This document shows, one piece after another, positions 1-64,000 of a DNA stretch of 64,000 bases. The notes beneath the pieces were generated by a model. That model was given only the letters and a program-made list of their open reading frames with translations. It was not told the DNA's origin and did no database searches. The DNA comes from Rhodanobacter thiooxydans (GTDB lineage: Bacteria > Pseudomonadota > Gammaproteobacteria > Xanthomonadales > Rhodanobacteraceae): NCBI RefSeq assembly GCF_030291135.1, contig NZ_CP127409.1, forward strand, positions 2,294,001-2,358,000, given 5' to 3'. The position numbers were made by a program, and so were the translations under genes. Positions within the stretch are counted from its first letter, which is position 1. Every line of letters begins with the position of its first letter.

Positions 1-351
1 GGCGAGGCCGGCGAATGCATCGGCGCCGAGCAGCAGCACCAGCGGGCGCCCGCCCTGCTCCGCGCGCAGCTCGTATAGGGTGTCGATGGTGTACGACGGG
101 CCGGCGCGATCCAGTTCGCGCGTGTCGAGCGTGAGCCGCGACTGGCCCTGCAGCGCGGCACGCAGGATCGCCACCCGCTGCGCCGCCGATGCGATCGGCG
201 GCGCACGGTGCGGCGGCACGCTGGCCGGCAGCAGGCGCACCTCGGCGTCGAGCAGTTCGGCCGCTTCCCACGCCACGCTGAGGTGGCCCAGGTGCACCGG
301 GTCGAAGGTGCCGCCGAACAGTGCCAGTGGTTTGTTTGCAGTGTGTGGCAA
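1..351 (-). CDS. nadD: Nicotinate-nucleotide adenylyltransferase, N-terminal part (cut by window edge)
   Basis: NadD transfers an adenylyl group from ATP to nicotinate mononucleotide in NAD synthesis. The visible protein begins MPHTANKPLALFGGTFDPVH, with the GGTFDPVHLGH nucleotidyltransferase signature, and later has SYTIDTL and LLLGADAF as in NadD. The 3' end lies outside the window. In this frame a TAG lies just upstream of a TTG codon whose first base is 351, and no ATG lies between the stop and the conserved core, so TTG is the probable start. A purine-rich GGGGAGGGG sits just upstream of it. It follows holA after a 46-nt gap that holds a palindromic repeat. Confidence 0.9.
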   Translation of the reverse strand, partial: MPHTANKPLALFGGTFDPVHLGHLSVAWEAAELLDAEVRLLPASVPPHRAPPIASAAQRVAILRAALQGQSRLTLDTRELDRAGPSYTIDTLYELRAEQGGRPLVLLLGADAFAGLA

Positions 352-397
352 GAGCTACCCCTCCCCAGCCCTCCCCTGCACGCAGGGGAGGGCGCAA
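352..397. repeat. GC-rich palindromic repeat between holA and nadD
   Basis: The gap holds an 11-bp perfect stem, CCCTCCCCTGC / GCAGGGGAGGG, with a 2-nt loop. It is one of at least eight related elements in the window (near 2519, 10052, 10126, 19482, 57335, 57412 and 63551). Its right part overlaps the nadD ribosome-binding region, so it could affect nadD translation. No T-run follows, so it is not a classical terminator. Confidence 0.75.
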
Positions 398-1407
398 TCA
401 GGCGAGCGCGCGGGCGGCGCGTGGTTCGGCGATGGCGGCGATCAGCCGTTCGGCTTCCTGCCACGGGTTGCCCTGCTCGCGGCCCTTGACCATGCGGTCG
501 ATGCGCGCGGCGCGGGCCAGGCATTGCAGCCAGTGCTCGCGCGGCGCGCGGCGCAGCGCCTGGCGGAACTGCTGCGCGCGGCTGTCCCACAGGTGCTCGG
601 CCTTGGCCTGCGCGGTAAAATCCGGCGCATTGGCCAGGCGCAGCGCCAGCTGCAATTGATTGACCAGCCAGCCCATCAGCGCCAGCAGTTCGTCGCCCTC
701 GGAACGCAGCCCGGCGAGGACGCGCAGCGCACGCGCGCCGTCGCCGGCAAAGGCGGCATCGGTGAGCTTGAACACGTCGTAGCGCGCGCTGTCGGCGACC
801 AGGTTCTCCATCTCGGTGGCGTCGATGCGGCCCTCACCGTGCAGCACGACGAGCTTGTCGACCTCCTGCGCCGCGGCCAGCAGGTTGCCTTCCACGCGCT
901 CGGCCAGCAGCGCCACCGCATCGGGCGTGGCGGACAGGCCACGCGAGGCGAGCCGTGCGCCGAGCCATGCGCCCCACTGATCCGGCCGCGGCGAGTTGAA
1001 CACCACCATGGTGCCGCTGGCGTCCAGCTTCCTGCTCCAGGCGCCGTCGTGCTTGTTGCTCCACTCCATCGCGGTGACCAGCAAGGTGACGTCCGGCGGC
1101 GGATCAGCGCAGAACGCGCCGATCGCCTTGGCGCCGTCGATGCCGGGGCGGCCGGTGGGCAGGCGCAGGTCGATCAGCCGGCGGGTGGCGAACAGCGACA
1201 TGCCGGCCGCCGCACGGGCCAGGTCGTTCCAGTCGAAATGCTGGCCGACCTCGAGCACCTCACGCTCGCTGTAGCCCAGCTTGCGCGCCTGCGCGCGCAG
1301 CGCATCGGCGGCTTCCAGCACCAGCAGTTGCTCGCCGGCCAGCAAGTAGACCGGCTGCAGGCTGTCCGCCGCCAGCGCCTTCTGCCATTGGCCGGGACTG
1401 AGCGGCA

Positions 1408-1408
<1 letters not shown>
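398..1408 (-). CDS. holA: DNA polymerase III delta subunit
   Basis: This 336-aa protein is HolA, the clamp-loader subunit that opens the beta sliding clamp. It begins MPLSPGQWQKAL, followed by the typical QPVYLLAGEQLLVLEAADALR segment, and has the family length and the N-terminal AAA+-like / C-terminal helical layout. Its ATG shares one base with the lptE stop (TGATG), implying translational coupling. The order leuS-lptE-holA-nadD is common in gammaproteobacteria. Confidence 0.95.
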
Positions 1409-4742
<3,334 letters not shown>

Positions 4743-4784
4743 TCAGACTAGCCCAGCGCAGGCCGGGCGCCAAGCCTGCAACCG

Positions 4785-5411
4785 TCAGCCCGACGGGCAG
4801 GCCGGCGTCTGGCCAGCGCCCAGCGCCCGCGCCGCGGTGGCGATCTGCGCCGCCAGCCGGGCGACCGCACGCTGGTGGCCCTGCACCAGGGCGGGATAAC
4901 CCGGCCCCACCGTTTCGCTGACCTGGCTGGTGCAGGCCAGCGTGGCGGGCCGGGCGCCATGCAGCAGGCGCACACTCCAGGCCGCCTCGATCAAGGCGTA
5001 GCTGCCGGGTGCGGAATCGAACCGGCGCAGGTCCAGCTTGATCCGCAGCAGCAGCTTGCCGTTGCCGGGCAGGCCGCTGACGTCCTGGCTTCCCAGCTCG
5101 CGCGCCAGGTCGGCCGACAGCGCGCTGCGCAGCTCGTCGCCGAGCGGGGCGATCCAGCGTTCGCTGCCGAGCAGGGCCACGCCCTGCCCGCCTTCGCGCA
5201 CCACCAGTTGCGGCTGGTCGACCTGCGCCGGCACGCCGACCGGCAGCAGTTCGAACGGCAGCGACGGCGCGGTCGATGCCGGCGCCACCAGTCCGCTGGC
5301 TGACGAGTCAGCCGGTGCCACCAACGTGTAGTAGTGCAACGGCGCCGAAGCGCAGGCTGCCAGCAGCAGACCGGCCGCCACGCCCACCAGATGCCTTCCG
5401 CTTCGGATCAT
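4785..5411 (-). CDS. pqiC: PqiC-family outer-membrane lipoprotein (ABC-type transport auxiliary)
   Basis: 208-aa lipoprotein with lipobox LLAAC (Cys20) and the family N-terminus PLHYYTLVAP. PqiC (DUF330/ABC_trans_aux) is the outer-membrane partner of the MCE tunnel protein PqiB. Its ATG overlaps the pqiB stop (ATGA), placing it last in the four-gene pqi operon. A gap of about 100 nt with no visible feature separates it from leuS. Confidence 0.88.
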   Translation of the reverse strand: MIRSGRHLVGVAAGLLLAACASAPLHYYTLVAPADSSASGLVAPASTAPSLPFELLPVGVPAQVDQPQLVVREGGQGVALLGSERWIAPLGDELRSALSADLARELGSQDVSGLPGNGKLLLRIKLDLRRFDSAPGSYALIEAAWSVRLLHGARPATLACTSQVSETVGPGYPALVQGHQRAVARLAAQIATAARALGAGQTPACPSG

Positions 5412-7108
5412 GGCTTGCTCCCTTGCACTGGCTGAGTCGCCGTGGGCGTGGTGACGGGTTTCGTGTCGGCCGGCTTCGCGTCCGGGCGGCGGCCGCGGAT
5501 CAGCGCCTCCGGATGGCCGCCCAGGTAATCGGTCAGCACGCGCAGCGAGCGCGCCATGCGCTGCAGCTGTTCCAGCGTGGCGCCCAGGTTCTGCTGCAAC
5601 GGTGAGTCGCCGGCCAGTGCCTCGTTCGCCGTGCCCATGGTCTGCTGTACGCCGTGCAGGGTGTCGTTGAGCGCCGGCAGGGTCTGGCCGTTGACCTGCT
5701 TCAGCGTGCGGCTGAGCCCGGCCAGGCTCTGGTCCAGGTTGCGCCCGATGCTGTCGAACGGCACCTTGTCGAGCTTGTCGACAATCCCGGCCATCTGCTC
5801 CTGCAGCTTGTCGAAGCTGCCGGTCACGGTCGGGATGGTCAGCGGTTTCGCGGCCGGGTCGAACGCCACCTTCGGCGTCTTCGGGATGAAGTCCAGCGCC
5901 ACGTACAACTGGCCGGTGAGCAGGTTGCCGGTGCGCGCCTGCGCACGCAGGCCGTGCTCGACCAGGCGGCCGATCATCTGCGACAGGTCGGGATTCTCGC
6001 CGTGCGCCTTGGCCAGCGCCTCCAGCTTGTCGTAGGCGGCGCCCAGGCGCTGCGGATAAACCACCGCGCCGACCAGCACCGGGAAACGCTGCTTCTGCTC
6101 GTCGTAGTCCAGCCGCACCGACACCACCTTGCCGATGTTGATGCCGAGGAACTCCACCGGTGCGTCCACTGCCAGCCCGCGCACCGACTGCTCGAAGCGC
6201 ATGCGGATGTAGTGCGGCGTGCCGTCCGGCGGCGCCATCGCGGCGGTCTGGTCGCCGAACAGTTTGTACTCGTTGTCCTCCGGCGCCGGCGTGCTGTCGT
6301 GCGGCCCGGGCGGGTCCTGGAACGCCACGCCACCGGCCAGCACGGTGGCCAGCGACTGCGTGTTGAGCTTCAGCCCGTTCGCGCCGATCGACACGTCCAC
6401 GCCGCTGGCGTTCCAGAAGCGCGACGAGCGGGTGACGAACTTGTCGTTCGGACCGTCGACGAAGATGTGCAGCGAGACGCCCTTGCCGTCCTGGTCCAGC
6501 TGATAGGACGCCACCCGGCCAACCTGGATGCGCCGGTAGTACACCGGCGAGCCAATATCGAGCGAGCCGAGGTCGTCGCTGTGCAGGATGAAGCTGCGCC
6601 CCGGCGCGCCATGGTTCACCGCCGGCGGCAGCTCCAGCCCCTTGAACTCATCCTCGTAGTCGTTCGAATCGCCCACGTCGGCGCCGATGAAGGCGCCCGA
6701 CAACAGGGTGTCGATGCCGGACACGCCGCCCAGCCCGATCCGCGGACGCACCACCCAGAAGCGGGTGTCTTTGGTGGCGAAGCCCTCGGCGCTCTTCTCC
6801 AGCGCCACGTTGACCAGCACGTGGCTGCGGTCGCCGCTCAGGTGGATCTTGTTGACCCGTCCGATCACCACGTTCTTGTACTTCACCGGGGTCTTGCCGG
6901 CGTCCAGGCCCTCGGCGCTCTGGAAGCTGATGGTGATCTGCGGGCCGGCCTGCAGCCAGTTGTTGATCACCAGCGACAGCCCGACCAGCGCCGCCAGCGC
7001 CGGGATCAGCCAGATCAGCGAGGCATTGAAGCGGCGCCGCTTCACCACCGGCCGCGGCAGTTCGCCGCCGCCCGGCGGGCCTTGTTCGATGGGCTTGTCG
7101 TCAGTCAT
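5408..7108 (-). CDS. pqiB: MCE-domain lipid transport protein PqiB
   Basis: 566-aa inner-membrane-anchored periplasmic protein with one N-terminal transmembrane helix (about residues 30-48) followed by repeated MCE domains (e.g. ITISFQSAEGLDAGKTPVKYKNVVIGRV near 60-90 and further copies near 170 and 300). PqiB forms a hydrophobic tunnel across the periplasm for lipids. The ATG at 7108 is preferred over one 15 nt upstream because AAGGA lies 5 nt before it. It overlaps the preceding pqiA stop by 8 nt. The Pro-rich C-terminus is typical of PqiB-type tails. Confidence 0.9.
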   Translation of the reverse strand: MTDDKPIEQGPPGGGELPRPVVKRRRFNASLIWLIPALAALVGLSLVINNWLQAGPQITISFQSAEGLDAGKTPVKYKNVVIGRVNKIHLSGDRSHVLVNVALEKSAEGFATKDTRFWVVRPRIGLGGVSGIDTLLSGAFIGADVGDSNDYEDEFKGLELPPAVNHGAPGRSFILHSDDLGSLDIGSPVYYRRIQVGRVASYQLDQDGKGVSLHIFVDGPNDKFVTRSSRFWNASGVDVSIGANGLKLNTQSLATVLAGGVAFQDPPGPHDSTPAPEDNEYKLFGDQTAAMAPPDGTPHYIRMRFEQSVRGLAVDAPVEFLGINIGKVVSVRLDYDEQKQRFPVLVGAVVYPQRLGAAYDKLEALAKAHGENPDLSQMIGRLVEHGLRAQARTGNLLTGQLYVALDFIPKTPKVAFDPAAKPLTIPTVTGSFDKLQEQMAGIVDKLDKVPFDSIGRNLDQSLAGLSRTLKQVNGQTLPALNDTLHGVQQTMGTANEALAGDSPLQQNLGATLEQLQRMARSLRVLTDYLGGHPEALIRGRRPDAKPADTKPVTTPTATQPVQGSKP

Positions 7109-7754
7109 CAGAATCCTTGCCATCCCAGATCAGGCGGGGGTCGAAACTCATCGAGGCCAGCATGGTCAGCACCACGGTCAGGCCGAAGAAGATCACGCCG
7201 GGCAACGGCTCCACCAGGCTCAGCACGCTGAAACGCACCAGCGCGGTCAGCAACGCCACCACGAACACGTCCAGCATCGACCAGTAGCCGATCAGCTCGA
7301 CCAGTCGATAGAGTCTTGCACGTTGCGGCCGCGCCCAGCCGCTGCCTTGCTGGCTGCTCACCAGCAAGGTGCCCAGCGCGAGGAACTTCAGCACCGGCAC
7401 CACGATGCTGGCGGTGAACACGATCACCGCCAGGTTCGGCGAGCCCTTCACCCACAATTCCACCACGCCGCTGATGATGGTGTTGTCGTCCACGTCGTTG
7501 AGGCTGGCGGTGCGCATGATCGGCAGCACGTTGGCCGGGATGTACAGGAGGAACGCGGCGATCAGCAGCGCCCAGGTGCGGCGGTAGCTGTCCGGCTTGC
7601 GCCGGCGCAACGTGCTGCCGCAGCGCGGGCAGGCCATCGCGTCGTCCACGCCGTCGCCGTCCAGCTGCGGGTCGCCGGGCACGTTGCGGCACACCAGCCC
7701 GCACACCGTGCAGGCGATCAGGCCCAACTCGGCGGCGCGCGGCAGGGCGCTCAC
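7101..7754 (-). CDS. pqiA: PqiA-like inner-membrane protein, second half
   Basis: 217-aa protein with a zinc-ribbon-like start (Cys15, Cys18, Cys42, Cys45) and about four transmembrane segments. It corresponds to the C-terminal repeat of E. coli PqiA. The start is a GTG that overlaps the stop of the upstream half as GTGA. Downstream it overlaps pqiB by 8 nt. Together with the preceding gene it makes a two-protein version of PqiA, which in enterobacteria is one fused polypeptide. Confidence 0.85.
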   Translation of the reverse strand: MSALPRAAELGLIACTVCGLVCRNVPGDPQLDGDGVDDAMACPRCGSTLRRRKPDSYRRTWALLIAAFLLYIPANVLPIMRTASLNDVDDNTIISGVVELWVKGSPNLAVIVFTASIVVPVLKFLALGTLLVSSQQGSGWARPQRARLYRLVELIGYWSMLDVFVVALLTALVRFSVLSLVEPLPGVIFFGLTVVLTMLASMSFDPRLIWDGKDSDD

Positions 7755-8368
7755 GCGGTCGACTCCGGCACGTCGTCCCACAGCTGGCGCAGGTCCACCC
7801 CGGCGAAGATGGTGATCAGCAGGGTCAGCGCCGCGTAGGCGTAGATGCCCGGGTCCGGCGTCACGTCGAAATAGGTATGCGCCTTGACGATCGCCACCAG
7901 CGCACCGAGCACGAACACCTCGCTCATCGTCCACGGTCCAAGCCGGTACAGCGCCACCATCAGCCGCACGAAGCCCGGCGCGCGCCGCCCGGCCCGGGCG
8001 AACCACAGCAGCCAGCCCAGCAGCAGCATCTTCAGCAGCGGAAAGAAGAACAGCGTGGCGGCCACCAGCACCGACACCACCTTGGCCTGCTCCTGCCACA
8101 TCGCGATGATCACGCCCCACAACGTGGTGCTGCTCTGCTGGCCGCTCAGGCCCAGCGTCACGATCGGCCACATGTTGGCCTGCACGAACACGATCATCGC
8201 GGTCAGGATCAGCGCCAGCATCGCGTTCACGCCCAGCGCGTGATGGCGCTCCAGCTCCGCCTGGCAGCGCGCGCACGTCGCCACGTCGCCGCGCGCCAGC
8301 GTGCGCCGGCGATAGACCGTATCGCATTGCTCGCAGATCAACAGCGTTTCAGGTGAACCCATGCGCAT
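7751..8368 (-). CDS. pqiA: PqiA-like inner-membrane protein, first half
   Basis: 205-aa protein with an N-terminal four-cysteine ribbon (Cys12, Cys15, Cys32, Cys35) and four hydrophobic segments (e.g. MLALILTAMIVFVQANMWPI). It matches the N-terminal PqiA repeat and begins the pqi operon. Two ATGs six bases apart (8368 and 8362) are both possible starts. The 124-nt gap to the divergent thioredoxin gene should hold promoters for both. I infer a role in envelope lipid trafficking with PqiB and PqiC. Confidence 0.85.
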   Translation of the reverse strand: MRMGSPETLLICEQCDTVYRRRTLARGDVATCARCQAELERHHALGVNAMLALILTAMIVFVQANMWPIVTLGLSGQQSSTTLWGVIIAMWQEQAKVVSVLVAATLFFFPLLKMLLLGWLLWFARAGRRAPGFVRLMVALYRLGPWTMSEVFVLGALVAIVKAHTYFDVTPDPGIYAYAALTLLITIFAGVDLRQLWDDVPESTA

Positions 8369-8492
8369 GCAGCCGGTGCCTTGCTTCGGCGTGACGATCC
8401 GCGGATTCTCGCAAATCTATCGTGAACGCGCCGCTTGATATGCTGCGCCGCGACCCTGATCTGAACCGGCACCTGCCGAGCTGGAGTTTCCC

Positions 8493-9359
8493 GTGACCGA
8501 TGCCGCCGCCGTTTCCCCTGTCTTCGACGTGGACCAGCAGACCTTCGAAGCCGACGTGCTGCAGGCCTCGCTGACCACGCCGGTGCTGGTGGATTTCTGG
8601 GCGACCTGGTGCGAGCCGTGCAAGACGCTCGGCCCGATGCTGGAAAAACTCGCCGCCGAGTACCACGGCGCGTTCCGGCTGGGCAAGGTCGACGTGGACA
8701 CGCAGCAGGAGCTGGCCGGCATGTTCGGCATCCGCAGCATTCCCACCGTGGTGCTGGTCAAGGACGGCCAGGTGCTCGACGGCTTCACCGGCGCGCTGCC
8801 CGAAGGCCAGCTGCGTGAATTCCTGTCGCGCCACGTGCAGCCGCTGGAAGCGCCCGCCGAACCCGCCGAAGTAGCGGCCGTGGCGGAAACCCCGGAGCTG
8901 GCGATCAACCGCCTGCAGCAGGCGATCGCCACTGAACCGAACCGGCCCGAACTGAAACTCGACCTGGCGCTGGCACTGATGCGCGCCGGCAACGTCGCCG
9001 CCGCCGAGGCCGAGCTGGCCGCGCTGCCAGCCAACCTCGCCACCGACGCGCGCGCCATGCGCCTGCGCAGTGAACTGGAACTGGCCCACGCACTGCAAGA
9101 CGCTCCCGGCATCGCCGAACTGCAGCAGCGCGTGCAGGCCGACGCCAGCGACTGGGCCGCCCGCGACCAGCTCGGCGTGCATCTGCTGCTGCAAGGCGAC
9201 GCCGAAGCGGGCCTGGAACAATTCCTCGTCATCCTGCAAAAAGCCCGCGACTGGAACGACGGCCAGGCCAGGAAACGCCTGCTCGCCGCCTTCGCCACGC
9301 TGGACGACGCCGAACTGGTCGGCCGCTACCGCCGACGGATGGCCTCGCTGCTGTTCTGA
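8493..9359 (+). CDS. cnoX: CnoX/YbbN-type thioredoxin with TPR-like C-terminus
   Basis: 288-aa cytosolic protein. Residues 1-110 form a thioredoxin domain with a redox-active WCEPC (Cys40, Cys43), instead of the usual WCGPC, and the cis-proline motif RSIPTVVLV. The rest is alpha-helical with TPR-like repeats, the architecture of CnoX/YbbN chaperedoxins that protect oxidised clients for GroEL/DnaK. E. coli CnoX lacks the second active-site Cys as I recall, so this one is probably catalytic. The start is GTG with GGAG 6 nt upstream. It stands alone between divergent pqi and a monocistronic hotdog gene. Confidence 0.88.
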   Translation: MTDAAAVSPVFDVDQQTFEADVLQASLTTPVLVDFWATWCEPCKTLGPMLEKLAAEYHGAFRLGKVDVDTQQELAGMFGIRSIPTVVLVKDGQVLDGFTGALPEGQLREFLSRHVQPLEAPAEPAEVAAVAETPELAINRLQQAIATEPNRPELKLDLALALMRAGNVAAAEAELAALPANLATDARAMRLRSELELAHALQDAPGIAELQQRVQADASDWAARDQLGVHLLLQGDAEAGLEQFLVILQKARDWNDGQARKRLLAAFATLDDAELVGRYRRRMASLLF

Positions 9360-9429
9360 CCCGTCCGCTGGAACGCGACGTGGCACAGGGCGGGCACGGC
9401 CCGCCAGTCCCCGGCTTTCCGGCAACACG

Positions 9430-9455
9430 AAAGCGGCGGACAGTGTCCGCCCTGC
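9430..9455. terminator. Hairpin after cnoX, possible terminator
   Basis: GGCGGAC / GTCCGCC inverted repeat, preceded at about 9390-9406 by another GC-rich hairpin (GGCGGGC / GCCCGCC). There is no clear T-run, so a repeat element is as likely as a terminator. Confidence 0.35.
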
Positions 9456-9525
9456 CGAAAAGCGTATCCATACTGGCGCGTACGTTCGGGTATGATCGCC
9501 CCTCCCCCGCCTGGACCAGCCCCGC

Positions 9526-9978
9526 ATGCGCGCATCGACTTTCCGTCGCCTGCTCAACCTGTGGCCACCCTACCTGTTCAGCGGCATCCGCGTGCTGTCG
9601 ATCAGCGACGACTACACCGAGGCGAAGGTGGTGCTGCGGCTGCGCCCGTGGAACCGCAACTACGTGAAGAGCCAGTTCGGCGGCAGCCTGTTCGCGATGG
9701 TCGACCCGTTCTGGATGCTGCTGGCGATGCACCAGCTCGGCCGTGACTACTACGTGTGGGACAAGGCCGGCACGATCGACTTCGTCGCGCCCGGCTACGA
9801 GGATGTTTACGCACACTTCAAACTCGAAGCCGGCGTGGTCGACGAGCTGCGCGCCGCTGCAGCCGGCGGCGACAAGGTGCTGCGCTGGTTCGAGACCGAG
9901 GTGACCACCGCCGGCGGCAAGCTCATCGCCGTCGTGCGCAAGCAGCTCTACGTGCGGCTGAAACCGAAGGCCCGGTAA
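9526..9978 (+). CDS. DUF4442 hotdog-fold protein (putative thioesterase)
   Basis: 150-aa protein resembling DUF4442/YiiD C-terminal hotdog proteins. Its pattern RPWNRNYVKSQFGGSLFAMVDPFWMLLAM has the Asn-x-x-(N/Q)FGG region seen in these acyl-CoA thioesterase relatives. No partner gene is adjacent. The substrate is unknown; an acyl-thioester role is an inference from the fold. Confidence 0.78.
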   Translation: MRASTFRRLLNLWPPYLFSGIRVLSISDDYTEAKVVLRLRPWNRNYVKSQFGGSLFAMVDPFWMLLAMHQLGRDYYVWDKAGTIDFVAPGYEDVYAHFKLEAGVVDELRAAAAGGDKVLRWFETEVTTAGGKLIAVVRKQLYVRLKPKAR

Positions 9979-10264
9979 TCGCGCAAGGCGCCCCGCCTGA
10001 TTCGCACGAGCGCGGAAAAAATCACAGCATCCCCGACACCGGCGCCTTGCTCCTCCCCCTGCTTGCAGGGGGAGGTTGGCGACCGCAGGGAGTCCTTCAG
10101 GTGAGGGGGTCGCTCCATGCGCGGCAAGAGCACCCCACCCCAGCCCTCCCCTGCGACCGAAGGAAGTCCCTTTGGGACAAGCAGGGGAGGGAGAAAGGCG
10201 CCCTTGACCCCTCCCCTACACCGGCCGTCCGCATAATCGCCGCAACGAACCTGCGGACAGCACC
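9979..10264. repeat. Gene-free gap with two palindromic repeats
   Basis: At 10052-10075 lies CCTCCCCCTGC / GCAGGGGGAGG with a 2-nt loop. At 10126-10190 a longer version has CCCTCCCCTGC and GCAGGGGAGGG arms separated by about 26 nt that themselves contain AGTCCC/GGGACA. Both belong to the family also found in leuS and the suf operon. The promoter of the transporter gene downstream is probably in the last 60 nt. Confidence 0.7.
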
Positions 10265-11326
10265 ATGACCCTGGTCGACACCCTGCTGCAACGCGCCCGG
10301 CATCTGGCCCCGGGCAGCTTCGCGCTGGTGATGGCCACCGGCATCGTCTCCATCGACGCTAGTCAGCACGACCTGCCGTGGGTAGCGCGGGCGCTGCTTG
10401 CGCTCAACCTGCTCGCCTTTGCCTGGCTGCTGGCACTGAGCCTGCTGCGCCTGGCGCGCTTCCGCCACGAACTGGTCGCCGATTTCGTACACCCCGGCCA
10501 CGGCGCCGGCTTTCTCACCTTCGCCGCCGCCACCTGCGTGCTGGGCAGCCAGTGCCTGCTGGTGGTGCATTGGCCATGGGCGGCGCGTGGGCTGGCGGTG
10601 GCCGGAGCGCTGGCCTGGGCGCTGCTGACCTATCTGTTCCTCGCCGCCGCCATCACCGCGCGGATCAAGCCCGGCTTCACCCGCAGCATCAACGGCGGCT
10701 GGCTGGTCGCGGTGGTGGCGACCCAGGCATTGGCGGTGCTGATGACCCTGCTGCTCGCCGACGATCCCGCGGCCGGTGCCAGCTGGCTGTTCGGCGCGCT
10801 GTGCCTGTACCTGCTCGGTGCCGCGCTGTACCTGCTGATCATCACCCTGGTCGTCTACCGCATGCTGTTCTTCCCGCTGCGTGCGCGCGAGTTCACCCCG
10901 CCGTACTGGATCGACATGGGCGCGCTGGCGGTGACCACGCTGGCCGGCAGCCTGCTGGTGATCCACACCCCGGCGAGCGGCGCGCTGGCCGCGCTGCTGC
11001 CGTTCGTGAAGGGCTTCACTCTGTTCTTCTGGGCCACCGCAACGTGGTGGATTCCACTACTGGTGTTGCTGGAAATCTGGCGCCATGGCCAGCGCCACGT
11101 GCCGCTGCGCTACGAAACGGACGACTGGGACATCGTGTTCCCGATCGGCATGTACACCGTGGGCACCTACGCGCTGGCGCAGGCGCTGCAGCTGGATTTC
11201 CTGCGGGTGATTCCGGCTGTCGGCGTCTATGTCAGCCTGCTGGTGTGGGCGTTGGTGGCCGGCGGGGCGCTGTTGCGCGGGTATCGCGGTTTTCGCGTTG
11301 GCGGGCGGCGGCATCCGTTGCGGTGA
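10265..11326 (+). CDS. TDT/SLAC1-family transporter (TehA-like)
   Basis: 353-aa polytopic membrane protein with about ten transmembrane segments and the N-terminal PGSFALVMATGIVSI signature of the tellurite-resistance/dicarboxylate transporter family. TDT proteins include TehA, SLAC1 anion channels and sulfite/malate exporters. The sequence does not indicate which anion is carried. The gene is monocistronic: repeats lie on both sides. Confidence 0.85.
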   Translation: MTLVDTLLQRARHLAPGSFALVMATGIVSIDASQHDLPWVARALLALNLLAFAWLLALSLLRLARFRHELVADFVHPGHGAGFLTFAAATCVLGSQCLLVVHWPWAARGLAVAGALAWALLTYLFLAAAITARIKPGFTRSINGGWLVAVVATQALAVLMTLLLADDPAAGASWLFGALCLYLLGAALYLLIITLVVYRMLFFPLRAREFTPPYWIDMGALAVTTLAGSLLVIHTPASGALAALLPFVKGFTLFFWATATWWIPLLVLLEIWRHGQRHVPLRYETDDWDIVFPIGMYTVGTYALAQALQLDFLRVIPAVGVYVSLLVWALVAGGALLRGYRGFRVGGRRHPLR

Positions 11327-11339
11327 CGATGCAATCCGC

Positions 11340-11610
11340 ATCTTGCAGGAGCGACTTCAGGCGCGATGCTCCTGGCTGTTTCCGCATGCATGGCGAAGAG
11401 CTTTCAGAGCAAGAGCTTTCGTCCTCCTTCGGAGGGCGAGTCACTTTCTCTCGCTTGCCCGAGAGAAAGTAACTCGGCTGCCGCAGGCAGACGAAAGCTT
11501 TTGCTCTGATGGTCCACCAAGCAGGAGCATCGCCCGCGAGCGGGCTCCTGCAAAGGTATTCGTTGCAGGGCAAAGTGCGATGCCTGCCTTCGCAGGCATG
11601 ACGGATGTGG
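11340..11610. repeat. Composite repeat island with long hairpin element
   Basis: The 345-nt gap between the transporter and the DUF502 gene is almost wholly repeats: GGAGC-type palindrome (11347-11373), a 106-nt long hairpin (11404-11509) whose arms TCAGAGCAAGAGCTTTCGTC and its near-complement differ by one base, a CAGGAGC/GCTCCTG nested palindrome (11522-11550), and ATGCCTGC-cttc-GCAGGCAT (11580-11599). The last 75 nt recur almost identically at 47650-47725. Confidence 0.8.
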
Positions 11611-11671
11611 GAGGGCGCAGCGCAAACCGCCCTCGCCTACAATGCGGAATCCCCCGCACCCGGATCACCCC

Positions 11672-12349
11672 ATGCCCCGCCTGCGCGTCAAACGCTACCT
11701 GCTCACCGGCCTGCTCACCTTCCTCCCGCTGTGGGTGACCTGGCTGGTGTTCAAGTTCGTGCTCGGCCTGCTGGCCGGGATCGGCGCGCCGCTGGTGGAG
11801 GCGCTGTTGAACGGGCTGGCGCTGGTGGCGCCGCACGCGGCCGAGTCGCTGAAGATGGAGTGGCTGACCTTCATCGTGGCGCTGCTGGTGACGCTGCTGG
11901 CGCTGTACCTGCTCGGTTTCATCGCCAACCGGGTGATCGGCCAGCGCTTCCTCGACGCGTTCGACGCGCTGCTGGCGCGCATCCCGCTGGTGCAGACGAT
12001 CTACGGCGGCACCAAGAAGCTGATGGCGGTGCTGCAGAACAAGCCCAGCGGCATGCAGCGCGTGGTGCTGATCGATTTTCCGCGCCGCGGCATGAAGGTG
12101 GTGGGCTTCGTCACCCGGGTTATGGTGGAGGAAGGCAGCGGTCGCGAGATGGCGGCGGTGTATATCCCGACTACGCCGAATCCCACGGGCGGCTACCTGG
12201 AACTGGTGCCGGTGGATGAGCTGACGCCGACCGACTGGACGATGGACCAGGCGATGGCGTTCATCATTTCCGGCGGCGCGGTGGCACCGGATACGTTGCC
12301 CGCTTCGCCGGCGCTGCTGCGCCGCGATGAAAGCGGAAACCAGGCATGA
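11672..12349 (+). CDS. DUF502 membrane protein
   Basis: 225-aa protein with two N-terminal transmembrane helices (about residues 6-35 and 65-90), then a soluble domain with IYGGTKKLMAVL and PTTPNPTGGYLELVP, the hallmark of DUF502. The function of the family is not established. ATG at 11672 is favoured over one 30 nt upstream because the MPRLRVKRYLLTG start matches family N-termini. Its stop overlaps the ATG of the M14 gene (ATGA), so the two are probably co-translated. Confidence 0.87.
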   Translation: MPRLRVKRYLLTGLLTFLPLWVTWLVFKFVLGLLAGIGAPLVEALLNGLALVAPHAAESLKMEWLTFIVALLVTLLALYLLGFIANRVIGQRFLDAFDALLARIPLVQTIYGGTKKLMAVLQNKPSGMQRVVLIDFPRRGMKVVGFVTRVMVEEGSGREMAAVYIPTTPNPTGGYLELVPVDELTPTDWTMDQAMAFIISGGAVAPDTLPASPALLRRDESGNQA

Positions 12350-14178
12350 ATCTGCGTTGCGTCCTGTGGTCCGCCCTGCTCGGCGTGGTGTCGCTGAGCG
12401 TCCACGCCACCAGCCCCGCCACCACCGACTGGACCACCCCGGCCGAGGCCGCGCAGTTCCGCACCACGCCGAGTTACGCCGACACGCTGGCCTACCTTGA
12501 GCGGCTGCAGCGCGCGGCGCCGGGCGTGATCCGGCTGGAAACCTTCGGCACCACGCCGCAGGGGCGGCCGATGACGGTGGTGATCGCCAGCGCCGGCGGC
12601 ACGTTCGACCCGGCCGCCGCGCGCGCCGCGCACAAGCCGGTGGTGCTGCTGCAGGCTGGCATCCACCCCGGCGAGATCGAGGGCAAGGACGCCGGGCTGA
12701 TGCTGCTGCGCGATATCGCGGTCAGCGGCAAGGTCCCGCACCTGCTCGACCATGTGGTGCTGGTGTACATCCCGGTGTTCAGCGTGGACGGCCACGAGAA
12801 CTCCTCGCCGTACCACCGCATCAACCAGAACGGCCCGGCCAGCATGGGCTTCCGCGGCCAGTCGCAATACCTCAACCTCAACCGCGACTACGTCAAGGCC
12901 GATGCGCCGGAGATGCGCGCGTGGCTGAAGCTGTGGCAGAAGTGGCTGCCGGATTTCCTGATCGACGTGCACACCACCGACGGCGCCGACTACCAGTACG
13001 ACCTCACCTGGTACACCGAGGACCCGCACAAGCTCGACCCGGCGGTAAGCACGTGGCAGCACGACGCGATCGTCAATCACGCGCTGCCCGCGTATGAAAA
13101 GCGCGGCCACCTCGCCTCGATCTACCTGGAGTTCAAGGACGGCCGCGACCCGCGCAAGGGCATCGTGAACTTCGGCTCCGGCCCGCGCTTCTCCACCGGC
13201 TACGCGGCACTGCAGAACCGCCCTGCGCTGCTGATCGAAACGCACATGCTCAAACCCTACGCCGACCGCGTGCGAGCCGTGTACGACCTGGTCGAGCTGA
13301 TGCTGGAACAGATCGGCGCACAGCCGGCCGCCCTGCTCGCGGCCACCGCGAAGGCGGACGCCGACACCATCGCCCGCGCCGGCGAGGCGAACGCGCGGGT
13401 GGCGCTGAACTTCAAGCCCGATCCGCAAGCGACGAAGTTCGAACTCAAGGGCTACGCCTTCACGCTGAGCCACAGCGACATTTCCGGCAGCGAGTGGATC
13501 CATTACGACCCGCACGCGCCGAAGAACTACACCATCGACAACTGGAACGGCCTGCTGCCGGACCTGTCGGTCGCCCCGCCCGCTGCCTATGCGGTGCCGG
13601 CGCAGTGGACGACGGTCATCGACCGGCTTGATGCCCACGGCATCGCCTACCGCCGCACCGAGCGCCCGTTGACGATCCGCGCCGAGGGCTACCAGCTGGA
13701 CGACCCGAAGTGGGCCAGCCAGCCGTTCGAGGGCCACCTGATGCTGCGCGACTTCAACCTGCACGCCGTGCCGCGTGAAGTGACCCTGCCGGCCGGTTCG
13801 GCGATCGTGCCGCTGGACCAGCGCGCGGCCAACGTGGCGATCGAATTGCTGGAGCCGCAGGCGCCGGACTCGCTGCTGCGCTGGGGCTATCTCGACGCAG
13901 TGTTCGAGGCCAAGGAGTACGGCGAGCCGCGTGTGGTCGAGCAGCTGGCGCGCGAGATGCTGGCGAAGGACCCCGCGCTGAAGGCTGCGTTCGAACGGAA
14001 GCTGCACGACGATCCTGCCTTCGCCGCCAACCCGCGCGCGCGGCTGGCGTTCTTCTTCGAGCGCTCACCCTGGTACGCCGCCCAGCGCGTCGGCGCCTAC
14101 CCGGTACTGCGCCTGGACGCGGCGGCGTGGCGGCAACTGGCACCCTTGGCACCCGCTCCCGACCTGCCGCAACCCTGA
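12346..14178 (+). CDS. Secreted M14-family zinc carboxypeptidase
   Basis: 610-aa protein with a signal peptide (cut near residue 22, SVHA). The M14 zinc site is visible as HPGE (His107, Glu110) and DVHTTDG (His209), and the NLNRDYVK segment supplies substrate-binding Asn/Arg. It is long for M14: about 300 residues follow the catalytic domain. A periplasmic or secreted peptidase acting on peptides or muropeptides is inferred. It is coupled to the DUF502 gene by ATGA. Confidence 0.88.
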   Translation: MNLRCVLWSALLGVVSLSVHATSPATTDWTTPAEAAQFRTTPSYADTLAYLERLQRAAPGVIRLETFGTTPQGRPMTVVIASAGGTFDPAAARAAHKPVVLLQAGIHPGEIEGKDAGLMLLRDIAVSGKVPHLLDHVVLVYIPVFSVDGHENSSPYHRINQNGPASMGFRGQSQYLNLNRDYVKADAPEMRAWLKLWQKWLPDFLIDVHTTDGADYQYDLTWYTEDPHKLDPAVSTWQHDAIVNHALPAYEKRGHLASIYLEFKDGRDPRKGIVNFGSGPRFSTGYAALQNRPALLIETHMLKPYADRVRAVYDLVELMLEQIGAQPAALLAATAKADADTIARAGEANARVALNFKPDPQATKFELKGYAFTLSHSDISGSEWIHYDPHAPKNYTIDNWNGLLPDLSVAPPAAYAVPAQWTTVIDRLDAHGIAYRRTERPLTIRAEGYQLDDPKWASQPFEGHLMLRDFNLHAVPREVTLPAGSAIVPLDQRAANVAIELLEPQAPDSLLRWGYLDAVFEAKEYGEPRVVEQLAREMLAKDPALKAAFERKLHDDPAFAANPRARLAFFFERSPWYAAQRVGAYPVLRLDAAAWRQLAPLAPAPDLPQP

Positions 14179-14216
14179 CCTTTGACACTGTGCCACCCAT
14201 GACGTTTGGCCTAGCG
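14176..14216 (+). promoter_or_regulatory. Conserved upstream block of the first M13 peptidase gene
   Basis: TGACCTTTGACACTG (14176-14190), followed after 19 nt by CCTAGCG (14210-14216), 81 nt before the ATG. The same two blocks (one mismatch in the first) precede the paralogous M13 gene at 51926-51967. TTGACA looks like a -35 hexamer, but the distance to the second block is longer than a sigma-70 spacer, so the block may be an operator or a non-housekeeping promoter. Confidence 0.5.
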
Positions 14217-14296
14217 TGAACGGCCATGCCCGCGTTCCGGGGGGGACCCGACGGCGCGGCCAGACGACACCACCCATCATTCACAGAGGGATATCC

Positions 14297-16420
14297 ATGA
14301 CCAAGCAGTTTCTGAAGCCACTGGCGCTGGCGCTGGCCGTCAGCCTGGCGTTGACCGCCTGCGGCAAGCACGAGGCAGCCAGCACCGCCCCGGCGCCGGC
14401 CAGCACCGCACCGGCCGCCGCCAGCACCACTGCCGCCGCCGACCTCGGCAAGAGCATCTTCGACGTCAGCGAGCTGGGCGACAGCGCGCAGGCGTGCCAG
14501 GACTTCAACAGCTTCGTCAATGCCAAGTGGGTCAAGGCCAACCCGATCCCGGCCGACCAGACCGTGTGGGGCGCCTTCAGCCTGCTGCACGAGAAGAGCC
14601 TGGCCGACCAGCACCAGCTGGTGGACGACGCGGTGAAGAACGCCGACGCGGCCAAGGCCGGTTCGATCGAGCAGAAGATCGGCTGGCTGTACCACTCCAG
14701 CATGGACATGGACGCGCGCAACAAGGCCGGCTTCGACCCGATCAAGGCCGACCTCGCCGGCATCGACGCGCTGAAGTCGAACAAGGACCTGCCGGCATGG
14801 CTGGGCCAGTCCTTCGCCAAGGGCGACGGCGCGGTGTTCGCCTTCGGCTCGGGCGCCGACTACAAGGACGCCAAGGTACAGATCGCCTACACCGAGCAGA
14901 GCGGGCTTGGCCTGCCCACCACCGACTACTACACCGACGCCAAGTACAAGGACATCCGCGACAGCTACGTCAAGTACCTGGCCAAGCTGTTCGAGATGAC
15001 TGGCAGCAGCGCCGACGACGCCGCCAAGCAGGCCGCGCTGGCGATGAAGTTCGAGACCGACCTGGCGCAGCACTCCATCCCGCGCGTGGAAATGCGCAAG
15101 CCGGAAAACCAGTACCACTTCGCGACCGTCGCCGAGGCGAACAAGGTCACCCCGCACTTCGACTGGAACACGTTCTTCAAGTCGCAAGGCGTCACCGTCG
15201 ACAAGGGCTTCTCGCTGTCGCAGCCGAAGTTCTTCGCCGAGTTCGACAAGCTGGTCGCCAGCGCGCCGATGGACGAATGGAAGGCCTACCTGAAGGCGCA
15301 CACCATCTCCAACGCCGCCACCGCCCTGTCCGAGCCGTTCGTGGACGCGCAGTTCGATTTCTACGGCAAGACCCTGCGCGGCCAGCCGGAACAGCAGCCG
15401 CAGTGGAAGCGTTCGCTGACTGCGGTCAACGGCGCGATGGGCCAGGCGCTGGGCCAGCTCTACGTAGCCAAGTACTTCACCCCCGAGGCCAAGGCCCGCG
15501 CGGAAGAGCTGGTCACCAACGTGCGCGACGCGCTGAAGACGCGCATCCAGAACCTCGACTGGATGAGCGAGGAGACCAAGGCCAAGGCGCTGGACAAGTG
15601 GTCCAAGTTCCTGCCCAAGATCGGCTACCCGGAACACTGGCGCAGCTGGGACGGCCTGAGCATCAGCAAGGACGGCTACTACGCCAACATGCAGGCGGCC
15701 AGCAAGTTCAACTACGAGTACGACATCGCCAAGATCGGCAAGCCGACCGACCGCCAGGAATGGGGCATGACCCCGCAGACGGTCAATGCGTACTACAACC
15801 CGACCGACAACACGATCAACTTCCCGGCCGCGATCCTGCAGCCGCCGTTCTTCAATGCCAAGGCGGATGATGCGATCAACTACGGCGGCATCGGCGCGGT
15901 GATCGGCCACGAGGCCAGCCATGGCTTCGACGACCAGGGCAGCCAGTTCGACGGCGACGGCAACAACGTCAACTGGTGGACCGACGCGGACAAGAAGAAG
16001 TTCGAGGCGCGCACCGGCAAGCTGGTCGACCAGTTCAACAACTACGCGCCGTTGGCCGACCACCCCGAGCTGCATGTCAACGGCACGCTGACCCTGGGCG
16101 AGAACATCGCCGACCTGGGCGGCCTGAACATCGCCTATGACGCGCTGCAGACCGCACTGAAGAAGAACCCGGCCGAAGCCGACAAGAAGATCGACGGCTA
16201 CAGCGAAGACCAGCGCTTCTTCCTCAACTGGGCCCGCGTGTGGCGCGGCGATATCCGCGAAAAGGCGCAGATGGTCTATCTGAACGCCGATCCGCATTCG
16301 CCGATGAAGTTCCGCGCGATGGGCGCGCCGTCGAACATGCCGACCTTCGCCAGTGCGTTCCGGTGCAAGCCGGGCGACGCGATGGTGCGTGCGGACGACA
16401 AGCAAGTGAAGATCTGGTAA
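14297..16420 (+). CDS. M13-family metallopeptidase lipoprotein (PepO/neprilysin-like)
   Basis: 707-aa protein with lipobox LTAC (Cys22) and an Ala/Thr/Pro-rich linker. The M13 zinc motif is HEASH (residues 538-542), with the ENIADLGG motif supplying the third ligand, plus the NAYYNP and C-terminal CKPGDAMV segments of the family. It is probably an envelope-anchored oligopeptidase. The GGGATATCC upstream and the lipobox position favour the ATG at 14297 over an earlier in-frame ATG at 14216. A paralog lies at 52042-54078. Confidence 0.92.
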   Translation: MTKQFLKPLALALAVSLALTACGKHEAASTAPAPASTAPAAASTTAAADLGKSIFDVSELGDSAQACQDFNSFVNAKWVKANPIPADQTVWGAFSLLHEKSLADQHQLVDDAVKNADAAKAGSIEQKIGWLYHSSMDMDARNKAGFDPIKADLAGIDALKSNKDLPAWLGQSFAKGDGAVFAFGSGADYKDAKVQIAYTEQSGLGLPTTDYYTDAKYKDIRDSYVKYLAKLFEMTGSSADDAAKQAALAMKFETDLAQHSIPRVEMRKPENQYHFATVAEANKVTPHFDWNTFFKSQGVTVDKGFSLSQPKFFAEFDKLVASAPMDEWKAYLKAHTISNAATALSEPFVDAQFDFYGKTLRGQPEQQPQWKRSLTAVNGAMGQALGQLYVAKYFTPEAKARAEELVTNVRDALKTRIQNLDWMSEETKAKALDKWSKFLPKIGYPEHWRSWDGLSISKDGYYANMQAASKFNYEYDIAKIGKPTDRQEWGMTPQTVNAYYNPTDNTINFPAAILQPPFFNAKADDAINYGGIGAVIGHEASHGFDDQGSQFDGDGNNVNWWTDADKKKFEARTGKLVDQFNNYAPLADHPELHVNGTLTLGENIADLGGLNIAYDALQTALKKNPAEADKKIDGYSEDQRFFLNWARVWRGDIREKAQMVYLNADPHSPMKFRAMGAPSNMPTFASAFRCKPGDAMVRADDKQVKIW

Positions 16421-16469
16421 GTCCGTGGCCGTCGCGGCTTCGGCCGCGGCGGTCAGCCTGCCAGCCCGG

Positions 16470-16496
16470 AAACGCCGCGCCCGTGCGCGGCGTTTT
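16470..16496 (+). terminator. Rho-independent terminator after M13 gene
   Basis: AAACGCCGCGC and GCGCGGCGTTT arms with a 4-nt loop, ending in TTTT, 50 nt after the stop codon. Confidence 0.8.
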
Positions 16497-16633
16497 CCGT
16501 TTCGGCGTCGACGGATTCCACGGCGGCAGCAAGACCGGTGCCAGCGTCCGCCCTCCGCGGCGGCGGCGCAACGGTTCCCAGCGCGCGCCATGGGGCGGAT
16601 AATCGTCGGCCCTTGATGCAAGACGGCCGAAAC

Positions 16634-19474
16634 ATGTTTGTCCCTGGTCAACGCTGGATCTCCTCCGCCGAACCCGAGCTGGGCCTCGGTACCGTGCTGC
16701 GCGTCGAAGGGCGCGGCGTGCAGGTGCTGTTCGCCAGGGCTGGCGTGCTGCGCCCGTACGCGGTCGACTCGGCGCCGCTGGTGCGCGCCGAGTTCCGCGC
16801 CGGCCAGCGCGTCGCCGGCAAGGGCATCGCGTTCCTGGTGGAACGGGTGGAGATCCGCGACGACCTGCTGATCTACCGCGGCGAAGGCCGCGAACTGCAC
16901 GAAGGCCAGCTCGACGACGAGCAGAGCGTGAGCCAGGCCGACGACCGCCTGGTCGGCGGCCGCACCGATGCCGTGGCGCAGTTCGAGCTGCGCCTGGAAG
17001 GGCTAAAGCGGCGTGCCGAGGCACGCCGTTCGCCGATGTGGGGCTTAGGCGCGGCACGGATTGGACTGGTGCCGCACCAGCTGCGCGTGGCCGGCATCGC
17101 CGCCGCCCGGCGCCCGCCGCGGGTGCTGCTGGCCGATGAGGTGGGCCTGGGCAAGACCATCGAGGCGGGCATGATCATCGCGCGCCAGCTCGCCACCGGC
17201 CGCGCCTCGCGCGTGCTGCTGCTGTTGCCCGACACGCTGGTCTACCAGTGGTTCGTGGAGATGTTGCGCCGCTTCAACCTGAGCTTCGCGATCTACGATG
17301 AGGAACGCTGCGAGGCGCTGGAGCAATCCGGCGACGCCGGCAATCCGTTCGAGGACGAACAACTGGTGATCGCCGACTTCGGCTTCCTGGAAAGCTCGCC
17401 GAAGTACGCGCGGCAGTTGCTGGACGCGCCGTGGGATCTGCTGGTGGTGGACGAGGCGCATCATCTGGCGTGGTCGCCGGAAGCCGCCAGCCCGCGCTAC
17501 ACGATGGTGGAGCAGCTGGCCGCGGCGATCCCCGGCGTGATCCTGCTCACCGCCACCCCGGAACAGCTCGGCCGCAGCGGCCACTTCGCCCGCCTGCGCC
17601 TGCTCGATCCGCAGCGCTACCATGATCTGGACGGCTATCTGGCCGAGGCGGACAGCTACCTGGCGCTGTCGAAGATCGCCGACCGCCTGCTCGATGGCCA
17701 GCCACTCGACGACACGCAGCGCGCCGCCCTGACCGCGGCCTTCCACGGCGACCAGGCACTCAGCGCCCGGCTGGCCGAGCCGACCAAACCGGACAACGCA
17801 CGCGAGCTGCTGGCCGCGCTGATCGACCGCCACGGCACCGGCCGCGCGATGTTCCGCAACAACCGCGCCGGCGTCGGCGGCTTCCCGCAGCGCCGGCCCG
17901 AATGGCACCTGCTGCCGATGGCTACGGTCGACGACAGCACGCGCCAGGCGCTGCTGGCCGAATTCCACGCCGACATCCAGCAGCCGTCGCCGCTGATCGA
18001 GGTCGACTACGCCGCCGACCCGCGCATCGACACCCTGATCGCCCTGCTCGATCGGCACCCGCAGGACAAGTTCCTGCTGATCTGCCGCAGCCAGGCCAAG
18101 GTGCTGGCGCTGGAGGAAGCGCTGCGCACGCGCAGCGGCGTCGGCGTGGCGCGTTTCCACGAAGGCCTCAGCATCGTGCAGCGCGACCGCAACGCCGCGT
18201 ATTTCGCCCAGCCCGACGGCGCGCGCTTGCTGCTGTGCTCGGAGATCGGCTCGGAAGGCCGCAACTTCCAGTTCGCGCACCGGCTGGTGCTGTGGGACCT
18301 GCCGCTGGACCCGGACCTGCTGGAACAGCGCATCGGCCGGCTCGACCGGATCGGCCAGAAGCACGACATCGCGATCCACATCCTCGCCGTGGCCGACAGC
18401 GCCCAGCACGTGCTGGCGCGCTGGTACGACGAGGGCGTCGACGCGTTCCGCATGAGCCCGGCCGACGGCCGTGAACTGCTGCGCCGCTACGGCGAGCCGC
18501 TGACCCTGCTGGCCGACGAACACGCCCGCGGCGACGACAACCGCGACCAGGAGCTGGACGCGCTGCTGGCCGAGACCCACGCCAGCCACGAGCAGATGGC
18601 GCAGCTGATCCGCGGCGGCCGCGACCACCTGCTGGAACTGGCCGCCAGCCGCGACCTGCACGCCGACGAGCTGCAGCAGGCGTTCGCCCGCGAAGACCAC
18701 GATCCGGGCCGCGACGCCTTCGTGCAACGCCTGCTGGAGGCGTTCGGCATCCATGCCGAGGAGCTCGGCGGCCAGGTGCTGCTGCTCGACCCGCAATACC
18801 TGTCCACCGACGCCCTGCCCGGCTTTGCCGAAGGCCCGCAGTCGGTGACCTTCGCGCGCGAGGTGGCACTATCGCGCGAGGAGCTGCCGCTGCTGCGGCT
18901 GGACCATCCGCTGGTCGCCGGCGCCATGGACCTGGCGCTGTCCGGCGAACAGGGCAATGCCGCCTTCATGGTCGACGACGTGCTGCCGCCGCGCACCGCG
19001 CTGCTGCAGGCGGTGTTCCTGCTCGAATGCGTGGCCGACCGGAAACTCGACGCCGAACGCTTCCTGCCGGTGCTGCCGATCGCAGTCACCGTCGACACCC
19101 GGCTGGCCGAGCGCGCCGACTTCGCGCCCAGCGAGATCGCCCTGCGCAAGGCCGGCGACCGCAACATCGAAGTGGCGCGCTACCGCAAATTCCTCGCCAA
19201 GCTGGTGCCGCCGATGCTGGAGCGCGCCGAGGCGCTGGCCGGCACGCGCGGCCAGGCACGCATCGACGAGGCGGTGGAGCTGGCCACGCAGACGCTGGAT
19301 GCGGAGCTGTCACGCCTGCTGGCGCTGCGTGCAGTGAACCCGTCGGTCAGCGCGGCGGAAATCGCCGCCATCGCCGCCGAGCGCACCGCCCTGCTGGCCG
19401 CGCTGCCGCAGTCGCGGCTGCGGCTGGACGCGGTGCGCTTCGTGGTCAGCGCGGACTTCCTGGCGCTGCGCTGA
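16634..19474 (+). CDS. rapA: RNA polymerase-associated SWI2/SNF2 ATPase RapA
   Basis: 946-aa recycling factor for RNA polymerase. The N-terminus MFVPGQRWISSAEPELGLG matches RapA's Tudor-like NTD. Walker A is DEVGLGKTIEAGMI near residue 172, motif II DEAHH near 273, and the helicase C half has SEIGSEGRNFQFAHRLVLWDLP and RIGRLDRIGQ. The start at 16634 is chosen by homology; upstream in-frame codons would add sequence absent from RapA. Monocistronic, following the M13 terminator and convergent with the permease. Confidence 0.95.
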   Translation: MFVPGQRWISSAEPELGLGTVLRVEGRGVQVLFARAGVLRPYAVDSAPLVRAEFRAGQRVAGKGIAFLVERVEIRDDLLIYRGEGRELHEGQLDDEQSVSQADDRLVGGRTDAVAQFELRLEGLKRRAEARRSPMWGLGAARIGLVPHQLRVAGIAAARRPPRVLLADEVGLGKTIEAGMIIARQLATGRASRVLLLLPDTLVYQWFVEMLRRFNLSFAIYDEERCEALEQSGDAGNPFEDEQLVIADFGFLESSPKYARQLLDAPWDLLVVDEAHHLAWSPEAASPRYTMVEQLAAAIPGVILLTATPEQLGRSGHFARLRLLDPQRYHDLDGYLAEADSYLALSKIADRLLDGQPLDDTQRAALTAAFHGDQALSARLAEPTKPDNARELLAALIDRHGTGRAMFRNNRAGVGGFPQRRPEWHLLPMATVDDSTRQALLAEFHADIQQPSPLIEVDYAADPRIDTLIALLDRHPQDKFLLICRSQAKVLALEEALRTRSGVGVARFHEGLSIVQRDRNAAYFAQPDGARLLLCSEIGSEGRNFQFAHRLVLWDLPLDPDLLEQRIGRLDRIGQKHDIAIHILAVADSAQHVLARWYDEGVDAFRMSPADGRELLRRYGEPLTLLADEHARGDDNRDQELDALLAETHASHEQMAQLIRGGRDHLLELAASRDLHADELQQAFAREDHDPGRDAFVQRLLEAFGIHAEELGGQVLLLDPQYLSTDALPGFAEGPQSVTFAREVALSREELPLLRLDHPLVAGAMDLALSGEQGNAAFMVDDVLPPRTALLQAVFLLECVADRKLDAERFLPVLPIAVTVDTRLAERADFAPSEIALRKAGDRNIEVARYRKFLAKLVPPMLERAEALAGTRGQARIDEAVELATQTLDAELSRLLALRAVNPSVSAAEIAAIAAERTALLAALPQSRLRLDAVRFVVSADFLALR

Positions 19475-19481
19475 AGCCCAC

Positions 19482-19503
19482 CCTTCCCCGTGTACGGGGA
19501 AGG
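19482..19503. repeat. Palindrome between convergent rapA and permease genes
   Basis: CCTTCCCCGT-gt-ACGGGGAAGG, 10-bp perfect stem, a variant of the GC-rich repeat family. It could terminate transcription from both sides, although no T-run is present. Confidence 0.6.
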
Positions 19504-19521
19504 TCTGCGGCGCCCCTCAGC

Positions 19522-20877
19522 TCAAGCCGACGCCATGCGCATGCGCTGCTCGATGCCGCCCACGCGGTAGCCCACCGTCAGCAGCGCCAGCCAGATCACG
19601 CCCACATACAGCGCCACACGGGTGTCCGCGCTGTAGCCGAGCATCACCAGCACGAACGCCAGAAACGCCAGGCAGACCACGCTGCTCAGCGGAAACCAGC
19701 GCAAGCGGAAAGCCAGCGGCGACGGCTGCTGGCGGCGGAAGCGCCAGTGCGCCACCAGCACCATGCCCCAGGTCCACACCGTGTTGAAGGCGAGGATCGA
19801 CATCATCATGCCGAAGATGCGCCCGGGCACCAGGTAGTTCATCAGCACGCCGAACAGCAGGAACACCAGCGTCACCAACACCCCGCGCACCGGCACGCCC
19901 TGCGCACTCAGCCGCCCCATCGCCATCGGCGCCTGCCCCTTCGTGGCCAGGCTGTGCAGCATGCGGCTGCCGCTGAACATCGTTGAGTTGAAGCTGGACA
20001 ACGCCGCGGTGATCACCACGAAGTTGATCAGCCCGGCCGCCTGCGGAATGCCCAGCCTGGCGAAGGTGGTGACGAACGGACTGCCCTGCGTGCCCAGCTC
20101 GTTCCACGGGTAGATCGCCATGATCACGAACAGCGAGCCGATGTAGAAGATCAGGATGCGCCAGATCACCGAGTTCACCGCGCGCGGGATGGTGCGCTCC
20201 GGCTGCGCCGCCTCGGCGGCGGCCACGCCGATCGTCTCGATGCCGCCGAACGAGAACACCAGCACCGGCAGCGCCAGCACCATGCCGGTGACGCCGTTCG
20301 GGAACCAGCCGCCATGCGACCACAGGTTGCTGAGGCCGATCGGCTGGCCGCCGTTGCCCCAGCCCAGCCAGATCATCGCGCAGCCGCCGGCGATCATCGC
20401 CACCACCGTGAGCACCTTGATCAGCGCGAACCAGAACTCCAGCTCGCCGTAGACCTTCACCGCCATCAGGTTCAGCCCGCCGATCATCGCCACGCTGGCG
20501 AACGCCCAGATCCACTGCGGCGACCCCGGAAACCACGCCTTCATGTAGATGCCGACCGCGGTGCTCTCGGCAATGCCCACGCCCATCATCAGGATCCAGT
20601 AGTTCCAGCCGGTGAGGTAGCCGGCGAACGGGCCGAGGTACTTGTGCGCGTAGGTGCTGAACGAGCCGGCGATCGGCTCGTGCGCGGCCATCTCGCCCAG
20701 CGCGCGCATGATGATGAAGATCATCGTGCCGCCGAACAGGTAGGCGAACAGCAGCGACGGCCCGGCCAGCTGGATCGTGCTGGCGGAGCCGAGGAACAGG
20801 CCGGCACCAATGCACATGCCCAGTGCCATGAAGGTGATGTGGCGCGGGGTGAGCTGGCGCTGCAGGGCCTGGGTCAT
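19522..20877 (-). CDS. APC-superfamily amino-acid permease
   Basis: 451-aa, about 12 transmembrane segments. The N-terminal MALGMCIGAGLFLGSASTIQLAGPSLL and FGGIETIGVAAAEA segments are typical of the AAT/APC amino-acid permeases (ProY/CycA-like). Substrate cannot be told from sequence. It lies 25 nt after the rhomboid gene on the same strand, so the two could be cotranscribed. Confidence 0.9.
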   Translation of the reverse strand: MTQALQRQLTPRHITFMALGMCIGAGLFLGSASTIQLAGPSLLFAYLFGGTMIFIIMRALGEMAAHEPIAGSFSTYAHKYLGPFAGYLTGWNYWILMMGVGIAESTAVGIYMKAWFPGSPQWIWAFASVAMIGGLNLMAVKVYGELEFWFALIKVLTVVAMIAGGCAMIWLGWGNGGQPIGLSNLWSHGGWFPNGVTGMVLALPVLVFSFGGIETIGVAAAEAAQPERTIPRAVNSVIWRILIFYIGSLFVIMAIYPWNELGTQGSPFVTTFARLGIPQAAGLINFVVITAALSSFNSTMFSGSRMLHSLATKGQAPMAMGRLSAQGVPVRGVLVTLVFLLFGVLMNYLVPGRIFGMMMSILAFNTVWTWGMVLVAHWRFRRQQPSPLAFRLRWFPLSSVVCLAFLAFVLVMLGYSADTRVALYVGVIWLALLTVGYRVGGIEQRMRMASA

Positions 20878-20902
20878 GGGTATGTTCGTGGCGTGGAAGC
20901 GC

Positions 20903-21520
20903 TCAGCGTAACAGGCGCCGCTTTGGCTTCCACGGCAGCCGCCCGCGCCAGTACTGGATCAGCACCAGGCCACCCAGCATGCCGCCGAGATGGGCGAAGT
21001 GGGCCACGCCCGGCTCGATCCCGGTCACGCCCATGGTCAGTTCCGCCGCGGCGTAGAGGATCACGAACAGCCACGCCGGCATCGGGATCGGCAGGAAGAT
21101 CAGCATCACCTTCTCGTGCGGATACAGCATGCCAAACGCCAGCAGCAGGCCGAAGATTGCACCGGACGCGCCCAGCGTGGGCCCGTACTCGGCCGGAGGG
21201 AAGAACCACAGCACCGCCAGCTGCAGCAGCGAGGCGACGATCGCGCAGACGAAATAGTAGATGGTGAACTCGCGCGCGCCGAAGGTGCGCTCGATCGCGC
21301 CGCCGAACATGTACAGCGCAAGCATGTTGAACATGATGTGGGTGAAGCCGCCATGCATGAACGCGCTGGTGACGATCTGCCACACCCCGAACAGGCCGGA
21401 GCCGAGCGGCCACAGCGCGAAATATTGCAGCAGGGGCGGCCCCATCACCTGCTGCAGCAGGAACACCGCCACATTGGCGATCAGCAGGTTGCGGGTAACG
21501 GGCGGCAGGTCAAAAGGCAT
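20903..21520 (-). CDS. Rhomboid-family intramembrane serine protease
   Basis: 205-aa polytopic protein with the catalytic dyad GASG (Ser119) and His177 (AHLGG), and the HGGFTHIMFNM motif (residues 56-66) that is conserved in loop/TM2. Six-TM bacterial rhomboid of usual size. Such proteases cleave transmembrane substrates. Downstream permease spacing is short; upstream is the NlpC/P60 gene with its own terminator. Confidence 0.92.
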   Translation of the reverse strand: MPFDLPPVTRNLLIANVAVFLLQQVMGPPLLQYFALWPLGSGLFGVWQIVTSAFMHGGFTHIMFNMLALYMFGGAIERTFGAREFTIYYFVCAIVASLLQLAVLWFFPPAEYGPTLGASGAIFGLLLAFGMLYPHEKVMLIFLPIPMPAWLFVILYAAAELTMGVTGIEPGVAHFAHLGGMLGGLVLIQYWRGRLPWKPKRRLLR

Positions 21521-21609
21521 CAGGCAGTTTCCAGGGAATCGAGGACAGCATAACGACGCATCCCGCAGCTGACCGCACCCGCTGACGATCGTTCATCCGC
21601 TACGGCCAG

Positions 21610-21634
21610 CAAAAAGCCGCCTTGCGGCGGCTTG
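21610..21634 (-). terminator. Rho-independent terminator of the NlpC/P60 gene
   Basis: On the minus strand AAGCCGCC-gcaa-GGCGGCTT is followed by a T-run (AAAAA on plus, 21611-21615), 24 nt after the stop codon. Confidence 0.85.
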
Positions 21635-21657
21635 GCGCACCAACCGGCGAGGTCAGG

Positions 21658-22359
21658 TCAGCCCTTGCTGGCCACCTGCGCCATCGCCTCCGGACGCTTG
21701 GCACCGGCGAAACGCTTGGCCCAGTAACCTTCGCTCAGGCTGGAAATCTCCACCGACTTGCCGGCGGACGGCGAATGGATGAAGCGGCCGTTCGAGATGT
21801 AGATGCCCACATGCGAGATGCCCCGCTTGCCGTGGGTGTGGAAAAACACCAGGTCGCCCGGCTGCATGTCCGCGCGCTTGACCTTGAGGCCTGCCAGGAA
21901 CTGCGACGCGGAATTGCTTGGCAACTGCATGCCGACCGCATGGGCGAACACGTAGCGGACGAAACCACTGCAATCGAAACCGGTGGAAGGGTCGCGGCCG
22001 CCACGCACATAGCGTGTGTCGCGCAGCTTCATCGCCATCGCGATCAGCGACTTGCGCAGGTCGGTGATGTTCGCGCTGGCAGCGGCCGTGGCGGCATCCT
22101 GTTCGTCTGCGGCGGCGACGTCGGCCGACGGTTCCGTCGCGGCAACGGCGAGCACCGCCGCGGCGTCGGGAAGCACGGACTGCGCCAGTGCAGCCGCCGG
22201 GTTGAAGACGGGCAGCTGACCCAGCAGTGGCGAATCGAGGTGGGCAACCGGTGAGCTGCCGATGGCGGTGGAAGCAGGGAGGTTCCTGGCTTGAAGCGGA
22301 CCGGAAACCAGCAGCACGGAGATGAGCGCGGCGGCAGCGGTCAGTTGCTTGATGGGCAT
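21658..22359 (-). CDS. C40-family NlpC/P60 peptidoglycan hydrolase
   Basis: 233-aa secreted protein: signal peptide (about 1-24), a 75-residue Ala-rich linker, then an NlpC/P60 domain with FDCSGFV (Cys130), ISHVGIY (His183) and the third polar position His195. Such enzymes cut D-Glu-mDAP stem peptides. The upstream gap (22360-22541) is relatively AT-rich and probably holds its promoter. Confidence 0.9.
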   Translation of the reverse strand: MPIKQLTAAAALISVLLVSGPLQARNLPASTAIGSSPVAHLDSPLLGQLPVFNPAAALAQSVLPDAAAVLAVAATEPSADVAAADEQDAATAAASANITDLRKSLIAMAMKLRDTRYVRGGRDPSTGFDCSGFVRYVFAHAVGMQLPSNSASQFLAGLKVKRADMQPGDLVFFHTHGKRGISHVGIYISNGRFIHSPSAGKSVEISSLSEGYWAKRFAGAKRPEAMAQVASKG

Positions 22360-22541
22360 GCTGGAAAAAATCCCTTGTTGTTCACAGGATTAGCCGCCCA
22401 GCAGAAGCAGACGACGTGACGAAGTAGTGAACTTAACAAGAAGGGGGCGCGTAGTTGTTGGATCGAGGTTAACTGAACCCTATCGTTTCAAAAAACGGAG
22501 ACGGGGCGCACATTTCATCCAACTATTTGATTTTACTTCGC

Positions 22542-23279
22542 TTACACCCCTACCGGGGGCTCCGGCCAGTAATACGCGTCCGGATAGGGCCGGCTGCCGA
22601 AGATCGCCGTGCCGATCCGCACCTCGGTCGCGCCCTCGGCGATGGCGAGCGGGAAATCACCACTCATGCCCATGGAAAGTCTTGTCAGATCATGGCCTTG
22701 TGTCACCGCCTGATGGCGCAGTTCGCGCAGCAGGCGGAAGCAGCCACGTACCTCGGCCGGGTCGGTGGAGTGGATCGCCAGGGTCATCAGGCCACGTACG
22801 CGCATGGTGTCGTAGCCGCGCAGCGTATTCAGGAAAGCGGGTAGCTGTTCAGGCGGGAGACCGTATTTGCTGGGCTCGACGGAAGTCTTCACCTGCACCA
22901 GCACGTCGATCGCCCGGCCTTCGTGCTGCAGCCGCCGATCCAGCGCCTCGGCCAGCTCCAGCCGGTCCAGCGACTGCACCTCGCTGGCCAGCCGCGCCAC
23001 GTCTTTCGCCTTGTTGGTCTGCAGGTGGCCGATCATCACCCAGTCGATGTCGCAGTCGGCCAGCGCCGGCGCCTTGTCGCGGATCTCCTGCACCTTGTTC
23101 TCGCCGAAGCGGCGCATGCCCAGTGCCACCGCGGCCCGGATCAGCTCCGGGCCGAAGGTCTTGCTGACCGGCAGGATGGCCACCTCGGCCGGGTCACGGC
23201 CGGCCTCGCGGCACGCCGCATCGACGCGGCGGCGGACCTGCGCCCAGTTGTCGGCCAGCCAGCCGGTATCCGTGCTCAT
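22542..23279 (-). CDS. yggS: YggS/PLPBP-family pyridoxal-phosphate homeostasis protein
   Basis: 245-aa PLP-binding protein of fold type III. The PLP lysine is in LPVSKTF (Lys40); other family motifs are FGENKVQE, WVMIGHLQTNK and SMGMSGDFPLAIAEGATEVRIGTAIFG. It buffers vitamin B6 and has no known catalytic activity. ATG at 23279 is taken because MSTDTGWLADNW fits family starts. It lies 16 nt after the M20 gene and is likely in its transcript, rather than beside pilT/proC as in many gammaproteobacteria. Confidence 0.93.
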   Translation of the reverse strand: MSTDTGWLADNWAQVRRRVDAACREAGRDPAEVAILPVSKTFGPELIRAAVALGMRRFGENKVQEIRDKAPALADCDIDWVMIGHLQTNKAKDVARLASEVQSLDRLELAEALDRRLQHEGRAIDVLVQVKTSVEPSKYGLPPEQLPAFLNTLRGYDTMRVRGLMTLAIHSTDPAEVRGCFRLLRELRHQAVTQGHDLTRLSMGMSGDFPLAIAEGATEVRIGTAIFGSRPYPDAYYWPEPPVGV

Positions 23280-23295
23280 GGCCCGACGATCGCGC

Positions 23296-24720
<1,425 letters not shown>

Positions 24721-24925
24721 GGCTCACTCCATCAGGCGAACAAGATCGGCATTGTAACAGCGCGCCTCCACTGCACCGACACGCGACCGGAAGCCGCCCA
24801 CAGGCGAAAGCGCCCGGCGCGCACACCAACCCTGCGGCGTCTCCCACTGCGTGGCCCTTCGCCGCGGCGGCATAGTGCGCCGGCGGCACCTGGATGCCGT
24901 CATCCATCGCCCAAGGAGAAAGGCC

Positions 24926-25279
24926 ATGTTCAACAAACTCGCCGCTGTCGCCCTTGCACTCGCCCTGGCCATGCCGGGGCTGCTGCTCGCTGCCACGCCG
25001 GTCAACATCAACCAGGCCGACGCGGCCGCCATCGCCAAGTCGTTGGACGGCATCGGCCCGGCCAGGGCCGAGGCGATCGTGGCTTGGCGCGAAGCCCACG
25101 GCCCGTTCAAGAAGGCCGACGACCTCAAGCACGTCAAGGGCATCGGCAAGGCCACGATCGAGCGCAACCGGGCCGCCATCCTGCTCAGCGACGATGCTGC
25201 CGCCGCTACGGACGCCCCCGTCAGGACGGCGCACAAGAGCAAGAAGGCCGCCGTGGCAGAAGCCGCCGTCGAGGAATAA
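24926..25279 (+). CDS. Secreted helix-hairpin-helix protein (ComEA-like)
   Basis: 117-aa: signal peptide (1-23) and a ComEA-type HhH pair (NINQADAAAIAKSLDGIGPARAEAIVAWRE and LKHVKGIGKATIERN) followed by an Ala/Lys-rich tail. ComEA binds incoming DNA in the periplasm during transformation; it lacks the N-terminal membrane-anchored linker domain of Gram-positive ComEA. AAGGAG sits 8 nt before the ATG. No other competence gene is near. Confidence 0.85.
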   Translation: MFNKLAAVALALALAMPGLLLAATPVNINQADAAAIAKSLDGIGPARAEAIVAWREAHGPFKKADDLKHVKGIGKATIERNRAAILLSDDAAAATDAPVRTAHKSKKAAVAEAAVEE

Positions 25280-25381
25280 CCGGCGGGCGAGCTACCGTCG
25301 GCAGGGAACCCGGCGGCGTGGCCCACGGCGGGCCGCGCCGCTTGCGCTACACTCGCGCGCCCCTTCCTCCCTCATGCCGCC

Positions 25382-25855
25382 ATGATCCTGCCGCGCTACC
25401 ACATCGCCGCCTCCGCCATCCGTGGCGCCGGCAACGGCCTGTTCCTCGACGAAGCCGTGGCGGCGGGGTGCATCATCACCGCGCCGGACGGCATCGAGCA
25501 GACCTTCCGCTACGCCGACATCATGGCTTCATCGGAGCTTCGCGCGCAGTTCCACGCCAGCGCGCGCTGGTTCGAGGACCGCTACACGCTGTCGCCGGAC
25601 TGGCCTGACGAGTGCTACATCAACCACAGTTTCACGCCGAACGGGCTGTGGCACCTGGGTTTCGTGTTTGCCCTGGCCGAGCTGCCCGCCGGCAGCGAGA
25701 TCACCGTGGACTACCGGCACCTGCTGCCGCCCGGCCAGGCCGAGGATTTTGTCGATTCGGTCACAGGTGAGACAATCGCCGGATTGTCCTGGCAGGAGAG
25801 CCTTGCCAGCAGCACCCACGCACTGGCTGAACTGCTGGCTGCCGCCCACCGTTGA
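25382..25855 (+). CDS. SET-domain protein
   Basis: 157-aa single-domain protein. The SET core is seen as GAGNGLF (residues 16-22), CYINHSFTPNG (NHS 81-83, AdoMet site) and LPAGSEITVDY (Tyr111, catalytic). Bacterial SET proteins are protein lysine methyltransferases with mostly unknown targets. The post-SET cysteine motif is absent. Its stop abuts the downstream GNAT start, suggesting one transcript. Confidence 0.83.
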   Translation: MILPRYHIAASAIRGAGNGLFLDEAVAAGCIITAPDGIEQTFRYADIMASSELRAQFHASARWFEDRYTLSPDWPDECYINHSFTPNGLWHLGFVFALAELPAGSEITVDYRHLLPPGQAEDFVDSVTGETIAGLSWQESLASSTHALAELLAAAHR

Positions 25856-25860
25856 CCGTG

Positions 25861-26400
25861 ATGTTCGATATTCCAACCATTGAAACGGCGCGCCTGCGCC
25901 TCACCGCACTCACCGAGCGGCATTTCGACGACTACGCCGCCATGCTGGCCGACCCGGACAGCACGCGCTGGATCGGCGACGGTGAACCGCTGGACCGCAC
26001 CAACGCCTGGCGTTCGCTGGCGATGCTGCTGGGTCACTGGCAGCTGCGCGGCTTCGGCATGTGGGCGCTGGAGCTGAAAGGCAGCGGTGAGTTCATCGGC
26101 CGCGCCGGCCTGATGTACCCCGACGGCTGGCCGGACCTGGAGATGGGCTGGATGCTCAAACCCGAGCACCGCCACCACGGCTACGCCACCGAGGCGGGCA
26201 CTGCCGTGCTCGAATTCGCCTGGAACCAGCTGCATGCCCAGCGCGTGATCAGCCTGGTGCGGATTGGCAACGAGGCCTCCGACCGGGTCGCCGCGCGGCT
26301 CGGCGGCGAGCACATCGAGGATATGGATTTCTACGGCAGCCACAGCCACGTGTTCGCCTACTACCCGCCGCATCGCGAGCACCGCCGCGCCTACGGCTAG
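25861..26400 (+). CDS. GNAT N-acetyltransferase (RimJ/RimL-like)
   Basis: 179-aa acetyltransferase. It begins FDIPTIETARLRLTAL, as in RimJ/RimL-type GNATs, with the acetyl-CoA loop at HRHHGYATEAG. An upstream TTG at 25852, overlapping the SET stop, is an alternative start. The pairing with a SET methyltransferase is suggestive of protein modification but not evidence for it. Confidence 0.85.
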   Translation: MFDIPTIETARLRLTALTERHFDDYAAMLADPDSTRWIGDGEPLDRTNAWRSLAMLLGHWQLRGFGMWALELKGSGEFIGRAGLMYPDGWPDLEMGWMLKPEHRHHGYATEAGTAVLEFAWNQLHAQRVISLVRIGNEASDRVAARLGGEHIEDMDFYGSHSHVFAYYPPHREHRRAYG

Positions 26401-26441
26401 GCATGCCTGACCAGGCTCGGCACGTCCCGACCCCGGCGAAT

Positions 26442-26468
26442 GGCAGAAGGCGCAACGCGCCCTCTGCC
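26442..26468. terminator. Hairpin between convergent genes
   Basis: GGCAGA-aGGCGC-aac-GCGCCc-TCTGCC, located 42 nt after the GNAT stop and just before the stop of the opposite gene. No T-run, so it is a possible bidirectional terminator only. Confidence 0.4.
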
Positions 26469-26476
26469 ACAACCCG

Positions 26477-27394
26477 TCAGATGGCCAGCGGCAAGCCGCT
26501 GCCGGCCCGCGATGACGACAGCGAACGCGCCACCTCGGCCAGCGCGAACAACCGCGCCACGCGAACCCAGCCGATCACCAGCACCACCAGCTGCGCCAGC
26601 AGCACCGCCAGCACCAGGCCGGTAAACCCGATGGCAGGGGTGTGCACGCGCCCGATCCCCAGCGCCAGTGCAATCGTGTAGCCGACCACGCTGATCAGCA
26701 CGTAGCTGATCAAGGTGCTGAACGGGCGGCGCAGCAACTGCATGAAGCCGCGACCGAAGGCGCGCGTGGCCGAACGCAGTCCCGTATCGGCAATGAACGC
26801 GGCCCGACCCGACTCGACAATCGCCTGCGCCAGCACGAACAGCACGCCCGCGACGAACAGGGCCAGGTGCGAGGCACGGTCGGCTTCCGATTCCAGTACC
26901 GCCTTGTCACTGACGCCATCGGCCATGTGCAGCGCGACGCCGATCAGGGCGCCCATTGCCGCGTACGGCAGGATCGACCACAGCATCAGGCGGAACATGC
27001 GGCCGTACTCGACGATGCCGCACTGAAGCAGGTGGCTGAAGCCCAGCGCACGGCCGGCACGGCCGGCCCCCACCACCATGCCGTTGAGAAACGGCAACAG
27101 CAGCAGCGTCAGCAACATGCCCAGCAGGGCAAGGCCATTGAACCAGCTGGAAAGCTGCAACGTCGACATGACGTCGCCGACCATCGTTGCGCTGAAGCGC
27201 GTGGCCCACGCCTGCGCGTGGATGGAGTGGTCAAGCGCGCCACTCAGTGCGCGCCAGATCGGCAGGCTGACCACGGCGGTCGGCAACAGCAGCAGCAGCA
27301 CCCAGAGCAACAGCAGGCGCCATTGCATGGCGGCGAAAGGCGCACGCATCACGGCAGCGGAATCCACGCGGCGGGACATACGTCCAGTCTTCAT
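26477..27394 (-). CDS. Six-TM membrane protein coupled to M1 peptidase
   Basis: 305-aa membrane protein of unknown family, with about six transmembrane helices (e.g. LLLLWVLLLLLPTAVVSLPIW and ISVVGYTIALALG). Its ATG shares a base with the stop of the M1 peptidase gene (TGATG), so translation is coupled. The large extracytoplasmic segment between TM1 and TM2 could contact the peptidase. I do not recognise the protein. Confidence 0.75.
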   Translation of the reverse strand: MKTGRMSRRVDSAAVMRAPFAAMQWRLLLLWVLLLLLPTAVVSLPIWRALSGALDHSIHAQAWATRFSATMVGDVMSTLQLSSWFNGLALLGMLLTLLLLPFLNGMVVGAGRAGRALGFSHLLQCGIVEYGRMFRLMLWSILPYAAMGALIGVALHMADGVSDKAVLESEADRASHLALFVAGVLFVLAQAIVESGRAAFIADTGLRSATRAFGRGFMQLLRRPFSTLISYVLISVVGYTIALALGIGRVHTPAIGFTGLVLAVLLAQLVVLVIGWVRVARLFALAEVARSLSSSRAGSGLPLAI

Positions 27395-29649
27395 CACAGT
27401 GACCCCACCAGGGCATAGAACGTCTGAAAGAAGGAAGCCAGATCTGCGCTCCACCGACGCGAGGCGCTGCCATCGGCCTTGATGGTCCGGCTGTCGTTGA
27501 TGCTGTTTGCATCCAGGTAGATCTTCTGACCGGGATCGACCGTGGCCGACACCGCCTTCACCGGCCTGGTGAAGGTGAAACGCTTCCAGCGACTGGCGTC
27601 ATCCCAGTGCACCGTCTCGCTGCTGTCGTCGGCAAACTTGATCAGCACGGTGCGCGGCACCGCGGCACCGGTGCGGCGCACCGTGATCGTCGACTGCCAC
27701 GGATACGGGCCACCGTATTTGGCATCCTTGTGCGCCTTCTTCCAGGCGGCGCGCGCGTCGTCGATCTGCTTGTCGATGTCCTTGTCGGTCAGCGTGATGC
27801 GCTTGCCGTCGCGCACCTCGGTACCCGTGCGCGGCACCTGCTCCTCATTGTCGATCGAAACCACGCTGGCATCGATCTTGTCGGTGCCATAGACCTGCGA
27901 GGCGAAGATCGCATGCACCAGCTCCGGCTTGCCGGAGCCCTCGGCCAGTGCGTCGCGCAGGTCGGCGGCGTCGGGGTGGCGGAACTTCCAGCGTTCGTAG
28001 TACAGCTTCATCGCCTTGCTCATCGCCTCGTGCCCAAGCAGGTTTTCCAGCGTGCGCATGGTCGCGGCCGTGCGCGCGTAGACCGAGCCGTAGCTGCTGC
28101 TGGACATGCGATCCCACGAATTGGCATCGAGCGAGTCGGCCGGCGTGCCGATGCCCAGCACGCCACTGAGCCGTTCCGCCTCGAACGGGTTCACGCTCGG
28201 CGTGATGCCCAGCCGCTTCAAGAGCGGCGTGGTGGCAAAGATGTCCTGCTTGCGATCGACCAGCATGCGATCGTCCCAGTACTCGTTCATGCCCTCGTCG
28301 AGCATCGGCTCCTCGAATTCGTTCGAGCCGAGGATGCCCATGAAATAACCATGGCCGAACTCGTGGATGGTGACGAAATCGATCATGTACTGGCTGATCG
28401 TGTCCGGCGTGACCTTGTTCATGCCATCGGCCGTGAAGAAGGTCGGGTACTCCATGCCGCCCGCTTCACTGGCGTTGTAGGGCGGCACCACGGCGGTGAC
28501 CGTGCGGTAGGGATACGGCCCCAGCGTGTCGGAGAAATAGGTCAGCGAATCGGTGGTGGCCTTGAGCACCGGCTGCGCGCTGGCCTCGTACTCGGGCGGG
28601 TAGATCACCTGCACGACGACGGTGGGGCTGCCCGGCCCGGTCCAGCTGGTGCGCTGCACCTTGTAGCCCGGCGCCGCGATCCAGGCGAAATCCTCCACAT
28701 CGGTCTGCACGAAACGGTGGGTGACCTTGTCGCCGTCCTGCACCGGCGCGCCCTGCTCTTCGCCCACCGCGCCCACGGTGTAGCCCTTGGGCACCGTCAG
28801 CTTGACGTCGTAATTGCCGTAATCGGCATAGAACTCGCTGTGGAAGTGGAACTCGTGCGCGTTCCAGCGCGGCGCCGTGGCACCACGCTCGCCGGGCAGT
28901 TCCAGCACGGCAATCTTCGGGAACCACTGCGCGACCAGATGGAAATCGCCGAACCAGCCGGTGCGCTCGACCACGCGCGGCAACTGGTCGTGGAAGTCGA
29001 TATCCAGGCTCAGCGTGCCTTGCGCCGGCACCGCCTGCGGCAGGTCCAGCTCGACCACGGTCTTGTCGGTCTTCGGGCCGCCATCGGGCTGCACGAAGCG
29101 CCAGCGCACGTCCTGGCCGCCCTGCTGCACCTTGTTCAACTCGATGTAGCCCCACTCGCCCTTCTTCAGGCTGGCGTTGCCGCGCGAATGACCGCTGCCG
29201 GAGAACAGGCGCCGCTCGGTGAAGAACGTGCTGCCCGGGCCTTCGAACGCATTGAGGTAAAGATGCAGGTAGATTTTCCTGACCGGCTGGTTGCTGCGGT
29301 TGCGCCAGGTCATGGTCTGCCTGCCGTCGACCGTGTGCGTGGCCGGGTCCAGCGTGGCCTGGATGGTGTAGCTCACCACCTGGTCGGACAGCGTGGCCGG
29401 ATGATCGCCGCGCGGGCCACCCCACGCATCCGGTGCACTGGGCACCTGGAAATTCGCCGCATTCGCCGCGGCCAGCGGAATGTCGGCAACCACCGGACTG
29501 GCGCTGGCCGGAGCCATGGCCTGGACGGCCGGCACGTTGGTCGTCGTACTTGCCGACGTCGGCGTCTGCGCCGATGTCATTCCCGGCAATACCGCAACCG
29601 ACAAGGTCACGGCACACAGGTACCTCCACTTGCGTGCAATCAGCCGCAT
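27394..29649 (-). CDS. Secreted M1-family zinc aminopeptidase
   Basis: 751-aa protein with a signal peptide (1-27, ending TSAQ) and a Thr/Ser/Ala/Pro linker. The gluzincin motif HEFGH starts near residue 428; the downstream Glu (in LDEGMNEYW) is about 19 residues later. It lacks the GAMEN box in its usual form (AGGMEYPTFF instead), typical of M1 subgroups in Xanthomonadales. The start at 29649 gives a good signal peptide; a longer reading frame upstream is not supported. Coupled to the next membrane protein gene. Confidence 0.9.
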   Translation of the reverse strand: MRLIARKWRYLCAVTLSVAVLPGMTSAQTPTSASTTTNVPAVQAMAPASASPVVADIPLAAANAANFQVPSAPDAWGGPRGDHPATLSDQVVSYTIQATLDPATHTVDGRQTMTWRNRSNQPVRKIYLHLYLNAFEGPGSTFFTERRLFSGSGHSRGNASLKKGEWGYIELNKVQQGGQDVRWRFVQPDGGPKTDKTVVELDLPQAVPAQGTLSLDIDFHDQLPRVVERTGWFGDFHLVAQWFPKIAVLELPGERGATAPRWNAHEFHFHSEFYADYGNYDVKLTVPKGYTVGAVGEEQGAPVQDGDKVTHRFVQTDVEDFAWIAAPGYKVQRTSWTGPGSPTVVVQVIYPPEYEASAQPVLKATTDSLTYFSDTLGPYPYRTVTAVVPPYNASEAGGMEYPTFFTADGMNKVTPDTISQYMIDFVTIHEFGHGYFMGILGSNEFEEPMLDEGMNEYWDDRMLVDRKQDIFATTPLLKRLGITPSVNPFEAERLSGVLGIGTPADSLDANSWDRMSSSSYGSVYARTAATMRTLENLLGHEAMSKAMKLYYERWKFRHPDAADLRDALAEGSGKPELVHAIFASQVYGTDKIDASVVSIDNEEQVPRTGTEVRDGKRITLTDKDIDKQIDDARAAWKKAHKDAKYGGPYPWQSTITVRRTGAAVPRTVLIKFADDSSETVHWDDASRWKRFTFTRPVKAVSATVDPGQKIYLDANSINDSRTIKADGSASRRWSADLASFFQTFYALVGSL

Positions 29650-29765
29650 GTTTGTCACTCCCCTGGACAAGCCCCACAGGGTGCGCCCACGCGACCCGCA
29701 AGGCATAGGCCATTGGTCATGCATGCGGTGATGACGTTGCACGGACAAACCGGCCGACCGCGTAC

Positions 29766-31535
29766 TCAGTAGACGTCGCGCCGGTAACGCCCCTGTTCGC
29801 GCAACTGCTCGACCCGCGCCGCGCCCAATACCTCGTGCAACACCGCATCGATGCCCGGCGCCAGCCCGTCGAGGCTGCCGCAAACGTAGATGGCGGCGCC
29901 AGCCTCGATCCACGCCAGCAGTTCGCCGGCCGCCTCACGCAAGCGCTGCTGCACGTGGATACGCTCAGCCTGGTCACGCGACCAGGCGAAGTCGGCGCGT
30001 TCGATCCAGCCGCCTGCCAGCCAGCGTTCGATCTCGTCGCGGTAGAGAAAATCGTGCGCCACCTGCCGCTCGCCGAACAGCAGCCAGTTGCGCCGGTGGC
30101 CGGCGGCGATGCGCGCCTTCAGCAGCGCACGCAGCGCCGCCAGCCCGGTACCGTTGCCGATCAGGAGCAGCGGCCGTGCATCCTTCGGCACATGGAAATT
30201 GACGTTGCTGCGCACGCGCAGGGCGATCTCCGCGCCGACCGGCGCATGCTCAACAAGCCAGCCCGAACCGAGGCCGAGGTAGCCGCCGCGGCCGCGCATC
30301 TGGCGCACCAGCAGGTGGAGCGCGCCGTCGTCCGGCAACGAGGCGATCGAATACGCGCGGTGCGGCAGCAACGGCAGCCGCGCCGCCAATGCCGCTTCGT
30401 CCAGTCCATCGACCTCGCCGGCCTCGGGCAGACGGCAGCGTGCCAGCAGTTCGGCCAGCGGCAGCCGCGCCCTCCCGTGCGCCACCGGCACGCGGCCGTC
30501 CAGTCCGTTTGCCGCCAGCCACGTCGCCACCTTGTCCGGCGCATGGCGGGGGCCGATCTCGACCAGGTCGCCGGCCTGCCAGTTCGCGCCGCCCTGCAGC
30601 GGCCGCAGCTCGAGATGGAAACACGGTTCACCCACGCTGCCGGGGTTGAGCAGCCGGCGCTCGACCAGTTGCCAGCGCTGGTACTTCGGTGCCTGCCAGT
30701 CCGGCAGGTCGCTGACGCCGCTGAGCATCGCCAGGTGATGCTGCCAATGGCGCAGGCTGGCTTCATCCTCGCTGTCCACTTCCACCGGATCGAACAGTGG
30801 TTGCGCGCCGCTGGCCTGCAGCCAGCACTGCAACTGGCGGCCGAAGCCGCAGAAGTCCTCGTAGTCGCTGTCGCCCAGCGCCAGCAGCCCGTAGCGCAGG
30901 CCGTGCAGCGCCGCCGCTTGCTGCATCGCCAGGCGGCTGAACGCCCTCGCCATGTCCGGCGGCTCGCCATCGCCGGTGGTGCTGGCCACGAACAGCACAC
31001 GACCAGCGCGCTGCAGTCCGGCGACATCGAGCGTGTCGATACCGTCCAGTTGCGCCGGCAAGCCGGCCGCCTGCAGGCTCTGCAGGGTCTGCCGCGCCAG
31101 CTGTTCGGCGAAGCCGGTCTGGCTGGCATAGATCACCCGCACGCCGGCCTCGGCCCGCACGCTGTGGTCCCGTGCCCCGGCCACCACTGCGACCGGCTCG
31201 TGGCCGGCAGCCATGTCCGTCACCGGCAGCGGCTTGCCTGATCCAGGCAACTGGCGGCGATGGCGCAGCCAGCCGGACAGATCCAGCCACGCGCCCAGCA
31301 GCAGCGCCGCCGAGAGCAGCACGAACCCGCCCGGCAGCATGGCATGGTGATCGGCCAACTGCGGCGCGGCCCCGATCCGCCGCGCGTGGTCGAGGGCGAT
31401 CCCGACCAGCGCAAACAGCAGCAGGCCAATCAGGCACAGCGCCGAGCTGATCCGGTACCACGGATGCAACTGGCGCATTCGGGAGGTGTGGTGCCGTTGA
31501 CGAGGCGGTTCCGCAGGTGCTGGTAGCTGACCCAT
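29766..31535 (-). CDS. Membrane-anchored flavodoxin/FAD reductase (CysJ-like)
   Basis: About 589 aa: two N-terminal transmembrane helices (31-48, 67-86), a flavodoxin domain (about 132-270, IYASQTGFAEQLA), an FAD domain (RAYSIAS) and a C-terminal NAD(P) domain (GNGTGLAALRALL; end GRYRRDVY like CysJ). This layout is used as a NADPH-dependent reductase for siderophore iron in several proteobacteria. The start is uncertain: GTG at 31559, ATG at 31535 or ATG at 31478. A Fur-like palindrome 116 nt upstream supports iron regulation. Confidence 0.85.
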   Translation of the reverse strand: MGQLPAPAEPPRQRHHTSRMRQLHPWYRISSALCLIGLLLFALVGIALDHARRIGAAPQLADHHAMLPGGFVLLSAALLLGAWLDLSGWLRHRRQLPGSGKPLPVTDMAAGHEPVAVVAGARDHSVRAEAGVRVIYASQTGFAEQLARQTLQSLQAAGLPAQLDGIDTLDVAGLQRAGRVLFVASTTGDGEPPDMARAFSRLAMQQAAALHGLRYGLLALGDSDYEDFCGFGRQLQCWLQASGAQPLFDPVEVDSEDEASLRHWQHHLAMLSGVSDLPDWQAPKYQRWQLVERRLLNPGSVGEPCFHLELRPLQGGANWQAGDLVEIGPRHAPDKVATWLAANGLDGRVPVAHGRARLPLAELLARCRLPEAGEVDGLDEAALAARLPLLPHRAYSIASLPDDGALHLLVRQMRGRGGYLGLGSGWLVEHAPVGAEIALRVRSNVNFHVPKDARPLLLIGNGTGLAALRALLKARIAAGHRRNWLLFGERQVAHDFLYRDEIERWLAGGWIERADFAWSRDQAERIHVQQRLREAAGELLAWIEAGAAIYVCGSLDGLAPGIDAVLHEVLGAARVEQLREQGRYRRDVY

Positions 31536-31643
31536 AGTTGTCCGTGATTCATGCGCCACGCCACGCCGCGGGAACTGCGGCAGGGATGAACGGTCTGGAG
31601 GGGCGCGGCGTACTGAAGATGCGCCTGCCCGACTGCCTTATTA

Positions 31644-31679
31644 GACAGTAAACAAGAATCAATCTCAACAATAACTGTC
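31644..31679. promoter_or_regulatory. Fur-like box between reductase and two-component operon
   Basis: ACAAGAATCAATCTCAACA (31652-31670; reverse TGAGATTGATTCTTG) matches the bacterial Fur palindrome TGAGAATNATTCTCA at most positions. It is framed symmetrically by GACAGT (31644-31649) and ACTGTC (31674-31679). It lies 116 nt from the reductase start and 60 nt from the response regulator start, so it could govern either direction. Confidence 0.6.
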
Positions 31680-31729
31680 GCCGGACCCCGCGGCCACTAC
31701 ACTATTCCGTCATTCTCCAGGAGCAGGCG

Positions 31730-32419
31730 ATGCGCATTCTGTTGGCCGAGGACGATCCATCCATCGCCGAAGGCCTCTGTGCGTCGCTGCGCCATGGTGG
31801 CCACGCGGTGGATCATGTCGCCAGGGGCAACCTGGCCGACACGGCGCTGCGCGACCACAGTTATGACCTGCTGGTGCTGGATCTGGGCCTGCCCGCGCTG
31901 GACGGCAGCGAGGTACTGCGCCGCCTGCGCAGTCGCGGCACCGGCATGCCGGTGCTGGTGGTGACCGCCCGCGAAGGCCTGGCCGAACGTATCCGCGTGC
32001 TCGACCTGGGCGCCGACGATTACCTGGTGAAACCCTTCGCGCTGGCCGAGTTCGAGGCACGCGTGCGGGCGCTGCTGCGCCGGGCCAGCAGCCAGGGCAA
32101 GCCGGAGCTGCAGCTGGGCCGGTTGCGCCTGGACCTGCCCGGCCATCGTGCATGGATCGACCAGGCACCGCTGGAACTGACCGCGCGCGAGTTCGGCCTG
32201 CTCGAAGCGCTGGCCCTGCGCGCGGACCGCGTCACCAGTCGCGCCCAGCTGACCGCGGCGCTGTGCGACTGGGACCAGGAGCTGACCGACAACGGCCTGG
32301 ACATCGCGATCCATCGCCTGCGCCGCAAGCTGCACGGCAGCAGCACCGGCGTGCGCACGATCCGTGGGCTGGGCTACCTGCTGGAAGAAATGGACGAAAC
32401 CGGGAACGACCAGGCATGA
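31730..32419 (+). CDS. OmpR/PhoB-family response regulator
   Basis: 229 aa. Receiver domain with acidic pocket (Asp8, Asp9), phosphoacceptor Asp51 and Lys101, then a winged-helix effector (RTIRGLGYLLEE). Close to QseB/PmrA/TctD-type regulators. Its stop overlaps the kinase start (ATGA). It is first in an operon that continues into an efflux system, so it likely controls that system. Confidence 0.93.
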   Translation: MRILLAEDDPSIAEGLCASLRHGGHAVDHVARGNLADTALRDHSYDLLVLDLGLPALDGSEVLRRLRSRGTGMPVLVVTAREGLAERIRVLDLGADDYLVKPFALAEFEARVRALLRRASSQGKPELQLGRLRLDLPGHRAWIDQAPLELTAREFGLLEALALRADRVTSRAQLTAALCDWDQELTDNGLDIAIHRLRRKLHGSSTGVRTIRGLGYLLEEMDETGNDQA

Positions 32420-33831
32420 ATCCGCCACGCGTGCGTCCGCTGCGCCCCAGCCTGCGTCGACGCCTGCTGCTGGCCCTGCTGGTCCCGGTGGGCGTGCTGT
32501 TGCTGCTGGACGCGCTGCTGACTTACGGCGTGGCCCTGACCTATGCCAACCGGGTGCACGACCGCGACCTCAGCGACGACGCCGTGACCCTGGCAACGAT
32601 GCTCGGCAACGACCGGCTCGATGGCGAGCTGACCCCGCAGGCACGCTTCCTGCTCGAATACGACCCGGACGGCCACAGCTATTTCGCCGTGAGCAGTGCC
32701 CGGCACGGCCTGCTGGCCAGCAACGGGCAACTGCCGCAGCCAGCGCAGGCGCCGGCCATCGGCGCCCGCCCGGTGCTGTACGACGCGCAGCTCGCGAAGC
32801 ACGCCTTGCGCGCCGCCACGGTACACATCGCCATGAGCCACGACCCTGGCGACAGCTTGGTCGTCACCGTCGCCGAAACCCTGCGTGACCGGCACCGCCA
32901 GGCGCGGGAAATCCTGCTGCTGGCGATCGGGATGCAGTCGCTGTTGATCATCTGCGTGCTCTCGCTGGTCTGGTTTGGCGTCGGTCGCGGCCTGCGCGTG
33001 CTCGACCCGCTGACCGCGCGGCTTGCCGCCCGCACCGACGAACTCACGCCGATCGATGGTCCCGATGTACCGCAGGAAATCCGGCCGCTGACGCAGACCA
33101 TCGACGCGCTGTTCGGCCGCCTGCGCGGCATGCTGGCCCTGCACGACCGCTTCATCGCCGACGCCGCGCACCAGTTGCGCACGCCACTGGCCGGGCTGAG
33201 CCTGCACGTCGAACATGCCATGGCCGATCCGCGGCCGGAGACGGTGGCCGACGCCCTGCTCCACATCCAGCGGCTGGTGCAGCGTGCCGCACGCACTTCC
33301 GCGCAATTACTGGCGCTGACACGCGCGCAGGCGCCATCACCGGAGACCGGGGAGCGCACGCTGCTGGACCTCGGCCGGTTCATCCCCGAGGCGGTCGCCG
33401 AGCGCATCCATGAGGCGATCCGGGCCGGCGTGGACCTGGGCTACGAAGGCAGCGGGCAGGCACTGCCCGTGCTCGGCGACGCCGCCAGCCTGCACGATCT
33501 GCTGGATAACCTGATCGACAACGCCGTGCGCTACGCCGGCCGTGGCAGCACCGTCACCGTCAGGCTGGCGGCGCACGCCGATGGCGGCGTCAACCTCAGC
33601 GTCGAGGACAACGGGCCCGGCGTGCCGCCCGAATTGCTTCCGCGCCTGAGCGAGCGTTTCTTCCGCGCCGCCGGCAACAACGAGGAAGGCAGCGGGCTGG
33701 GACTGGCGATCGTCCAGCGCATCGCCGAGCGACATCACGCCAGCGTGACCTACCGCAGTGCCGAACCGCGCGGCCTGTGCGTGGAAGTGCACTTTCCCGC
33801 GCCGCCGGCAATCGCCGCCCGGCCGGCATGA
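32416..33831 (+). CDS. Sensor histidine kinase
   Basis: 471 aa: TM1 (about 17-45), periplasmic sensor with a TctE-type 2CSK_N feel (DRDLSDDAVTLA, residues 49-60), TM2 (about 165-187), HAMP-less linker, DHp helix with HQLRTPL (His252), and a HATPase with N-box (LLDNLIDNAVRYA), G1 (EDNGPGVP) and G2 (GSGLGLAIV). It phosphorylates the adjacent regulator. Signal unknown; periplasmic metal or envelope stress is plausible from the efflux context. Confidence 0.92.
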   Translation: MNPPRVRPLRPSLRRRLLLALLVPVGVLLLLDALLTYGVALTYANRVHDRDLSDDAVTLATMLGNDRLDGELTPQARFLLEYDPDGHSYFAVSSARHGLLASNGQLPQPAQAPAIGARPVLYDAQLAKHALRAATVHIAMSHDPGDSLVVTVAETLRDRHRQAREILLLAIGMQSLLIICVLSLVWFGVGRGLRVLDPLTARLAARTDELTPIDGPDVPQEIRPLTQTIDALFGRLRGMLALHDRFIADAAHQLRTPLAGLSLHVEHAMADPRPETVADALLHIQRLVQRAARTSAQLLALTRAQAPSPETGERTLLDLGRFIPEAVAERIHEAIRAGVDLGYEGSGQALPVLGDAASLHDLLDNLIDNAVRYAGRGSTVTVRLAAHADGGVNLSVEDNGPGVPPELLPRLSERFFRAAGNNEEGSGLGLAIVQRIAERHHASVTYRSAEPRGLCVEVHFPAPPAIAARPA

Positions 33832-33993
33832 GAGCGACTGGCCATGATCCGCTCCGCAGCTGCGGTCCGGGCACGTCGTCACGACAGACATCAGGACGAA
33901 GAAAGATTTTTCCACGACAATGGCGCGCGACAACCTTCCCTCCACTCCCCCTCTGGTATCCGGTCCGATCATGACTCCGGGAAAGCGCACGCC

Positions 33994-35448
33994 GTGCCAC
34001 TTCGACTGAGCAAGGCCATTCCAAAACACCGTTGGCACACATGCCTGCTCGGCGTCGTGTTCTCCGGGCTGGCCGGCTGCGCCGCGCCGCTGCCCAGGCT
34101 GGAGCCGCCGGTGCCCGCGCAATGGCAGCATGCGATCGCCTCGGACCCGGCCCGGCCGACCGACCTGCATGGCTGGTGGCATGCGTTCGCCGACCCCGAC
34201 CTCGACGCGCTGGTCGACCGCGCGCTGGCCAACAACCTCGACGTGGCGCAGGCGGCCGAACGGCTGCGGGCCGTGCGCAGCCTGCACGAACGTGCCCACG
34301 CCCGCTATCTGCCGGAGCTGCACGCGCGCACCCATGACGCGATCGACCCGGACGCCAGCGCCAGCTTCTTCGTGGCCGGCTTCGATGCCAGCTGGGAGCT
34401 GGGCCTGTTCGGCCGCGCCGAAGGCACCCGGCGCGAATCGCAGGGCGCGCTGGATGCCGGTGTGGCCGACCTGCACGCCGCCCGGGTCAGCCTGGTCGCC
34501 GAAGTGGTACGCGAGTGGATCAACCTGCGCACCGCGCAGCAGCAGGAACAGCTGCTGCAGCAGATCAGCCAGCAGCGCCGGCACGCATGGGAACTGCAGC
34601 AGACGCGGCAGCACCTGCAGCTGGCGGCACCCGCCGTGGTGGACCAGGCGCAGGCCGCCTGGGCGCAGGCCGAAGCCGCCCTGGCCGCGCCACGCCAGGC
34701 CGCCGACGCCAGCGCACAGCGGCTGGCCGTCCTGCTCGGGCAGAACCACCCCGACCCGGCCTGGCTGCAGGCAGGCACGCCGCCCGAACTGGGCGCCTGG
34801 CAACTCGACGGCACCCCGGCCGAGCTGCTGCGCACGCGGCCGGAGATCGCCCGCGCCGAGGCGGACGTGCTGCGCAGCGCCGGCGAACTGGCGCTGACCC
34901 ACGCCGAGCTGTTCCCCAGCATCGGCCTTGGCGCCTCGATGGTCTGGGCCACCGACATCAACAACAACCACCGCGTTTCCACCACCCCGAACGGCATCGG
35001 GTCGCTGGGCCCGGTGATCGACATTCCACTGTTCGACTGGGGCATGCGGCTGGCCGCCACGCACGCCAAGGCACATGAACTGAAAGCCAGCGTGCTGGCC
35101 TACCGGCAGGCGGTGCTGCAGGGCGTGGCCGAAGTGGAAACCGCGCTGGGCAGCCTGCAACAGCAGCGCCAGCGCGAGCAGCAGGACACACTGGCCTGGC
35201 AGGCACTGCAGCGCGCCGACCAGGCCGTGCAGGTGCGCGCCGGGCTGCAGCTGGGCAGCCCGCTCGATCGCACCGAAAGCGGGATCGCCGCCGACCAGGC
35301 CGCGCTCGAACTGGCCGATGCCCGCGCCGCGCACAGCCTGGCCTACGTCGCGCTGTTCAAGGCGCTGGGCGGCGCACCGCTGCCCGTACCGGAAACGGAA
35401 CAGGCCACCTCGCCGGCGCCTGCCGGCGCCGGCGGAGTATCGCGCTGA
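33994..35448 (+). CDS. NodT-family outer-membrane efflux lipoprotein
   Basis: 484-aa outer-membrane factor of TolC/OprM type. Lipobox LAGC (Cys29), DLHGWWHAFADPDLDALVDRALANNLDVAQAAERLRA, and the duplicated coiled-coil pattern with PIDIPLFDWG in the second half. The start is uncertain: GTG at 33994 gives a clean signal peptide, while 33844 would add an unlikely 50 residues. Its last base overlaps the permease ATG (TGATG). Confidence 0.87.
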   Translation: MPLRLSKAIPKHRWHTCLLGVVFSGLAGCAAPLPRLEPPVPAQWQHAIASDPARPTDLHGWWHAFADPDLDALVDRALANNLDVAQAAERLRAVRSLHERAHARYLPELHARTHDAIDPDASASFFVAGFDASWELGLFGRAEGTRRESQGALDAGVADLHAARVSLVAEVVREWINLRTAQQQEQLLQQISQQRRHAWELQQTRQHLQLAAPAVVDQAQAAWAQAEAALAAPRQAADASAQRLAVLLGQNHPDPAWLQAGTPPELGAWQLDGTPAELLRTRPEIARAEADVLRSAGELALTHAELFPSIGLGASMVWATDINNNHRVSTTPNGIGSLGPVIDIPLFDWGMRLAATHAKAHELKASVLAYRQAVLQGVAEVETALGSLQQQRQREQQDTLAWQALQRADQAVQVRAGLQLGSPLDRTESGIAADQAALELADARAAHSLAYVALFKALGGAPLPVPETEQATSPAPAGAGGVSR

Positions 35449-36578
35449 TGGTGGCCCTGGCGCGCAAGACGCTGATCTACGAGTGGCGGCGCTTCCTGCC
35501 GGCGATGCTGGCGGTCGGTTTCGCCGGCCTGCTGCAGTTGCTGCAGATCGCGCTGGTACTGGGCATCTTCGGCAGCACCAGCCTCTACATCACCGGCTCG
35601 TCGGCCGACGTGTGGGTCGGCTATCCCGGTACGCAGAGCGTGAGCCTGGGCCGCACGATCGACGCCGACGTGGAGTCGCGCCTGCTGATGGACCCGGCGG
35701 TGCAGCAGGTCGAGCCGTACCTGTGGGTCGACGGCGACTGGCGCGGACCGCACGAGACCGGTGGCGTCTCGGTGTTCGTCTCCGGCATCGACCCGGCCGC
35801 CGACGGGCTGATGTTCTCGAAGGTCCTGTCGCCCGCGCTGCGCAGGCAACTGGCCGAACCGGACGCGATCGTCATCGACCGTTCCGCGCAGGACCAGCTC
35901 GGCATCGACATCGGCCAGACCGCCACCATCAACGGCCAGCGGGTGCGCGTGGTCGGCATCAGCACCGGCTTGCGCGCGCTCGGCGGCGTCAACGTGCTGT
36001 GTTCGCTGGACACCGCACGCCGGCTGGACAACGACCCGGCCGACCTCGGGCCGACCTACCTGGTCGCCAGACTACGCGACCCGGCCCAGGCCGACGCGGT
36101 GGCGCTGCGCCTGCGCGGCGACACCGCCTTCGGCCCGTATACGGCATGGAGCGCCGGCGACTTCGCCAGGCTATCGGTGCGCTACTGGCTGTTCGACACC
36201 GGCGCCGGCGCCGGCGTGCTGTTCCTGGCCGGCATCGTGTTCCTGGTCGGTGCGGCGATCACCAGCCAGACCCTGATCGCCGCGGTCAACGGCTCGGTGC
36301 GCGAATACGCCACGCTCAACGCGCTCGGCGTGGGCGTGAATGCGTTGCGCAAGGTGGTGCTGGAGCAGGCGTTCTGGGTCGGTGCGCTGGGCCTGCTCGG
36401 CGCCAGCGTGTTCGGCGTCGTGCTGATGCTGCTGGCACGCAGCCAGGACGTGCCGGTGGTGCTGAATGTCCCGGCGGCGCTGGCCTGCATCGTCCTGGTG
36501 ATGGGCCTGGCAGCCGTCTCCGGCCTGGCCGCGATGCGCAGCCTGCGCCGCGCCGACCCCGCCACCTTGCTGAGGTAG
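35448..36578 (+). CDS. FtsX-like ABC transporter permease (DevC/MacB-type)
   Basis: 376-aa inner-membrane permease. TM1 (about 16-42) is followed by a large periplasmic domain (50-245) and three C-terminal TM helices, the FtsX/MacB_PCD layout. LNALGVGVNALRKVVLEQAFWVG is the coupling-helix region. Works with the following ATPase and HlyD adaptor in a DevABC-like system. Coupled to the outer-membrane factor by TGATG. Confidence 0.88.
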   Translation: MVALARKTLIYEWRRFLPAMLAVGFAGLLQLLQIALVLGIFGSTSLYITGSSADVWVGYPGTQSVSLGRTIDADVESRLLMDPAVQQVEPYLWVDGDWRGPHETGGVSVFVSGIDPAADGLMFSKVLSPALRRQLAEPDAIVIDRSAQDQLGIDIGQTATINGQRVRVVGISTGLRALGGVNVLCSLDTARRLDNDPADLGPTYLVARLRDPAQADAVALRLRGDTAFGPYTAWSAGDFARLSVRYWLFDTGAGAGVLFLAGIVFLVGAAITSQTLIAAVNGSVREYATLNALGVGVNALRKVVLEQAFWVGALGLLGASVFGVVLMLLARSQDVPVVLNVPAALACIVLVMGLAAVSGLAAMRSLRRADPATLLR

Positions 36579-36583
36579 CCGCG

Positions 36584-37336
36584 ATGCCACCTGTCCCCGC
36601 CATCGAGCCAGTGCCTGCGCCCGCGCTGCAGGCCGAGAACGTCAGCAAGGCGTTCATCTCCGGCCACCAGCGCACGCAGGTGCTGGACCACTTCTCGCTG
36701 AGCATCGACGCCGGCGAACTGACCCTGATCTCCGGCCCGTCCGGCTGCGGCAAGAGCACCCTGCTGGCGATCCTGAGTGGCCTGCAGAAGGTCGATGCCG
36801 GCCGCGTGCTGGCGCTGGGCAGCGAGCTGGGCCAGCTCGACCTGCGCGCGCTGGAACGCTTCCGCCTGCAGCACACCGGCTTCGTGTTCCAGGGCTTCAA
36901 CCTGTTCCCCGCGCTGTCCGCGTTCGAGCAGGTCGAGCTGCCACTGAACCACATGGGCCTGTCGCGTGACGAGGCGCACCAGCGCACGCAACAGTCGCTG
37001 GAGGAAGTCGGCCTGGCGCACCGCATGCGGCTGCGCCCTTCCGAGCTGTCCGGCGGCGAGAAGCAGCGCGTGGCGATCGCCCGCGCGCTGGCCAAGCGGC
37101 CGGAGCTGCTGTTCGCCGACGAGCCGACCAGCGCGCTGGACGCTGCCAACGGCCAGATCATCATCGACATCCTGCACCGCATCGCCCACACCCATGGCAC
37201 CACCGTGCTGTGCGTCAGCCACGACCCGCGCCTGGTCGTCCACGCCGACCGCGTGCTGTCGATGGAGGACGGCCGTATCCTCAGCGACCGGCACATTCGC
37301 ACCGCGGTCATCGACAGCAAGGAAAACCCCGCATGA
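36584..37336 (+). CDS. ABC transporter ATP-binding protein (LolD/MacB-like)
   Basis: 250 aa. Walker A GPSGCGKST, Q-loop FQGFNLFP, signature LSGGEKQRVAIARAL, Walker B LLFADEPTSALD, and H-loop VSHD. Drives the preceding permease. The ATG at 36584 lies 5 nt after the permease stop; its stop overlaps the HlyD gene (ATGA). Confidence 0.92.
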   Translation: MPPVPAIEPVPAPALQAENVSKAFISGHQRTQVLDHFSLSIDAGELTLISGPSGCGKSTLLAILSGLQKVDAGRVLALGSELGQLDLRALERFRLQHTGFVFQGFNLFPALSAFEQVELPLNHMGLSRDEAHQRTQQSLEEVGLAHRMRLRPSELSGGEKQRVAIARALAKRPELLFADEPTSALDAANGQIIIDILHRIAHTHGTTVLCVSHDPRLVVHADRVLSMEDGRILSDRHIRTAVIDSKENPA

Positions 37337-38319
37337 AGCCGCCAGCCTTCCACCCGTCATGGCGCACGCACGCCGCGCGCCTGCTCCGCCGCGGCGGCCT
37401 CGCGCTGGCCGTCGCCTCGCTGCTGCCGGCATGCTCGCCCTCCGGCCCGGCGCCGGCCGGCACCGGCACGCAAGCCGCAACCGCCTACGCCGCCGTCGCA
37501 CGCGGCAAGGTCGACATCGAGGGCGGCCTGCTGAACCTGACGATGCCGCGCGAAGGCACGCTCGCCAGGGTCGCCGTGCATGAAGGCGACCACGTCAAGC
37601 AGGGCCAGTTGCTGGCGGCGCTGGACACCGAGCCGGCCCGGCTGGCGGTCGAGGCGGCCCAGGCGCAACTGGAGCAGGCGCAGGCGCAGCTGAAGCTGCT
37701 CGGGATCAAACAGGCCGCGGCGAAGCAGCGCGCCCAGCGACTGGCCGCCGCGGCCGCCGCCGGCGCCGGCGACGGTCAGAGCGCCGACGATGCGCGCGAG
37801 GCGGCGGCGCAAGTCGACGCCGAACAGCAGTCCGCTCGCGCGGCGCAGAGCATGGCCAGCCAGAAGCTGGACGAGGCCCGCTACGAGCTGAAGCAGCGCA
37901 GCCTGCTTGCCCCGTTCGACGCCGACGTGGTGCGGGTATCGGCCCAACCCGGCGCCAGCGTGTCGCCAACCTCCGGCCCGTTGTTCGTGCTGCTGCCGCA
38001 GAAGCCGCGGATCGTCCGTGCCGAACTCAACGACAGCTTCGCCGCGGCGGTGCACCCGGGCATGCCGGCCGAAGTGGTCGCCGAAAGCGGCGGCGACCAT
38101 GCCCGCTGGAGCGCACACGTGCTGCGTATCGGCCAGGTCTACGGACCGGCCACGCTGGAGAACGACCCGCAGATACGCGCCAATGCGCGCACGGTGGAAT
38201 GCGTGCTGGCGTTCGACCAGCCCGACGCCGGGCAGACCCGTGGGCTGCGCATCGGCCAGCGCGTGATGGTGCGCTTCGGCCATGCCGCGACACCGGCCGC
38301 CGCCGCATCGAAAGACTGA
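37333..38319 (+). CDS. HlyD-family periplasmic adaptor lipoprotein
   Basis: 328-aa adaptor with a basic N-terminus, a hydrophobic stretch and a probable lipobox LPAC (Cys34). Lipoyl half-motifs (GTLARVAVHEGDHVKQGQLLAALD and LAPFDADVVRVSAQPGASV) flank a long Ala/Gln-rich coiled coil (about 95-190), which contacts the TolC-type partner. It completes the tripartite transporter. No terminator is visible in the 66-nt gap after it. Confidence 0.88.
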   Translation: MKPPAFHPSWRTHAARLLRRGGLALAVASLLPACSPSGPAPAGTGTQAATAYAAVARGKVDIEGGLLNLTMPREGTLARVAVHEGDHVKQGQLLAALDTEPARLAVEAAQAQLEQAQAQLKLLGIKQAAAKQRAQRLAAAAAAGAGDGQSADDAREAAAQVDAEQQSARAAQSMASQKLDEARYELKQRSLLAPFDADVVRVSAQPGASVSPTSGPLFVLLPQKPRIVRAELNDSFAAAVHPGMPAEVVAESGGDHARWSAHVLRIGQVYGPATLENDPQIRANARTVECVLAFDQPDAGQTRGLRIGQRVMVRFGHAATPAAAASKD

Positions 38320-38385
38320 GGAAACCGCCGGCTGCGAATATCGTGGGCGTGAAAACCGCCGCGATCCATCCCACAAGGCAACCGC

Positions 38386-39222
38386 GTGATCCAGCAGACT
38401 GACTTTTTCTTCGAAGGCGGGCGCAGCGGCGTGCTGCTGATCCATGGCCTCACCGGCACGCCGATGGAGATGAAGCTGCTCGGCAAGGGCCTGAACCGCG
38501 CCGGCTTCACCGTGCACGGCATGCAACTGGCTGGCCACTGCGGCAACGTCGACGACCTGCTCGCCACCGGCTGGCGCGACTGGTACGCCAGCGTCGAGCG
38601 CGCCGCCGATGAGATGCTCGGCAAGGTCGACCAGCTGTTCGTCGGCGGCCTCTCGATGGGTGCGTTGCTGGCGTTGAAACTGGCCGCGGACCGGCCCGGG
38701 CGGATCGCCGGCGTGGGCGTGTATGGTGCCACTTTCCGCTACGACGGCTGGAGCATCCCGAAGCTGGCGCGACTGTCGTTCCTGCTGCCGCTGCTGAAGA
38801 AACTCGGCATCGGCCGCGACCGCAGCTTCATGGAGCAGCCGCCCTACGGCATCCGCGACGAGCGCCTGCGCGCGCAGGTCAGCTCGGCGATGCTCGGCGG
38901 CGACAGCGCCGCCGCCGGCCTGCCCGGCAACCCGTGGTACTCGCTGGCCGAAATGTACGGCCTGGCCGCCAGCGTGCGCCGCCAGCTGCCGCAGGTGACC
39001 GCGCCGTGCCTGGTCGCCCACGCCAGCGACGACGACGTCGCCAGCCCGAAGAACGCCGAGCTGGTGATGCGCGGGGTCAACGCGCCGACCGAACTGCTGC
39101 TGCTCGACGACAGCTACCACATGATCACCATCGACAAGGAACGGCGCACGCTGATCGATCGCTCGGCCGCATTCTTCGACAGCATCGCCGCGTCGAACGG
39201 CACGCAGCGCGCCGCGGCCTGA
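38386..39222 (+). CDS. Alpha/beta hydrolase (Est30-like carboxylesterase)
   Basis: 278 aa. Oxyanion HGLTGTP (residues 20-26), nucleophile elbow GLSMG (Ser about 94), acid D in HASDDDVASPKNAE and His in DSYHMITIDKER, as in Geobacillus Est30-type esterases. GTG start. It heads a coupled operon with two SMR-like proteins (TGATG) and a DegT aminotransferase, and may act on an acyl intermediate of that pathway (inference). Confidence 0.87.
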   Translation: MIQQTDFFFEGGRSGVLLIHGLTGTPMEMKLLGKGLNRAGFTVHGMQLAGHCGNVDDLLATGWRDWYASVERAADEMLGKVDQLFVGGLSMGALLALKLAADRPGRIAGVGVYGATFRYDGWSIPKLARLSFLLPLLKKLGIGRDRSFMEQPPYGIRDERLRAQVSSAMLGGDSAAAGLPGNPWYSLAEMYGLAASVRRQLPQVTAPCLVAHASDDDVASPKNAELVMRGVNAPTELLLLDDSYHMITIDKERRTLIDRSAAFFDSIAASNGTQRAAA

Positions 39223-39602
39223 TGATGCCGGCGGAGGGATCCATCTCCACCCTCGTCGCGGGCCTGTGGCTGCTCAACATCGTGCTCGACACCGGCGGCC
39301 AGCTGGCGTTCAAGGCCGCGGCCGGTGACGAAACGGCTGGCGACGGCCTGGCGCGCTGGAAGCACATGGCGTCACGGCCATGGCTGTGGCTGGGCGTTGC
39401 CAGCTATGTGATCGAATTCCTGGTGTGGATCGCGTTCCTGTCGCTGATCCCGCTGTCCGAAGGCGTGCTGCTGGGTTCGATCAACATCGTGGTGATCATG
39501 ATCGCCGGACGCTTCCTGTTCGGCGAACAACTCACCCGGCTGCGGGTCATCGGCATCGCGCTGGTCACGCTCGGCGTAGCGATCGTGGGGCTGGGCACAT
39601 GA
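39222..39602 (+). CDS. SMR/EamA-like small transporter, subunit 1
   Basis: 126-aa membrane protein with four transmembrane helices; LGSINIVVIMIAGRFLFGEQLTRLRVIGIALVTLGVAIVGLG is the SMR/EamA C-terminal pattern. It overlaps its neighbours on both sides (TGATG, ATGA). Paired half-transporters of this kind occur as heterodimers, e.g. ArnE/ArnF, which flip a lipid-linked aminosugar. Confidence 0.83.
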   Translation: MMPAEGSISTLVAGLWLLNIVLDTGGQLAFKAAAGDETAGDGLARWKHMASRPWLWLGVASYVIEFLVWIAFLSLIPLSEGVLLGSINIVVIMIAGRFLFGEQLTRLRVIGIALVTLGVAIVGLGT

Positions 39603-40000
39603 AGCGCTTCTACCTGCTCGGCTTCCTGCTGCTGATGGGTTTCGACACCCTCGCGCAGATCAGCTTCAAGTACGCCGGCACCCAGGCACTGCCGGTGGAA
39701 GCCAGCCTGGCGTGGCTGTTGCGCGTGTTCGGCCAGCCGTGGGTCTATGGCGCGGTGATCGGCTACGTGGGCGCATTCTTCACCTGGATGGCGTTGCTGA
39801 AACACGCGCCGATCGGCCCCGCCTTCGCCGCCTCGCACCTGGAGGTGGTGTCGGTGATGCTGCTGTCGATCTGGCTGTTCGACGAACACCTCACCCTCGC
39901 CCGCGCGCTCGGCGCCATCGCGATCATCGCCGGCATCGTCTGCCTCGGCTTCGCCGAGAGTCGCGAACACGCGCCAGAAGCCGACCCGGCACACGGCTAG
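39599..40000 (+). CDS. SMR/EamA-like small transporter, subunit 2
   Basis: 133-aa, four TM helices, with VVSVMLLSIWLFDEHLTLARALGAIAIIAGIVCLGFAES, again the EamA/SMR signature but clearly divergent from subunit 1. The direct overlap (ATGA) and equal size support a heterodimer. The DegT aminotransferase begins 22 nt later, a layout that recalls ArnE/F with ArnB. Confidence 0.83.
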   Translation: MKRFYLLGFLLLMGFDTLAQISFKYAGTQALPVEASLAWLLRVFGQPWVYGAVIGYVGAFFTWMALLKHAPIGPAFAASHLEVVSVMLLSIWLFDEHLTLARALGAIAIIAGIVCLGFAESREHAPEADPAHG

Positions 40001-40022
40001 GCGCCCGCGCTACGCTGCACCC

Positions 40023-41234
40023 ATGTTGCCCCGCCGCCGCCACGAACTGCCGCCCACCGCCGGCCTGCCGCTGCAGCTCGGCGATCTGCGCCCGGGCCCG
40101 GCAACGCTGGCCGACGACGTCGCCGCCCTGCTGGGCACGCCGCCGCTGCAACTGGAATGTTCCGGCACCGCCTCGCTGCTGCTCGCGTTGACCACGCTGC
40201 ACGAGCTGCAGCCGCAGCGCCGCCGCGTGGTGGTGCCGGCGTATACCTGCCCGCTGGTGGCGATCGCCGTGCAGCAGGCCGGGCTGGAACTGCAGCTGTG
40301 CGACCTCAAGCCCGGCCATTACGACATGGATCCGGTCGCGCTGCGCGCGGCCTGCGACGAACGCACGCTGGCGATCGTGCCCACCCACCTCGCCGGCCGC
40401 GTCGCCGACGTCGACGACGCGCTCGCCGTCGCACGCCAGCTCGGCGCGTACGTGATCGAGGATGCCGCGCAGGCGCTGGGGGCGCGCCGCGGCGACGCCA
40501 GCGTGGGGCTGGCCGGCGACGTGGGTTTCTTCAGCCTGGCCGCCGGCAAGGGCCTGTCGATCTACGAAGGCGGCCTGTTGCTGGCGCGCGACCCGGCGCT
40601 GCGCGAACGGCTGGCGCACACCGCCGCGCGCCTCGTGCCGCGCCGCGCCGGCTGGGAATGGCGGCGCAGCCTCGAACTGCTCGGCTACGCCGCGCTGTAC
40701 CGGCCACGGGGCCTGCGCCTGGCCTACGGCGGTCCGCTGCGCCGCGCCTTGCGCCGCGGCGACCCGGTCGCCGCAGTGGGCGACGACTTTCCGCTGGCGA
40801 TCCCGCTGCACCGCGTCGGCCGCTGGCGTCAGGCCGTCGGTGCCCATGCCGTGCCGCGACTGCCGGCATTTCTCGGCCAGCTGGCTACGCAAGCGCAACG
40901 TCACCTGTCGCGACTGCGCCGCATCGACGGCATCGAGGTGCTCGACGATCCCGCCGGTGCTCACGGCACCTGGCCGTTTCTGCTGTTGCTGCTGCCGGAT
41001 CGGCAACGTCGCGATGCCGCGCTGGCGCAGCTGTGGTCGTCCGGCCTCGGCGTCAGCCGCCTGTTCATCCACGCCCTGCCCGACTACGCCTACCTCGCCC
41101 GCGTGGTTCCCGCCGCCGAGGTGCCGCACGCCCGCGACTTCGCCGCACGCACTCTCACCATCGGCAACAGTCCGTGGATGACCGATGCGGATGTCGAGGC
41201 GATCTGCGGCGTGCTGGAAGCGGTGTTGCGCTGA
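40023..41234 (+). CDS. DegT/DnrJ/EryC1/StrS-family PLP aminotransferase
   Basis: 403 aa, fold type I. PLP-binding lysine Lys176 in SLAAGKGLSIYEGG; Asp147 in EDAAQALG; VVVPAYTCPLVAIAV is the early family segment. Enzymes of this family aminate keto sugars or related ketones (ArnB is one). Here no sugar-nucleotide gene is adjacent. Its stop is immediately followed, with no spacer, by the stop of the opposite-strand arginase-like gene. Confidence 0.87.
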   Translation: MLPRRRHELPPTAGLPLQLGDLRPGPATLADDVAALLGTPPLQLECSGTASLLLALTTLHELQPQRRRVVVPAYTCPLVAIAVQQAGLELQLCDLKPGHYDMDPVALRAACDERTLAIVPTHLAGRVADVDDALAVARQLGAYVIEDAAQALGARRGDASVGLAGDVGFFSLAAGKGLSIYEGGLLLARDPALRERLAHTAARLVPRRAGWEWRRSLELLGYAALYRPRGLRLAYGGPLRRALRRGDPVAAVGDDFPLAIPLHRVGRWRQAVGAHAVPRLPAFLGQLATQAQRHLSRLRRIDGIEVLDDPAGAHGTWPFLLLLLPDRQRRDAALAQLWSSGLGVSRLFIHALPDYAYLARVVPAAEVPHARDFAARTLTIGNSPWMTDADVEAICGVLEAVLR

Positions 41235-42116
41235 CTACGCCGCGCGCGTTGCGATCGCCGCCAGCAGCTGCAGGTTCAGTGCGTGCTGCTGCGTCTGCCA
41301 GCCGGCGAGCTGCGCGGGATCGATTGCCGGCTGCGCATCCATCGCCGACAGGCGCCGTTTCCACCAGCTGCGGTAGCGGTAGTGCGAGACCTCGCCGTTG
41401 ATGTCGCTGCCGACCAGGCCATGGCGCAGGCTGTCGATCAGCGCCAGCGCGTGCGGCAGCAGCAGGCGGCCCTGGTCCCAGTTCGTCCGTGCCACTTCGG
41501 CGGCAAACACATCCTTGTCGATCGACAGGTAGCTCGGCGCCGTCTGCGTGCGCTGGCATTCGATGAACGCATCGACCATCGCCTCGGCCGAGTCGAAACC
41601 ACGGAACGCCCGCGCCAGGCCAAGCCGGCGCGCCCAGCGCGTGTCGACGCCCATGCTCCAGTAGGTCAGCTTGTGCCTGAGCAGCGGCGTGAGGTAGTTC
41701 TCCCACGCATGGCCACCACCGATGTCGCCGGAGGTGATGCCGAGCACATGCACCTGGCTGACCTGCGGCAACATCGCCACCTTGCGTACCCACGAGCCGC
41801 AATGCACGCCGAACGGGAAGCGCATGTTGTCCGGATGGTTGTCCAGCACCACCACCTGGAACGGCGTGGCCGGTCGCAGGCGCGCGATCAGCGGCCAGCT
41901 GAGGTGGTGGAAGTCGCCGCTGCCGGTGAACACGGTGCCATGGCGTTCCGGCAGCAGCTGGTCCAGCATCGTGCCGAAGCGCCGCATCGTCGCCAGCGAG
42001 CAGCCGAAGCGGATCGACTCCTGCCAGTGCTCCAGCGGCAGCACCAGGCGGTCCGGCAGCGGCCCGACCGAGCGGTCGATGTCGAGCACCACGGGACGGT
42101 TCGCGAGGTCATTCAT
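41235..42116 (-). CDS. Arginase/ureohydrolase-fold protein with variant motifs
   Basis: 293 aa, not a canonical arginase, but the metal-binding motifs of the fold are all recognisable: GSGDFHH (His70 or His71; cf. GGDHS), DNHPD (Asp92, His94, Asp96; cf. DAHxD), SIDKD (Asp200, Asp202; cf. SxDxDxxDP) and GSDINGE (Asp238, Glu242; cf. GFDxxEVNP). It is therefore probably a metal-dependent amidohydrolase of unknown substrate. Its ATG overlaps the FemAB-like stop by 8 nt (ATGAATGA). I infer a deacylase or ureohydrolase step in the pathway encoded around it. Confidence 0.68.
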   Translation of the reverse strand: MNDLANRPVVLDIDRSVGPLPDRLVLPLEHWQESIRFGCSLATMRRFGTMLDQLLPERHGTVFTGSGDFHHLSWPLIARLRPATPFQVVVLDNHPDNMRFPFGVHCGSWVRKVAMLPQVSQVHVLGITSGDIGGGHAWENYLTPLLRHKLTYWSMGVDTRWARRLGLARAFRGFDSAEAMVDAFIECQRTQTAPSYLSIDKDVFAAEVARTNWDQGRLLLPHALALIDSLRHGLVGSDINGEVSHYRYRSWWKRRLSAMDAQPAIDPAQLAGWQTQQHALNLQLLAAIATRAA

Positions 42117-43179
42117 CGGCGGCTTCCGCGGCCGTCTGCCAGTGGCGGTCGCTCTCGAAATGGCTGCCCAGACGGCGCAGCAGCGCGCGCAGCAGGGGGT
42201 TGCGGGCGTACACCGCATGACGGGTGAAGGTCATGCGGGCGCCGAGGAAGGATTTCACCTCGGGGTCGGTCCAGCCGGCCACGTAGTGGCTCAGGCCACG
42301 CTCGCGCGCGTAGCCGAGGTTGTGCATCCAGCTCACGAAGTAGAGGTTGTGTTCGCGCGCCGCCGGGTAGGCGAAGCCGATGTACTTGTCGATCAGCTTG
42401 CCACCGTGCTCGTAGCAGAGGTTCCAGCCGATCATCTCCCCTTCGTGGCGGTAGACGAACACCACGCCGCCGCTGGCCGCGTCCTGCAGCAACAGGCGGA
42501 AGAAGGCCGGACTCAGGCGGTCGAAGTGGATCGTGCTTTGTACGTACACGTTGTCGAACAGCGCGTAGAGCGCCGCCAGCGTCGTCTCGTCGCCGAAGCA
42601 GGCGTCGCCGGTGCGCAGCGTCTCGATCGCCAGCCCGGCGCGCGAGCGCAGCTTGCGCCGGATATTCTTGCGCCGGCCGGACGACAGCCGGGCCAGGTAC
42701 TCGTCGTCCGAGCCGAAGTCGATCGGCACCCAGGCCAGTGCCTGGCCTTCCAGCAGCACGAAACCCTCGGCTTCGCAGGCTGCGGCGAAGGCGCGCGCGT
42801 GGGCGTTCGCCGCGTCGTCCAGCAGCGGCGAATCCTGCGCGATGTCCTTCACGATCAGCAACCGGCACTCGCTGCCGAAAGCCGTTTTCAGCCCATGCGC
42901 CAGCGCCACCGGCGCTACCTGCGGCGGCAGCGGCGCGTACTCGGTCACGGTGGTACCGGCGAAGCGGGTGCGCCAGCGCAGCAGCCGGCTCCAGTGGCGA
43001 TACAGCGGCAGCGCGGCCACCCGCCGGCGCAGCGCGTCGTCGGCCGTGGTCAGCAGGTCGAACGGCGCCACGAAGGCCGGCATGCCCTGCGGCGAATGGT
43101 CCACCGCGAAACCGAGCGGCGGCTCGACCATGAACGCCGCAAGCAGCGCGTCCGGCTCCAGTTGCGAAATGAAAGGCAT
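42109..43179 (-). CDS. FemAB/BioF2-like GNAT acyltransferase
   Basis: 356 aa. C-terminal GNAT-type (Acetyltransf_6) domain: FVYRHEGEMIGWNLCYEHGGKLIDKYIGFAY, then a conserved basic/Gly patch (KSFLGARM). Relatives move aminoacyl or acyl groups, including acyl-ACP-dependent N-acyltransferases of bacterial sphingolipid and ornithine-lipid pathways. It is divergent from the ACP gene by 93 nt, which suggests that ACP as its donor. Assignment to the broad family is firmer than the chemistry. Confidence 0.75.
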   Translation of the reverse strand: MPFISQLEPDALLAAFMVEPPLGFAVDHSPQGMPAFVAPFDLLTTADDALRRRVAALPLYRHWSRLLRWRTRFAGTTVTEYAPLPPQVAPVALAHGLKTAFGSECRLLIVKDIAQDSPLLDDAANAHARAFAAACEAEGFVLLEGQALAWVPIDFGSDDEYLARLSSGRRKNIRRKLRSRAGLAIETLRTGDACFGDETTLAALYALFDNVYVQSTIHFDRLSPAFFRLLLQDAASGGVVFVYRHEGEMIGWNLCYEHGGKLIDKYIGFAYPAAREHNLYFVSWMHNLGYARERGLSHYVAGWTDPEVKSFLGARMTFTRHAVYARNPLLRALLRRLGSHFESDRHWQTAAEAADE

Positions 43180-43272
43180 GAGTAAGCGAGTTTGCCTAGA
43201 CTTGTGTCAGCTAGCCTGCGTGAGGCACCTTGCGCCAGCCTTCCATTGTTGCCTGCCATCAAGGACCCTGTC
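43180..43272. promoter_or_regulatory. Divergent promoter region between acyltransferase and ACP
   Basis: 93 nt separate two start codons on opposite strands, so promoters for both operons must lie here or inside the genes. TTGCCT-14-TAGCCT is visible on the plus strand but the spacing is poor. No operator-like palindrome stands out. Confidence 0.4.
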
Positions 43273-43545
43273 ATGACCGCAACGACCCAGCAGCAAGTCT
43301 TCGAGATCATCGCCACGCAGGCCAAGATCGACGCGGCGACGATCAAGCCCGAATCCACCCTGAAGGACCTCGGTATCGCTTCGCTGGAGGCGATCGAGCT
43401 GATCTTCGACATCGAAGAGCACTTCGACATCACCTTCCCCGACCAGCAGGGCGCCAACTTCGACAGCGACACCGCGCAGAGCCTGGTCGACGCAGTGGAC
43501 AAGGCGCTGGCCGACAAGGCTGCCGCCGGCGAGGGAGCGAACTGA
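43273..43545 (+). CDS. Acyl carrier protein
   Basis: 90 aa acidic helical protein with the phosphopantetheine site DLGIASLEAIELIFDIEEHFDI (Ser37). It diverges from the housekeeping AcpP pattern (GADSLDTV), so it is probably dedicated to the local pathway. Needs activation by a phosphopantetheinyl transferase elsewhere. Its stop overlaps the ketosynthase ATG (TGATG). Confidence 0.9.
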   Translation: MTATTQQQVFEIIATQAKIDAATIKPESTLKDLGIASLEAIELIFDIEEHFDITFPDQQGANFDSDTAQSLVDAVDKALADKAAAGEGAN

Positions 43546-44777
43546 TGCAGAGCCTGCCGCTGCGCCGCGTGGTGATCACCGGCATGGGCGCAATCAGCCC
43601 GCTCGGCGTCGGTGCCGCGGCGCTGTGGCAAGGCCTGTGCGAAGGGCGCAGCGCGATTGGCCCGCTGCGCCACCCCGACGCCGAACGATTGCGCGTAAAG
43701 GTCGCCGCGCAGGTGCCGGCCAGCTTCGACCCGGCGGCGGACATCGACGAACGCACCCTGCCGATGCTCGACCGCACCTCGGAATTTGCGCTGCACGCGG
43801 CGCGTGAAGCGGTCGCTCAATCCGGGGTGGATTTCGCCAACCACGGACTCGGACTGCGCACCGCGGTGATCGTCGGCACCGGCGTGGGTGGCGAGACCAC
43901 CCAGGACGAGCAGAGTCGGCGGCTGTACGCGGAGAATTCCAACCGCGCGCATCCGCTCACCATCGTGCGGCTGATGACCAACGCCTCGGCCAGCCAGATC
44001 AGCATCGCGTACGGTTTGCGCGGCCCCACCTTCGCGGTCGCCAGCGCCTGCGCCTCGGCCAACCACGCGATCATCCAGGCCGCACAAATGATCCGCTACG
44101 GCATGGCTGACGCCGCCATCACCGGCGGCACCGAGGCCTGCCTCACCTACGGCGCGCTGCGTGCGTGGGAAGCGATGCGCGTGCTGGCCGACGACACCTG
44201 TCGCCCGTTCAGCGCCAACCGGCGCGGCCTGGTGCTCGGCGAAGGCGCGGCCATCTTCGTGCTGGAATCCATGGAGCATGCGCAGGCGCGCGGCGCCACC
44301 ATCCTCGCCGAACTGGCCGGCTGCGGCATGACCGCCGACGCCACCGACATCGTGATGCCCAGCGCGGAAGGCTCGTCCGCCGCGATGCGCCAGGCGCTGG
44401 ACGACGCCGGCCTGGCGCCGCAGGACGTCGACTACATCAACGCCCACGGCACCGGTACCCAGGCCAACGACGCCACCGAGACGAAGGCGATCCGTCTCGC
44501 CTTCGGCGCGCACGCCGACCGCCTCGCGGTGTCCTCCACCAAGTCCATGCACGGCCACGCCCTGGGCGCCTCCGGCGCACTGGAACTGGTCGCCGCGATC
44601 GGTGCCCTGCGCGACAACGTGGTGCCGCCCACCGCGAACCTCGACAAGATCGACCCCGCCTGCGACCTCGACTACGTGCCGAACACCGCGCGCGAGATGC
44701 CGGTGCGGGCGGTGCTCAGCAACTCGTTCGCGTTCGGCGGGTTGAACGCGGTGCTGGCGTTGAAGCGGGCGCCCTGA
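43545..44777 (+). CDS. Beta-ketoacyl-ACP synthase (FabF-type)
   Basis: 410-aa condensing enzyme of KAS II type. Catalytic triad Cys169 (ASACASANH), His301 (NAHGTGT) and His336 (KSMHGH, with Lys333). No reductase or dehydratase is near, so it may perform one chain extension, or a decarboxylative condensation, on acyl-ACP. Coupled to the ACP gene; followed by repeats rather than another gene. Confidence 0.92.
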   Translation: MQSLPLRRVVITGMGAISPLGVGAAALWQGLCEGRSAIGPLRHPDAERLRVKVAAQVPASFDPAADIDERTLPMLDRTSEFALHAAREAVAQSGVDFANHGLGLRTAVIVGTGVGGETTQDEQSRRLYAENSNRAHPLTIVRLMTNASASQISIAYGLRGPTFAVASACASANHAIIQAAQMIRYGMADAAITGGTEACLTYGALRAWEAMRVLADDTCRPFSANRRGLVLGEGAAIFVLESMEHAQARGATILAELAGCGMTADATDIVMPSAEGSSAAMRQALDDAGLAPQDVDYINAHGTGTQANDATETKAIRLAFGAHADRLAVSSTKSMHGHALGASGALELVAAIGALRDNVVPPTANLDKIDPACDLDYVPNTAREMPVRAVLSNSFAFGGLNAVLALKRAP

Positions 44778-44810
44778 GCGGGAACGCCTCAAGCAGCCCG
44801 CCTCTCACCC

Positions 44811-45125
44811 GTCATTCCTGCGAAGGCAGGAATCGCACTTCACCCGTCGCGCAAGACGACGCATGCCTTGTAGAAGCGCGCTTGTGCGCGATGCTCTCGG
44901 GGCATTCAGAGCGAAGAGCTTTCGTCTGCCTTCGGCAGCCGAGTTACTTTCTCTTTGCGTGGCCACGCATGCGCAGGAGCGCATGTGAACGGCGAAGCCG
45001 GCCCGAAGGGCGGAGGGCAGGATGCCCGGAGTGTCGACCCCGACTCACCACCGCACAGGGGCCCCCGGTAGAGCAGCGGGCCATCCTGGCCCGCACTTTC
45101 AGAAAAAGCCGGAGCAAAGCCAAAG
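44811..45125. repeat. Repeat-rich gap with partial long-hairpin element
   Basis: 44815-44834: ATTCCTGC-gaag-GCAGGAAT. 44873-44899: GCGCGCTTGTGCGC-type GGAGC repeat. 44906-44955: TCAGAGCGAAGAGCTTTCGTC... ACTTTCTCTT, the left arm of the hairpin found complete at 11404-11509, without its right arm. The rest (to 45125) is GC-rich sequence without a convincing gene. The adjoining 45126-45383 has lower GC and no gene either. Confidence 0.7.
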
Positions 45126-45383
45126 CACCGCGCGCGGCCTGTCATGTCCCTTCACAAGGGCAAGAGTTACAGAGCCAATTGCTGATCGACCGCTTGAATC
45201 CAAGACCCGAAGCGGACGTTCACGGACCCGGCTCGCCGTCCGGCTATACGCTTGGTTGTGAGCCGGACTCGGCGAAGATAAGCTCCCTTCAGAACAAGGG
45301 GTTGCGTCAGAATTTCTTGGCGCGATCGCGCATGTATAACCGGGCTCACGGGTCCGCCTATTCAGTAGTTAGAGGTCGAAAAC

Positions 45384-45887
45384 ATGAAGCCACAAGAGCT
45401 CATGACACTTGCGCTACGAGTGTTGGCCGTTTTCGTAGCTTCGCAGGCCTTTGAATACCTAGCTGACGCTGCCGCCTTCGTGGTTATGCCGATGCAAAAT
45501 GAGGTCGGCATGCCGTTCTCAATCATCGCCATAATTTCGTTGTTCGGGCCGGCATTCGCGGCAATCGTCATCTGGTGGTGTGCACCTCACCTCGCGAGGC
45601 TGGCGGCGCGGGGCATCAGCGATGAACCCGTGGCCCACGTAAACGTCCAGTCAGTTGTCAACGCAACATTCGTCGCCGCAGGCACGCTCATCTTCGTCTT
45701 TGCGTTTCCGGCGTTGGTCGCTACGGCTATTCGTGCGTTTGGCACGCCTTCGCTATCCATAGTCGCCTCGCTGGTATCAAGTGTTTTACGGTGCCTGCTC
45801 GGTGTTGTTCTTGTTTTTGGCTCTCGGGCTACGTCGAAGCTTCTGCTTCGGCTCCGTTACGCTGGCACCGGTGGTCGCAGCCTCTAA
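45384..45887 (+). CDS. Integron-cassette membrane protein of unknown function
   Basis: 167 aa with four predicted transmembrane helices and no recognised family. Codon use is less GC-biased than the neighbours, and the stop (TAA) lies inside the first bases of an attC site, as usual in gene cassettes. A core-like GTTAGAG (45368-45374) sits 15 nt before the ATG and may be the 5' recombination point. The gene is therefore best read as a laterally acquired cassette. Confidence 0.75.
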   Translation: MKPQELMTLALRVLAVFVASQAFEYLADAAAFVVMPMQNEVGMPFSIIAIISLFGPAFAAIVIWWCAPHLARLAARGISDEPVAHVNVQSVVNATFVAAGTLIFVFAFPALVATAIRAFGTPSLSIVASLVSSVLRCLLGVVLVFGSRATSKLLLRLRYAGTGGRSL

Positions 45888-45937
45888 CCATTCGTTCAAG
45901 GCGGACGGCTACGCCGCCGCTTAACTCCAGCGTTAGA
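45883..45937 (+). other. attC recombination site (integron cassette)
   Basis: 55 nt from TCTAAC to GTTAGA with the two-box structure TTCGTTCAAG ... CTTAACTCCAGC and a central GCGG/CCGC stem. It matches the layout and much of the sequence of the attC of aadA cassettes as I recall it. The G^TTAG core is at 45932-45937. No integron integrase gene is in the window. Confidence 0.92.
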
Positions 45938-45958
45938 ACGGCTAGGGGAACTACACGG

Positions 45959-46147
45959 ATGGCCGTCAATCAGCAGGCACAGCAATGCTGGGATCGAGCG
46001 TGTGATTGCCTCGCAACTGCAAAGATTTTTGAGCGCCGAGCAAGGGCATACCGTACCAAGCTGGATTGGCTTTCCTACTTGGGAATCGGGGGGACGCCGG
46101 GAGGGCGCCGACTGGTCGGTTGGCGGCACTTGCCCGATGGTCGCTGA
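45959..46147 (+). pseudogene. Truncated SLATT-like effector fragment in second cassette position
   Basis: 62 codons beginning 27 nt after the attC core. Residues 10-41 (W-x3-CDCLATAKIFERRARAYRTKLDWLSYLGI) resemble the N-terminus of SLATT two-TM effector proteins of nucleotide-triggered conflict systems. The first membrane helix expected after LGI is absent and the frame breaks into unrelated sequence. No second attC is visible. So it is a decayed cassette; the SLATT reading is by pattern only. Confidence 0.5.
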
Positions 46148-46306
46148 CCGACAAAAGAGGCGTTCGCGACCGTCATGTGTTCGGGAAGGCTCGTTGCCGC
46201 CACGCGGTTGTGCGAACACATGCTGTAAAACGCATTCAAGAAAAAGCCCGTTCCACATATCTCCGTCGTGAAGTAGCGTTGCCACCAATCAACGAGGAAA
46301 CGAGCC

Positions 46307-47536
46307 ATGAAAAGGGCAATGTTCCGCTGCTTGATGCTGCTGATTCCGATGTTTCCACTGATCGCGGCAGCGGCGCCCGGTTCCAGCCGGTATCTTTTCG
46401 TGTGGGCCATGGAAGCCAGTCATCCTCACGCCGCTGATACGGCAATGACGCCGGCCGGTATCGCCGCAAGGCGTGTTCGACTCGGACTGGGCAACGACTT
46501 CCTCGCCGTGTTCGATGTCGGTAAAGGACCGTCGTTCGGAAAGCTCGTGGCGATGCTGCCCGTTGGTGAGGCGGTGATGGCGCATCACACGAACTATGCG
46601 GAACCCCCGAATGGTGTCCTGTATGCCAACGACTGGTTCGGGAACAGTACTTACGTCTTTGACCTTCGTGACCCCGTGCATCCGCGGTTGGCGCGGAAAT
46701 TCGGTAGCGTCGGCACTTTCGGCTATCCACACTCGTTCGCCTATCTGTCAAACGGAAATATGTTGGCGACCTTCCAGTATTCCGGCGGGTTCAATCATGC
46801 CTCGGGCGGACTGGTGGAATTCGATCCGCAAGGACGGGTCGTGAGAACTGCGTCGGCGATCGTGCCAGGGCATCCCAACATTCGCCCGTACAGCTTGGCA
46901 GTTGATGAAAAGCTCAACCGCGTAGTCACCGGCAGCGCGGACATGATGGGCGCGCAGCCCAGCCACGTGGCGCAGGTCTGGCAGCTTTCCGACCTGAAGT
47001 TGATCAGAACCCTGCCGCTGCCGCCGCAACCCGACTGGTTTTACGATACGGCTGCGGATTCGTCCGAGCCTCGCCTGCTGGCAGACGGCAAAACAGTCGT
47101 CGTACCGACGTTCAACTGCGGTCTTTTCCTGGTTCAGAACCTGGCGGGCGATAATCCATCGCTGCAACATGTCTATGACTTCGGCTACCGCACCTGCGAG
47201 GTGCCGGTAGTCGCGGGCAATTTTCTGGTGGAAACGATGCAGAGCGGGCACGCCATCGCGAGTCTCGACATGCATGATCCGGAACATCCTCGCGAAGTCA
47301 GCCGCATTCTGCTACCGCCGGATGAATACCCGCATTGGCTATCCCTCGAACCGGGCGGCAACCGTCTGGTTATCACGGGTTATGGCGCGCTCGATACCAA
47401 AGTGCGCTTCGCCACGATTGATCGCCGCACCGGCAAACTGACACTCGAGTCAGATGTGATCGAATTGACGCGCGCGTGGCCGGATGGTTGGAAGGGGAGC
47501 GCCATTCCGCACGGCACCGTTTTCAGCAACCCTTGA
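46307..47536 (+). CDS. Secreted selenium-binding-like beta-propeller protein
   Basis: 409 aa with a signal peptide (1-23). Repeated blade-like motifs and conserved His/Cys patches (HHTNY, YPHSFAYL, PTFNCGLF, PHWL, PHGTVF) resemble SBP56/methanethiol-oxidase-type proteins and YncE-like propellers. A copper site built from the histidines is possible. Its neighbours give no pathway context: an integron remnant upstream and repeats downstream. GC content is slightly below the genome level. Confidence 0.7.
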   Translation: MKRAMFRCLMLLIPMFPLIAAAAPGSSRYLFVWAMEASHPHAADTAMTPAGIAARRVRLGLGNDFLAVFDVGKGPSFGKLVAMLPVGEAVMAHHTNYAEPPNGVLYANDWFGNSTYVFDLRDPVHPRLARKFGSVGTFGYPHSFAYLSNGNMLATFQYSGGFNHASGGLVEFDPQGRVVRTASAIVPGHPNIRPYSLAVDEKLNRVVTGSADMMGAQPSHVAQVWQLSDLKLIRTLPLPPQPDWFYDTAADSSEPRLLADGKTVVVPTFNCGLFLVQNLAGDNPSLQHVYDFGYRTCEVPVVAGNFLVETMQSGHAIASLDMHDPEHPREVSRILLPPDEYPHWLSLEPGGNRLVITGYGALDTKVRFATIDRRTGKLTLESDVIELTRAWPDGWKGSAIPHGTVFSNP

Positions 47537-47539
47537 GGC

Positions 47540-47780
47540 GGTACTGCGAGGAAGCAATCCTCGCCAAGTCATGCGGGCGAACCATCGAAAGCCAATATCG
47601 TGGTCTCTTGCTTTTGAAGCTCTCGCTCTCTCCCAAATAACACACATAAGCGAGCGGGCTCCTGCAAAGGTATTCATTGCCAGGCGAAGTGCGATGCCTG
47701 CCTTCGCAGGCATGACGGATGTGAGGGTGCGATGCCTGCCTTCGCAGACATGACGGGGAGAGGGAGAAAGCCGCGGGTAT
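47540..47780. repeat. Repeat island with copies of the 11.5-kb elements
   Basis: 47650-47725 is a near-identical copy of 11537-11610 (GCGAGCGGGCTCCTGC through the GCCTGC-cttc-GCAGGC hairpin). A second copy of the hairpin follows at 47727-47755 with one base changed (GCAGACAT). No gene is visible in this gap. Confidence 0.8.
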
Positions 47781-47781
47781 G

Positions 47782-47812
47782 AAAAAGGCCCGGCAGTCAC
47801 CTGCCGGGCCTT
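47782..47812 (-). terminator. Rho-independent terminator of the class III aminotransferase
   Basis: On the minus strand AAGGCCCGGCAG-gtga-CTGCCGGGCCTT followed by TTTTT (47786-47782), 19 nt past the stop codon. Confidence 0.88.
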
Positions 47813-47830
47813 CGATCCACATTGCGACTA

Positions 47831-49234
47831 TCAGCCCTTCTTGGCCTTCGTCAGCAACTGATCCAGCAGCGACATCGCCAGATCGATCTCCTCGTGGGTG
47901 ATGTCCAGCGACGGCGCGAAGGTGATCACGTTCTTGTACCAGCCGCCCACGTCAAGCACGAGGCCGATCTTCTTGCCATTGTGCTCGAGGTCGCCGGCGA
48001 GGCCGATGTCGACCATCTTGTCGAGCAGTGCCTTGTTCGGGGTGAAGCCGTCCTCGGTGCAGATCTCCGCGCGCAGGGCGAGGCCCAGGCCGTCGACGTC
48101 GCCGATTTCCTTGTGCTTCTTCTGCAGCCCGCGCAGGCCTTCGAGGAAGTGCGCGCCCTTCTTCGGCACGGTGGTCTCGTAGTCCAGCTCGTAGCCCATC
48201 TTGATGACTTCGAGGCCGAGCGAGGTGCCCAGCGGGTTGGAGTTGAACGTGCTGTGGGTTGAGCCTGGCGGGAAGATGGTCGGGTTGATCAGCTCCTCGC
48301 GTGCCCACAGCCCGGACAGCGGGTTCAGGCCGTTGGTGAGCGCCTTGCCGAACACGACCACGTCCGGCGTCACGCCGAAATGTTCGATCGACCACAGCTT
48401 GCCGGTGCGCCAGAAACCCATCTGGATTTCATCGGACACCATCAGGATGCCGTACTGGTCGAGCACCTTCTTCAGGCCCTTGAAGAAGCCCGGCGGCGGG
48501 ATCACGTAACCGCCGGTGCCCTGGATCGGCTCGACGTAGAACGCGGCGTACTCGCACTGGTTCGTCTTCGGATCCCACACGCCGTTGTATTCGGTTTCGA
48601 ACAGGCGCGCGAACTGGTTCACGCAGCTGTCGGAATACTCCTCGGCGGTCATGCCCTTCGGGCGACGGAACGGGTACGGGAACGGCAGGAACATCGCACG
48701 CTCGCCGAAATGGCCGAAGCGGCGGCGGTAGCGGTAGCTGGAGGTGATCGACGAGGCGCCCAGCGTGCGGCCGTGGTAGCCGCCCTCGAAGGCGAACATC
48801 AGGCTCTTGCCGTTCTTGTAGTTGCGCACCAGCTTGAGCGAATCCTCGATCGCCTGCGCGCCGCCCACGTTAAAGTGCACGCGGCCGTCCAGGCCGAACT
48901 TCTTCTTGGCGTCCAGCGCCACCGTCTTGGCCAGCTCGATGCGAGTCTGGTGCAGGTACTGGCTGGCCACCTGCGGCAGCAGGTCGATCTGGTTCTTCAG
49001 CACGTTATTGAGGCGCTTGTTGCCGTAGCCGAAGTTGACCGCCGAGTACCACATCTGCAGGTCGAGGAACGGCACGCCGGCGGTGTCGTACATGTAACTG
49101 CCTTCGCAGGTGCGAAAGATCTTCGGCGGGTCCACGTAATGCACGGTGTCGCCGAACGAGCTGTACTTCGCCTCGTCGGCAAGCAGCTGGGCGTCGTCGA
49201 TCACCGCGGAGGCGTTCTTGTCGAAAACATTCAT
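47831..49234 (-). CDS. Class III PLP aminotransferase
   Basis: 467 aa, fold type I aminotransferase (ornithine/4-aminobutyrate family). PLP lysine in FGKALTNG near residue 296; the SDEIQMGFWRTG motif (Asp before Glu-Ile-Gln) and GGYHGRTLG are diagnostic. Annotated in related genomes as an 'aspartate aminotransferase family' member; the amine donor is unknown. The HAD phosphatase gene is 53 nt upstream on the same strand, so the two probably form an operon. It ends at a strong terminator. Confidence 0.88.
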   Translation of the reverse strand: MNVFDKNASAVIDDAQLLADEAKYSSFGDTVHYVDPPKIFRTCEGSYMYDTAGVPFLDLQMWYSAVNFGYGNKRLNNVLKNQIDLLPQVASQYLHQTRIELAKTVALDAKKKFGLDGRVHFNVGGAQAIEDSLKLVRNYKNGKSLMFAFEGGYHGRTLGASSITSSYRYRRRFGHFGERAMFLPFPYPFRRPKGMTAEEYSDSCVNQFARLFETEYNGVWDPKTNQCEYAAFYVEPIQGTGGYVIPPPGFFKGLKKVLDQYGILMVSDEIQMGFWRTGKLWSIEHFGVTPDVVVFGKALTNGLNPLSGLWAREELINPTIFPPGSTHSTFNSNPLGTSLGLEVIKMGYELDYETTVPKKGAHFLEGLRGLQKKHKEIGDVDGLGLALRAEICTEDGFTPNKALLDKMVDIGLAGDLEHNGKKIGLVLDVGGWYKNVITFAPSLDITHEEIDLAMSLLDQLLTKAKKG

Positions 49235-49287
49235 CGGAAATCCGGAGTCGGTAAACAGGATGGGAAAAGCACGCGGGCTGGTGGCGG

Positions 49288-49989
49288 TCAGGCCAGCGCG
49301 ACCGGCGCCGGCACGGCAGGGCGGTCGAACAGGCTGCCGTCGAGCAGTTGCGGCAACAGTTCGAGCGCGTCCTCGAAGCCGGTGATCGGCACGTAGGGAA
49401 TGCCGGCGGCGCGGCAATGCTCAATCAGCCGGTGCTTGGCGAATACGAAGTCGACGTGGTCGGCGGCGCAGAAATCCGAGGCGCCGTCGCCGATCAGCAA
49501 GGTCTTCGCGCCCGTTTCGCGGGCCTGGGCCACGCAAGCGCACTTGCAGGTACCACTGCGGCAGCCGTCGGCCTGGAACGGCGAAGTCAACTGCCACTGT
49601 TTCGGTGGTGTGGCCGGCGCCAGGTGGTTCGCCGCCAGCGGCAGGTCGTCCAGGCCGTAGCGGGCGAGGATCCGGTGGATCGCATAATCGAGACCGTCGC
49701 TGACCACGCGGATCGGCACGCCCAGTTCGCGCGCCTTCGCCACGAAACCCGGAAACGCGTGGTCGATCCACATCTCGGCCAGGTGTGCGTCGAGTTCGGC
49801 GCGGCTCATCTGCAACAGGTCGACCTGCCCGGCCATGCACTCGCGCGAACCGATCCGGCCGGCGCGCCAGTCCTGTTCCAGCACTTCCCAGCCGGGACGA
49901 CCGAAACGGTCGAGCAGCGAGTCGATCACGTCCTCGACGGAGATGGTGCCGTCGAAGTCGCACAGGATGGTCCAGCCGGAAACGGGCAT
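49288..49989 (-). CDS. HAD-IB phosphatase (MtnX/SerB-like)
   Basis: 233 aa. Motif I CDFDGTIS (Asp11 nucleophile, Asp13), motif III/IV LLIGDGASDFCAA. The helical cap (WRAGRIGSRECMAGQVDLL) matches the MtnX / DKMTPP-phosphatase group, which acts in methionine salvage, but no other salvage gene is present. It could equally be a phospho-amino-acid phosphatase acting with the aminotransferase. Confidence 0.8.
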   Translation of the reverse strand: MPVSGWTILCDFDGTISVEDVIDSLLDRFGRPGWEVLEQDWRAGRIGSRECMAGQVDLLQMSRAELDAHLAEMWIDHAFPGFVAKARELGVPIRVVSDGLDYAIHRILARYGLDDLPLAANHLAPATPPKQWQLTSPFQADGCRSGTCKCACVAQARETGAKTLLIGDGASDFCAADHVDFVFAKHRLIEHCRAAGIPYVPITGFEDALELLPQLLDGSLFDRPAVPAPVALA

Positions 49990-50129
49990 CGTTGGCACAC
50001 TCGCATGGATGATGCCGTGCAGCCTAGGAAAGCTGTCTTTCGGCGCCCTTTCCCCTTTCCGAACGGATGCTGAGCGCGCGCATCGCGTCGTCCACCGAAG
50101 CGCACCGGCAACCCGTATGCTGCCGCCCC

Positions 50130-50912
50130 ATGCCGGATCGCCACTCCCATCTGCTGCGACTTCGCCTGCTGCTGGCAGCGTGCCTGCTGTGGCCGCTGGG
50201 TTGCATGGCGGCGACCGACTCCACCCTGTTTGCCGTCGGCGTCGGCATGCAGCGCATGCCCAGCTGGCCAGGCGCCAGGAGCCAGCACAGCGAGCCGGTA
50301 CCGTACTTCGACATCGAACTGCCCGGCCACGGCAGTTTCTCCACGCTGGACGGACTGCAGGTCGACCTGATCCGCGGCAGTACCTGGCACGGCGGCATTC
50401 ATGGCGATTACCAGTGGGGGCGTTCGCGCGACGATCTCGGCAGCCTGCGTGGCAAGATCGCGCCGCTGTCGCCACGGATCAACCTGGGCGGCTACCTGGA
50501 ATGGCAGCTCACCCGGCAGGTCGACGTTGGCGCCACCCTCAGCCACGACATCAACGGTGCCGGCGCCTATCTTGGCCTGTATGCCGAATGGGATCTGCCG
50601 TCGCTGGGTCTGCTCCAGCAATCCTTCGAGCTGCGCTGGCAGGCAATGAACGCGCCGGCGATGAACCGCTTCTTCGGCATCGATCCGCAAGCCGCGCGTG
50701 CGCTGTCGGTGCAGGCATGGCAACCCGGCGCCGGCAGTCAGCTCGCCTCGCTGGAGTACGACCTGTTCATGCCCACCAGCCAGCACACCGGCGTGGCGCT
50801 GGCACTGGTCTACGGGCGCCTGCTCGGCGATGCCGCCGGCAGCCCGCTGGTCACCCGCTACGGCTCGCAGACGCAGTTGTCGGAATCGCTGGCGTTCGTC
50901 TACCACCTGTGA
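50130..50912 (+). CDS. MipA/OmpV-family outer-membrane protein
   Basis: 260-aa secreted beta-barrel protein with a signal peptide (about 1-27) and the family start FAVGVGMQRMPSWPGA, ending in the aromatic-Leu FVYHL typical of outer-membrane barrels. MipA/OmpV proteins scaffold peptidoglycan machinery or act as porins. Monocistronic. Confidence 0.83.
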   Translation: MPDRHSHLLRLRLLLAACLLWPLGCMAATDSTLFAVGVGMQRMPSWPGARSQHSEPVPYFDIELPGHGSFSTLDGLQVDLIRGSTWHGGIHGDYQWGRSRDDLGSLRGKIAPLSPRINLGGYLEWQLTRQVDVGATLSHDINGAGAYLGLYAEWDLPSLGLLQQSFELRWQAMNAPAMNRFFGIDPQAARALSVQAWQPGAGSQLASLEYDLFMPTSQHTGVALALVYGRLLGDAAGSPLVTRYGSQTQLSESLAFVYHL

Positions 50913-51003
50913 GGCCACACGCGATTTCGGCATACACCCGCTGCTGACAAGGGCTTCTGCCGGCGTTACGGCGTCACGGTGTTACGGCAAAACCCGGTGG
51001 ATC

Positions 51004-51318
51004 TCAGCGGTCGTCGCGGGTCCAGATGGCGTCGTCTTCCTCGCGCACCGGGAAACTCGCGATCGGCTCGTACGCCGGCGGTTTCGTCACCGCGCCGGTG
51101 CGCAGGTCGAAGCGGGCGCCATGGCGGGGGCATTCCACCTCGAAGCCGAACACCTCGCCGCCGGCCAGGTCGCCGCCGTCGTGGGTGCAGGTGTCTTCCA
51201 CCGCGTACAGCGCGCCGTCGATGTTGTACACCGCGATCGGCGTGTCGCCGTCCCACACCACCTTGTACTCGCCCGGCAGGAAATCGCTGCGGGTGCCGAC
51301 CCGTACCCAGCCGGTCAT
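51004..51318 (-). CDS. Rieske [2Fe-2S] ferredoxin
   Basis: 104-aa Rieske protein. Cluster ligands CTH (Cys44, His46) and CPRH (Cys63, His66), no transmembrane helix, so a soluble ferredoxin of the 'non-heme iron oxygenase ferredoxin subunit' type. In many gammaproteobacteria a gene of this kind lies by the suf operon; here suf is about 5 kb away. Its ATG overlaps the stop of the GNAT gene (ATGA). Confidence 0.9.
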   Translation of the reverse strand: MTGWVRVGTRSDFLPGEYKVVWDGDTPIAVYNIDGALYAVEDTCTHDGGDLAGGEVFGFEVECPRHGARFDLRTGAVTKPPAYEPIASFPVREEDDAIWTRDDR

Positions 51319-51863
51319 GCCGTCACCTCGTCGAAGTCCTTGCGCAATACCTCGAAGCGCAGATCGTCGCGGCGCGGGATGCCGAAACGCTCGTCGCCGT
51401 ACGGGAACGGCTGGTATTCACCGGTGCGCCGGTAACCACGGCGGCCATACCAGGCAATCAGCTCCTCGCGCTGCACGATCACCGTCATGCGCATCCCGCG
51501 GCAATGCCACTCCTCGCGCGCGATCCGTTCGGCCTCGGCCAGCACCTGCTTGCCCAGGCCGCTGCCCTGCTCGCCGGGATCGACCGCGAACATGCCGAAA
51601 TAGCCGTTGTCGCCCTGGCGCTCGACATGGCAGCTGGCCATGAGCCGGCCATCGCATTCGGCCAACAGCACGCGGCTGTCGGGACGCTCGATCAACGCGC
51701 GTACGTCGTCCGCATCCGTGCGCTGGCCGTCCAGCAGGTGCGATTCGGTGGTCCAGCCGCGCAGGCCGGATTCGCCGCGATAGGCGGATTCGACCAGCGC
51801 CACGATGGCGTCGACATCGGCCGTGGTCGCCGCGCGGAAAACGGGAAGGGTCTGGGTGCTCAT
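51315..51863 (-). CDS. GNAT N-acetyltransferase
   Basis: 182 aa, GNAT fold: MFAVDPGEQGSGLGKQVLAEAE is the acetyl-CoA loop (Q/RxxGxG/A) and YGRRGY the C-terminal strand. The substrate is unknown. It is translationally coupled to the Rieske gene, although no functional link is known to me. Divergent from the second M13 gene. Confidence 0.87.
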   Translation of the reverse strand: MSTQTLPVFRAATTADVDAIVALVESAYRGESGLRGWTTESHLLDGQRTDADDVRALIERPDSRVLLAECDGRLMASCHVERQGDNGYFGMFAVDPGEQGSGLGKQVLAEAERIAREEWHCRGMRMTVIVQREELIAWYGRRGYRRTGEYQPFPYGDERFGIPRRDDLRFEVLRKDFDEVTA

Positions 51864-51925
51864 CGCCGCGATGATAGTGCGCCACCCGGCGCGCCCACCA
51901 TGACCTGAAACAGGCGGACCGGGCA

Positions 51926-51967
51926 TGACCTTCGACACTGGGCAGCTCACCGGACGCCTGCCTAGCC
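51926..51967 (+). promoter_or_regulatory. Conserved upstream block of the second M13 peptidase gene
   Basis: TGACCTTCGACACTG (51926-51940) followed after 20 nt by CCTAGCC (51961-51967), 75 nt before the ATG. Same arrangement as upstream of the paralog at 14176-14216, one mismatch in the first block. Shared regulation of the two peptidases is the simplest reading. Confidence 0.5.
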
Positions 51968-52041
51968 TGCGGGGATCGCAATTTATTGCGACATCCGCAC
52001 CGACCGGACGCCTGCGTCCCCCGACCCGAAGGAAACCCTCC

Positions 52042-54078
52042 ATGAAGCACCGTTGCATGAAGCCGCTGGCATTTGTCCTGGCGATGACGCTGGGCGGCAG
52101 CGCCTTGGCCGCCTCCACCACCGCTTTCGACGTAGCCGAACTGGACGGCTCGATCAATGCCTGCACCGACTTCAACGGCTTCGTCAACGCGAAATGGGTG
52201 GCCGCCAACCCGATCCCCGCCGACCGCACGCGCTGGGGGTCGTTCGACGCGCTGCGCGAGGGCAGCCTCAACGTGCAGCGCGAGATCGTCGAGAAGGCCG
52301 CGCGCGAAGCGGCCACCGCCGCACCGGGTTCGATCGAGCAGAAGATCGGCTATCTGTATGCCTCCGGCATGGACACGGCGGCCATCGACAAGGCCGGCTT
52401 CGACCCGATCAAGCCGCAGCTGGCGCGCATCGCCACGTTGAAGAACGGCGCCGATGTGGCCGCCTACATCCGTGACAGCTACGCCCGCGGCGAGCCGGTA
52501 CTTTTCAGCTTCGGCGGCAACGCGAACTTCAAGGATTCCAACCAGGAGATCGCGTACGCCGGCCAAGGCGGGTTGGGGCTGCCGACCACCGACTACTACA
52601 GCAAGCCGGACTTCGCGAAGATCCGCACCGCCTACGTGGCACACATCGCCAAAATGCTCGAACTCACCGGCATCAGCCCCGCCGACGCGCAGAAGCAGGC
52701 GACAGCCGTACTGGCCTTCGAAACGCGCCTTGCCGCCGCCTCACTGCCGCGCGTGGAAATGCGCAAGCCGGAAAACCGCTACCACTTCGTCAGCATCGCC
52801 GAGGCTGACAAGGTCACGCCGGGCTTCGACTGGGCCGCGTTCTTCAAGGCGCAGGGCGCCGACGTGACGAAGGGCTTCTCGCTGTCACAGCCGAAGTTCT
52901 TCGCCGAAATGCAGAAGATGCTCGGTGATGTACCCGTCAGCACCTGGCAGGCCTATTTCCGCTACCACGCCATCTCGAATGCGGCGCCGTACCTGTCTGC
53001 GCCGTTCCAGCACGAAGACTTCGCGTTCGAACAGCAGACGCTCAACGGCCAGAAGGAAATGCAGCCACGCTGGAAGCGCGTGCTGGAAACCACCAACGGC
53101 AGCATGGGCATGGCACTCGGCCAGTTGTACGTGGTGGACAACTTCCCGGCCAGCTCGAAGCAGCGCGCCGAGGTGCTGGTGAAGAATCTGAGCGCCGCGT
53201 TCAGGACGCGCATCGAACAGCTGGAATGGATGAGCGACGCGACCAAGCAGAAGGCGCTGGAGAAATGGGCCACCTTCGTGCCGAAGATCGGCTACCCGGA
53301 CAAGTGGCGCGACTGGAGCGGCCTCACTCTCGCGCCAGACAACTACTACGCCAACGTGCAGGCGGCGCGCCAGTTCAACTACGCATACCGCGTGGCCAAG
53401 ATCGGCAAGCCGGTCGACCGCACCGAGTGGGGCATGACCCCACAGACGGTGAACGCCTACTACAGCGCGCAGAAGAACGAGATCGTGTTCCCGGCGGCGA
53501 TCCTGCAGCCGCCGTTCTTCGACGCCAGCGCGGATGATGCGATCAACTACGGCGGCATCGGCGCGGTGATCGGTCACGAGATGGGGCACGGCTACGACGA
53601 CCAGGGCAGCAAGTTCGACGCCAGCGGCAACAACGTCAACTGGTGGACCGACGCCGATCGCACGGCGTTCGAGGCGCGTACCGCGAAGCTCGGCGCGCAG
53701 TTCGACGGTTACGAGGCGCTGCCCGGCAAGCACGTCAACGGCCAGCTCACCATGGGCGAGAACATCGGCGACCTGGGCGGCCTGAACGCGGCGTACACCG
53801 CGTTGCAGATGGCGCTGTCGAAAAACCCGGCCGAAGCGAGCCGCAAGATCGACGGCTATACCCAGGACCAGCGCTTCTTCCTGAACTGGGCCCGCGTCTG
53901 GCGTGGCAGCATCCGTCCCGAAGCGCAGCTGACCCTGCTCAACACCGACCCGCACGCACCGGCAAAATTCCGCGCGATCGGTGCGCCGTCGAACATGCCG
54001 GAATTCGCCAGGGCGTTCCAGTGCAAAAGTGGTGACGCGATGGTGCGCGACGGCGCGAAGCAGGTGAAGATCTGGTAA
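52042..54078 (+). CDS. M13-family metallopeptidase, secreted
   Basis: 678 aa with signal peptide (1-22, SALA) but no lipobox, unlike its paralog at 14297-16420. Zinc motif HEMGH starts at residue 512, ENIGDLGG is the third ligand and the same C-terminal CKSGDAMV motif is present. The two proteins share long identical segments (e.g. QPPFFDASADDAINYGGIGA region), so this is a duplication with divergence in anchoring. The start follows AAGGAAACC. Confidence 0.92.
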   Translation: MKHRCMKPLAFVLAMTLGGSALAASTTAFDVAELDGSINACTDFNGFVNAKWVAANPIPADRTRWGSFDALREGSLNVQREIVEKAAREAATAAPGSIEQKIGYLYASGMDTAAIDKAGFDPIKPQLARIATLKNGADVAAYIRDSYARGEPVLFSFGGNANFKDSNQEIAYAGQGGLGLPTTDYYSKPDFAKIRTAYVAHIAKMLELTGISPADAQKQATAVLAFETRLAAASLPRVEMRKPENRYHFVSIAEADKVTPGFDWAAFFKAQGADVTKGFSLSQPKFFAEMQKMLGDVPVSTWQAYFRYHAISNAAPYLSAPFQHEDFAFEQQTLNGQKEMQPRWKRVLETTNGSMGMALGQLYVVDNFPASSKQRAEVLVKNLSAAFRTRIEQLEWMSDATKQKALEKWATFVPKIGYPDKWRDWSGLTLAPDNYYANVQAARQFNYAYRVAKIGKPVDRTEWGMTPQTVNAYYSAQKNEIVFPAAILQPPFFDASADDAINYGGIGAVIGHEMGHGYDDQGSKFDASGNNVNWWTDADRTAFEARTAKLGAQFDGYEALPGKHVNGQLTMGENIGDLGGLNAAYTALQMALSKNPAEASRKIDGYTQDQRFFLNWARVWRGSIRPEAQLTLLNTDPHAPAKFRAIGAPSNMPEFARAFQCKSGDAMVRDGAKQVKIW

Positions 54079-54100
54079 GCCAGTGCACCTGAGTCACCCG

Positions 54101-54129
54101 AAGCCGCGGCCGCGAGGCCGCGGCTTTTT
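54101..54129 (+). terminator. Rho-independent terminator after the second M13 gene
   Basis: AAGCCGCGGCC-gcga-GGCCGCGGCTT followed by TTT, 23 nt after the stop codon, and convergent with the panE-like gene. Confidence 0.9.
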
Positions 54130-54142
54130 CATGCCTGCGGCA

Positions 54143-55075
54143 TCACGCCGACGGCGACACCCGGCTTGCCTCGTAGATCTTCAGATGGGTGTAGACCACA
54201 GCCAGCAGCGAGCGCTCGTCACGCGACCGGTCGGCGCGCGCCAGCATGTCGCCAACCACATGATCGGCTTCGATCGGATGCCCGTGCTGCAGGTCGCGCA
54301 GCATAGAGGCGGTCAGCGTAGAACCGGCCTCGGTCAGCACGCTGCGAGCGCGTTGCAGGGTCTTCTCGCTGGGTGCGTGGCCGGACCGTTCCGCCACGGC
54401 GCGGCAGTCCTCCAGCAGGTCCAGCGCTGCGGCGGTGCCGCCGGGCGCAGCCACGATATCGCCGACCGAACCGCGCATCAGACAGGTGATCCCGGCCAGC
54501 GTGGCCAGGAAGATCCACTTGTCCCACATCTCCTGCAGGACTGTGCTGCTTGGACGCGCGTCGAAGCCCGCATCGGAAAGGGCCTGCGTGATCTGCTGCA
54601 TGCGCCCGGACGCGCTGCCGTCGCGCTCGCCGAAGGTAAGGCTGTGCGAGGTGTTGAGGTGCCGCACGGTGCCATCTGCATCCAGTGTGGCGGCGATCAC
54701 GCACTGCCCGCCAAGCACGTGCGGCGCACCGAAGCGCGCGTCCAGCAGGTCGAGCTGACGCATGCCGTTGAGCAGCGGCAGGATCGCGGTGTCGGGCCCC
54801 ACCGCCGGCGCGATGTCGGCCATCGCCTGCTCCAGGCCATACGCCTTGCAGCTCAGCAGGATCAGGTCGTACGGCCCGCGCAGGCCGCTGGCCAGCACGG
54901 TGGGTGGCGACGACAGCTCGGCATCGCCGGTGGCGCTCCTGATCGACAGGCCGTGCTGCGCCAGTTGCGCCGCGCGCTTTTCGCGCACCAGGAACGTCAC
55001 GTCGCGCCCGTGCTGCAGCAGCCGGCCGCCGAAGTAGCCACCAGTAGCGCCCGCACCCACGATCAGAATACGCAT
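54143..55075 (-). CDS. Ketopantoate reductase-like protein (PanE/ApbA)
   Basis: 310 aa. N-terminal Rossmann GAGATGGYFGGRL, ketopantoate reductase C-terminal helical domain with the family Lys in KAYGLEQA and Glu/Asp-rich HPIEADHVVGD. Reduces 2-dehydropantoate, but the family includes other 2-oxoacid reductases, so the panE label is tentative. It ends the suf transcript unit or has its own promoter: the acyltransferase stop is only 1 nt away. Confidence 0.82.
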   Translation of the reverse strand: MRILIVGAGATGGYFGGRLLQHGRDVTFLVREKRAAQLAQHGLSIRSATGDAELSSPPTVLASGLRGPYDLILLSCKAYGLEQAMADIAPAVGPDTAILPLLNGMRQLDLLDARFGAPHVLGGQCVIAATLDADGTVRHLNTSHSLTFGERDGSASGRMQQITQALSDAGFDARPSSTVLQEMWDKWIFLATLAGITCLMRGSVGDIVAAPGGTAAALDLLEDCRAVAERSGHAPSEKTLQRARSVLTEAGSTLTASMLRDLQHGHPIEADHVVGDMLARADRSRDERSLLAVVYTHLKIYEASRVSPSA

Positions 55076-55076
55076 C

Positions 55077-55991
55077 TCACTCTCCAGTCGGTGCGGCATC
55101 CGCCGCCGTCAGCATGCGCGTGGCCCGGGCGTCCTTCTCGCTCCACAGCGCATTCACCCACAGCTTGACGCGCCCGCGGAACGCCGCGTCGTCGTCGTAG
55201 CTGCCTACCAGGGTGGCGTCGATCGGCAGCTCGCGCACGTGCACGCGGATGTCGTGCACGCGGCCGGCGATCAGGTCCATCATCGTGCCACGGCCTTCCG
55301 GGTAGACGATGGTGACGTCGAGGACTGCATGCAACGCGTCGCCCATCGCGTCCAGCACGAACGCCAGCCCGCCGGCCTTCGGCCGCAGCAGGTGCCGGTA
55401 CGGCGAGGACTGCGCGTCGTGCTTGGCCGGCGTGAAGCGGGTGCCTTCGACGAAATTCATCACCGACACCGGCATATGCCGGAACTTCGCGCAGGCACGG
55501 CGAGTGGCCTCCCGGTCCTTGCCCTGCAGCTCGGGATGGCGCAGCAGGGTTTCCCTCGAATAGCGCTTCATGAACGGGAAATCCAGCGCCCACCATGCCG
55601 GCCCCAGCAGCGGCACCCAGATCAGCTGGCTCTTGAGGAAGAAACGCAGGAACGGGATGCGCCGGTTGAACACCTTCTGCAATACCGGGATGTCCACCCA
55701 GCTCTGGTGGTTGCACAGCACCAAGTAGTTGCCGTCGCGGCGCAGGCCGGCCAGCCCCTCGACCTGCCAGCGGATGCGGGTGAACAGGCCGAACAGGAAG
55801 TTGTTGACCCCGATCCAGCTCTCCGCGATCGCCACCAGCGCGCGCGAACAGGCCTGCCGGATCGCGTGCAGCGGCACGATCATCTTGACCAGGGCGAGCG
55901 CGAACAGCGGCAGCACGTGCAGCAGGATGTTGATGGCGAGCAGCAGCATGGCCAGCAGGATGCGGATCGGGCCGGGGAGCTTGGCAAGCAT
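55077..55991 (-). CDS. PlsC-type acyltransferase (YihG-like)
   Basis: 304 aa, N-terminal hydrophobic helices (about 8-40) and the HX4D motif NHQSWVD (His95, Asp100) plus VEGTRFTP (181-188), typical of 1-acylglycerol-3-phosphate acyltransferases, close to YihG. Membrane phospholipid synthesis or remodelling. An in-frame ATG at 56024 is an alternative start; neither has a clear Shine-Dalgarno. Confidence 0.85.
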   Translation of the reverse strand: MLAKLPGPIRILLAMLLLAINILLHVLPLFALALVKMIVPLHAIRQACSRALVAIAESWIGVNNFLFGLFTRIRWQVEGLAGLRRDGNYLVLCNHQSWVDIPVLQKVFNRRIPFLRFFLKSQLIWVPLLGPAWWALDFPFMKRYSRETLLRHPELQGKDREATRRACAKFRHMPVSVMNFVEGTRFTPAKHDAQSSPYRHLLRPKAGGLAFVLDAMGDALHAVLDVTIVYPEGRGTMMDLIAGRVHDIRVHVRELPIDATLVGSYDDDAAFRGRVKLWVNALWSEKDARATRMLTAADAAPTGE

Positions 55992-56064
55992 GGGGTCGGT
56001 CGTGGCGGGTGGGACGGGAAGCATAATGCCGACGGCAGCGACAGACCATGCGGCCGGCGCTGCT

Positions 56065-57321
56065 TCACATCAGCAGCTTGCGCACCTTGAGCAGTGCCAC
56101 CACGAACGCGTCGATCTCCTCGCGCGTGTTGTAGAACGCCAGCGAGGCGCGCAGCGTGGCCGGCACACCGTAGAACTGCATCAGCGGGTGCGCGCAGTGG
56201 TGGCCGGAGCGCACGGCGACGCCCTGCAGGTCGAGCAGGGTGGCCATGTCGGTGGCCTGGGCGCCTTCCAGCAGGAACGAGATCACCGGCTCCTTCTGCG
56301 CCGCCTCGCCGATGATGCGCAGGCCGGGAATCTCGCGCAGCCTTTCGGTGGCATAGGCCAGCAGGTTCTGCTCCCACGCATGGATCGCCGCGAAACCGAT
56401 CGACTCGTAGTAGTCGATCGCTGCCGATAGTCCAACGAAGCCGGCGATGTTCGGCGTGCCGGCCTCGAACTTGTGCGGTGGCGCGGCGAAGGTGGTGCCG
56501 CTGAAGCACACCTCGCGGATCATCTCGCCACCGCCGAAGAACGGCGGCATCGCCTCCAGGTGTTCGCGCTTCGCCCACAGCACGCCAGTGCCTGTGGGGC
56601 CCAGCATCTTGTGCCCGGTGAGCGCGTAGAAATCGCAGCCCAGCGCCTGCACGTCGACCGGCCGGTGCGGCACCGCCTGCGAGCCGTCGACCAGCAGCGG
56701 AATGCCGCGCTTTTTGCATTCGCGCGCGATCTCGCGCACCGGGTTGACCGTGCCCAGCACGTTGGAGACGTGGGTGACGCAGGCCAGCTTCACCTCCGGC
56801 GTCAGCATGGCGACGTACTTCTCCACGATCAGCTCGCCGCGCTCGTCGATCGGCGCGGCCTTGGCCGAGGCGCCGCTGCGCGCGGCCACCAGCTGCCACG
56901 GCACGATGTTGGCGTGGTGTTCCATCACCGTGGTGAGGATGCTGTCGCCGGGCTTCAGCTGCGGCAGTGCGTAACTGTAGGCGACCAGGTTGATCGACTG
57001 GGTGGTGCCGGAAGTGAGGATCACCTCGTTGCGTGACGGCGCGTTGATGAAGCGAGCCAGCTTGTCGCGCGCGCCCTCGTAGGCGGTGGTGGCTTCCTCG
57101 CCCAGCTGATGCACCGCCCGCGCCACGTTCGCGTTGTGTTCGCGGTAGTGGTTATCCACCGCCTCGATCACCGACAGCGGCTTCTGGCTGGTGTTGGCGT
57201 TGTCGAAGTACACCAGCGGCTTGTCGTGTACCGTGCGCGCCAGCAGCGGGAAATCCGCGCGGATGCGCTGGACGTCGAAGACGGTGGGCGTGCTGGCTTG
57301 TGATGAAGTCATCTTCGACAT
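56065..57321 (-). CDS. sufS: Cysteine desulfurase SufS
   Basis: 418 aa, PLP enzyme. PLP lysine in TGHKMLGPTGTGVLW, persulfide Cys in RSGHHCAHP (about residue 374), the group II desulfurase pattern. Supplies sulfur to SufBCD. Two start candidates, ATG 57321 and ATG 57312; the gap upstream contains palindromic repeats whose reading would add non-family residues (PHPDPPLSTGEG). No sufE or sufU is near, so the sulfur transfer partner is elsewhere. Confidence 0.93.
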   Translation of the reverse strand: MSKMTSSQASTPTVFDVQRIRADFPLLARTVHDKPLVYFDNANTSQKPLSVIEAVDNHYREHNANVARAVHQLGEEATTAYEGARDKLARFINAPSRNEVILTSGTTQSINLVAYSYALPQLKPGDSILTTVMEHHANIVPWQLVAARSGASAKAAPIDERGELIVEKYVAMLTPEVKLACVTHVSNVLGTVNPVREIARECKKRGIPLLVDGSQAVPHRPVDVQALGCDFYALTGHKMLGPTGTGVLWAKREHLEAMPPFFGGGEMIREVCFSGTTFAAPPHKFEAGTPNIAGFVGLSAAIDYYESIGFAAIHAWEQNLLAYATERLREIPGLRIIGEAAQKEPVISFLLEGAQATDMATLLDLQGVAVRSGHHCAHPLMQFYGVPATLRASLAFYNTREEIDAFVVALLKVRKLLM

Positions 57322-57447
57322 TTCCAAGGGTGGCCCCTCCCCTGTGGACAGGGGAGGGTCGGGGTGGGGTCTGCTCTTGATCTTCAAGTCAAAAGCCTTA
57401 CCCCCTCCCAACCTCCCCCTGCGCAGCAGGGGGAGGAGACAAGGGCA
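57322..57447. repeat. Two palindromic repeats between sufD and sufS
   Basis: 57335-57358: CCCTCCCCTGT-gg-ACAGGGGAGGG. 57412-57436: CCTCCCCCTGC-gca-GCAGGGGGAGG. Between them is the GGGTGGGGTC tail common in this repeat family. They sit within an operon, so they may tune the sufD/sufS ratio or mRNA stability. Confidence 0.8.
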
Positions 57448-58763
57448 TCAGGCGGGCAACTGCGCGATCAGCAACACCGACAGATGCTCGCGCAGCGCCT
57501 GGTTCGGCAGATCGTCCAGCACCGCGCGGCAGAACGCGGCGGTCAGCAGCGCGCGCGCCTCGGCCAGCGGGATGCCGCGCGAACGCAGGTAGAACAGCGA
57601 GCGCTCGTCGAGTTGGCCCACGGTGGCGCCGTGCGCGGCCTTCACCTCATCGGCGTAGATCTCCAGTTCCGGCTTGGTGTCGATCTCGGCGCTCGGCGAC
57701 AGCAGCAGGTTCTTGTTGCTGAGGCTGGCATCGCTGCCGTCGGCGCCGGGGGCCACCACGATCGCGCCGCGGAATACCCCGCGCGCGCGGTCGTTGGCAA
57801 CGCCGCGCCAGGTGGAGGTGGAGGCGGTGTCCAGCGCCTGGTGGCGGATCGCCAGCTGGGTGTCGATGTGCTGGCGGCCGTGCGGCATGAACGCGCCGCG
57901 GGTATGCAGCTGCGCTCCGTCGCCGACCAGTTCGGCCTGCAGGTCGTGCCGCACCAGTGCGCCGCCCAGTTCCAGCACATGCAGCCGTGCTTCGGCGCGC
58001 GCATGCAGGCGCAGGCCGCTGCGGCGGATCAGGTTGGTGCCGGCTGCGGCGTTCTGCAGCACGACGTGATGAAGCTGTGCGCCTTCGTGCAATTCGATGT
58101 CGCTGACCAGGGTGGTCAACTGGGCCTGCTCACTGTTGCCCACGTAATGCTCGACCAGGCTCAGCGAGGCGCCCTCGCCCAGCTCGATCACGTTGCGCGC
58201 ATGCCAGGCCAGTTCGGCTTCTGCGGCGGCACCGACGAAGACCAGGTGCACCGGCGCGCTGATCTTCGCGTGGGCAGCAACTCGCAGCACCACGCCATCG
58301 CCGGCGTTGGCGGCGTTGATCCGCACGAACGCGTCGCCAGCCTCGCGGACGTGCCCGACCAGAGCCGGCCGCGCCAGCGCGAAGCGCAGCGGCTCCGCAT
58401 CGCCGCGCAGCGCCTGCGACAACGGCTGCAGCGAAAGCCCGTCGGGCAGCGCATCGAGCGCCGACAGGTCGGCACGGAACACTCCGTTGACGAAGACCAG
58501 CCGCGGCCCGTCGACGCCGGGCAACGCGAACGTCGCCGCATCGACGACGCGCGTCGCGGCGGCCACATCGCCACCGGCGAAGCGGCGCTGGCCGAGTCCG
58601 CGCAATGCGGTGTACTTCCACGCCTCGACCCGCGCATCAGGCAAGCCGCTGGCGGCGAACGCGGCGCGGTTGTCGCGGCGCGCCTCATCCAGCCAGGCGA
58701 TGCCGCTGGCCGGCAGTGGCGCGTCTAGCAGTGAGGCGACCAGCGGCGTGGAAGCCGACGGGT

Positions 58764-58767
<4 letters not shown>
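57448..58767 (-). CDS. sufD: Fe-S assembly protein SufD
   Basis: 439-aa scaffold partner of SufB. The C-terminal family segment DERSLFYLRSRGIPLAEARALLTAAF is conserved, and the N-terminal helices are longer than the usual 420 residues. Overlaps sufC by ATGA. Works in the SufBC2D complex. It has no own cluster ligand beyond what is shared with SufB. Confidence 0.93.
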
Positions 58768-59516
<749 letters not shown>

Positions 59517-59547
59517 GGCTCTTTATGCCTTCGCAGCTTTTACTGTC

Positions 59548-59625
59548 GTCATTCCCGCGCAAGCGGGAATCCAATGTCGGAGTGCCGCAAGAGCGTCAAT
59601 GGATTCCCGCTTGCGCGGGAATGAC
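59548..59625. repeat. Inverted REP-like repeat between sufB and sufC
   Basis: Two 26-nt arms (59548-59573 and 59600-59625) are perfect reverse complements separated by 26 nt; each arm itself contains a CCCGC-gcaa-GCGGG hairpin. It is a REP/BIME-like element positioned inside the suf operon. It could form a 78-nt cruciform or mRNA hairpin. Confidence 0.85.
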
Positions 59626-59650
59626 GGCCTTGAGGGGAAATCGCAATCGA

Positions 59651-61125
<1,475 letters not shown>

Positions 61126-61129
<4 letters not shown>

Positions 61130-61614
61130 TCGGTGGTGATCCGGCGGGCTTTCGTCGGCATCGCGATCTCGCCCAGCGGTACGGCGGCTACCCTGCGCGA
61201 TGGCCGCGGCGGCTGCGGCTTGAGCATGTCGGCCAGGCTGACCGCACGCAGCGCGTGGTCCAGCACGTTGTTGATCAGTTGCCAGCTGCCGCGCACGCCG
61301 CACTGCGACTCGCGGTCGCACTGCCCTTCGGCGACGCTGCATTCGGTCATGCCGATCGGACCTTCGATGGCTTCGACAATCTCGGCCAGCGAGATCTCGC
61401 CGGCCGGCCGGGCCAGCCGGTAGCCGCCGTTGACGCCGCGGAACGACTCGACCAGTGCGGCGTGACCGAGCGCCTTCAGCAGCTTGCTGACCGTGGGCAG
61501 TTCCAGCCGCGCTTCATCGGCGATCTGCACCGCGCTGAGCACCTCGGCCGGGTGCGCGGCGATGCAGGTCATCACCACGGTGGCGTAATCGGTGAGTCGG
61601 CTGACGCGGAGCAT
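61126..61614 (-). CDS. Rrf2-family Suf regulator (SufR/IscR-like)
   Basis: 162 aa. N-terminal winged helix ([51 protein letters not shown]) and three cluster-binding cysteines Cys92, Cys99, Cys105 in the IscR spacing C-x6-C-x5-C. The label 'SUF system Fe-S cluster assembly regulator' fits its position. Probably represses the operon when clusters are sufficient; the site 22 nt upstream (61636-61660) is a candidate operator. Confidence 0.92.
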
Positions 61615-61635
61615 GGGCTCGGGCTGGGTCGCTTG

Positions 61636-61660
61636 AATCGGGACTAAAATGGTACTGATT
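61636..61660 (-). promoter_or_regulatory. Candidate Rrf2/IscR-type operator upstream of sufR
   Basis: AATCGGGACTAAAATGGTACTGATT. The core GACT-AAAA-T-G-GT agrees with the IscR type I consensus at about 14 of 25 positions; the outer arms match poorly. Placement just 5' of an Rrf2 gene makes autoregulation plausible. Confidence 0.45.
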
Positions 61661-61752
61661 CGATGCCGCGCGGTCAATGCCACGCTGCTCAACGCCTCGT
61701 CACGACGCCGGCGGATCGCTAAGCTGGCGCCATTCCGTTGCCCATGGTTGCC

Positions 61753-63464
<1,712 letters not shown>

Positions 63465-63485
63465 CGTGCGAACGGTCGGGACAGC

Positions 63486-63516
63486 AAAACGGCCCGGTGG
63501 GGACCGGGCCGTTTTT
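63486..63516 (+). terminator. Rho-independent terminator, possibly bidirectional
   Basis: AAAACGGCCCGGT-gggg-ACCGGGCCGTTTT followed by T. A-run on the other side makes it usable for the secF strand as well. Confidence 0.88.
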
Positions 63517-63550
63517 CGTTTCGTGGAGCTACTCCTCTGCCCTTCGGGCA

Positions 63551-63572
63551 TCTCCCCTGCGAGCAGGGGAGA
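63551..63572. repeat. Palindromic repeat downstream of secF
   Basis: TCTCCCCTGC-ga-GCAGGGGAGA, another copy of the GC-rich family, preceded by the small hairpin GCCC-ttc-GGGC at 63540. Confidence 0.7.
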
Positions 63573-63609
63573 GAACAGCAGCATCACCCGCCTTGCGGGC
63601 GATGCTTGC

Positions 63610-64000
63610 TCAGGGTCGCCGCGCCAGCTCCGGGTTTTCCTTGGTGACCGGCATCAGGTCCTTCTTCGACACGCCCAGCCACAGCAGGATCGGGCTGGCC
63701 ACGAAGATCGAGGACAAGGTGCCGACCACGATGCCGATCAGCATGGTGACGGCGAAGCCGTGCACTGCGGTGCCGCCGTAGAAGTACAGCGCGCCCATGG
63801 TGATGCCGGTGAACAGCGAGGTGATGATGGTCCGCGACAGGGTGTTGTTGATCGAGCGGTTGAGGATCTCTTCCGGCTCGGCCTTGCGCGCCAGCCGGAA
63901 CAACTCGCGGATGCGGTCGAACACCACCACCTTGTCGTTGATCGAGTAACCGATCACCGCCAGCACCGAAGCCAGCACGGTCATGTCGAACTCGCGCTGC
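63610..64000 (-). CDS. secF: Protein translocase subunit SecF, C-terminal part (cut by window edge)
   Basis: 130 residues visible, lacking the N-terminus. DMTVLASVLAVIGYSINDKVVVFDRIRE and NRSINNTLSRTIITSLFTG are canonical SecF (TM4-TM6). SecDF assists Sec-dependent export with proton-motive force. The upstream gene, probably secD, lies outside the window. Confidence 0.93.
   Translation of the reverse strand, partial: QREFDMTVLASVLAVIGYSINDKVVVFDRIRELFRLARKAEPEEILNRSINNTLSRTIITSLFTGITMGALYFYGGTAVHGFAVTMLIGIVVGTLSSIFVASPILLWLGVSKKDLMPVTKENPELARRP

Follow-up and report, generated by a model that had tools for sequence, protein, structure and literature searches.

A patchy but co-conserved gene cluster of Rhodanobacter thiooxydans that looks like a pathway for an unusual nitrogen-bearing lipid

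What might be made by a gene set that combines an esterase, a pair of small transporters, an aminotransferase, an arginase-fold enzyme, a FemAB-like transferase, an acyl carrier protein (ACP) and a ketosynthase (KS)? An earlier note on a 64,000-nucleotide stretch of Rhodanobacter thiooxydans contig NZ_CP127409.1 (the window) raised this question for eight genes at 38386-44777 and proposed an acyl-amine pathway. All eight genes (8/8) were found at these coordinates. Their co-conservation was borne out, but the unit had been cut short: in other genomes these genes are accompanied by six more from upstream (31730-38319) and two from downstream (47831-49989), and the whole cluster spans about 31.7-50.0 kb of the window with about 16 genes (Table 1). 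A full-text search of open-licence PMC papers found no description of this gene set. The set is scattered through Proteobacteria, and its genes suggest a hitherto undescribed pathway for making and exporting an unusual nitrogen-bearing lipid.

Table 1. Genes of the cluster and the insert that interrupts it, in window coordinates.
Feature	Position	Strand	Remarks
OmpR-type response regulator	31730..32419	+	best NCBIfam model PmrA, 216 bits vs cut-off 330
Sensor histidine kinase	32416..33831	+	start overlaps regulator stop (ATGA)
Outer-membrane efflux protein, NodT/TolC type	33844..35448	+	start codon uncertain
FtsX/MacB-type permease	35448..36578	+	DevC the sole NCBIfam match at E ≤ 1e-6
ABC ATPase	36575..37336	+	best NCBIfam model DevA; start approximate
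HlyD-type periplasmic adaptor	37333..38319	+	
Alpha/beta hydrolase (esterase, lipase-like)	38386..39222	+	Ser90-Asp216-His245
SMR1, SMR/EamA-type small transporter	39222..39602	+	weakly ArnE-like
SMR2, SMR/EamA-type small transporter	39599..40000	+	weakly ArnF-like
DegT/DnrJ/EryC1/StrS-type aminotransferase	40023..41234	+	Lys176, Asp147; optional in family
Arginase-like, ureohydrolase-fold enzyme (arginase family)	41235..42116	-	metal ligands complete
FemAB-like double-GNAT transferase	42109..43179	-	PF13480 + PF04339
ACP	43273..43545	+	Ser37; optional
FabF-type KS	43545..44777	+	Cys169-His301-His338; optional
Insert, ~3.05 kb	44778..47830		167-aa ORF + 409-aa ORF; outside conserved set
Class-III PLP aminotransferase	47831..49234	-	Lys299, Asp270 (numbering starts two residues before ATG)
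MtnX-like HAD-IB phosphatase	49288..49989	-	DxD motif

The gene junctions described earlier can be read directly in the sequence. The esterase/SMR1 and ACP/KS pairs overlap in TGATG and SMR1/SMR2 in ATGA, the FemAB-like and arginase-like genes overlap by 8 nt, and the stops of the DegT and arginase-like genes abut with a 0 nt gap. Calling the genes packed without spacers is nevertheless slightly overstated, given spacers of 22 nt between SMR2 and DegT and of 93 nt between the divergent FemAB-like and ACP genes. The insert has a GC content of about 0.59 over most of its length, compared with 0.64-0.71 in its flanks.

A lack of co-location in other genomes had been named as something that would refute the proposal; co-location was found well beyond Xanthomonadales, so the proposal stands on this point. 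The cluster is a real, patchy, co-conserved unit. The arginase-like gene was used to select 69 non-redundant loci, less than 90% identical and with at least 8.4 kb on each side, in which neighbors were counted. The FemAB-like gene accompanies it in 68/69 loci (at most 200 bp away in 60), followed by SMR1 (53/69), SMR2 and the esterase (52/69 each), DegT (46/69), the class-III aminotransferase (45/69), the HAD phosphatase (44/69), ACP and KS (39/69) and each exporter subunit (32/69). The most constant members are the FemAB-like and arginase-fold enzymes, the SMR pair, the hydrolase, the class-III aminotransferase and the HAD phosphatase. The greater part of these genes is also found together in Rhodanobacter, Dyella, Frateuria, Luteibacter, Xanthomonas and Comamonadaceae; on plasmids of Rhizobium, Agrobacterium and Bartonella the set is rearranged or incomplete. 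Across families and classes the gene set is kept while its order is shuffled. Among 299 sampled genomes of the order, 74 carry the arginase-like gene (E ≤ 1e-5): 70 together with the class-III aminotransferase (E ≤ 1e-90) and 4 without it, with 9 carrying only the latter and 216 neither. The highest identity-matrix correlations, uncorrected for species phylogeny, link the arginase-like and FemAB-like proteins (0.96), the esterase and the FtsX-type permease (0.94) and the class-III aminotransferase and HAD phosphatase (0.93). A scan of genome contigs supplied the best 80 of 543 confirmed relatives, taken best first, so that this sample leans to close kin. Eleven loci occur twice, in two collections; these doubles enter the locus counts for residue conservation given below and the 29 gaps in the identity-matrix analysis, not the 69-locus counts. 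Those catalytic residues that were checked are conserved in every relative or almost every one.

The arginase-like protein was modeled by AlphaFold with a pLDDT of 93.5. Foldseek comparison of the model with the PDB gave 93 matches at E ≤ 0.001; each of the 50 listed is a ureohydrolase, with E values from 3.1e-8 to 7.8e-6, TM about 0.5 and 11-19% identity. His70/His71, Asp92, His94, Asp96, Asp200 and Asp202 are kept in 42/42 sequences and include the positions of the six ureohydrolase metal ligands. The score against the arginase family PF00491 is 21.6 bits, the gathering score being 22. The predicted fold places the protein among the ureohydrolases, and urea release from a guanidino substrate is its putative activity. 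It shares fold and full ligand set with arginase, agmatinase and proclavaminate amidinohydrolase but differs from known ureohydrolases in its low identity to the matches listed, in the invariant, family-specific Cys106 and Trp109, and in a guanidinium-loop acid shifted one residue on (Asp in 14/42) from the position of the guanidinium-binding acid of arginases.

The FemAB-like protein had been assumed to use an acyl-ACP donor. In a Foldseek comparison of its AlphaFold model, all of the first 27 matches belong to MprF, aminoacyl-PG synthases, FemX or Sbb17/Sba18, with a best E of 1.2e-12 and TM values of about 0.5-0.56. By this comparison its nearest fold is that of the aminoacyl-tRNA-dependent transferases (MprF, FemX), and acyl-ACP is therefore just one option for the donor. 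The double-GNAT fold is common to MprF and FemX, whereas no match of the protein to their presumed sequence families, PF02388 (which we take to be FemAB) and PF09924 (LPG_synthase_C), was found at E ≤ 0.01. PF13480 and PF04339 are its sole Pfam matches at that threshold, at which its sequence profile also matched no PDB chain and PF13444, presumably the OlsB-type N-acyltransferase domain Acetyltransf_5, was not matched either.

DegT and ACP-KS formed the core of the earlier scheme, a position they do not hold in relatives, where both are optional: loci such as L055, L056 and L190, and the Agrobacterium and Rhizobium records, have neither in the stretch. Nor is DegT the most conserved aminotransferase of the set. 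This is the class-III enzyme, the best-conserved gene product of the whole cluster, encoded outside the coordinates first considered and paired with the HAD phosphatase. Its Lys and Asp (Table 1) are kept in 114/114 loci, and in sequence it comes closest, among solved proteins, to 7vno, a hypothetical 4-aminobutyrate aminotransferase, and to an alanine/serine racemase; activity as an amino-acid racemase is one option. The HAD phosphatase keeps both DxD aspartates in 109/109 loci and exceeds the TIGR01489 subfamily cut-off (92.1 vs 81.55 bits), while falling below the cut-offs of both MtnX equivalogs. RtxA forms serinol from DHAP (PMC3222319). A class-III aminotransferase working with a phosphatase might do likewise, and serinol may be considered as one candidate building block of the cluster. 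DegT keeps Lys176 and Asp147 in 96/96 loci and scores weakly with PseC/ArnB-type models (ArnB 72.9 bits, equivalog cut-off 631), as do SMR1 and SMR2 with ArnE and ArnF (32.1 vs 92 and 30.8 vs 99 bits, below the equivalog cut-offs). The closest solved relatives of the hydrolase are monoacylglycerol lipases, LipS and Est30-type carboxylesterases.

The ACP keeps Ser37 in 89/89 loci and the KS its triad in 90/90 loci. The KS scores above the cut-off of the subfamily model PRK07314 (441.9 vs 387 bits) and stays short of the FabF equivalog (460.1 vs 493.75 bits). Only a minority of the 136 loci have fatty-acyl tailoring genes, namely 9 loci and a further 2 of Rhizobium. In Comamonas, Variovorax, Delftia and other relatives, 9 loci carry a cyclopropane-synthase-family gene directly behind the arginase-like gene; these are 71-100% alike, and one is truncated by a contig end. 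Rhizobium CIAT894 has such a gene and an annotated desaturase in the cluster's gene run. A distant homologue (36-38%) lies about 8-10 kb off in 6 Dyella loci and was not counted as part of the cluster. Behind the arginase-like gene, 5 Dyella loci have a CAAX-protease-like ORF (1 scanned). A cyanophycin-synthetase-like ORF of 873 aa in 3 Pigmentiphaga/Alcaligenaceae loci (1 scanned) was taken as a neighbor, not a part.

Export had been assigned to the SMR pair. The pair is indeed conserved, but export probably rests on the tripartite ABC exporter as well. DevBCA-HgdD is a glycolipid exporter, and the cluster likewise encodes its permease, ATPase, adaptor and outer-membrane factor in adjacent genes, with DevA and DevC as best or only matches. 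It differs in that biosynthetic genes go with it, in that it occurs in Proteobacteria, and in scoring below all curated cut-offs (DevC 94.6 vs 290.35, DevA 220.1 vs 295.8, DevB 57.3 vs 129 bits). The exporter with its outer-membrane factor and a two-component system adjoin many copies of the cluster. X. sacchari has the same cluster with a regulator and a kinase next to it, to which the response regulator and kinase found here are 66% and 50% identical. Regulator type varies by lineage, being OmpR-type here and annotated as sigma-54 type in Roseomonas and Aureimonas.

We infer the substrates, step order, product and purpose of the cluster as follows. A lipidic nitrogen-bearing product, as first proposed, is favored because of the fatty-acyl tailoring genes in some relatives and the DevBCA-like, glycolipid-type exporter. 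The chances seem to us evenly balanced that a lipidic amine, either an aminolipid or an acyl-amine, is produced here and exported to the envelope or the outside, with the two-component system of the locus as its switch. The class-III aminotransferase and HAD phosphatase would yield a small dephosphorylated amino building block. The FemAB-like transferase would join an acyl (or aminoacyl) group to an amine by an amide bond. The ureohydrolase-fold enzyme would then cut the joined product, most simply by splitting a guanidino group into urea and a free amine, and the lipase-like hydrolase may edit or release the acyl chain. The SMR pair would move an intermediate over the inner membrane, and onward transport of the product would fall to the DevBCA-like exporter and its TolC partner. 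ACP-KS, DegT, cyclopropane synthase and desaturase would serve as lineage-specific tailoring of chain and head. The conserved though shuffled gene set, the kept catalytic residues, the ureohydrolase fold and the kinship of the hydrolase with monoacylglycerol lipases support this scheme. The Dev and PmrA scores under their cut-offs, TM values near 0.5, the rarity of the tailoring genes, the 4 genomes with the arginase-like gene but no class-III aminotransferase gene and the loci with part of the set speak against it.

Other readings compete with this lipidic amine. The product could be a small secreted acyl-amine, a signal to the adjacent kinase or an agent against competitors, and not a membrane lipid. 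The exporter and two-component system beside many copies and the patchy, partly plasmid-borne distribution would fit, but the differing regulator types are not what a signal with a single receptor of its own would suggest, and no resistance or immunity gene was recognized among the proteins scanned; we regard this as unlikely. In MprF operons, a hydrolase is found beside an MprF-type transferase. The FemAB-like enzyme might transfer an amino acid, for which arginine fits, from tRNA to an amine or lipid, and the ureohydrolase would turn the arginyl into an ornithyl group, generating an ornithyl lipid or peptide without OlsB. This would agree with the aminoacyl-tRNA-dependent peptide synthases Sbb17/Sba18 among the fold matches, with the near-constant pairing of the two genes, overlapping here, and with the ureohydrolase fold and complete metal ligands of the partner. 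The missing PF02388/PF09924 match, the TM values and the shifted guanidinium-binding acid argue against it, as does the fact that PF13480-type GNATs presumably include N-acyltransferases, e.g., the Caulobacter ceramide synthase, and the route seems quite unlikely. To our knowledge, ornithine is carried by no standard tRNA. In a bolder form, which we consider very improbable, the class-III aminotransferase and HAD phosphatase would help to build an amino-lipid, a FemX/MprF-fold enzyme would load it with arginine from Arg-tRNA, a dedicated ureohydrolase would turn the lipid-bound arginine into ornithine, and the product would leave by DevBCA-like export under PmrA-like control. If true, this would be a new synthesis of ornithine-bearing, polycationic lipids and an envelope system in which the guanidino group serves as a removable cap.

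The PmrA-like regulator, the ArnE/F-like SMR pair and the ArnB-type DegT fold recall the PmrAB-controlled Arn system, in which case DegT and the SMR pair would make and flip a polyprenyl-linked amino sugar for lipid A. We consider this highly doubtful, as all scores are far under equivalog cut-offs, no glycosyltransferase family (ArnC, ArnT) was found among 16 window proteins scanned with Pfam, and DegT is missing from the stretch where the SMR pair is kept (L190, L191, L185, L174). An Arn operon proper was rejected, since the ArnB, ArnE and ArnF equivalog cut-offs are not reached and the scanned proteins include no glycosyltransferase. Finally, exporter and aminotransferase-phosphatase on the one hand and hydrolase-SMR-DegT, arginase-like/FemAB-like and ACP-KS genes on the other could be independent modules that became neighbors by chance or through shared regulation. 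Dyella-type genomes carry the two halves in separate places, and in genus g7 the stretches read (L167-L171) contain two-component system, aminotransferase, phosphatase and exporter but not the other genes; being separable, the halves may serve different molecules. In L174 and L185, the stretch read includes aminotransferase, phosphatase, hydrolase, SMR pair and exporter but neither an arginase-like nor a FemAB-like gene. Against independence, the class-III aminotransferase adjoins the arginase-like gene, alone or with the FemAB-like gene, in Bartonella, Luteibacter, Comamonas and Agrobacterium, and the hydrolase and exporter permease correlate strongly (species history uncorrected), which makes this reading rather improbable. 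Further candidates were rejected: a defense system (no PADLOC match for 6 cluster proteins at E ≤ 0.001), phage origin (PHROGs gave 1 match for 3 proteins, to a generic esterase/lipase family), OlsB lipids (no Acetyltransf_5 match at E ≤ 0.01) and sphingolipid synthesis (no alpha-oxoamine synthase, Spt-like family among scanned cluster proteins).

OlsBA and GlsBA carry out ornithine- and glycine-type bacterial aminolipid synthesis. The lipidic amine favored here would belong to the same product class, with acyl joined to amine by an N-acyltransferase, possibly from acyl-ACP, but the cluster adds aminotransferases, a phosphatase, a ureohydrolase fold, an SMR pair and its own exporter and is without Acetyltransf_5. 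ACP and N-acyltransferase are also common to bacterial ceramide synthesis (Spt, bCerS, CerR), whose bCerS we take to be GNAT-type. PMC11087976 and PMC11324152 describe a cytoplasmic N-acyltransferase and, for Spt, a specialized ACP. In contrast, class-III and DegT aminotransferases are found here, with no Spt-like family among the scanned window proteins.

Relatives of the cluster are plasmid-borne in plant-associated Rhizobium and Agrobacterium. Unidentified aminolipids have been reported for such bacteria, and if the product is a new aminolipid, the cluster might account for them. The arginase-fold and FemAB-like genes would then be a marker pair for producers, and the ureohydrolase fold would have a new use in lipid chemistry.

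Eight adjacent genes had been described in the earlier note as a candidate acyl-amine pathway cluster. Their places, order and strands, as read from the sequence, all agree with that description, and Pfam bears out each family: alpha/beta hydrolase, two EamA/SMR-type transporters (SMR1 and SMR2), DegT, arginase family (ARG, scoring slightly below the gathering score), Acetyltransf_6/FemAB_like (FEM), ACP and ketosynthase (KS). The reported junctions TGATG, ATGA and TGATG are present, the convergent stops abut and the two minus-strand genes overlap by 8 nt. Packing without spacers holds for these junctions but not throughout: DegT is preceded by a small gap of 22 nt, and the FemAB-like and ACP genes, which diverge, are 93 nt apart. 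While the eight genes are real, the neighbourhoods of relatives (40 genome regions, 80 named genome loci, 4 plasmid records and further regions) reveal a larger recurring set, which includes a two-component system (HK/RR), an exporter, a class-III aminotransferase (AT3) and a HAD phosphatase.

Coordinates of cluster features in the window and in other genomes
Feature	Position	Remark
RR, HK, outer-membrane efflux protein, permease, ABC ATPase, HlyD-type adaptor	31730-38319	upstream of the eight genes
Eight genes, hydrolase to KS	38386-44777	
Lower-GC insert	44778-47830	between KS and AT3
Short dispersed repeat	44810, 47700, 47738	near both ends of the insert
409-aa ORF	46307-47536	inside the insert
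AT3, MtnX-like HAD phosphatase	47831-49989	downstream
ARG, one in-frame stop	G232:C1:1272449-1273300	possible decay or sequencing error
ARG, one in-frame stop	G244:C24:22924-23775	possible decay or sequencing error
AT3-FEM-ARG, then on the opposite strand an unassigned protein and a DltB-like MBOAT acyltransferase	L040 12900-15422	Bartonella

KS and AT3 are split by a stretch of about 3 kb with a GC content of about 0.59. Among 29 other loci of the same arrangement, 16 have a corresponding gap of 90-129 bp, 3 one of 160-359 bp and 10 one of 1.2-4.2 kb (12, 3 and 8 of 23 without doubly counted loci); this spot receives inserts repeatedly. The dispersed repeat of the insert, a pattern picked after reading, occurs six times in the window against 0.05 expected. 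The ORF matches a model for methanethiol oxidase only weakly, at 33.9 of 650 bits, and has no Pfam match at E<=0.001.

ARG was identified in 136 loci, 125 of them distinct at the DNA level. Among 89 non-redundant loci (<90% identity), 69 extend at least 8.4 kb to both sides, and 68 of these 69 carry the FemAB-like gene near ARG, the sole exception being an arginase-family protein of Parabacteroides whose neighbourhood is unrelated. The same 69 loci contain SMR1 (53), SMR2 (52), the hydrolase (52), DegT (46), AT3 (45, at least 60% identity), HAD (44), ACP and KS (39 each), each exporter subunit (32), HK (22) and RR (21; HK and RR at least 40% identity). The window ARG protein is nearest to Rhodanobacter proteins (87% at best, among the best 80 of 543 relatives), and its source genome measures 3.5 Mb. 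Across 299 genomes of the order, ARG (E<=1e-5) and AT3 (E<=1e-90) occur together in 70, ARG alone in 4, AT3 alone in 9 and neither in 216. Cluster pieces are rare in wider samples, with AT3 in 3 of the 274 genomes sampled from the class, its own included (E<=1e-120), and ARG in 16 of 398 sampled from the phylum, including 6 from its own order (E<=1e-20). They are also plasmid-borne in Rhizobium, Agrobacterium, Bartonella, Roseomonas and Xanthomonas sacchari. Between lineages gene order is shuffled while membership is mostly kept, which points to function more than to inheritance alone.

Several variants should be noted. Loci L080, L081 and L082 of the same order hold a second cluster type, a single row KS-ACP-SMR2-FEM-hydrolase-SMR1-ARG in which ARG is 33-35% identical; DegT is absent from the stretch, and the aminotransferase-phosphatase pair lies elsewhere. 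A CAAX-protease-like membrane protein lies behind ARG in Dyella-type loci L130, L134, L138, L140 and L143 (one of the five scanned). The DltB-like neighbour in Bartonella (162.9 of 375 bits) recalls D-alanylation-type envelope modification.

Active-site residues are largely retained. In counts where certain genomes are entered twice, the KS triad is kept in 90/90 loci, the ACP Ser in 89/89, Lys and Asp of AT3 in 114/114 and of DegT in 96/96, and the HAD Asp pair in 109/109, while the hydrolase has Asp and His in 106/106 and a nucleophilic Ser in 102/106; the Cys found in the other four might favour acyl transfer instead of hydrolysis. ARG keeps its metal-ligand positions in 42/42 and His105, likely catalytic, in 40/42; we take the roles of these positions to be those in arginase and agmatinase. 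All 50 PDB matches listed for the ARG model (pLDDT 93.5) are ureohydrolases (TM about 0.5), led by proclavaminate amidinohydrolase and guanidinopropionase. The closest solved relatives of the hydrolase are monoacylglycerol lipases, and those of AT3 are 7vno, a hypothetical 4-aminobutyrate aminotransferase, and an alanine/serine racemase. Amination seems to be needed even where the AT3 gene is replaced, because a class-III enzyme of the glutamate-1-semialdehyde-aminomutase type adjoins the cluster in its stead in Roseomonas and Aureimonas.

Tailoring genes, exporter likeness, ACP-KS and the lipase-like hydrolase would all fit a lipid product, each as an indirect pointer. A cyclopropane-synthase-family gene directly follows ARG on the same strand in nine loci (L136, L144-L147, L149, L150, L162 and L163); in one of these a contig end truncates the gene. 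In Rhizobium CIAT894 such a gene (54% to a Comamonas protein; 595.9 bits against a cut-off of 600 for the cyclopropane fatty acid synthase model) lies within the same gene run, together with an annotated fatty acid desaturase that has no NCBIfam match; a cyclopropane-synthase-family gene is also close by in L083, another Rhizobium record. Six Dyella loci with only a distant homologue 8-10 kb off were excluded from the count. For the exporter subunits the best-scoring models are DevA and DevC, of a family known from heterocyst glycolipid export, yet the scores fall below the cut-offs.

We hypothesize that AT3 and HAD supply an amine, the FemAB-like enzyme makes an amide bond, the ureohydrolase-fold enzyme removes an amidino group and the hydrolase edits the lipid, which the SMR pair would flip and the DevBCA-like machine export, with substrates that we infer. 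Control may lie with the PmrA-like regulator (216 of 330 bits). FEM belongs to PF13480/PF04339 by sequence, and its profile finds no match among PDB sequences. The first 27 structural matches of its model (pLDDT 92.7; TM about 0.5-0.56) are MprF, aminoacyl-PG synthases, FemX and Sbb17/Sba18, the last being aminoacyl-tRNA-dependent peptide synthases. Because of this fold, a tRNA-dependent variant can be envisaged in which FEM would attach arginine that is then cut to ornithine; we consider it improbable.

A further alternative to one rigid pathway is a pair of half-modules. AT3, HAD and the exporter are found in 5/5 stretches of genus g7 (L167-L171; HK and RR in 4/5), where the other cluster genes are absent and the five genomes have no ARG match. 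Dyella-type genomes (L175-L178, L183) carry this half at one site and the hydrolase-SMR-DegT/ARG-FEM/ACP-KS half, as far as read, elsewhere, while L174 and L185 hold AT3, HAD, hydrolase, SMR pair and exporter in a stretch that, as far as read, contains neither ARG nor FEM. The two halves can thus be separated, which weighs against a single rigid pathway. Other reduced sets comprise AT3-FEM-ARG only (Bartonella), ARG, AT3, HAD, hydrolase, GNAT and EamA genes plus exporter (Agrobacterium), and ARG, both SMRs, HAD, AT3, hydrolase, FEM, HK and RR without DegT, ACP and KS (L190 and L191, same class).

Every part of the cluster belongs to a known family, and a full-text search of open-licence PMC papers found no description of the combination. 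We propose that the cluster represents a form of synthesis of aminolipids or secondary lipids that has its own export route.
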